A DNA stretch of 33,893 nt from Scytonema sp. RU_4_4 (GTDB lineage Bacteria > Cyanobacteriota > Cyanobacteriia > Cyanobacteriales > Nostocaceae), in contig JAAUSC010000059.1 in the NCBI GenBank assembly GCA_012031965.1, positions 1-33,893 of the forward strand, written 5' to 3'. Of this stretch, positions 1-33,893 are shown in pieces; positions within the stretch are counted from its first letter, which is position 1, and each line of letters opens with the position of its first letter. Made by a program: the position numbers and the translations under genes. The notes beneath the pieces are model-generated. The model saw only the letters and a program-made list of their open reading frames with translations, ran no database searches and was not told the origin of the DNA.

Positions 1-1
1 T

Positions 2-721
2 CTCCGGAGACGGCAGCATTCTCTTATTCGTAGACTTGCAGATACTATTGAGGCAATTTGGCAAATATATTTGGACTTATCACCCTACAACATACCAGAA
101 GATTTGGGCTATATCGAAAACCATCTGGAAGGCGAAAGGCTGGTTATTGAAAATCACTGCTATCAGGCTCCTCAATTTCGCAAGCTCCATCTAGAATTGG
201 CTCAGGTAGGCAACGGTTTGGATATTCTCCACTGTGTGATGTTTCCCCGCACAGAGTATGCTTTGCCGATGTTTGGCACTGATCTTGTGGGGAGTCGGGG
301 GCAAATCGGTGCAGCGATCGCCGACTTATCTCCTATAAATCCAGATAGAACACTCCCAGCCACCTATCAAGCCGCCCTCTGTGCTCTTCCAGTTGTGCAG
401 TTTTCCCAATTGCGCGAGTTACCCCCGTGGGGGGACATTTTCTCTGAGTTTTGCATGTTTATCCGACCGATGAATGCGGAGGAAGAAACCCAGTTCCTCG
501 AACGGGTACAGCAGTTTTTGACCATTCATTGCCGTATTGCTTGCGAAACTCTTCCCGTCACCTCTGCTGAAGAACAAGCAAAAATCATGACGGGACAGGA
601 ATACTACTGCACTAGACAACGCCAAAACGACAAAACACGGCGCGTTCTCGAAAAATCCTTTGGTTCAGAATGGACGGAACGCTACATGAACACTATGCTG
701 TTCGATTGCGTTGCGTCTTAA
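2..721 (+). CDS. pcyA: Phycocyanobilin:ferredoxin oxidoreductase PcyA (5' end outside window)
   Basis: PcyA reduces biliverdin IXalpha to phycocyanobilin with four electrons from ferredoxin, supplying the bilin for phycobiliproteins. The reading frame is open from base 2, so the start codon lies upstream. Translation from base 2 gives a recognisable PcyA N-terminus (RRRQHSLIRRLADTIEAIWQ), followed by the family blocks ENHCYQAPQFRKLHLELA, LHCVMFPR, PMFGTDLVG and KTRRVLEKSFG. A TTG at 71 could serve as a start, but it would cut off this conserved N-terminus. About 240 codons are visible against a usual length near 245, so only a few residues are missing. It lies 321 bases upstream of cpcB on the same strand. 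pcyA is often a stand-alone gene, so its place beside a phycocyanin operon suggests a dedicated pigment supply (inference). Identification is firm. Confidence 0.93.
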   Translation, partial: LRRRQHSLIRRLADTIEAIWQIYLDLSPYNIPEDLGYIENHLEGERLVIENHCYQAPQFRKLHLELAQVGNGLDILHCVMFPRTEYALPMFGTDLVGSRGQIGAAIADLSPINPDRTLPATYQAALCALPVVQFSQLRELPPWGDIFSEFCMFIRPMNAEEETQFLERVQQFLTIHCRIACETLPVTSAEEQAKIMTGQEYYCTRQRQNDKTRRVLEKSFGSEWTERYMNTMLFDCVAS

Positions 722-1042
722 CAAATCTCTACATACAGGCAACACCCATTGCACGAAATTTGCACAAACAAACTGGTTCAATCAAGACAATGGTTAATAA
801 CGTAATGAGAGCTTGAGTTCTTGGTTTTGAAAGGCCAGAACTCGAGATTTTCCAAGCTTCTCGCTCAGTCTCGCGAATTATAACACCTTGATGGTGAGGT
901 AAACGTTGTTTCCTGACAGAAAGAGTATTCACTTCTGTCGAGGGAGATGTTTGTCTACTTTTGGTTGCTAGTTGGGGACGTGATGGCTAGCGAGAAAACT
1001 GGATAACCAGACTCAAAAACTTTATAACAGGGAGATTTTTGC
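722..1042 (+). promoter_or_regulatory. pcyA-cpcB intergenic region, probable cpc leader
   Basis: This 321-base gap carries no credible gene. The short minus-strand frame at 729-932 has no recognisable protein character. Phycocyanin operons usually have a long 5' leader, and this is where the cpcB promoter should be, but I could not pick out a convincing -10/-35 pair. An AGGGAG ribosome-binding site sits eight bases before the cpcB ATG. Confidence 0.4.
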
Positions 1043-1561
1043 ATGTTAGATGCATTCACAAAAGTGGTTTCTCAAGCCGATACCCGTGGTGACTACGTTA
1101 GTGATGCTCAAATCGATGCATTGCTCAAGATGGTGACAGATGGTCCCAAGCGCATGGATGTGGTTAACCGCATCACAGGTAATGCGTCTACAATTGTCGC
1201 CAATGCTGCACGGGCGTTGTTTGATGACCAACCCCAGCTGATTGCACCTGGTGGTAATGCTTATACCAACCGCCGGATGGCTGCTTGTTTGCGGGACATG
1301 GACATTATCCTTCGCTATGTCACCTATGCGATTTTCACTGGAGATGCTAGCGTTCTGGACGATCGCTGTCTCAACGGATTGCGGGAAACCTACCTAGCGT
1401 TGGGAGTTCCTGGTGCTTCTGTGGCTGATGCTGTGAGCAAGATGAAGGAAGCAGCGATCGCCATTGCCAATGATCGTAATAACATTACCCCAGGTGACTG
1501 TAGTTCTTTGATGGCTGAATTGAGCAGCTATTTTGATCGGGCTGCTGCGGCTGTAGGTTAG
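1043..1561 (+). CDS. cpcB: C-phycocyanin beta subunit
   Basis: This is the beta subunit of phycocyanin, which pairs with CpcA to form the hexamers of phycobilisome rods. The length of 172 aa is exactly usual. Cys82 (in MAACLRDM) and Cys153 (in ITPGDCSSL) are the two bilin attachment sites. The blocks [35 protein letters not shown] and the C-terminal [11 protein letters not shown] are phycocyanin-type rather than phycoerythrocyanin (PecB) type. The ATG follows an AGGGAG site. The N-terminus starts MLDAFTKV rather than the common MAYDVFTKV. The region around residues 25-45 and the late [14 protein letters not shown] stretch depart from the main CpcB consensus as I remember it. That would fit a second phycocyanin isoform rather than the main one. 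Confidence 0.96.
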
Positions 1562-1652
1562 GCTGAGTTTCCCTTAGTACACCAAGTATATCATTCTCCT
1601 GTGTCGTCTATTTGGATACGTGTTAAACATTCGTTAAGAGGTTTAGTCGCAT

Positions 1653-2141
1653 ATGAAAACTCCCCTCACTGAAGCTGTAGCAGCTGCCGATTCACAAGGA
1701 CGTTATCTCAGTTCTGTTGAACTCCAAATCGGCTTTGGGCGCTTGCGTCAGGCGACGGCAAGCCTGCAAGCTGCGAAAGCGCTGAGCGGCAAAGCCAAGT
1801 CGTTGGCAGATGGTGCAGCCAATGCTGTGTATCAAAAGTTTCCTTACACAACCCAAATGCAAGGCAACAACTTTGCATCAACTCAGCGTGGTAAAGACAA
1901 GTGTGTGCGGGACATTGGCTATTACATTCGCCTGATCACTTACTGCCTAATTGCAGGCGGTACCGGACCACTGGATGATTACTTGATTTCTGGTTTGGCT
2001 GAAATCAACCGCACCTTTGATTTGTCTCCTAGCTGGTATGTTGAGGCGCTCAAATATATCAAATCTAACCACGGTTTGTCTGGTGATCCAGCTGTTGAAG
2101 CAAATTCTTACATCGACTATGCCATCAATGCTCTGAGCTAG
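1653..2141 (+). CDS. cpcA: C-phycocyanin alpha subunit
   Basis: This is the alpha subunit of phycocyanin, partner of the upstream CpcB, 91 bases downstream. At 162 aa it has the usual length. Cys84 (in [12 protein letters not shown]) binds one phycocyanobilin. The blocks [33 protein letters not shown] and the C-terminal [14 protein letters not shown] are diagnostic. An AGAGG motif lies upstream of the ATG. The segment around residues 25-50 ([20 protein letters not shown]) is less like standard CpcA, matching the divergence seen in the beta gene. The usual lyase for Cys84 is CpcE/CpcF, and neither gene is in this window. Confidence 0.96.
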
Positions 2142-2308
2142 AAGCTCTCTGCTTGTCCAGAACGCTGGCGAACTGTTGGTGTAGTTAAAGCTATATCGTC
2201 AGAGGTCAAAAGTTCTGGGCAACATTTTTAACATTCCGCAGTTCATAACAGTAGTTCATAACAGTCGCTTATTTAGACTTTTTTCTAAGCAGTTTTTAGG
2301 AGCCTATT

Positions 2309-3127
2309 ATGATAAGTTCAATGACAGCTCAACAGTTAGGCATTGAGCCTTTTTTTGCATCAGCCCCAGTAGAATTGCGAGCAAACTATACCGAAGAAGA
2401 TGTCCAAACGGTGATTTGGGCAACCTACCGCCAGGTATTTGGCAATGAGCATCTGATGCAGTTGGAACGCTTAACTAGTGCGGAATCTCTACTGCGCGGG
2501 GGCGATATCACTGTTCGTGATTTTGTTCGAGCCTTGGCAATGTCAGAGTTGTATCGACAAAAGTTTTTCTATGCCACATCTCAAACTCGATTCATTGAAT
2601 TGAACTATAAGCATTTATTGGGACGTGCTCCCTATGATCAGTCTGAAATTTCTGAGCATGTCAATCTTTACATTAAGCGGGGGTACGAGGCAGAGATTAA
2701 CTCTTATCTTGATTCTCAAGAATATCAAGATCATTTTGGCGAGATGATTGTGCCTTATTATCAGGGGTTTACGACTCAAGCTGGGCAAAAAACAATTGGC
2801 TTTAACCGACTGTTTCAACTCTATCGGGGCTATGCCAATAGCGATCGCTCTCAGGGTAATACCAAGCAGGCTCGCCTTACTCAGGAACTAGCACTGAACC
2901 TTGCTACCCCAGTACGTCCCTCCACTCTTGGAGGCGAACTGAGCGGAACTATCAGTGGGGAACGAGGACAACTCTATCGCATTCGGGTGACGCAAGCGGC
3001 TAGTGGACGCACGACTCAAATTCGCCGCAGCATCAGTGAGTACCTGGTTGCTTATGAACAGTTGTCCCCCACAATGCAACGGCTCAACCAACGAGGTAGC
3101 CGCATTTTGAGCATTTCCCTCGCCTAA
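2309..3127 (+). CDS. cpcC: Phycobilisome rod linker CpcC-type
   Basis: This linker sits inside phycocyanin hexamers and joins them into rods. Two domains are visible. The N-terminal phycobilisome linker domain runs about residues 20-150 ([65 protein letters not shown]). The C-terminal CpcD-like domain covers about residues 212-270 ([12 protein letters not shown]). Length 272 aa is slightly shorter than the usual 285-290. The start follows a TTTAGGAG site, 167 bases after cpcA. Multi-operon strains call the equivalent linkers CpcH or CpcI; the sequence alone does not separate those names. Confidence 0.92.
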
Positions 3128-3198
3128 ATTCAGTCAACAGTGGAGCGTAGCGGTTCCTTTTAGGAACTACAGTTATCAGTGAACAAGCAAACCTGACA

Positions 3199-3220
3199 AC
3201 TGATAACTGATAACTGATAA
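3199..3220 (+). repeat. TGATAAC short tandem repeat tract (copy 1)
   Basis: Three head-to-tail units of ACTGATA lie between cpcC and cpcD. This is the STRR type of repeat known from heterocystous cyanobacteria. A shorter inverted match (AGTTATCAGT) sits just upstream near 3170, so the transcript could fold here. Confidence 0.85.
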
Positions 3221-3262
3221 GTAGGTCAACATTGAAAAACGTAAAATAGAGTCTTTGCGATT

Positions 3263-3360
3263 ACTTCGCTACCCTTCGGGAAGCCGCTAGCCCCTAAGGG
3301 GGCGCTGCGCAAACGCGTCTACACTGCGTTCCGTATGCCCTCCGGGCACGCTGCGCTAAC
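3263..3360 (+). repeat. Palindrome-rich dispersed repeat (copy 1)
   Basis: A GC-rich block holds consecutive small hairpins (CCCTTCGGG, GCCCCTAAGGGGGC, GCCCTCCGGGC) and ends in CACGCTGCGCTAA. The 23-base end (3337-3359) is matched with two differences at 7253-7275, and a shorter part recurs near 8318-8330. It fills most of the 327-base cpcC-cpcD gap, which otherwise holds only the two TGATAAC tracts. It probably forms strong RNA secondary structure inside the operon and may lower expression of the downstream genes. Confidence 0.75.
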
Positions 3361-3397
3361 GTAATGACATTTCACGTTTAATTAGGTTGAGCTACTT

Positions 3398-3430
3398 AAC
3401 TGATAACTGATAACTGATAACTGAGATAAC
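3398..3430 (+). repeat. TGATAAC short tandem repeat tract (copy 2)
   Basis: Four near-perfect ACTGATA units end just before the cpcD ribosome-binding site. This is the same repeat unit as at 3199-3220, 29952-30062 and, inverted, 31277-31318. Confidence 0.85.
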
Positions 3431-3454
3431 AATTATTCAGGAGATTGTAGCACC

Positions 3455-3700
3455 ATGCTTGGATTATCTTTACTCACAAAAGCGTCCAGTTCAACGACAG
3501 ATAACCGCATGTTTGTTTATGAAGTGGAGGGATTACGACAAAACGACCAAACTGAGCAAAGGAGCTATCCCATCCGCAATAGCAGCACTACCTTAATTCA
3601 GGTGCCTTTCAATCGCATGAATGAGATGATGCAGAATATCACCCGTTTGGGTGGCAAGATTGTTGCAATCCGTCCCTTAACAGGAACACCAGAGGCTTAA
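3455..3700 (+). CDS. cpcD: Small rod-capping linker CpcD
   Basis: CpcD caps the outer end of phycocyanin rods and limits their length. At 81 aa it has the usual size. FVYEVEGLRQND, the SYPIRNSSTTLIQVPFNRMN block and the ITRLGGKIVAIRPL end mark a CpcD/ferredoxin-NADP reductase linker domain. The ATG follows a CAGGAG site. It is separated from cpcC by a repeat-filled 327-base gap and from the lyase gene by a 282-base gap with a transposon-end relic. Confidence 0.94.
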   Translation: MLGLSLLTKASSSTTDNRMFVYEVEGLRQNDQTEQRSYPIRNSSTTLIQVPFNRMNEMMQNITRLGGKIVAIRPLTGTPEA

Positions 3701-3832
3701 CAATGGCGGAGGGAACCCCGTTATTGCTGATGGAGGCTGTGTAAGACCACCTACTCGTAAGGGCAAGGGGCAACGGTCAATGAAGTCGGAAGCGCACACC
3801 GTACCCGTAAGGGTCGGTGTTGGGTAGTTCAC
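3701..3832 (+). mobile_element. IS200/IS605-type right-end relic, omega-RNA-like
   Basis: A frame entered right after cpcD stays open for about 42 codons (read from 3699). It gives a basic tail (RPPTRKGKGQRSMKSEA) and stops at TAG 3825-3827, inside the end sequence GGGTAGTTCAC. Just before this is a near-perfect hairpin: ACACCG (3796-3801), a bulged T, ACCC, the GNRA-type loop GTAA, GGGT and CGGTGT (3815-3820). A tnpB C-terminus overlapping a structured RNA that ends in a GTAGTTCAC-like right end is how I remember cyanobacterial tnpB elements. No other part of tnpB is present. The assignment is by pattern memory and is uncertain; a plain structured intergenic repeat is the alternative. Confidence 0.5.
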
Positions 3833-3982
3833 ATAGTAATACTGATTGACAAAAGCACACAATTAGTTTCTAGGAAAGCAGGAACAGTCTTAAAATTGAC
3901 CATCTGAAACTGATGCAGTTGAGGCTTTATTATAAAAAATAAAGTAGGCGAGAACATCAGTCTGGAGGCTTGGACTTAATTA

Positions 3983-4636
3983 ATGGACGCAATGGAGTTT
4001 TTTCAACGGAGTGCAGGCTCTTGGCGATCGCAGCGCACAACCCATCACCTTGCTTTCAAACGATCTGAGGGTGGTGAGTCTCAAATCAAGGTAGATGCTC
4101 TAGCGGCGGATGATCCAGAAGTCATAACTTTGTGTGAATTCCACCAGATTGATGCAAGTCTGGCTGTTGGGGGTTGCAGCGTGAGCTGGGGAGGCTCAAT
4201 GGGCTGGGATCAAGAAGGCGAGAATCATGAGGGCAAAACTGTGTTTGCTCTAGTACCAGATGCGGATAATCCTCGGCAAGGTCGGTTACTTCGTGATCGG
4301 GGCTATGGCGAAATCGTACCTGTTGTCGGTCAGTACCACATGGATGATGATGATGGACTGGTTCTGATAACCGAATATGACACCATGAGTTCAATTGAGC
4401 GCTTCTGGTTTGGCAGCCCCGATTTGCGAATGCGAACCAGTACGGTGAAGCGTTTCGGCGGATTCAGCACAGCATCATTCTGCACTGAAACCCGCGTCGG
4501 GACAGATTCATTGAGCCATCCAGAAGTCAATCCGGGGGATGCTGTTATTTCGGATGTCAGCCCCACTCAAGCTCAGGAAGTGCTTCAAGCCCGACAAGAC
4601 ATCTCCAGACAATATTTCTCCTTGTTAGGTTGGTGA
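3983..4636 (+). CDS. cpcS: CpcS/CpeS-type phycobiliprotein bilin lyase
   Basis: CpcS-family lyases attach phycocyanobilin to the beta-82/84 cysteine of phycobiliproteins, with a lipocalin-like barrel holding the bilin. The 217-aa product starts MDAMEFFQRSAGSWRSQRTTHHLAF, the classic CpcS N-terminus. It continues with HEGKTVFALVPDADNPRQGRLLRD, ITEYDTMSSIERFWF and RTSTVKRFGGFSTASFC. The final part (FGSPDLRMRTSTVKRFGGFS) is strongly family-like. A GGAGG motif lies about 15 bases before the ATG. The gene lies between cpcD and cpcG, so it probably serves this phycocyanin directly. CpeS cannot be excluded by name, but no phycoerythrin genes are present. Its stop overlaps the next start. Confidence 0.9.
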   Translation: MDAMEFFQRSAGSWRSQRTTHHLAFKRSEGGESQIKVDALAADDPEVITLCEFHQIDASLAVGGCSVSWGGSMGWDQEGENHEGKTVFALVPDADNPRQGRLLRDRGYGEIVPVVGQYHMDDDDGLVLITEYDTMSSIERFWFGSPDLRMRTSTVKRFGGFSTASFCTETRVGTDSLSHPEVNPGDAVISDVSPTQAQEVLQARQDISRQYFSLLGW

Positions 4637-5238
4637 TCGATTGTCACAGCAGTGATGCATACACCCGTGGTATTGAGTATCTGCGGGTGATGCAAGGCTT
4701 TGTGCTAGACCCAGCGATGGTGGATGTGATGGAGACCCTACCCGATGCTCCCGCTCTTAGCCGTCCAAGGAGCGATGGCGCAGAGCGCCCACCACTTTGG
4801 GGCGATCGCACTATCATCTGTACTTGGATTGGCGAAAACATTCATGTGGTGAATGAAGCTCTTCGATGCTGTCTGGAAGCCTGCCATGAATGTTTTTACC
4901 CTCAAATGCGCCCCGATACCAGAATCTTTGCGGTCCCCCTAGCCCAAACATTTGGGCTAGATGGTTTATGTAATATTTCGATAACCCCAATCACAATCCT
5001 CATTGATGCAGGTCGGGTGACTCCGGAGAATTGGTTGAGTATTGTTGCCCATGAATACGTCCATGCTTATCTGGGCAGTCCTGGTCACGGTAAGGACTTT
5101 GCAGCGGTTCTCTCCCATCTTTGTCTGGGGCTAGGGCTAGAAACACCACCAGAGCAAATGGACGCGACGAGCTTACGTAGCTGGCCCCCCTACCCTTCAA
5201 TCTCAGACCCGCTGGCATTTTGGAGAGGAGTAACTTAA
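4633..5238 (+). CDS. Unrecognised protein with HExxH zincin-like motif, in phycocyanin cluster
   Basis: I do not recognise this as a named family. The GTG start at 4633 overlaps the cpcS stop as GTGA, which implies translational coupling and a shared role or shared dosage; the TTG at 4630 is less likely. The protein has about 201 aa and no signal peptide or membrane segment. Its C-terminal half holds HEYVH (about residues 140-144), then GSPGHGKDF, giving HExxH followed seven residues later by HGxxF. That resembles the zinc site of SprT/WLM-like metallopeptidases, with the second histidine region as third ligand. The middle is cysteine-rich (RCCLEACHEC). Possible roles are processing or turnover of phycobiliproteins or linkers, or a degenerate zincin fold with a structural job. 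This is inference from motif and context only. Confidence 0.8.
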   Translation: MIDCHSSDAYTRGIEYLRVMQGFVLDPAMVDVMETLPDAPALSRPRSDGAERPPLWGDRTIICTWIGENIHVVNEALRCCLEACHECFYPQMRPDTRIFAVPLAQTFGLDGLCNISITPITILIDAGRVTPENWLSIVAHEYVHAYLGSPGHGKDFAAVLSHLCLGLGLETPPEQMDATSLRSWPPYPSISDPLAFWRGVT

Positions 5239-5301
5239 GCCATACTGCGGTCTAAAGACACGCAGATTTTGGCGGAAGTTTGGGTTAGCTTTTCGTCCTT
5301 G

Positions 5302-5318
5302 GTGAACTACCTACACCG
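5302..5318 (-). mobile_element. Second IS605-like end motif, inverted relative to 3815-3832
   Basis: Read on the minus strand this is CGGTGTAGGTAGTTCAC. It matches the end of the relic at 3815-3832 (CGGTGTTGGGTAGTTCAC) except for the two or three bases in the middle. It lies in the 275-base gap before cpcG. The pair faces inward around cpcS and the HExxH gene. No transposase remains. Confidence 0.45.
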
Positions 5319-5513
5319 CTCAACTGGCAGAGTCCCCTGTTCCAAACGTGCCAAAGTGATGTAATGTCTATCAGATGGAAACCTTACAGTTTCAGCTTTT
5401 GTCCTAATGTTAAGGACTGTAATATTTTATCAGAAAGCTGAGAACTGTAGCCCGTTTTACCCTTATGATCAGGGATATTTGTAAAGTTTCCGTAAGAAGG
5501 GAGTTTTTTAAAC

Positions 5514-6266
5514 GTGGCTATTCCACTACTAGAATATGCACCTTTATCTCAGAATAATCGTGTTGCTAGCTATGAAGTTCCGGGTGATGAACAGCCCAGA
5601 ATCTTCTCAACCGACAACCTGCTTTCTGCTACTGACTTGGATAATCTTATCGAGGCAGCTTACCGCCAGATATTTTTCCATGCCTTTAAGTCTGATCGGG
5701 AACCCTTCTTAGAATCGCAGCTACGCAGTGGACAGATCACCGTGCGCGAGTTCATTCGTGGATTGTGCCTATCCAATACTTTCACCAATAGCTTTTATAA
5801 CCTCAACAGCAACTACCGCTTTGTAGAACATTGCGTTCAGAAGATTTTGGGGCGTGATGTTTACAGCGAACGAGAAAAAATTGCGTGGTCGATTGTGATA
5901 GCAACCAAGGGTCGGGCTGGGCTCATCAATGACCTGCTTAACAGTGATGAGTACATAGAGAACTTTGGTGACAGCATCGTTCCGTACCAACGTCGTCGGG
6001 TTCTGCCTTCAGGAAGTAGCGAATTGCCCTTCAACATCAAGTCTCCACGTTACGATAAATACTATCGTGCGAAACTTGGCTTCCCACAAATTGTCTGGCA
6101 AACGATTGTGCGTCGCTACACTTCACCCGACAAGCAAGCTAAGGCAGGTGATCCAACGCTGTTTGCGGGAATGGCTCAGAGTATTAATCCAGCAGGTAAT
6201 CTTCCGCAACGGATCTCACCTCAAAACATTGATTACATGAATGCAGTGCCTTATCGCCGGCGGTAA
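5514..6266 (+). CDS. cpcG: Phycobilisome rod-core linker CpcG-type
   Basis: CpcG attaches phycocyanin rods to the allophycocyanin core. Length 250 aa fits the CpcG family (about 235-280). A GTG start after an AAGGGAG site gives [30 protein letters not shown], the typical CpcG N-terminus. The linker domain spans about residues 25-180 ([75 protein letters not shown]). The C-terminal part ([20 protein letters not shown]) has no CpcD domain, as expected, and no hydrophobic tail of the CpcL type, so it is a core linker rather than a membrane-anchored one. It ends the phycocyanin cluster, and no second cpcG copy follows. Confidence 0.93.
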
Positions 6267-6322
6267 TTACAGCTGGTCATTTAGTAAGCACGCTACGACG
6301 TGACTGCAATACTCGAAAATAG

Positions 6323-6394
6323 AGGAGCCGGAATTTAGGCGCTTGGGTTCAAAAAATGCCTTTGGTGAATCTTAAGTTCTAAAATCTGGCTCCT
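6323..6394 (+). other. Long inverted repeat downstream of cpcG
   Basis: Arms of 16 bases (6323-6338 and 6379-6394) pair with two mismatches around a 40-base loop: AGGAGCCGGAATTTAG against CTAAAATCTGGCTCCT. No clear U-run follows, so it may stabilise the 3' end of the cpc transcript rather than terminate it. The rest of the 366-base gap to psb34 holds a smaller CCCC-GAAA-GGGG hairpin near 6470 and no gene. Confidence 0.5.
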
Positions 6395-6549
6395 TATCTG
6401 AATTTAGTTGAGCCAAAAAGAATATTTTTCTCCTAAAGGGGATTAATGCCATTTTTTCCATAACCTCTTCCCCGAAAGGGGACTAAAATCTGTATGCTCT
6501 CCATCTGTTGATTCTAGGTAAAGATTGTTTGCCACACCCGACAGCAACC

Positions 6550-6575
6550 AAAAACCTCGGTGAAACCAACCGAGG
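6550..6575 (-). terminator. Rho-independent terminator of the psb34-like gene
   Basis: A perfect 7-bp stem, CCTCGGT (6555-6561) with ACCGAGG (6569-6575), and a 7-base loop are followed on the minus strand by TTTTT (6554-6550). It lies 58 bases past the stop of the psb34-like gene. Confidence 0.85.
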
Positions 6576-6632
6576 CGAGGAGAGGAAGCTCAACTGACGA
6601 TTACAGATACCAATAGCGAGAAGAAGAAAATC

Positions 6633-6803
6633 TTAGCTAACACCTAAGGCAACAAAAACAAGAGCAGTCACAAAAAGCAGTGCAACTGCGCCACCGAAAG
6701 CATAGCGGCGCTGCTGTTGAGTGCTGGGGTAGTTAGCATGGTACATTTGAGGTTCTATTGCGTAGTTATTGAGAATGCCGTCTTCATTAACAGTGGTGTA
6801 CAT
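6633..6803 (-). CDS. psb34: Psb34-like small membrane protein (ssl1498 / HLIP-like family)
   Basis: This 56-aa gene is too short for usual length cut-offs. The start is MYTTVNEDGILNNYAIEPQM, then PSTQQQRRYAFGGAVALLF and one hydrophobic helix at about residues 35-54. The combination of an N-terminal G-x-LNNYAxEP motif and one C-terminal membrane helix matches the ssl1498 family. Its Synechocystis and Thermosynechococcus members (Psb34) bind CP47 during photosystem II assembly and compete with high-light-inducible proteins. It is monocistronic: repeats lie upstream and a clean terminator downstream. It faces away from both the cpc cluster and hetI. The assignment rests on motif memory. Confidence 0.78.
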   Translation of the reverse strand: MYTTVNEDGILNNYAIEPQMYHANYPSTQQQRRYAFGGAVALLFVTALVFVALGVS

Positions 6804-7532
6804 AATTCGTTTCTTTGTTTTGTTTTTTGTATTGTTTCCTTATGTAAATAAATATAACGATATTGTTACAAAAGGTCAACAGGACTTGACACCAAAATGG
6901 TGATAGCGTTAATAATATTTCCTTATCAGGAAAGCGTGTTTTCATAGTTCGGCATATTTCACCACACTTGATCACAAGACATTGCCTCCCAGTGCTTGAA
7001 ACACAAAAACTCTAAAAATAGTTCAGAATCGGTTACAAGAAGACTATTAGGATAAGCTCATAAAGTTGTATAATGACGGCAAAGTCAAAAAGCAAAACTG
7101 ATTTTGACAACGTACTTTTTCTTCTATCTCTTGGAAAAAGCGACAAAACCCTTTGACTTTGATTTGAGTGTGAGATTAGGGTTTTCATCAAAAAACCCAG
7201 ACGAGGGGAAAACGGGATAAATCCACACATCATGGCAGCTACTATCTCCTAAGCCCTGCGGGCACGCTACGCTAATGGAGACGCTGAATCGCTTTGCGAC
7301 AACGGAGCGCAATACGCTCCGCTCCTCCAAATGAGGAGGCATGCGAACAACGGGGGGAGATTCCTCTACAACGCACTGCCTGCCTCCTCTACATCTTGTC
7401 GCGGGAGTGGTAAATCACCGGACAATACGTGGAGGACGATAGTTTACAGCGGCAAAATACGCTGTTAGCACCAGTCCTCTCGAAATTTAAGTATCTAATT
7501 CAGGCATTAGCTGACTATTACTGCGTGACTCA
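6804..7532 (+). other. Non-coding gap between psb34 and hetI
   Basis: I see no credible gene in these 729 bases; the short frames on the minus strand (6787-6975, 7033-7233, 7124-7342) look random. The psb34 promoter should lie in the AT-rich part just above 6803 and the hetI promoter just before 7533. The block 7247-7345 is a palindromic repeat listed separately. Confidence 0.5.
7247..7345 (+). repeat. Palindrome-rich dispersed repeat (copy 2)
   Basis: Three hairpins lie in a row: GCCCTGCGGGC (7253-7263), GGAGCG-CAATA-CGCTCC (7304-7320) and CTCCTC-CAAAT-GAGGAG (7322-7338). The first continues into CACGCTACGCTAA, matching the end of the block at 3337-3359. Confidence 0.7.
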
Positions 7533-8252
7533 ATGACTGTTAATAATCATTTGTGGCTACCTGCATCGGCAGATTTAACTTTGTTGCAGGATGAAGTTCA
7601 TGTCTGGCGAATTGACCTTGACAGACCAGAAACACAGTTGCAACATTTGAGCGCAACCCTCTCCAGCGACGAAGTTTGTCGGGCAAAGCGGTTCTATAAA
7701 GAACTCCATCGGCAGCGTTTTATTGCTGGTCGGGGTATACTGCGAACGATATTGGGTCGCTATTTGGGTATAGAACCGCAACAGTTGCAGTTCTGTTATG
7801 AACCCTCTGGCAAACCAGTGTTAGCAGATACACTTGCTAATAGTAAACTCTGGTTTAACTTGACTCATTCTCAAGGGTTAGCTCTGTGTGCAGTGAGTTG
7901 CGATCGCCTGGTGGGAGTAGACTTAGAGTACATCCGCCCGATTTCCGATGTTCTCGCCCTTGCTAAACGATACTTTTCACCTGGGGAATATGCGGTGATG
8001 TGTGGGCTTTCTCCCCATCAAATGCAGCAAGTGTTTTTCCGCTACTGGACTTGCAAAGAAGCATATTTAAAAGCAACTGGAGTCGGACTTGCTCAGCTAG
8101 AGCAAATAGAGGTTTCCCTCACTCCAGGACAATCCGCAAAGCTAAAAACAGAGCAACATTGGAGCCTGTTAGAGCTTGTACCTGATAACAATTCTGTTGC
8201 GGCTGTTGCTGTGGAAGGTTATGGCTTGAATTTGAAGTGCTGGCAGTATTGA
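7533..8252 (+). CDS. hetI: 4'-phosphopantetheinyl transferase HetI (Sfp type)
   Basis: HetI moves the phosphopantetheine arm of CoA to the active-site serine of carrier proteins. Here the likely substrates are the two ACPs of HglF and the ACP of HglB. At 239 aa it has the size of Sfp-type enzymes. The N-terminal half has RQRFIAGRGILRTILGRYLGI and the FNLTHSQG block (about residues 108-115). The metal-binding and catalytic motifs are GVDLE (128-132) and WTCKEAYLKATG (172-183, with Lys175 and Glu176). It faces hglB across a shared terminator, as hetI sits near the hgl cluster in Anabaena. In many cyanobacteria it is the only such enzyme, so it may serve all carrier proteins of the cell. Confidence 0.93.
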   Translation: MTVNNHLWLPASADLTLLQDEVHVWRIDLDRPETQLQHLSATLSSDEVCRAKRFYKELHRQRFIAGRGILRTILGRYLGIEPQQLQFCYEPSGKPVLADTLANSKLWFNLTHSQGLALCAVSCDRLVGVDLEYIRPISDVLALAKRYFSPGEYAVMCGLSPHQMQQVFFRYWTCKEAYLKATGVGLAQLEQIEVSLTPGQSAKLKTEQHWSLLELVPDNNSVAAVAVEGYGLNLKCWQY

Positions 8253-8308
8253 TAGGCAGCGAAAGACATTGCCATTTCATGAAGATGGCAGTGTTACCGA
8301 AAAAGTAC

Positions 8309-8331
8309 GGGCTGCGCCCCGCTACGCTAAC
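8309..8331 (+). repeat. Palindrome-rich dispersed repeat (fragment, copy 3)
   Basis: GGGCTGCGCCCCGCTACGCTAAC shares its last 12 bases with the repeats ending at 3360 and 7275. It is the first of several repeats in the 534-base hetI-hglB gap. Confidence 0.55.
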
Positions 8332-8400
8332 AGAACTCAAAACTCAGAATAAAGAATCAGGATTGGGAATTCCCGGCTTGGAGTAACACCCCCTAAGCTT

Positions 8401-8506
8401 CTCGTTCCCTGGCTGAGCCAGGGAATGCGCTACTAAGAGGCTCCGCCTCCGGTACTTAGAGGCAGAGCCTCTTCGCTGGCATTTCCAGCCTCAGGCTGGA
8501 AACGAG
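8401..8506 (+). repeat. Multi-hairpin repeat flanked by CTCGTT/AACGAG
   Basis: The block opens with CTCGTT (8401-8406) and closes with AACGAG (8501-8506). Inside are stems CCCTGGCTGAGCCAGGG, AGAGGCTCCGCCTC, GAGGCAGAGCCTC and TTCCAGCCTCAGGCTGGAA, giving a cruciform of about 106 bases. I recognise the type as a dispersed repeat common in filamentous cyanobacteria. The frame at 8556-8759 downstream is not a convincing gene, and no hetN-like sequence remains in the gap. Confidence 0.75.
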
Positions 8507-8710
8507 TTTATCAGGGGTAAGCTAAAACACATCTAACGCCGCATAATTTCAAGTTTTGATAAAAAGCATCAAACTCTTTTATCTCTTACTCTGCGCTCTG
8601 GAGCGCCTCTGCGGTTTAAAATGCAAATTAAATGTGGAACAGCTTATCACCCCACACGAATTGACCAACAACATCATTTATTTATGGAAAAAAGAAATCC
8701 TTTCCTTGCT

Positions 8711-8743
8711 AAAATCCCCACGGATTTCATCCGTGGGGATTTT
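8711..8743. terminator. Bidirectional terminator between hetI and hglB
   Basis: A perfect 15-bp stem (AAAATCCCCACGGAT at 8711-8725 with ATCCGTGGGGATTTT at 8729-8743) has a 3-base loop. T-runs on both strands make it work for the plus-strand hetI transcript and the minus-strand hgl transcript, whose last gene stops at 8787. Confidence 0.88.
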
Positions 8744-8786
8744 CTGCCTTCTTCTTTAAAAGTGCAGCAACTTAACTCTTAGTTTG

Positions 8787-10304
8787 CTATGCAACCTTCA
8801 AGAAACCGCTTGAAATCAAGTAAGAAGAGTATGTCATCAACAATTTCGAGTCTATTGGTGGACAAACAATAGAGCTTCCAGCAAGTGCCTTAAGCGTCTC
8901 TTGACAGCTGATGGTTGGTCTTTTAGCTTGCAGGTACAAATCTGGAATAGTGAGTCCTTCTTGAGACCACTTCTCAAGCAAGAATGGTCGCAGTGTGTAT
9001 AAAGGATTTTGCTGTGAAGTGACGTTTTTGATTAACATTGTTTGCCACTCATCGTATGGAATCAATTGAATTGGAAAACCAAAAGAGTGCATCCAGTCAA
9101 CTAACATCTTTAGGGAGATTGGTTCAGGATGTTGCAAGTGGAAAGCTTTGCCTATGGATTCTTTCTGTCTTGAGAGATAGGCGATCGCCTGACTCACATA
9201 GTCCACAGGAGACATATCCAGCATATAGTCCACATCTGGAAGACATCCCATCTCAAGACAACCCTTCATCATTAGGTTGGTAAAATCATGGGTGTTAGAC
9301 ACACCTGTTTGACTATGCCCTGATATTAATGGTGGTCTGTGGATGGTAACGGGAAGTCCGCGATCGCCTGCAATTTTCACTAACTTTTCAGCAACCCACT
9401 TCGTCTGAGAGTAACCAAGATAAATCCCTTCCCAATGATTAAAGTCATCCTGTTCCTTAACGACTTTGCCAGCATAAACTGGTGATTCAAAAACAGCAAC
9501 ACTGGAAACGTAATGTAGAGGTTTGGCTTTAATTGCGCTTGCCAAACGTATCACTTCCTGAGTTCCCAGAACATTAGCAGTTTTTAGTGCTGAGTAAGGA
9601 TAGACATAATTCAACATAGCAGCACTGTGATACACAGCGTCAAGATTAGCTGCTAGCATTTCAAACCCTTCAGTGCTGATACCTAGGTAAGGCTGAGATA
9701 AATCTCCAGGAATAGCGATAATTCTGGGGCTGAACTCTTCTTTCCAAAGTAAATATTGTTGCAAATTTTTCTTCAGCTTTTGCTTACCTTCTTCAGAAGT
9801 CGCAGCACGTACTAAGCAGTAGATATCTGCATGAGTTGTCCGTAGTAATTCATCGATAAGGAAAGCTCCTAAAAAGCCTGTTCCTCCAGTTAAGAAAACA
9901 TTATTTAGTGTACTGGTAAATTGATAACTCGATGAGGGACGGATGTTCGAGTCTAAAACAGCTTCTGCACTCAAATCTAGCGTTGTCGTCTTGAAAGCAG
10001 AAAGATTTGTTCGAGGGATAACTCTGTCTTCAACTTGTGACTCTAAATCTTGCGATTCTTCGGCTAAACGCTCTGAAAGAGCTTCGATGTTTGGGTAGTG
10101 CCATAGCAGCATCACAGAGACTTCAAATCCCAGCATTTTCTCTGCTTTGGTAACTAGAAGCATGGCTTGGGCTGAGTTCAAACCGTAGTTCTCTAATGAA
10201 TCTTGTACATTGATTTCATCGGGTGCGATTTTTAGTGCATCAGCAAGAATGGATACTAGGCATGCTTGAATTTCTTCTGCTGTATAAGACTGTTTTGAAG
10301 CCAT
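8787..10304 (-). CDS. hglB: HglB/HetM: acyl carrier protein-thioester reductase
   Basis: This last enzyme of the aglycone line is thought to accept the finished acyl chain and release it reductively, giving the fatty aldehyde or alcohol backbone. The ACP domain covers about residues 8-82, with phosphopantetheine Ser44 in GLNSAQA. A linker follows, then a thioester-reductase domain of the NAD(P)-binding SDR type from about residue 135. It shows GGTGFLG (140-146), the DLSQPYLG block (about 201-208), YVSSVAVF and the catalytic YSQTK (Tyr298, Lys302). Length 505 aa equals the 506-aa HetM of Anabaena. The ATG follows an AGAGGTG site. It is the 3'-most gene of the minus-strand cluster, 58 bases after hglA. 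Confidence 0.92.
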
Positions 10305-10362
10305 GATTTACACACCTCTTCCGATAATAGTTTGCAATTTTTAAAAACCTTTTCTGTACTGC

Positions 10363-12029
10363 TTACCAGTCAGTAGAACTCACTGGATGATATTGACAGT
10401 AGTCATCCGAAATTTGCAATCCTTGAAGTTTTAAACTTTGAATGCGGTATAAAAATGCTGCTCCCGTCATAATGTGATGGGCAACATCAACCACTCGACG
10501 ATTTTTTGGCTCAGCCAAATAAGAATCACGAACCCAGTCATTAAAGCTACCCATCACTGGACCGCACCAAATTTGATAATCAACTTCTCGACCCTTTTCT
10601 CCAGAACTAGACCAGCGAGAGGACAATCCTAAATACCAACGAAAAATTGCTGCCATTTTCATTTTGGGATTGTTGATTGCTTTCCCTAATTTTTCGGGAT
10701 TTTTCTTGGATAAATAAGTTGCAGCTTCTTCCCATATCTGAGCAAGACTCTTACGAAAAATTTGTTTTTCTAATTTTTCTCTTTCCTCAATAGGGATATC
10801 TTCAATCGAGTTATAATTTCTGTATATCTCATACAATTTCTGTGCTCGTAGAGGGAACATAGTTCCTCTTTTTAAAACTTGAAGTTTGACTCCCATTTCA
10901 AACATATCTGCTGCTGGAGCCATCATCATGTCAGCCATTTCTGCTTGTGCTAACAATTGCTTGGTATATTCACAAGTTCCAGCTTCAACACAAGACTGAT
11001 TAACAGAACCAGTGACGATATAAGCAGCACCCATCATAAAGCCAGCTATTGCTGATTGTGGTGTACCAATTCCTCCAGCTACTCCAACTCTGATAGGTGT
11101 TGAGTAACGATATTTTTCCTGAATTTCATTTTTTAATGCCAAGATAGAAGGCAGAAGACAAACGAGAGGACGATTATCTGTATGTCCTCCAGAATCAGCT
11201 TCTACAGTAATATCATCGGCAATGGGAAGTCCAGCTGCAAGATTTGCTTGTAACTCACTAATGAGTCCTTTTTCAACAAGTTCTTTCAGAATTTTTGCAG
11301 GTGCAGGTTGGAGAAACTTACTAGCAACTTCTCGACGAGAGATTTTGGCAATAACTTTGTTTTTGATTTCAATTTGATTAGCTGCATTCACACCTAGTCC
11401 AGCCGCACGGTAATAAACTATATTGGGAGTCAAATCCAAAAATGCCGAGGCTTCTACAGTTCTGACCCCATATTTGAGGTATAAGTCTACAGCACGGCGT
11501 TCAATCGCAGGTTCATTCGGACTATGAATGAGATTAAAAGCGTAGGGACCTTGAGGTAAGGCTTGTTGAATACAGTTAATAGCTGCTTCAAGACGGTCCA
11601 AACTTAAACCACCAGCACCAAAAGAGCTCAAAATTTTCTCTTTTCCGAGTGCAATAACCATCTCTTCAGAGGCAATACCACCAGCCATTGCACCAGTCGC
11701 ATAGGCGTATTTTACACCATGAGAGGCAAGAAACTGGGGTCTCCTAAATGATGTGTTGGTATGGGTGGAGCTGTCATCAACAATTCTACTTGTCCTGTTT
11801 TCCCATTATCAGTAGGACGAGAATAACCCTCGTTGGTGACACCAATTTTTCCTGCTAGTCTGACGATGTAACAAGGTTTATTTAAACTCTGCAATTTATC
11901 TTTGATAGCTGATTGTTCAAAAGCTACACAATCTAAAGAACCTTTCCAAACTTGATTGTGATTAAAAGAGTTACCAAAAAAGTTCAGACTGTTATTGTAT
12001 TGACCTAGTACCGTGTCTTCGATTTTCAC
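10363..12029 (-). pseudogene. hglA: HglA: PfaD-type enoyl reductase, split by a single-base frameshift
   Basis: PfaD-family flavoproteins act in trans as enoyl reductases of PUFA-like synthases. The gene reads in two frames. An N-terminal part (GTG 12029 to TAA 11712, 105 codons) ends LMTAPPIPTHHLGDPSFL. The rest (open through 11688 to stop 10363) continues ASHGVKYAYATGAMAGGIASEEM. Adding one base to the T-run at about 11733-11735 joins them into about 555 residues with no loss. The larger part has the PfaD signature EADSGGHTDNRPL, the VGVAGGIGTPQSA nucleotide-binding loop, and QIWCGPVMGSFNDWV near the end. The SD before the GTG is AAGGGAAT. This could be a sequencing error or a true mutation. 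A functional cluster needs the intact gene, so I lean to error. The letter A comes from gene order. Confidence 0.82.
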
Positions 12030-12117
12030 AGTGGCGATTCCCTTGAATTCTTGACAGAAGAGATAGAGGATAGGGAGTAGGAGACAGGTTACAGGTTTTT
12101 CTGTAACCCATCATTCG

Positions 12118-15100
12118 TTACTGATTGAGCAAATTTTCAGCACAAGCTATTTGTAATTGAATAATTTCACTCATTTGGTGGCTCAACTCTTGTCGGGATT
12201 GTAAGAAGTTAGCGTGAGCTTTATGAACTTTATAATTGTTAGTACTGAACTTTTCGTACTGAGACGGGTTTAAGTTCAGTCTCGGTTTGGAATTGTTAAG
12301 TTTTTGAGTGATGCTGATTGGATGAAAAACAGATTGAGAAATGATTTCTTGAGGTTGATTTGACTCATCAGAGTGTAACTCTTCCCTGTGTTTAAAACTG
12401 TTATTTGTGGTATTTTTCACGTTTTCTTTCTCTTGCATTGGTGTTGATAGAGTCATTTTGCGGGAGTGACTGCTAGCATTGTGGATACTCGTTGAGTCCT
12501 TGAAAGAATTTGTGAGTTCGACATTTGTAGAGTGAGGAATCTTCTGAGGCTGATGAATAGCAAGATGAGGAGGTGTTTTGATAGCTAAGTTTTGGAAAAT
12601 TTGACGATTTTTTTCACTCAAAATCTTGGTTAAAATTCTATTTTCGCCCAATGTTAAAGTTTTGACAGTTGGTTTACGTTGACTCAATGTTTCTGTTGTC
12701 TGACTGTAAAGTGGTGATAAGTCTAAAGAAACTTGATGACTGAAGAGTTTTGCTAATGCTCTGATAATAGAAGTATGGTCACTGATCCCTCTTCTATTAA
12801 GAGATACAGTCATATGTTCTTTATTCTCTAGGATTTTATCAATCCATCGAGAACAAACGTTACCAGACCCTGCTTCGATAAAAATTCTTGCCCCATCCTC
12901 GTAAACTCGGTGTACTAAGCGAGGAAAATCAAGCTGTTGACACAAATTTTTTGCAAGACTACGAGCGACGACATGACTATCTAGTGTGATGGGTTCATAA
13001 TCAGCCGCAGAGTAAAAGATAATGCCAGGAATGTTGTGAGAAGGTAAAGTGTTGATTCTAAGTATTTCGTCGTACTCTGAACGCATCGGTTCACAATGGA
13101 TTGCATGGTTGAAGGGAGCGCGGAAAGCGTTGCAACCCAAAGTTTTTATCACTCGCTGACAGGCGGCTGTATCACCAGCAATTAAAACTTCTTCTGGTGT
13201 ATTTATTTGAGTCAAATAAACGCGATTTTCATTTTTGAGGCATTCCTGAACTTGGAATGGACTCGCCATGAGAAGATAAGTACTCCAGAAATCATCCTCT
13301 GATAATTGTTGTGCTGATGATAATCCCCAATATTCGTGTACGGCTTTTTTCGGTCCAGATATTCTGTCTCCAAACAAAGAGGATGCGTGAAAGGTGTTAA
13401 TCCCTTGGCTAAAGTTGCTCCATACCCCCATCGCAAACATCATGCTAGTCTCGCCCAGGCTATATCCAAAAACATATTTTGGCTTCACCCGAAAATCATC
13501 TCGGATAATTGTCGTCAGGAGTCTGGCAATACCTATGTCAGTTTCAAAGATTGCTAAGGAATCATTGAGGAATTGCTGTTCGAGATTTTCTAGTTGTCTG
13601 GTTGATAATTTATTCAAGCTTCTAGGAAAAACGAGCTTTGCAATATCCGCGACAACACTGAAAACACTTTTGATTGCTAAGTCGTCATGAACTCTGGGGA
13701 ATAAGCGGAAGAGATTGCGACTAATGCCAAGATAAGAATTGACAGCAGCCGGATAAACGTATGCTATACCACCCTTTTTACCCAGTGGTTTAGCTGTGAA
13801 ATAACTACCAGTTGGTGTTTGCCAATCTTCGCCCCCTTCAAAAGCATTATTCACACCTTTAATGGCAGCTTCAATTTCTTTTGCTAATTCGTTTTTATTA
13901 CGTCCCAAAATTGCAAGCGCATAATTTGCTTCACCATACTGTTTATAAACAGTAAAAGTTTGGCTAGCAGCAACATTTAAAGAAGTACAATTTTCGATGG
14001 TTGTTTTGAGAGCATGAATCTGGTCTAGTAAATCAGAGCGATTATGACCTGCAATGGGGAACAGATAGAATGGTGTTTGTTCCAAATACTTGCTATGGCG
14101 CTGTACTTGGTCTGGTTCTTCTGACAAAATGATGTGAGCATAAGTCCCATCTATTGCCATACTATTAATTGCAGCAACTCGCTTTTTCGCCTCTTTGCTT
14201 AAAAACCAAGGTCTTGATTCTGGAGCGACATAGAAAGAACTACCCTGCCAAACCTCTTGGTTTTTGACACCAGACCATTTGGGAGTTGCAGGAATGTATC
14301 TGTGATAGAGACAAAGAGCCGTTTTAATTAAGCTAGCAATTCCCGATGCAACATATGTGTGACCGATATTTGCTTTGACGCTTCCAATTGCACAGTTAAG
14401 ACCATTTTTATCTGAAGGATAAGCCTGAACTAAACCTTTGATTTCTGCTTCATCTTCTTGGGGAATACCGCTTCCACAAACTTCTAAATATTCTATGTCT
14501 GTCGGTTTAATACCTGCAACTTGAAAAGCTTGTTGACAGACGGAGTTGATGGCTGCTGCATCAGGTATTGTCAGACGATTGTGTAAGTCATTGGATGTAG
14601 AATACTGTTGTGCAAAACTAATGGCATCGACGACTGCATAAATGCGATCGCCCTCTTTTTTTGCCGTATCTTGGCGCTTCAAAACAACAGCTCCCGCACC
14701 CTCGCCAACCGTCCAGCCATTCGCCTTTTGGTCATAGCTGAGGGTATTGACTCCTGTATTGATTTGTGCTAATTGATTTCGCAGCAAGATGTTTTCTACC
14801 CCGCCAGCTAAATCAACAGCACCCACAAGCACAGCATCGACTTCCCCAGCAGTCAGTAGCATTTGTGCGATTTCCAACACCTTGAATGTGGAATTCTCTC
14901 CAGCCGTAATAGTAAATGTTGGACCTGTAAAATCCCACAACGAAGAAACTCGACTCGCCATGATGTTGGAGATGTAACTCACATATTCGCCAGTTTCCAC
15001 TGGATGGTGAATCGCATCTTTAACAATGGTTTCCAGTTGAGCAATCTTTTCTTCTGGTAAAGAAATTTCCCCAGCAATCAAGCCTTCTTTAATCTGCCAA

Positions 15101-16899
15101 GAGAGATTCCATCTCTGCTGTAACTGATGAACAGAAAACTCTGTCTCTGCAGCGATGATGACTGCGACATTTGCACCTTCTTTAATTCCCGCATCTTTTA
15201 AGGCGCGATCTGCAACTTTCAGAAGTAAGAGTTGTTGCGGATTCAGTTTGGACAGTTCATTCGGAGGAATTTTATAGGATAAGGTATCGATTTCTAAATC
15301 CTGAATATATGCCCCTACTGGTGCTTTACCGTTTGGCAAACCATACTTCTGGAGTAAATCTTGTTGCTCTTCTAAGCCGTGCCATCTATCAGGTGGAAGG
15401 GGTATAAAATGCTGTGTTCCATCGTAAATGCTGCGGTCAAAAGCATCTAATTCATGACAAGAACCAAAAAAGGCATCCATACCTACAATGGCGACTTTGG
15501 CTGGTTGCAAAGGTGTATCCTCTTGTCCTCCGTCCTCTTGTGCAGTTCCCTCTTCCAGAATCATATGGGCGTTAGTTCCACCAAAACCAAATGCACTGAT
15601 AGCAGCCCGTTTGACTGGTGCTTTTTGGGACCACTGGGTGGTACTTCTCACAATTCTTTGAGGTGAAATAACGTTGTTTTCGCATCCTATGGGGTCAGTG
15701 ACATGAATTGTCGGTGGAATGACACCTTTGGACATACTTAAAAGGACTTTAATCAAGCTCACTGAACCAGCTGCAACTAGCAAATGACCAACGTTAGCTT
15801 TAGCTGAACCAACTAGAGGAGTTGCTTGATACTGACCAAAAAAGGTTTCTATTGAATGAAATTCAGTCGTATCTCCCAGTAATGTGCCAGTTGCATGACA
15901 CTCCATGTAATCAATATCTTTTGGACTGATTTGTGCTTCTTGATAAGCGCGTTCAAAGGCGAGAATTTGTCCTTTAGAACTGGGACTGAGTAGGTGTTTC
16001 CCTCGCCCATCGTTAGAGAGTCCAGTACCAGCAATGGTAGCATAAATGCGATCGCCATCTCTGAGTGCATCACTATATCGTTTCAGCACAACCATCCCAA
16101 CGCCGTCTGCAGTTATGAGTCCTTTAGAAGACTTATCTAAGGGACGGCTAATATCACCGTCTTCTGGATACCCTTGAATACCAGAAAACAACATTCGCGA
16201 AAACAGAGGATCGGAAGAACTAATTCCCCCTGCTAACATCAAATCTGCTTTGTGCGTCCATAGATAATGAGATGCGAGCTTAGTCGCATACAATGGTGAA
16301 GAACAGGCTGCATCAATGCATAAATGAATATTAGATAGAGAAAGGGCTTGGGCGATAATAGCAGCTGGCAAACCGGAAACCATTGCGTTGTAAATTGAGG
16401 CTTCCACAGATGATTTCAAGGAAGCCAAATCGAATTCCTCACACTGCAAAAGCTCTCTCAATACAGGTGTTAGAACCTGCTGATATATGGGAGCGAATAA
16501 TTGATTGGAGAATTTGGTAGGCCATGACAGAGTGCCTAATATGACTCCGCATTTTGAGAGAACAGCTTCATTCTCCAAATAACCACTATGTTGCAAAGCT
16601 TTTTTGGCAACATCAAGCGACCATTTAAAGGTATTATCTAAACTCTGTAGAAAGTCTGCTGGTAGCTTATATCCAGTTGCATCAAACTGAAAGTTGCGGA
16701 TGAATGCTCCCTTCAAAGAATAGATTTTTTCTGGTTTCCCTTTAACTTTGTCGTAAAAAACTTGTGGAGCTACTCCTATTTCTTCAGAAGATACTGATGA
16801 TGTTGAGTCTTTCTGCTGGATAAGATTCTGCCAAAATTCTTCAGGATTTTTGGCATCAGGAAAGAGGCATGAGAATCCGATGATTGCTATCTTTTCCAC
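12118..16899 (-). CDS. hglC: HglC: ketosynthase-chain length factor-acyltransferase
   Basis: This large synthase subunit resembles the front of PUFA-synthase PfaC plus an acyltransferase. KS1 (about residues 1-450) has Cys199 in IDAACSS, His335 in ECHATGT and His372 in NVGHL, so it is active by motif. The second KS (about 465-930) is a chain length factor: the cysteine position is Glu668 (ITAGENS) and the first histidine is replaced by Cys808 (EVCGSG). An acyltransferase domain follows (about 1040-1370) with Ser1147 in GYSLGE. The last 200 or so residues are polar and low in complexity, with no domain I recognise. The GTG start follows AAGGAAAT. It is 103 bases after hglD. The name follows domain content and Anabaena order. 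Confidence 0.9.
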   Translation of the reverse strand: MEKIAIIGFSCLFPDAKNPEEFWQNLIQQKDSTSSVSSEEIGVAPQVFYDKVKGKPEKIYSLKGAFIRNFQFDATGYKLPADFLQSLDNTFKWSLDVAKKALQHSGYLENEAVLSKCGVILGTLSWPTKFSNQLFAPIYQQVLTPVLRELLQCEEFDLASLKSSVEASIYNAMVSGLPAAIIAQALSLSNIHLCIDAACSSPLYATKLASHYLWTHKADLMLAGGISSSDPLFSRMLFSGIQGYPEDGDISRPLDKSSKGLITADGVGMVVLKRYSDALRDGDRIYATIAGTGLSNDGRGKHLLSPSSKGQILAFERAYQEAQISPKDIDYMECHATGTLLGDTTEFHSIETFFGQYQATPLVGSAKANVGHLLVAAGSVSLIKVLLSMSKGVIPPTIHVTDPIGCENNVISPQRIVRSTTQWSQKAPVKRAAISAFGFGGTNAHMILEEGTAQEDGGQEDTPLQPAKVAIVGMDAFFGSCHELDAFDRSIYDGTQHFIPLPPDRWHGLEEQQDLLQKYGLPNGKAPVGAYIQDLEIDTLSYKIPPNELSKLNPQQLLLLKVADRALKDAGIKEGANVAVIIAAETEFSVHQLQQRWNLSWQIKEGLIAGEISLPEEKIAQLETIVKDAIHHPVETGEYVSYISNIMASRVSSLWDFTGPTFTITAGENSTFKVLEIAQMLLTAGEVDAVLVGAVDLAGGVENILLRNQLAQINTGVNTLSYDQKANGWTVGEGAGAVVLKRQDTAKKEGDRIYAVVDAISFAQQYSTSNDLHNRLTIPDAAAINSVCQQAFQVAGIKPTDIEYLEVCGSGIPQEDEAEIKGLVQAYPSDKNGLNCAIGSVKANIGHTYVASGIASLIKTALCLYHRYIPATPKWSGVKNQEVWQGSSFYVAPESRPWFLSKEAKKRVAAINSMAIDGTYAHIILSEEPDQVQRHSKYLEQTPFYLFPIAGHNRSDLLDQIHALKTTIENCTSLNVAASQTFTVYKQYGEANYALAILGRNKNELAKEIEAAIKGVNNAFEGGEDWQTPTGSYFTAKPLGKKGGIAYVYPAAVNSYLGISRNLFRLFPRVHDDLAIKSVFSVVADIAKLVFPRSLNKLSTRQLENLEQQFLNDSLAIFETDIGIARLLTTIIRDDFRVKPKYVFGYSLGETSMMFAMGVWSNFSQGINTFHASSLFGDRISGPKKAVHEYWGLSSAQQLSEDDFWSTYLLMASPFQVQECLKNENRVYLTQINTPEEVLIAGDTAACQRVIKTLGCNAFRAPFNHAIHCEPMRSEYDEILRINTLPSHNIPGIIFYSAADYEPITLDSHVVARSLAKNLCQQLDFPRLVHRVYEDGARIFIEAGSGNVCSRWIDKILENKEHMTVSLNRRGISDHTSIIRALAKLFSHQVSLDLSPLYSQTTETLSQRKPTVKTLTLGENRILTKILSEKNRQIFQNLAIKTPPHLAIHQPQKIPHSTNVELTNSFKDSTSIHNASSHSRKMTLSTPMQEKENVKNTTNNSFKHREELHSDESNQPQEIISQSVFHPISITQKLNNSKPRLNLNPSQYEKFSTNNYKVHKAHANFLQSRQELSHQMSEIIQLQIACAENLLNQ

Positions 16900-17002
16900 G
16901 GCTTATTTCCTTAGATTATTATTTTTATTCTGTTAGCTCAGCGGGGCGGAGCCCATTCTGACAACTGTGTTCTGCGTTCTTTTTTGTTAAAAAATATCTG
17001 TT

Positions 17003-18754
17003 TTACGACTTGGTTCCTAAGACAGATTCAGTTGGTATAATAGTCCCCTTAGCTCCCAACATTCGTGCATAAACTCGCCCTTGCCTATCGTGTATGATGA
17101 GATCGGCGGTAATGCTACTTGCTGTCTTCGCTTTTACTTCGCAAGAGACGTAAAAAGGTGTATTGCATGGAATGTGTGTGAACTGCTCATATTTTTGAAT
17201 ACTTGCGGGTAAGCAAATTTCTTGATGAAAATGCTGTAGCCAAATCCACAGGGTATGGGTGCTCAAGTCAATTGCATAAGGGTTGACCGACCTGACTGGG
17301 AACTGTCCTTGTTGTTTATCTGTGATTTCATTCCAAACGCATTCAGTGGTAATTTTTTCGGGACTAATGTTTAAGATTCTTTTGAGTTCTTGAAAAGAAG
17401 GTCCATGAAATAAGGGAACTATTGATGATTTTCCTGTTTGATAGAAATCATTGCCAGTCATAGTAATGATGTTATCTTCTGCGACATTCAATAATTCATA
17501 ATTCGGAGAAATGGCGAGTTCTCGCACTAGTTGAACCTCAGCAATGCTGAAATGATAATTGATTTTATTTTCAGGATTTTTCCTCCAGATTTTTGCCTGG
17601 AAGATGATTTCCTGAGCATCAGTTTTCGCAATTTCTTGTAGGTCTAGGATATATTCACTAGGTAGATTTTCATTGAAAGTAATTCCCTTGAGAACTTTGA
17701 AATCTTTATAACTGAAAAATCTATAACCTGGATAAAGTTGCGCACAGGAATCAACAATCCATGAGACTGCACAAGTCGCAGGTAGAACTGGTTTACCAGC
17801 AATCATATGGTCTAACAAAAAGGGATTGGCTTCAAGTGACAGTTTGCGACGAATGCGATAGGTTTGCAGTTCGGGGTTTAGCGGTCCAGGAGGCGGAACA
17901 AGAGGACTACCAATGACAACTTGTGCTGTTCGGTGATTAGCAGGATGCAGTTCGTTGACGAGCATTTGCGTCCCGACTTCAACAGGAAGAATATCAATAC
18001 CCCGTCGGGCAAACTCTTTTTTCAATTCTGGTGTCACCATACCGCTCTCCCAACCACCCCAATTTATAGCCACGACATGACATTCGGGGTAGCGTTGTTT
18101 GACGAGATGGGCTGATTTGTTGAGAATTTCGTTGGCGATCGCGTAGTCTGTCTGACCGATATTACCGTAAAATCCTGTTACAGAAGAAAACAAAACCAAA
18201 TATTCCAGTTGACTGGGTTTAATACAAGATAAAAGATTTTCTAAACCTTTCACTTTGGCAGTATAAACCTTCTCAAAATCCTGTTCTGTTTTCTTTTCAA
18301 TCAATTTATCAGCTAAATTGCCAGCACCGTGTATGATGCCATTAATCGGTCCAGTACGCTCAATAACAGTAGCAAGTTTCTGCTTTAAGTCATCTCCATC
18401 AGTGACATCAACGCTCAAATATTCGGCATGAGCTCCAGCTTGTTGAATTGCTTCTAAAGTTTGTTTGATTTCTCGACTAGAGATAATTTTGTTATATAGT
18501 TTTTTTACATTTATAGGTAAAGGCTTCTCTCCCAGCGAGAGAAGATATTCCATAATGCGTTTTTTTAAAACTGGTTCGTCAAAACAATCTTTAGCCCAAT
18601 CTGGTTCTTTGTCTATCAGTTCTGAACGACCTATGAGAATAAATTTGCAAGGATGGTGCTCTGCCAATTTAATAGTGCATTTAGCTGTAATGCCTTTTGC
18701 ACCACCACTAACGAGAAAAACTGATGTGGGACGAATTTTAGTTGTGAGTGTCAT
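17003..18754 (-). CDS. hglD: HglD: ketoreductase catalytic half-dehydratase
   Basis: This protein reduces beta-ketoacyl-ACP and then dehydrates it. The first 280 residues are the catalytic part of a PKS-type ketoreductase: NADP loop GGAKGIT (17-23), Asp/Asn at DVTDG (116-120), HGAGNLAD, Ser190/191 in FSSVTGFYGN and Tyr204 in DYAIANE. The structural first half of this ketoreductase is not here; it forms the end of HglF. From about residue 300 a hotdog dehydratase has the PKS signature HxxxGxxxxP (His316 to Pro325, HMIAGKPVLP) and a second acidic site near Asp496. Length 583 aa. It lies in the minus-strand cluster between the hglG-position gene and hglC. The name follows Anabaena order. Confidence 0.88.
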   Translation of the reverse strand: MTLTTKIRPTSVFLVSGGAKGITAKCTIKLAEHHPCKFILIGRSELIDKEPDWAKDCFDEPVLKKRIMEYLLSLGEKPLPINVKKLYNKIISSREIKQTLEAIQQAGAHAEYLSVDVTDGDDLKQKLATVIERTGPINGIIHGAGNLADKLIEKKTEQDFEKVYTAKVKGLENLLSCIKPSQLEYLVLFSSVTGFYGNIGQTDYAIANEILNKSAHLVKQRYPECHVVAINWGGWESGMVTPELKKEFARRGIDILPVEVGTQMLVNELHPANHRTAQVVIGSPLVPPPGPLNPELQTYRIRRKLSLEANPFLLDHMIAGKPVLPATCAVSWIVDSCAQLYPGYRFFSYKDFKVLKGITFNENLPSEYILDLQEIAKTDAQEIIFQAKIWRKNPENKINYHFSIAEVQLVRELAISPNYELLNVAEDNIITMTGNDFYQTGKSSIVPLFHGPSFQELKRILNISPEKITTECVWNEITDKQQGQFPVRSVNPYAIDLSTHTLWIWLQHFHQEICLPASIQKYEQFTHIPCNTPFYVSCEVKAKTASSITADLIIHDRQGRVYARMLGAKGTIIPTESVLGTKS

Positions 18755-18848
18755 AAATTCCCCGTCTACTGTGTATTATTGTTAATCAATACTGATTTTC
18801 AACCTCTTTTAAAAGTCAAATAAAGAGGCTATTTAATATGCATTTTTT

Positions 18849-19010
18849 GGGAGCATCCCACTTTGGAAAAAATACCTGGCGATTAGAAATCGCAGCTACA
18901 CAAACCAAGTCCGCCTGCGCGGACTTAATATATAGCCTGCGCAGGCAGGCTTTGTTTGTCTAGCCCCAGACTTACAGTCTGCGGGCGATTTGCCAAAACG
19001 GGATGCTCCC
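18849..19010. repeat. MITE-like inverted-repeat element overlapping hglG 3' end
   Basis: The ends are exact inverted repeats: GGGAGCATCCC (18849-18859) and GGGATGCTCCC (19000-19010), and homology extends to TTTTGG inside each. Inside are stems AAGTCCGCCTGCGCGGACTT and AGCCTGCGCAGGCAGGCT. A related element with the same end lies at 32393-32516. It supplies the stop codon and last residues of the neighbouring gene. Confidence 0.75.
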
Positions 19011-19557
19011 CATTTTTTTTAGAAAAAACTGATGAATGTAAAACTTCAAAAACTGATTTTCTGGAGATAGTCAATGATTTTTGAAGATTAATGGGAGTGT
19101 CTGGTGTTTCTTGAGGCGGTATTTCTTGAGGCGGAGGCAAAGTTAGTGCCGCTACAATCAAAGCTAATACTATCATGATAGCTGCTACTAATGTTAGTAA
19201 GTTCTGATTATTCTCATGATTTTCTGTCTCTTGAAAATGAGGAGAAACAAGTTGAATATCACCAAGGTCTCTTTGATCATAAAATAGTCTAATGAAGGAA
19301 TAGTATGTTTTGTAGCCTTTGGCTTCTATCGTTATTTCTCCTTCAAGAACATTGCTATCCCCAAATGGGACTTGAAATTTATAAATTCCTTCCAAGTCAC
19401 TATAGACAACGCGTGAATAACCTGGCAAATTAATTAAGATTTTAGCTCCACTTATAGGAGCTTGTTTCTCTCTATCGAGAACGCGACCAAGATAATGAAT
19501 TTCTTGATGATTAGGCATAGTTTCAGCTGATACCATTTCTTTGTGAGGCTGCACCAA
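18925..19557 (-). CDS. Membrane-anchored carboxypeptidase-regulatory-like domain protein (hglG position)
   Basis: The product has 210 aa. Residues about 21-105 form a small beta-sandwich of the carboxypeptidase regulatory/PEGA-like kind (LGRVLDREKQAPISGAKILI, YSDLEGIYKFQVPFG, EITIEAKGYKTYY). One strong membrane helix follows (about 119-140, LLTLVAAIMIVLALIVAALTL), then a proline-rich segment. There is no enzyme motif. It lies between the two genes holding the halves of a ketoreductase, so it may anchor the soluble synthase at the membrane (inference). In Anabaena order this position is hglG. The last 28 or so residues are encoded inside a repeat element, so the natural C-terminus may differ. 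I do not know its function. Confidence 0.8.
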   Translation of the reverse strand: MVQPHKEMVSAETMPNHQEIHYLGRVLDREKQAPISGAKILINLPGYSRVVYSDLEGIYKFQVPFGDSNVLEGEITIEAKGYKTYYSFIRLFYDQRDLGDIQLVSPHFQETENHENNQNLLTLVAAIMIVLALIVAALTLPPPQEIPPQETPDTPINLQKSLTISRKSVFEVLHSSVFSKKNGEHPVLANRPQTVSLGLDKQSLPAQAIY

Positions 19558-19744
19558 ATTTTCTTGACTTCTTCTTTCTTTATTTCTTTGTTTTCTACCC
19601 TATCCTAGTGGTTCGTTTCTCACATAGTTGGGCACATCTATGACTACGCCACGCAAACTATCATACAGAATTGGTATGAGAAGGGAGGTGGGGAGAATGT
19701 TACAAAACTTCCCCATTCGCCTATCACCTCATCTCCTTATCTAG

Positions 19745-21985
19745 TTAAACTTCGGGAGTACTAATCAGGGTGACTCGTCCCTGTGAACTGTAAGCAACTT
19801 CGGTAATATAACGATTGGGGTCGTGTAGCTCAGCAACAATGTGTCGTGCTGACTCTTCTGCATCAATGTGAGGACTCAAGTCAATTGCTCGGCAAAATAC
19901 TTGTTCCCATTCCCAGTTGAGAGTCTTCGTTAATCCAAATAAACCAGCACTAATAGGACCAAAGTTCTCATTTTGTCCTAACCCAAAGGCTCCATCAAGA
20001 CGAGTCACAGTGCAAAAACAACTACGTCCATGATGTGTGGCTTGATTGAGGAATTTTTTCAGGTGTTTCGCCATCAGAAAAACGTGCTTGACTATTGCCT
20101 TTTCCTCTTCAAGATAGGGAATTTTGCCATTGCAGGTGACTTCAAATAAAGGATTTAGATGAATGAAAGCACCAATCGGACCATATTGAGTGGAGATGGT
20201 GGCTAATTGTTGTTGGAGATGTTCTTCACTTAAATCAGCGAGATTAACACGAATGATCCCTGGGGGTAAAGGTGAGTGTTGTGGAACGAGTGATTGGGGG
20301 AAACTGAGAACAACGATTTTCCAGCCTTGCTCAGTGAGAAGTTGAGCCAATTTGGAAGTGGTGAGGGAGCCATCATCGGTAAGTAAACCGATGTGTCCCT
20401 CTGGTAAGGTGAAATCTAGAAAATCTGGTTGAGGCAGAATTTTCAGTTTGACTTGACGACGCAAGGTAGTGTTGTTTAAGTTACCTGATGGGTTGGAGGG
20501 CTTGTTCAGAGACTTTTTTTTTTCCGTACCAGCTAACTTCTGCAAATACTCTACTATTTGACCGATAGTACGCAGTTCTCCCAGTTCTTCTACATTCGGC
20601 TTGGGTAAGTTGGGGTACATCTGTTGCATTGTCCCCAAAATTTCCACACGCTTGATGGAGTCAATCCCCAAGTCTGCTTCCATATCCATGCTCAAATCCA
20701 GCATCTCTACTGGGTAACCTGTTTTTTCGCTCGTGATTGCTAACAAGGTTTGACCGAGATCTGTCAAATCTGTGTCTGCTGTTTGAGCTTCTTCACTTGC
20801 TGAGACACTTTCGTTAACTAGTTCGTTAACTAGTTCGTTAACTAGGATGGGGGAAGAGATGGGAAGTTGAGGTGTTTGCGTCGTGTCTGTGAGGATGACG
20901 GAAGAATTTTCGGTCTTCACTTCCTCTTGTATTCTTACGTCTTCTTGTATGGAAATCGCAGTTTCTACAGCAATAGATTGAACAGTAATTGGAGAAGCAC
21001 TAGATTGCAGATATTCGACAATTTGACCGATGGTGCGTAGTTCTCCCAGTTCTTCCAGATTTGGTTTAGGCAAGTCTGGGTACATTTCCTGCATTGTTCC
21101 CAAGATTTCCACACGTTTAATGGAGTCAATACCTAAGTCTGCCTCCATATCCATGCTCAAATCTAACATTTCTACTGGGTAGCCTGTTTTGTCACTGATG
21201 ATTGCTAACAGGTTTTTATCCAAATCAGTTAAATCAGTTTTAGGTGTTGAGTCTTGGGTTTTGAGTGTATTTTCTTTTTCGTACTCAGAAATCTGAACTT
21301 GCAATGCTGGACTTTCTTGAACGACAGGTGAGGATGAAAACACAGGTGAGGATGAAAAGAACTGGGGAGTCGGAGATGGGTCTGTAATAATCTGTGTTTG
21401 AGTGCTAACTTCTACAACTGAATGCAATTGTGCATCCATTTTATTGACTATGGGCTGTTCTTCAGTTGTTGGTATCTGGGGAGTGGGAGGAACTGGGCTG
21501 TCTTGTTTAGTTGTTGTTGTATCTAAAGCAATGAGACGTTCAGGTTTTTTATTTGCGGCTGTTGTTTCGTCAAGGGAAACCACAGGTTGAGTTATTGCCA
21601 GTTTACTACTGACAAGCTGTGAGTATTCTTGCTGTATGAGTTGGAAAAAGTTTTTGGTGTATTCTACCTGAGTGTTGAGATATTGCTCGTGAACGCGTAG
21701 AGTTTCACCTTGTTGAGCGTGAAACTGCATCATACTACGCTCTAAGCTTTCCGTGAGAACTGGCTTGAGCTTTGCAGCTTCGTCTGAAAGTTTGCTGTTA
21801 GCAAACAAAGAATTCTGCTGTTGCATCAGTTGGAAAAAGGTTTTAGCATATTCCATCTGATGGTTGAGATAGTGTCCGTGAACTTGTAAACTCTCGCTTT
21901 GATTTTGCTGAAATTGTGTCAGGACGTATTCTAAGCTTGCTAAAACTTGTTGGTCATTTACGGGTGTATCTGGATTGGTTTGCAT
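19745..21985 (-). CDS. hglF: HglF: tandem acyl carrier proteins with ketoreductase structural half
   Basis: This is the carrier subunit of the glycolipid synthase. Two related N-terminal helical segments (about 15-60 and 80-125) have the pattern E-(S/T)-L-x-V-H-x-x-Y-L-N. Two nearly identical ACPs follow, with phosphopantetheine Ser288 and Ser443 in LGIDSIKR, 155 residues apart, joined by low-complexity linkers. From about residue 512 comes an SDR-like domain (HIGLLTDDGS, GAFIHLNPLFE, FCTVTRLDGAFGLGQNENFG, FGLTKTLNWEWEQVFCRAIDLSP, ELHDPNRYITEVAY). This is the non-catalytic first half of a PfaA-type ketoreductase; the catalytic half starts HglD. The ATG lies 28 bases inside the end of hglE. 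The name follows Anabaena order. Confidence 0.88.
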   Translation of the reverse strand: MQTNPDTPVNDQQVLASLEYVLTQFQQNQSESLQVHGHYLNHQMEYAKTFFQLMQQQNSLFANSKLSDEAAKLKPVLTESLERSMMQFHAQQGETLRVHEQYLNTQVEYTKNFFQLIQQEYSQLVSSKLAITQPVVSLDETTAANKKPERLIALDTTTTKQDSPVPPTPQIPTTEEQPIVNKMDAQLHSVVEVSTQTQIITDPSPTPQFFSSSPVFSSSPVVQESPALQVQISEYEKENTLKTQDSTPKTDLTDLDKNLLAIISDKTGYPVEMLDLSMDMEADLGIDSIKRVEILGTMQEMYPDLPKPNLEELGELRTIGQIVEYLQSSASPITVQSIAVETAISIQEDVRIQEEVKTENSSVILTDTTQTPQLPISSPILVNELVNELVNESVSASEEAQTADTDLTDLGQTLLAITSEKTGYPVEMLDLSMDMEADLGIDSIKRVEILGTMQQMYPNLPKPNVEELGELRTIGQIVEYLQKLAGTEKKKSLNKPSNPSGNLNNTTLRRQVKLKILPQPDFLDFTLPEGHIGLLTDDGSLTTSKLAQLLTEQGWKIVVLSFPQSLVPQHSPLPPGIIRVNLADLSEEHLQQQLATISTQYGPIGAFIHLNPLFEVTCNGKIPYLEEEKAIVKHVFLMAKHLKKFLNQATHHGRSCFCTVTRLDGAFGLGQNENFGPISAGLFGLTKTLNWEWEQVFCRAIDLSPHIDAEESARHIVAELHDPNRYITEVAYSSQGRVTLISTPEV
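20810..20845 (-). repeat. Three perfect 12-bp tandem repeats inside hglF
   Basis: TTCGTTAACTAG is repeated three times without change. On the coding strand it gives the repeating tetrapeptide LVNE in the linker between the two ACPs. Its length is a multiple of three, so copy-number change would alter linker length without breaking the frame. Confidence 0.9.
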
Positions 21986-24900
21986 TGTCGGCTGTGGAAT
22001 GGGTTGAGATGAAGAAAGAGGAGTGGGGGAGTGGGGGGAGGGGGGGAGTGGGGGATGGAGGTGGAGAGGGAATTTGTCCCCTTGTCCCCTAGTCCCCTAG
22101 TCTCCTTGTCCCCTTGTCCCCTTATCTCCTTGTCCTCAATTTTTTGGTTTATAGGGAGTAGGGATTTATTTGTGTGCCCGTTAGTCTCTGCAACTGTTAC
22201 TGTGGGAGTGGCGCTGATGGTGGTGAGTGTCGCGGAGAATGATTTAGAGTCAATATGAGCGTTATTCTTAGATGTGCTTTCAGATGTGCTTTCAGACATG
22301 CTTGCAGGTAATTTCACTTTATGTCCATCCTGCAAAGCTTGCTCAAATGCCATTTTTGTTTTTTCTGATACGTAGTTGATACCATTTAAACGCACGCTCA
22401 ATCCCTTGCTTTTCTCGGTTGCGGGTATGGTTTGTGGGAGTTGGTAGGGGTCGAGGTTTTTCAAGGGACTTCCAGCGACGCGTAACTGGACGACGGCTTC
22501 TCTTAGAGAGCGATCGCTATCTTTTTGGCTGCTAGGGTTCAAAGCGATAGTTAGGTGAGGGCGATCGCCTAAAATATCTTTCACCAAACCTGTGAGAATT
22601 TTCTTCGGACCAAACTCAACAAAGCAAGAACCACCCTCCGCATAAATATTTTCAATTTCCTGCTTAAACAGCACCGCATTAGAAAGGTGAGTTTCTAGAA
22701 TTCTTTGAATATCTGTAGCTTCCTTGGGGTACTGTTTTCCTGTCACATTTGTGTAAACAGGTATTTTCGGATTTTGGAAACTGATACTCTTGATAGCTTG
22801 AGCAAAAGCTTTCTGAGCAAAAGCAATCAATTGTGTATGGAAAGCTGCTGACACAGGTAACAAAACGGCTGCATATCCTTGCTCTTGTAGAGTTTGCCGT
22901 ACTTTCGCTATTTCCGCCGCAGGTCCAGCCAACACCACTTGACGGGGAGAATTGAGATTCGCAATTGTCACCTGAGGAAAATGCTTGAGAACTGCTTCCA
23001 CCTTGCCAACTTCTTCTTTCACAGCAAGCATAGCCCCTGCATCATAATCGGGATCTTGGGGAGCCGCCATTGCTTGACCCCTAGCTTTCACCAAAAAGCA
23101 GTAATCTTCTTCACTCAAAACACCCGCAGCCCACAAAGCTGTGAGTTCTCCAAAGCTGTGTCCTGCAACGAAATCTGCCTTAAATCCAGCTTGTTGCAGT
23201 ATTTTATATAGCCCTGCACTCAACATCCCAATTGCTGGTTGAGCATATTCTGTACGCTGTAATGCAACAATTTGAGCATTTTTTTCCACTTCCTCAAACA
23301 CGGGATGGGGAAAAACGATTTCCGACAGCGACTGCAAATTATCTTTCAGCAAAAGGCTATCCATGTAGCCGAAAAGACGCCGCAGGGTTGGAAAATTCAT
23401 CACCAGTTCCCGACCCATCTCCAAATATTGAGAACCTTGTCCAGAGAACAAAGCAACAACTTTTCCAGCCAACTCAAGACCACAAGAGCGGTAGTAAATT
23501 CCTTGGGGATGCTCCCATGAGGAGTCTCTTGCTCTGCTTTTGAGTAACTCAATAGTGGTTTGTAACAATTTACAAGCTTCAACACAAGAAGCTGTAACAA
23601 ACCCGACTCTAGCTGCATTCAGGGGAATGTCTTTTGATTTAGACTCCTCCACAAGCTCCACATAATTTTTGTTACCTTCCTCAGATTGCAACTTCCCTAA
23701 AATCTCTTCACAGTTTGCGAGTAACTGTGCAGGAGTTTGAGCAAACAGCAATACTTCATTGGGAGTATTGTGTATCCGATAAGCGTGTTCTTGTTCGGCT
23801 TCGTATTCTTCCAAGACAACGTGATAGTTTGTTCCACCAAAGCCAAAAGAACTGATACCCGCACGTCTTGGCGCTTCCCCTTCTGGACGAATCCAAGGTC
23901 TAGTTTCGGTATTTAGGTAAAACGCCGAGTTTTGGATATTGAGTTTGGGGTTGGGTTGAGTAACGTTAATTGTGGGCGGTAGTATCTTATGATGTAGCGC
24001 TAAAGCAGTTTTGATTAAGCTTGCAGCACCTGCAGCAGCTTTTGTATGTCCGATTTGAGATTTCACACTACCAAGTGCAATGTACTGCTTGTGTGATTTT
24101 TCCCCAAAAAATTCTCTTAGAGACGCAAATTCTGTGGGGTCACCAGCCATCGTACCTGTACCATGCGCCTCCATTAAGGTGACAGTTTCAGGTGAAAAGC
24201 CTGCATCCTCGTAAGCACGCTGTAAGGCTTTAACTTGTCCTTCTTGTCGGGGAGCATAAATGCTTTTATATCGTCCATCGCTGGAGGTTCCAATTCCTTT
24301 AATAACTGCGTAAATTTTATCGTTGTCTCGTATAGCGTCATCTAAGCGCTTAAGGACAACCATACCGACACCTTCACCCAGCATCATCCCGTCTGACTTT
24401 GCGTCGAAGGGTTTAACATTGTCGCTAGGAGAGACAGCAGGTGTTTTGCTGAAACACATGTAAGCCATGATGGTGTTGTCAGTATCAACTCCACCAGTTA
24501 GCATCATGTCGCAACGATGCTCAATGAGTTCGCTAATTGCCATTTTTAGAGCAGCTAATGAACTGGCACAAGCAGCATCAACAACGCAGTTTATTCCGCC
24601 TAAATTTAAGCGGTTGGCAATTCTCCCAGCAACGACGTTACCTAACATACCTGGGAAGGCATTTTCATCCCAGTGTACGTAAGCGCTTTTAATTTTCTTG
24701 ATAATTTTTTGCGTATCCTCATCGGATAAACCACTACTTTTAAGAACCTTTTCCCAAACGGGATACTGTAACCTAGAGGCGAGTGGTAATCCCAATTGAC
24801 TTCCTGCTACACCTAAAATAACCCCAATAGTCTCGCGATTAAACTCGCCAGATGTGTCATAACCTGCATCTTCCATCGCCTCTTTTGCAACTACCAAACT

Positions 24901-25323
24901 TAATAGTTGCGCCACATCTGTCACTTCCAAGATGCTAGGGGGAATCCCAAATTCCATTGGGTTAAAATCAACGTATGGGATAAATCCACCTCTTTTACAG
25001 TAGGTTTTTTCCTCTGGTGTTCTAGGATTAGGGTCATAGTATTCTTCTATATTCCAGTGTGTTGATGGAACATCAGTAATTCCGTCAATTTTATGAATAA
25101 TATTTTGCCAATACTCTCGTAAATTTCTAGATTTTGCAAAAAGAGAAGCCATACCAATGATGGCTATAGGATGATGTTGTAAGTTTCTATTAATTTTGTT
25201 AACTGATAAGGATTGACCAGACATGATTTTCTTCTCCTCAATAAACCTATACACAGACTTTTCAATGTTGTTTATCTGGGCTTCCAATTCCGCCAAGGCA
25301 GTATCAATTGAATAAGCAGACAT
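21958..25323 (-). CDS. hglE: HglE: ketosynthase-acyltransferase of heterocyst glycolipid synthase
   Basis: HglE starts and extends the polyketide chain. It has 1121 aa. A short coiled segment (1-45) resembles a docking element. The ketosynthase spans about 50-510, with Cys252 in DAACASS, His387 in EAHGTGT and His426 in IGHTKAA. A malonyl-type acyltransferase covers about 620-930, with FSGQGSQY, Ser723 in GHSFGE and AAFH (His829). The last 120 or so residues are low complexity and probably not a domain; part is encoded by a G/C-run repeat. The ATG follows CGGAG. It leads the large minus-strand cluster, 222 bases after a small conserved gene, and overlaps hglF by 28 bases. KS-AT matches the front of PUFA-synthase PfaA and the remembered hglE of Nostoc. 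Confidence 0.9.
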   Translation of the reverse strand: MSAYSIDTALAELEAQINNIEKSVYRFIEEKKIMSGQSLSVNKINRNLQHHPIAIIGMASLFAKSRNLREYWQNIIHKIDGITDVPSTHWNIEEYYDPNPRTPEEKTYCKRGGFIPYVDFNPMEFGIPPSILEVTDVAQLLSLVVAKEAMEDAGYDTSGEFNRETIGVILGVAGSQLGLPLASRLQYPVWEKVLKSSGLSDEDTQKIIKKIKSAYVHWDENAFPGMLGNVVAGRIANRLNLGGINCVVDAACASSLAALKMAISELIEHRCDMMLTGGVDTDNTIMAYMCFSKTPAVSPSDNVKPFDAKSDGMMLGEGVGMVVLKRLDDAIRDNDKIYAVIKGIGTSSDGRYKSIYAPRQEGQVKALQRAYEDAGFSPETVTLMEAHGTGTMAGDPTEFASLREFFGEKSHKQYIALGSVKSQIGHTKAAAGAASLIKTALALHHKILPPTINVTQPNPKLNIQNSAFYLNTETRPWIRPEGEAPRRAGISSFGFGGTNYHVVLEEYEAEQEHAYRIHNTPNEVLLFAQTPAQLLANCEEILGKLQSEEGNKNYVELVEESKSKDIPLNAARVGFVTASCVEACKLLQTTIELLKSRARDSSWEHPQGIYYRSCGLELAGKVVALFSGQGSQYLEMGRELVMNFPTLRRLFGYMDSLLLKDNLQSLSEIVFPHPVFEEVEKNAQIVALQRTEYAQPAIGMLSAGLYKILQQAGFKADFVAGHSFGELTALWAAGVLSEEDYCFLVKARGQAMAAPQDPDYDAGAMLAVKEEVGKVEAVLKHFPQVTIANLNSPRQVVLAGPAAEIAKVRQTLQEQGYAAVLLPVSAAFHTQLIAFAQKAFAQAIKSISFQNPKIPVYTNVTGKQYPKEATDIQRILETHLSNAVLFKQEIENIYAEGGSCFVEFGPKKILTGLVKDILGDRPHLTIALNPSSQKDSDRSLREAVVQLRVAGSPLKNLDPYQLPQTIPATEKSKGLSVRLNGINYVSEKTKMAFEQALQDGHKVKLPASMSESTSESTSKNNAHIDSKSFSATLTTISATPTVTVAETNGHTNKSLLPINQKIEDKEIRGQGDKETRGLGDKGTNSLSTSIPHSPPPPTPPLLFLHLNPFHSRQCKPIQIHP
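22021..22136. repeat. Low-complexity G/C-run and TTGTCCCC tandem block at hglE-hglF junction
   Basis: Runs of six (22033-22038) and seven (22040-22046) G sit beside degenerate tandem copies of TTGTCCCC/TAGTCCCC (22074-22135). Such blocks are usually intergenic in filamentous cyanobacteria, but here hglE reads through it. Homopolymer runs of this length slip easily. Confidence 0.8.
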
Positions 25324-25544
25324 AGAACATAAACTCCGCCGTGAGTAGTGTGTTTTGTGTAGCTGCAGTGATTTCTGTGGCGAGTCAAAAAAGGATTATT
25401 TCCTATTTGAAGCAGCTATCCTATCTGCAAACAGTAAAAGATTCTGTTCAAATCAACACCACATAAGAGATACAACCTGGTGAGTTAATGTTCTTAGCGT
25501 TTTAGGAGATTCTGGCAATGTCACAGCAATTATTGCTAAACATA

Positions 25545-25832
25545 CTATACAATGCCTGACTCCTCATGTTGTGGTAGTAGATCAATGACATTATTGAAAC
25601 TTGTAAAATAATCCTGCAGTGCGTTAGCTGCTGGACCAGTAAATTCCATCCATTCAGAAGACAAGTTATTCTGAGGATTCTGAGAAATTGTTTCCTTCTG
25701 AGACAATGAAAACTTGGGAGTAGCTATGAGGACAGAAACGCTTTTTTCTCCAGAGCTAGTTTGATGATTGAGTTTAACTGCGGCAACGTAGCTGGTGTTA
25801 ATGACAACGTTCTGTATCTTGATAAATGCCAT
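25545..25832 (-). CDS. Small conserved protein upstream of hglE, unknown function
   Basis: The 95-aa product starts MAFIKIQNVVINTSYVAAVKLN. I prefer the ATG at 25832 over the one at 25847 (which would add MLKLI) because MAFIKIQN resembles starts of small proteins I recall from Nostocales; neither has a good ribosome-binding site. The end reads WMEFTGPAANALQDYFTSFNNVIDLLP. The predicted pattern is short beta strands (residues 1-45) and a C-terminal helix, as in small single-domain proteins that bind a partner. In Anabaena a similarly sized gene lies ahead of hglE, so it probably belongs to the cluster. It is co-oriented with hglE, 222 bases ahead. I assign no function. Confidence 0.7.
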   Translation of the reverse strand: MAFIKIQNVVINTSYVAAVKLNHQTSSGEKSVSVLIATPKFSLSQKETISQNPQNNLSSEWMEFTGPAANALQDYFTSFNNVIDLLPQHEESGIV

Positions 25833-25847
25833 GATCAATTTCAACAT

Positions 25848-26424
25848 TCAAGATAATATATTCTATGGATTGTGACAAACAAAGTTTGACAAATCCGTTA
25901 CCGAAAAAACACCCCTCTCAACCCGAATTAATAAAAAAATGAACGAATAATTGAATTATCACCAAGTGATAGCAAGCAGATTATTTTTCGTTTTTCACTT
26001 GTCATTAACCCAATAACATGCCTGACTATCTAGAAATATGATAATTAATAAAAACACTAGCATAAATGATGGAAATTAAATGGTTCGTTTTTAGCAATTT
26101 TATAAAAAAATAGATTTTTTGCAGGTATAAACTTTTTTTTAAATAAAAAAGTATAGATGTTTACTATTGTTTAGCGTCTTGTCAAGTTCTTGATTAGGGT
26201 TGTCAGATAATATTTTTTCTCATCAAAAAATAAGTATATTTCTTTGTAAATTCACACCTATTTAACAAATACATACACTAACAGAATAGATATCAGTGTG
26301 TTTTTGAAAAAAACATGATAATTACAGTCGTTTTCAATTGTGTAGAACACAGGTGGGCTGTTGTAGAGTGCCCACCCTACGTTTGTTGAGAATAGTGCAA
26401 AATCTGAGCAAACCAAGTTTATAG
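25848..26424. other. AT-rich non-coding gap between hglE region and ParB-like gene
   Basis: These 577 bases hold no credible gene. Base composition is strongly AT with A- and T-runs. A GGTGGGC (26352-26358) / GCCCACC (26370-26376) hairpin lies past the stop of the ParB-like gene but lacks a U-run. The promoter of the hgl operon could lie in the upper part near 25850-26000. Confidence 0.5.
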
Positions 26425-27783
26425 TTAAGATGATCCTGTTTTTTCTGCTTGCTTTCCAGTCCACTCTTGCCACCGAATGATTCCGCGACTGACCAATTCT
26501 GGATTCTCACCTCCAATAAAACAGGTACGTCCCATCCTTTCACAAGCAATCAGGATTTCACTATGTCCTATAAATGGAGCAATGACAAAATTATTTGGAT
26601 TTGTATACATATTTAGTAAGTAAGCGACTATTCCCTCAACTCCTTCTACATGAATTGGTATCTGTGGCTTGGATATTGACTGGCGCGAAAAAATACCTAC
26701 ATATAAATTGCCAAGTACTAATTCGTATTGAAATGGCATCCGAGTGCGACTACAAAAGTTATAAATGTTGCCCTCGGAGCGTACTACAGCAACAATTCGA
26801 GCTTCATCTACTAAGTAATCATGATTCCAGCTTGGGGAAAGTGTAGCAATAGCTAGAGCTGCATTGCCAGGAAGCAAGTGCATGAATTGTTTACTAGCAG
26901 TATCTCCACAATAAACAAGATGCTGTTGATTGAGCATCCATTCGTCACCAACATTAACCCAAGGCTTCTTACCTTGGACAACAGTTGGTTTTCCTACTTG
27001 ATGCTGTTCAACCAGAGGCTGAGTTTTCTTTGCGGCTAACTTAGCTTCTCTCTTTGCCATAGCAATTCTAAAGGCTTGCAACTGTAACTCTTGCTGCCTA
27101 AGCCGCCATTGCTCGGCTATTTTACCTTGCTGTTGGGCTTCTTGTTCGTCTCTTTTAACCTGAGCTAATTCCAGAGCCTGTTCCGCCTGTTCTGCTAAGG
27201 CGCGTTCTTTATTCCCCGCTCTAGCTATCTTGAGCAGTTCCGTTTTTATATCGGCTATAGGCGTACCTTTGATTTTTTGTTTGACTTCTTGGTGAATATC
27301 TTTGGCTATCTGCTTATCGTGCTGCAAGCTACGCTCACTGTATCCAACTTCTTTGGCAAACTCTAAATTCGTCTTGGGAGGTGGTGAAATCATTTCACGA
27401 CCTTTGAGGGTATGCTGGTTATCCCCTGCTTTCGCCATGAGTCCGAATCTGTCCAAAATTTTCTGGCGTTCCAATAGCATTTCTGCTCGCTCTAGAGGTT
27501 TTAACTCATTGCGGATAAAATTCTCGTCAATCTCCGCCAAACGAGCTTGATCAGCATCCTCGTAATCAACAACATTACACTCGATTTTTTCTACACCAAG
27601 TAGCCGACAAGCCGTAAGACGGTGTAGCCCAGCAATCAAGTTCAGTTTTCGGTCTATTGTGATCGGGTTCAATAGACCATTTACCTGAATTGATTCTTTC
27701 AACTCCTCAACCTTGTCACCGTTGATGGGACGGCGGTTATGACCTATTTTAATTTGGTCTATGGATACTGACTTTATAGGCAT
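26425..27783 (-). CDS. ParB-domain protein with degenerate DNA methyltransferase C-terminus
   Basis: The protein has 452 aa. Residues 1-100 are a ParB/Srx-like nuclease domain: SVSIDQIKIGHNRR, LIAGLHRLTACRLLGVEKI (GLHR 52-55), ENFIRNELKPLERAEML. Residues about 105-180 are the helix-turn-helix-like part (FAKEVGYSERSLQHD), then a long charged coiled region to about 255. Residues 275-446 follow the layout of phage-type ParB-methyltransferase fusions: VGDEWMLNQQHLVYCGDTA, and at the end LIACERMGRTCFIGGENPELV and IIRWQEWTGKQAEK. The catalytic motifs are lost: the DPPY site reads LSPSW (315-319) and the DPFxGSG SAM loop reads APFIGHS (402-408). It is likely an inactive methyltransferase kept as a DNA-binding or regulatory protein. 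It stands alone between two glycolipid gene groups. Confidence 0.8.
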   Translation of the reverse strand: MPIKSVSIDQIKIGHNRRPINGDKVEELKESIQVNGLLNPITIDRKLNLIAGLHRLTACRLLGVEKIECNVVDYEDADQARLAEIDENFIRNELKPLERAEMLLERQKILDRFGLMAKAGDNQHTLKGREMISPPPKTNLEFAKEVGYSERSLQHDKQIAKDIHQEVKQKIKGTPIADIKTELLKIARAGNKERALAEQAEQALELAQVKRDEQEAQQQGKIAEQWRLRQQELQLQAFRIAMAKREAKLAAKKTQPLVEQHQVGKPTVVQGKKPWVNVGDEWMLNQQHLVYCGDTASKQFMHLLPGNAALAIATLSPSWNHDYLVDEARIVAVVRSEGNIYNFCSRTRMPFQYELVLGNLYVGIFSRQSISKPQIPIHVEGVEGIVAYLLNMYTNPNNFVIAPFIGHSEILIACERMGRTCFIGGENPELVSRGIIRWQEWTGKQAEKTGSS

Positions 27784-28752
27784 AATTGCTGCTCTTTAGT
27801 GTTGTCAGCTAAAACACTAACAATAAGATATCGCTAGTTTATTTCATAAGTACTATCAAAAACAGAAATTTCATCAGAATTATGATGAAAATATTTTATG
27901 TCTCGCCACTGTGCGAAGACCAATCTAAAAAATGCAGTATAAATCATTAGGTGAATTATGAACTTCACGGATTCCTCCAAAACATGAAATAGCGCTGTTG
28001 AACCAATATATTGCATTTACATTTTATTCTTGAGAATTGTATCTGTATATTTTTTTTCATTTCATTATGAAACCTTTATTTTTTTTGATGACTCTACTGA
28101 CTGACTTAAAATCACGGAAGTTAATCAGCGTCAAAAAGTTCCCTGTTTAGTCTTTGAGTTATCTGCCTGAGGACGAAAGGGAGAAGTTAAAGAATAGAGA
28201 GGCAGCGCCGTCAATTTCCACTTTCTTAGTAAGTGATGTAGCAAAAAGAGAAATAAAATTTTTATTTTTTTGTAGTTTATGCAACAACATTTTTTCGACA
28301 TTTTGTTCTCTAAAATTTAAAACGAGTTAACAAAAAATCGGATGAAATATATGTTTCTCTGGTTGACAAAATCAAAGTTTTTTGCCACTATGGAAGACAT
28401 GTTTTTGCAAATTCTATCTGATATCGCTTCGTTTTACTTGAGACTAAGGTTTATTGGAAGCGTTTCTAGGTTTTTAAACTAATTGTTCCAATATTATTTA
28501 TGTTGGAATAGAAATTAGTAGATTTTTGTGTCACGATACAACTTGTGTTTTTCCACTGACATCGTTATTCTTGGTAGCTTTGTTCTAAGCAATTGCGTAC
28601 AAAATTTTCTAACACTTATAAGACTTTTCCAGTGAAAAATATCAGGTTCACACAGGAAAAGTTCTCTTGATGAATTTCCAGATGTATCCACAGCAATCAA
28701 CTGGTATACCTATTCAAGCTACCCTTCGGCATAACACAATTGAGATGAAAAT
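27784..28752. other. Long AT-rich non-coding region upstream of hgdB
   Basis: I find no convincing gene in these 969 bases. It separates the minus-strand ParB-like gene from the plus-strand hgd genes, so it holds both promoters. An imperfect palindrome at 28479-28518 (CTAATT-TTCCAA, then TTGGAA-AATTAG) is the only structure I can point to. Start sites and NtcA or HetR boxes could not be assigned by eye. Confidence 0.5.
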
Positions 28753-29979
28753 ATGGCAGCAGAAAAAGAAAGCCAATTATACACAAAACCCTCGAATCGG
28801 TGGCAAATTATATTAGCAGCTCTTATTGCTTCAGCTACCGGACTCCTCTTTTTTCATAATTTTTCACGAAGATCTAACCTTCACACTCAGGTAGTAAAAG
28901 CTCCAGAAGCAGTTCCAACAAAGGTTGATAGAGTTGCTGTGACTGCGTTAGGACGTTTGCAGCCTCAAGGTGAAGTGACGAAGTTATTTGCTCCCAGCTC
29001 ACTCTCTGGCGTCCGAGTTGAAAAAATGTTTCCTAAAGAAGGAGATAAGGTTCGTGCTGGACAGGTTCTAGCTTTATTGGAAGGTTATGCTCGCAGTAAA
29101 GCAGCTTTACAACAAGCTTTAGACAAAGTTCAAGTCGCGCAAGCTCAACTCGCACAAGTGAAAGCTGGAGCAAAATCAGGAGACATAGAAGCTCAAAAAG
29201 CGGCGATCGCCCGCTTAGGATCACAATTAACAGGAGAAGCGGCGGCTAAGCAAGCGACAGTGACTCGCTTGGAGGCTGAGTTAGAAAATGCTCAAACCGA
29301 AAACAATCGATACCAGCAACTTTATAAAGAAGGTGTCATTTCTGCTTCTGTTGCAGATAGCAAGCGTTTGCAACAACAGACAGTGCAACAGCAACTAACA
29401 GAAGCCAAGGCAAACCTTGACAGTTCTGTCAACACTATAAACGACCAGATCGAAGAGGCAAAAGCTAAATTAGGGAGTATCAAAGAAGTACGTGTTGTTG
29501 ATGTTAAGTTGGCAGAAACTGAAGTTCAGAGTGCGATGACTGCTGTCCAACAAGCAAAAGCAGATTATGATTTAACATACCTCAAATCTCCCATAGATGG
29601 AAGAATTTTAAAAATTCACGCCAAAACAGGAGAAGTGAACAGTAACGAAGGAATTGTTGAGGTAGGCAAAACATCTCAAATGTATGTGGTGGCGGAAATT
29701 TATCAAACTGATATTGGCAAAGTCCGTATCGGTCAAAAAGCGACCATCACCAGCACTGCATTTCCCAAAAAAATAAAAGGAACCGTAAGTAAAATTGGTT
29801 TGCAAGTTGACAGACAAAATATCCTCAGTGTCAATCCAGCCGCAGACACAGACCGTAGAATTATTCAGGTAAAAATCCGTATTGATGATCCAGCGGATAG
29901 TCAAAAGGTCGCAGGTTTAACCAACTTACAAGTGGATGTTGCTATTCACATTCAGTCAACAGTACACAGTAATCAGTGA
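28753..29979 (+). CDS. hgdB: HgdB: DevB-type membrane fusion protein of an ABC exporter
   Basis: HlyD/DevB-like periplasmic adaptors link an inner-membrane ABC permease to an outer-membrane channel; in heterocysts this machinery exports glycolipids. Length 408 aa. One N-terminal membrane helix (about 18-36) is followed by the DevB start VTALGRLQPQGEVTKLFAPSS and a lipoyl-like half (VEKMFPKEGDKVRAGQVLALLEG). A long alpha-hairpin spans about 110-245, then the second lipoyl half (YDLTYLKSPIDGRILKIHAKTGEV), and the beta-barrel region ends VDVAIHIQS. The last ten codons lie in a repeat. hgdC follows after 100 bases. In Anabaena hgdB-hgdC-hgdA sits near the hgl genes, and I recall it as needed for the glycolipid layer. 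Confidence 0.87.
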   Translation: MAAEKESQLYTKPSNRWQIILAALIASATGLLFFHNFSRRSNLHTQVVKAPEAVPTKVDRVAVTALGRLQPQGEVTKLFAPSSLSGVRVEKMFPKEGDKVRAGQVLALLEGYARSKAALQQALDKVQVAQAQLAQVKAGAKSGDIEAQKAAIARLGSQLTGEAAAKQATVTRLEAELENAQTENNRYQQLYKEGVISASVADSKRLQQQTVQQQLTEAKANLDSSVNTINDQIEEAKAKLGSIKEVRVVDVKLAETEVQSAMTAVQQAKADYDLTYLKSPIDGRILKIHAKTGEVNSNEGIVEVGKTSQMYVVAEIYQTDIGKVRIGQKATITSTAFPKKIKGTVSKIGLQVDRQNILSVNPAADTDRRIIQVKIRIDDPADSQKVAGLTNLQVDVAIHIQSTVHSNQ

Positions 29980-30062
29980 ACAGTGAACAGTGATAGCTGA
30001 TAACTGATAACTGGTAACTGATTACTAGTAACTGCTAACTGGTAACTGATAACTGATAACTG
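29952..30062 (+). repeat. Long degenerate CTGATAA/CAGTGAA tandem tract between hgdB and hgdC
   Basis: More than twelve 7-base units (TGATAAC, GGTAACT, AGTGAAC and variants) run from inside the last hgdB codons to just before the hgdC start. This is the longest STRR tract in the window. It fills almost the whole 100-base spacer. Confidence 0.85.
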
Positions 30063-30079
30063 TACTCAAGGCTGGAATC

Positions 30080-31258
30080 ATGGTTGTTAAAACTCCTTTG
30101 GCATGGTTGCAACTCGTCCGAAACAAAGTTCGTTCTCTTGTGGCTGTCGCTGGTATTGGTTTTATTGTGATTTTGATGTTTATGCAACTTGGTTTCCAAG
30201 ATGCTCTTTATTCCAGCGCTACCCAAGTGCATCGACATCTCCAAGGTGATTTATTTTTAGTGAGTTCTCAATATAAAGCATTAACAGCAAATCAAAGCTT
30301 TTTCCGGACTCGCTTGTATCAAGCCTTGGGGTTTAATGGTGTTGAGTCTGTCAGTCCTATGTATATAGGATTTGCTAAATTTAAAAATCCCATTAATGGT
30401 CAGAAATATTCAATATATGTTATTGGGTTTGAACCAGGAAAGCCTGTTATGGCTATACCAGAGATTGAGGCAAATTTAGATAAAATTAAAATTCCTGATG
30501 TTGTGCTTTTTGACCGGAATTCCCGACCAGAGTTTGGGGATATTGCATCTCAGTTGAAAAAGAAAAAGACTGAACAAATTATTGAAATCTTTCCTTTTAA
30601 CTCATTAGCTGGTTATAGAGTGAGAGTTGGTGGCTTATTCAGTTTAGGTCCTTCATTTGGGGTAGATGGAAATTTAATTGTTAGTGACTCTACTTTCCTT
30701 AGAATATTTCCAAACAGCCGTCCAGCAGAAATGATAGATATAGGTGCAATCACCTTGAAGCCTGGTGTGAATCAGCAAAATGTTCAACAAGATTTACAAG
30801 ACAATTTACCTGATGACATTCTAGTTTTTACCCGTCAAGGATTTATTGATTTTGAGAAAGAATATTGGGCTAACAGAACGCCAATTGGTTTTATTCTTAA
30901 TCTCATGTTATCAATGGCTTCTGTAGTTGGTATAGTCATTGTTTATCAAATTCTTTACAGTAATATTTCCAATCAACTCATTGCTTATGCCACTTTAAAA
31001 GCTATAGGTTATGCGAACAATTATCTATTTAATGTTGTCTTTCAGCAGGCTTTTATCTTAGCAGTTTTAGGTTATATACCTGGATTTGCTTTTTCTTTAG
31101 GTTTATATGATTTTGCGATGCAAGTCACTAAATTACCGATAATGATGTCTGTACACAATGCAATCATCGTCTTAATCTCAACAATATTAATGTGTATGAC
31201 TTCTGGAGCATTAGCTATTAATCAACTCCGGTCTACAGATCCAGCAGATATTTTCTAG
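30080..31258 (+). CDS. hgdC: HgdC: DevC-type ABC transporter permease
   Basis: This inner-membrane partner of HgdB has the MacB/FtsX-like fold. Length 392 aa matches DevC proteins (about 385). One N-terminal helix (about 20-42, VAVAGIGFIVILMFMQLGF) is followed by a large periplasmic domain and three C-terminal helices (about 273-295, 318-345 and 355-378). The DevC-like blocks TPLAWLQLVRNKVRSLVAV, DLFLVSSQYKALTANQSF, SNQLIAYATLKAIGYANNYL and the end LRSTDPADIF are visible. The ATG has only a weak AAGG site upstream. No ATPase gene follows, so the ATP-binding subunit must come from elsewhere, for example DevA. Confidence 0.9.
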   Translation: MVVKTPLAWLQLVRNKVRSLVAVAGIGFIVILMFMQLGFQDALYSSATQVHRHLQGDLFLVSSQYKALTANQSFFRTRLYQALGFNGVESVSPMYIGFAKFKNPINGQKYSIYVIGFEPGKPVMAIPEIEANLDKIKIPDVVLFDRNSRPEFGDIASQLKKKKTEQIIEIFPFNSLAGYRVRVGGLFSLGPSFGVDGNLIVSDSTFLRIFPNSRPAEMIDIGAITLKPGVNQQNVQQDLQDNLPDDILVFTRQGFIDFEKEYWANRTPIGFILNLMLSMASVVGIVIVYQILYSNISNQLIAYATLKAIGYANNYLFNVVFQQAFILAVLGYIPGFAFSLGLYDFAMQVTKLPIMMSVHNAIIVLISTILMCMTSGALAINQLRSTDPADIF

Positions 31259-31276
31259 CATTCTGAATTCTTCTCA

Positions 31277-31318
31277 ACAGTTATCAGTTATCAGTTATCA
31301 GCTATCACTGTTCACTGA
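31277..31318 (-). repeat. TGATAAC tract, inverted, between hgdC and hgdA
   Basis: Units of TTATCAG run in the opposite sense to the tract at 29952-30062. The two tracts flank hgdC and could pair over 1.2 kb in the transcript or recombine to invert hgdC. Confidence 0.8.
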
Positions 31319-31359
31319 TTTAATCAGCCTCAATTTTTCATTACAATGCTCTATCCTCT

Positions 31360-32364
31360 ATGAACTTGAACAACAAAACTCTCCTCATCACTGGAATTGG
31401 CGGATTTATGGGCTTGCGTGCTACAGAACGAGCTCTGTCCCAGGGGATGAAGGTTTGTGGATTACAAGATTCTTCAGATAAGAACAAAAAAGCACAAAAC
31501 TTGGGTGCTAAGGTCATTTATGGTAGTGTAACTGATCCAACTGTTGCTCAAAAGGCGTGTCTTGGAGTAGACATAGTTTTACACACAGATGAACTGGCAA
31601 AAGAAGGTGGTTCACTAGACCAATTTCGCAAGATAAATGTCGAGGGAACTATTAACATAGTGCAAGCTGCCAAAAATTCTGGCGTTAAAACTTTTGTTCA
31701 TCTCTCAAGTGTTCTTGTTTACGGTTTTAACTATCCTGATCGCATCACCGAAGATGGACCACTCTGTGGTGAAAATAATCCCTACTGTCAGACAAAAATA
31801 GAAGCTGAAAAAGCACTTTTAGAACTGAATGATCCTGGCAATTTTGGCATCATTATCATTAGACCAGGAGATGTTTACGGACCTGGGAGTATTCCTTGGA
31901 CAGTTCGACCGCTTCTTATGATGAAGCAAAGATTATTTGCCTATGCTAATGATGGGCGGGGAGTTATTAATCATGTGTACGTTGATAACCTCATTGATGC
32001 CATTTTCCTTGCCATTGAAAAAGAAGCATATGGGGAAATTTTTAATATTACTGATGGGCAAGAAACAACTTGGAAAGAATATTTTACAAGCTTAGCAGAG
32101 GTAGCAGGTTTACCCGCACCTTTTTCTTTACCAAAAGATGAACTGAAACTATTTCTCCAGTTACGCTATCAAGGACAAAAACTCTTTCGTAAACAAGCTG
32201 ATATTCTACCAGAGGCTGTAGATTTTATGTCTCGCCCTTATGCTTATTCAATTGCTAAAGCACAAAAGCTGTTAAATTATCAACCAACAGTTGATTTAAA
32301 AGAGGGAATGCGGCTTACACAAGAATGGCTCAAAAAAATGGATATTCAAAAATTGATGCAATAG
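31360..32364 (+). CDS. hgdA: HgdA: NAD-dependent epimerase/dehydratase family protein
   Basis: This is an extended SDR fold of 334 aa. The NAD-binding loop is GIGGFMG (12-18). The active site shows Ser116/117 in HLSSVLVYG and Tyr142-Lys146 in PYCQTK. PGDVYGPGSIPW and the C-terminal KAQKLLNYQPTVDLKEGMRLT are typical of nucleotide-sugar epimerases and 3beta-HSD-like relatives. In Anabaena an epimerase gene of this kind follows hgdB-hgdC and is reported, as I recall, to be needed for a normal glycolipid layer. It may act on the sugar donor or on the glycolipid itself, since the family also includes lipid-modifying members. The substrate cannot be told from sequence. It lies 101 bases after hgdC on the same strand. 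Confidence 0.85.
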   Translation: MNLNNKTLLITGIGGFMGLRATERALSQGMKVCGLQDSSDKNKKAQNLGAKVIYGSVTDPTVAQKACLGVDIVLHTDELAKEGGSLDQFRKINVEGTINIVQAAKNSGVKTFVHLSSVLVYGFNYPDRITEDGPLCGENNPYCQTKIEAEKALLELNDPGNFGIIIIRPGDVYGPGSIPWTVRPLLMMKQRLFAYANDGRGVINHVYVDNLIDAIFLAIEKEAYGEIFNITDGQETTWKEYFTSLAEVAGLPAPFSLPKDELKLFLQLRYQGQKLFRKQADILPEAVDFMSRPYAYSIAKAQKLLNYQPTVDLKEGMRLTQEWLKKMDIQKLMQ

Positions 32365-32392
32365 AAATGTCGCTTAATACCCTACTTTTAAC

Positions 32393-32516
32393 GGGAGCAT
32401 CCCATTTTTGTCAATTTGTAGTGCGGGCTATCTAGTCCGCTTAGTTAAATAAGGATTAGTTAAATAAGGGAGCAAGATGCTCCCACTCCTCGTATTGTTT
32501 CAAATTTGGGATGCTC
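32393..32516. repeat. MITE-like element, second copy
   Basis: It opens with GGGAGCATCCCATTTTTG (32393 on) and closes with CAAATTTGGGATGCTC (32501-32516), the same end as the element at 18849-19010. An inner hairpin GGGAGCA-AGA-TGCTCCC spans 32468-32484. It separates hgdA from the glycosyltransferase gene. Confidence 0.65.
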
Positions 32517-32591
32517 ACCTTTTAACCCTAGCTTCAAACAACAAAAAATTACTTGCGTAAAATTTTCACAAAGCAATAACTCTCATATTTC

Positions 32592-33611
32592 ATGGAATCT
32601 CTGCACCATTTTTTTCTTATGAGCAATAATCAGCCAAGGTTGAGCATTGGACTACCTGTATACAATGGCGAAAAATTTATCAAAGAAGCCATAGATTCAC
32701 TTTTGGCTCAGACCTTTAAAGATTTCGAGTTAATTATCTCAGATAATGCATCTACAGACAAAACTGAGGAAATTTGTAGAGCATACGCTGTTAAAGATAA
32801 ACGCATTCATTACTACCGTAATGAAAAGAATATCGGTTGTGCCCGTAACTTCAATCGCGTCTTTGAATTGTCTTCAGGTGAGTACTTTAAGTGGGCTGCT
32901 CATGATGATCTGCATGCTCCAGATTTTCTCATGAAGTGCATTGAGGTACTTGACAAAGACGATACCGTTATCTTGTGTCACTCCAAGACCCATTTCATTG
33001 ACGAACACGGTAAATTTCTACAAAACTACGATATCCAACTCCGAACTGATTCACTAAAACCACACGAGCGTTTTCATGAGCTTCTTACTAAGCATCTGTG
33101 CTACCAAATTTACGGGGTGATACGCGCAAGCGCCCTCAGAAGGACACCGCCTATGGGTAGTTACGGTCATGCAGATGGAATTTTGTTATTAAGACTTGGT
33201 CTAGTCGGTCGGTTTTATGAAATTCCCGAATACCTGTTCTTTGCTAGAAGCCATCCGCAACAATCAATGAGTATGTTCTTTCCAAATTACTTGTTGCTTG
33301 CTAACAACAATCCACAATACTCATTGAGTATGCTGCCTGATTACTATTCATATACTGTGTGGTTTGATTCATCAAAGAAGGGTAAAATTTTAGTCCCACA
33401 TTGGAGAATATTTTGGGAGTATTTGTTCTCGGTCTGGCGGAGTTCACTGAATTGGTATCAGCGGATATGTTGCTATAGAAGTTTGCTGACGCAGTTAAAA
33501 GGAACCGAATATCTTTTGATAAAAGACTTGCTGATAGCTGCCCAAATTTTCCGTAAACGTTTGCGAAGAAAATCAATACAAGAACAGGCAAGATTCTTTG
33601 TAAATTACTAA
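32592..33611 (+). CDS. Family 2 glycosyltransferase
   Basis: A GT-A fold enzyme of 339 aa. The donor-binding motifs are LSIGLPVYNGEKFI (about 17-30), IISDNASTD (48-56), NIGCARNFN and AAHDD (102-106, the DxD-like site). The C-terminal 100 residues are rich in aromatic and basic residues, suggesting contact with the membrane surface, but there is no clear membrane helix. The ATG at 32619 (MSNNQPRL) gives a more typical family length before the first strand than the one at 32592; neither has a ribosome-binding site. Anabaena carries several glycosyltransferases beside the hgd genes, one of them the heterocyst-glycolipid enzyme HglT. Without comparison I cannot say that this gene is its equivalent. 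Confidence 0.85.
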   Translation: MESLHHFFLMSNNQPRLSIGLPVYNGEKFIKEAIDSLLAQTFKDFELIISDNASTDKTEEICRAYAVKDKRIHYYRNEKNIGCARNFNRVFELSSGEYFKWAAHDDLHAPDFLMKCIEVLDKDDTVILCHSKTHFIDEHGKFLQNYDIQLRTDSLKPHERFHELLTKHLCYQIYGVIRASALRRTPPMGSYGHADGILLLRLGLVGRFYEIPEYLFFARSHPQQSMSMFFPNYLLLANNNPQYSLSMLPDYYSYTVWFDSSKKGKILVPHWRIFWEYLFSVWRSSLNWYQRICCYRSLLTQLKGTEYLLIKDLLIAAQIFRKRLRRKSIQEQARFFVNY

Positions 33612-33779
33612 TTTCTATAGATTTATTATTTCAACTAGCAAAAGCTTTCTTTTTTAGCTTTTTCTAAATTTCAAGACCAAGGTAAAAATCTAGGCCTATT
33701 TTATTCTATGCACGACCACCCTGCAATAAATTGAAAGGCAATCAGCCAGGAACTTGAGTTCCTGCTGATTGAGGAAGAA

Positions 33780-33893
33780 TGAAATAACCCTCAATACGGT
33801 TCGGTTAAGGAGGTTATCTCAAGAGAGATCCCCCCCCCAACCCACGCCAGTCCGCTCAACGGGGGGATCTTATCCGAACCGTATTGAAATAAC
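33780..33893. mobile_element. Palindromic element with 9-bp flanking direct repeats
   Basis: TGAAATAAC occurs at 33780-33788 and again at 33885-33893, the window edge. Inside lie inverted ends CAATACGGTTCGG (33792-33804) and CCGAACCGTATTG (33874-33886), extendable to 18 bases with one mismatch. Inner GATCCCCCC / GGGGGGATC runs also face each other. The form is that of a non-autonomous transposable element, with the direct repeats as possible target duplication. The rest of the 282-base gap after the glycosyltransferase holds no gene. Confidence 0.65.

Follow-up and report, generated by a model that had tools for sequence, protein, structure and literature searches.

The locus examined here raises the question of why a gene that joins a ParB fold to a methyltransferase without its catalytic motifs should stay intact beside the glycolipid (hgl) genes of a cyanobacterium. 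The window, i.e., the whole stretch of DNA analyzed (33,893 nucleotides of Scytonema sp. RU_4_4, contig JAAUSC010000059.1), contains an uninterrupted frame of 452 codons at 26425–27783, as an earlier note on this DNA had described; the strand is minus, and the plus-strand frame at that position is full of stops. The 452-residue protein (P0001) begins with a ParB-fold domain (residues 3–113; 27445..27777), delimited by Pfam and invariant residues, in which lie a GxxR sequence, G52-L-H-R55 (27619-27630), and ENFIR at residues 87 to 91 (27511-27525). A predicted HTH region (residues 137–190; 27214..27375) is assigned from predicted helices by analogy with ParB, with no domain match, and is followed in the predicted structure by a long helical linker (residues 191–253; 27025..27213). 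The chain ends in a pseudo-methyltransferase domain, defined by Foldseek and alignment (residues 279–447; 26443..26949), that contains LSPSW (residues 315–319; 26827-26841) and APFIGHS (residues 402–408; 26560-26580); all of these features are on the minus strand. ParB_N scored above its Pfam cut-off (31.4 versus 26.3 bits, E 1.9e-7, residues 4–85), N6_N4_Mtase fell below its own (E 0.0032, residues 386–426), and the phage ParB profile phrog_3264 (PHROG) spanned residues 3 to 231. In Foldseek searches with an AlphaFold2 model (47 sequences; pLDDT 83.6, pTM 0.49), the N-terminal half matched Noc and ParB, the best being Noc (7nfu, 8.5e-9), and also a C-terminally truncated RK2 repressor structure, presumably that of KorB, while the C-terminal part matched MboIIA (1g60, 3.6e-8), M.HpyAVI (5hfj, 1.1e-7), and CcrM (6pbd, 9.6e-7). 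Whole-query TM values were low (~0.2–0.3) because each match spans part of the protein. The model places the C terminus in the beta-class DNA-methyltransferase fold, and the linker is a possible candidate for a dimerizing coiled coil.

Two viral proteins from IMG/VR (L187 and L188) share this domain order and have both DPPY and DPFxGSG intact, and P0001 is 27% and 26% identical to them over residues 6–438 and 5–445, respectively; both motifs were present in six viral ORFs. This shared order, together with the phrog_3264 match, bears out the phage-type plan that the earlier note had proposed. On alignment with L187 and L188, a stretch of ~10 residues holding DPPY (motif IV) is deleted from the cyanobacterial proteins, and LSPSW of P0001 aligns to the segment that follows it. 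A stretch with GRKP, which lies ahead of motif I in the viral proteins and which we take to be motif X, is also missing, and motif I is altered, reading APFMGxGE in the cyanobacterial proteins where L187 and L188 have DPFxGSG. Thus, the statement that DPPY had become LSPSW was right as to the absence of DPPY but not as a residue-for-residue change; that of DPFxGSG having become APFIGHS is correct for the Scytonema window, where S408 is a minority state in a family that mostly carries APFMG[H/N]GE (position 408 is G in 73, A in five, and S in three of 81 sequences). Neither [DNS]PP[YFW] nor D[PA]FxGxG occurs in the domain in any of those 81 sequences (the window and the best 80 of 142 homologous loci). 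The same set is identical throughout at W319, H321, Y323, M349, E354, R437, and W438, which leaves W319-x-H321-x-Y323 invariant in the pseudo-methyltransferase domain, as well as at G52, H54, R55, E87, N88, and R91 in the ParB fold; in a larger set of 89, W319 and Y323 were identical in all and H321 in 88. Since the motif loss is common to 81 of 81 sequences and other residues are invariant, the loss is shared, and a different residue set is now guarded. Judged from these alignments, the METHYLTRANSFERASE looks dead in all homologues examined. The proposal of a ParB fused to a dead methyltransferase is upheld.

Homologues were collected by tblastn on genome contigs (E <= 1e-3), giving 142 loci, of which the best 80 were kept as named loci. 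All 80 were full-length and uninterrupted (435–469 aa including the window protein), the closest named relative among the loci kept being from Brasilonema sp. UFV-L1 (91%), which points to a heterocystous host. The median dN/dS over the whole gene was 0.126 (Nei-Gojobori, 28 pairs from eight close sequences, namely the window and L031–L037), with values of 0.102 for the ParB part, 0.192 for the helix, and 0.117 for the methyltransferase part (28 pairs), and the lowest, 0.068, for the HTH block (residues 111–200). The earlier note had favored selection over decay, and the decay test ran against decay, a reading already at odds with the data for lineages retaining the gene; across these alignments, the predicted pseudo-methyltransferase fold is retained under purifying selection, with invariant residues of its own. 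Of 388 genomes from the order, 39 had the gene: 27 from the window's family, six from f18, four from f20, and two from f8. The species behind these counts are not independent. A scan of 386 genomes across the phylum gave 22 with a match at E <= 1e-15, comprising 16 of the P0001 family, all inside the order, and six with a match to the N-terminal part only. Genome searches for the gene and for hglT may contain misses because only four and five first-look candidates were scored per genome. No match covering 80% of P0001 was found in 50,697 phage records (0 of 47 matching) or 72,556 plasmid records (0 of 67 matching). In a midpoint-rooted tree, a rooting that does not show a phage-to-host direction, the P0001 family formed one clade (100/100) to which phage rows were joined by long branches. 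Heterocystous hgl copies stood apart from ATPase, f20, and Chroococcidiopsidaceae copies (99/99), the last of which include hgl-linked ones. Vertical descent apparently accounts for the retention of the gene in heterocystous cyanobacteria and some of their relatives.

In the window, the P0001 gene is located between an hgdB-like membrane fusion protein gene (28753..29979, plus strand; Pfam HlyD families, named by position), which is divergent from it, and an hglE-like ketosynthase/acyltransferase gene (21958..25323, minus strand; Pfam), the first large gene of the hgl row beyond the partner gene described below. These flanks agree with the earlier placement beside a glycolipid locus; the name hglE-like derives from position and from the available portion of PMC11804610. 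Among the best 80 of 142 loci, hgl genes were beside the ParB gene in 71, with the hgdB-like gene divergent upstream in 67 and the hglE-like gene downstream in 65. At eight of the nine non-hgl loci in this set, the neighbors are a pair of P-type ATPases and an FGE-sulfatase protein, joined in five of the eight by an MntP-like gene; the ninth, L097, lies on a contig of 4.7 kb. The ATPase setting recurs in two f8 genomes (L147 and L148). The neighbors in f20 are an AMP-binding ligase, which we read as being of the fatty-acyl type, and a protein that weakly matches sigma-70 region 4; a HlyD protein was near the gene on the two contigs reaching far enough (L140 and L142). In all four gene-bearing f20 genomes, the dead domain is also encoded a second time on its own, in one case on a different contig. 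As a side observation, the stand-alone domain is 180 to 184 aa long and lies 3 to 4 kb from the full-length gene at L140:9491-10033 and L142:5352-5906. Pfam scans of 22 of the 35 window ORFs of >= 80 aa detected no ParA family.

Within the window's family, the ParB gene was carried by 14 of 42 hglT-positive genomes (hglT called at E <= 1e-90, by which some gene-positive genomes are missed). Of the 28 without it, 13 keep the partner or a relic and 15 have neither; the gene is therefore dispensable for glycolipid making or hgl expression. In L155, a relic of the ParB gene is found at the syntenic position (9329-9394) next to an intact partner and probably reflects a recent loss; no significant relic was found in 13 other gene-less genomes with the same island. 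Two other features of the window were recorded in passing. The hgl row includes, at 18925-19557 (minus strand), a gene for a carboxypeptidase-regulatory-like protein (sub-threshold Pfam match) that was detected in a subset of the relatives; such a gene is also in the hgl cluster of HT-58-2, as given in the accessible part of PMC8073705. At 6550-6634 (minus strand), adjoining phycobilisome-related genes (71-6266), Rfam detected PsrR1 (photosynthesis regulatory RNA1; 43.2 versus a gathering score of 42), its single match across the six sources searched.

Beyond the earlier note, the ParB gene was found to have a 100-aa partner gene (P0002; 25545..25847, minus strand) and a second setting, the P-type ATPase locus. 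The start common to relatives of P0002 is Met6, giving 25545-25832. P0002 had no family in Pfam, PHROG, NCBIfam, PADLOC, or PDB sequences, and its predicted fold (pLDDT 69.8) had no significant PDB match (best E 0.27). Viral contigs gave 15 pattern matches, none confirmed by tblastn, and plasmids gave no confirmed relative. The partner is downstream of the ParB gene in 71 of the best 80 of 142 loci, in five of these (L043, L056, L059, L066, and L078) at 6.7–7.9 kb instead of the usual 0.3–1.5 kb. The nine loci without it include four with <2.8 kb after the gene (L033, L044, L084, and L097), one with 6.3 kb (L060), and four Calothrix loci (L087 and L089–L091) in which 10 kb of sequence after the gene holds no partner; three of these four Calothrix records hold a second gene copy with a partner (L099, L105, and L095). 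The partner was present at all eight ATPase loci, and the gene-partner pair survives a change of genomic setting. Among the 388 genomes of the order, the partner was present in 38 of 39 ParB-positive genomes, G370 having the ParB gene alone, versus 14 of 349 ParB-negative ones. In the latter 14, it was broken early in nine, altered after NNVID in two (L290 and L294), and intact in three, with four kinds of lesion; independent partner-loss events are few because most partner-losing genomes belong to one genus (g7). At gene-positive loci, it was intact in 80 ORFs (76 by pattern, three by reading [NNVTD/NNVLD], and that of L031 from its Met), and an extra copy in the ParB-positive G237 carries a stop. 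In the accessible part of PMC10287535, the hglE operon of PCC 7120 begins with asr5350, and by its position P0002 would be the orthologue of asr5350.

Upstream of the partner is a conserved non-coding block, GTAAC...TTTGTCAAA...TATATTATC (25849..25902, minus strand), which probably serves as the hgl operon promoter. Tandem TTTGTCAAA boxes at this place were rejected as a ParB operator, as the decay predicted after ParB loss was not seen: L155 was the one ParB-less genome of 14 to have lost TTGTCAA, which the other 13 keep, and the second TTTGTCAAA box was variable even among ParB-positive loci. Retention of the promoter block in ParB-less genomes thus leaves no demonstrated ParB site. At ATPase loci, the DNA upstream of the partner contains a 37-bp element, ATTAGTN4ACTAA...GTTANGAA, which was recovered in two left-out members, L095 and L110, the latter near-identical to L102, a training row of the model. 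As a general operator, this element was rejected because it is confined to the ATPase set; hgl and f20 loci were mostly within the null, with the best scores in L074 and L081 (p ~0.007 among 40 sequences, on the other strand). In L099, L150, and relatives, the element is ~180–320 bp upstream of the partner and is followed by an apparent stem and T-run that by eye is attenuator-like. A common 'ATGGCATTTA' was discarded as a shared element, being the partner's own start codon. The NtcA pattern GTAN8TAC exceeded a first-order null that ignores relatedness, the DIF pattern showed no excess over the null, and no operator common to the genomic settings was found among the conserved upstream elements of hgl, ATPase, and f20 loci. 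A role in DNA reading or regulation, as put forward in the earlier note, is favored by the constraint on the HTH block and by gene position, but no binding site was found.

Phage fusions of a ParB fold to N6_N4 methyltransferases, represented by L187 and L188 and covered in the available part of PMC12704722, resemble P0001 in having the ParB fold, an HTH region, and a beta-class methyltransferase in one chain; there, ParB folds of phages are often fused to N6_N4 methyltransferases, and such fusions reportedly occur more often in phages. They differ in that the catalytic motifs are intact in L187 and L188 and deleted or altered in the P0001 family, in that they are on viral contigs whereas the P0001 family is chromosomal, at hgl or ATPase loci, and in that no viral contig has a confirmed relative of the partner. 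With VirB, KorB, Noc, and DndB, P0001 has in common a ParB fold with GxxR outside a parAB operon and, for the first three, an HTH region (predicted in P0001). In contrast to these proteins, it has GLHR for GERR, and a dead methyltransferase where a C-terminal dimerization domain would be expected. Compared with canonical ParB of ParABS systems, ParB_N is present but GERR box II, found in the ParB, Noc, and Spo0J alignment rows, is not, and the window has no adjacent ParA. Gene order around P0001 is of the same kind as in the hgl island of heterocystous cyanobacteria, and alr5348, asr5349, and asr5350 are among the genes that vary between hgl islands, according to the accessible sections of PMC11804610. 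The term 'ParB' was not found in the main text of that paper, nor in the available part of the description of the hgl cluster of HT-58-2 (PMC8073705), a strain that has the gene (L036). Searches under ParB, heterocyst glycolipid, hglE, and dead-methyltransferase regulators, in a literature from which most subscription journals were outside reach, returned nothing on the P0001 family among the papers listed, in line with the undescribed job that had been suggested for the gene. Papers pairing ParB with heterocyst glycolipid concern, in their accessible portions, other ParB proteins, and no paper connecting phage ParB-methyltransferase fusions with cyanobacteria was found in the literature searched.

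Several other explanations may be weighed against regulation. That the gene is a decaying phage remnant is scarcely credible: some genomes do have the same island without the gene (L155 shows a relic, 13 others no significant one), but the best 80 of 142 homologues are all intact, dN/dS is low, and the catalytic losses are common to all. A leftover of a mobile element, selfish or addiction-like, in which gene and partner form a two-gene maintenance module, would account for the phage-type architecture and for decay of the partner once the ParB gene is lost, like an unneeded antitoxin. Such a module is improbable, as no partner relative was confirmed on viral contigs or plasmids, the positions are fixed inside metabolic loci over many genera, and living lineages have lost the ParB gene. 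We regard anti-restriction or defense, with the protein acting as a decoy reader of methylation sites, as very improbable. PADLOC type II methyltransferase profiles do hit residues 385 to 448 (E 7e-21), but these matches reflect fold only; dN/dS is low, unlike the fast change expected from an arms race, and the Pfam scans of the 22 window ORFs revealed no restriction or defense family. The corresponding suggestion of the earlier note is thus left with the methyltransferase fold, against the lack of any 80%-covering match in phage or plasmid records.

The protein might instead still be an enzyme, with relocated catalytic residues (e.g., W-x-H-x-Y) acting on DNA, RNA, or protein. The near-complete invariance of W319, H321, and Y323 is consistent with this, but deletion of the motif X and motif IV segments and alteration of motif I make cofactor binding doubtful, and we find a surviving enzyme improbable as well. 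A DNA anchor resembling Noc, which would attach to DNA close to exporter operons and, together with the partner, tether the locus to the membrane or nucleoid without transcription control, is unlikely, if somewhat easier to entertain. Noc is the top N-terminal structural match, the NCBIfam profile nucleoid_noc was matched at 2.7e-15 (far below the family cut-off), and a transporter gene is near the gene in each setting (HlyD-type hgdB, P-type ATPases, and the HlyD protein in L140 and L142); transporter genes, however, are common neighbors anyway.

The explanation that we favor, with a probability of about 0.5, is that P0001 is a domesticated, inactivated ParB-methyltransferase that binds DNA and, jointly with its partner, acts as a local regulator, perhaps switched by NTP. 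Its chemistry is lost but the gene is intact beside hgl genes, usually with the partner, and it is therefore probably a DNA-bound regulator. The ancestor would be a relative of phage-type ParB-(N6/N4)methyltransferases, domesticated in cyanobacteria. The HTH region would bind DNA near its own locus, the ParB fold with invariant GxxR and ENxxR may serve as a nucleotide-gated clamp, and the dead methyltransferase domain may be a binding or dimerization module. Protein and small partner would then tune the adjoining operon, which is hgl here and a P-type ATPase/FGE or HlyD/AMP-ligase locus elsewhere. We are surer of the local DNA-bound regulator than of the clamp. As described in the accessible part of PMC12704722, GxxR is the P motif, in which an R-to-A change abolishes nucleotide binding; 11 of 28 purified ParB-fold proteins bound nucleotide and 17 of 28 did not; SAM-methyltransferase fusions of the ParB fold bound ATP, with no N6/N4 fusion named among the binders; and VirB, KorB, BisD, and DndB are ParB-fold gene regulators. 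The f20 neighbor with a weak sigma-70 region 4 match counts in favor of the regulator, while GLHR in place of GERR, glycolipid makers without the gene, and the lack of a gene-linked operator count against it. A more specific proposal, which we advance tentatively and consider possible rather than probable, is that an old two-gene module, consisting of a phage-type ParB-methyltransferase with its catalytic loops cut out and the 100-aa protein, persists at exporter or envelope loci of three kinds. In the hgl setting, such a module would modulate the glycolipid operon by means of the nucleotide-gated clamp of the ParB fold, the dead domain and the 100-aa protein serving as effector.

If this is true, the module would have been overlooked if the usual model strain, like many g7 genomes here, is without a working copy. 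The locus brings forward a hitherto unstudied pair of genes in the hgl island as a candidate regulator and offers a natural test of the joint role of a ParB fold and a dead methyltransferase, in a fusion that was disarmed by deletion and then conserved over many genera at a locus central to the differentiation of nitrogen-fixing cells.
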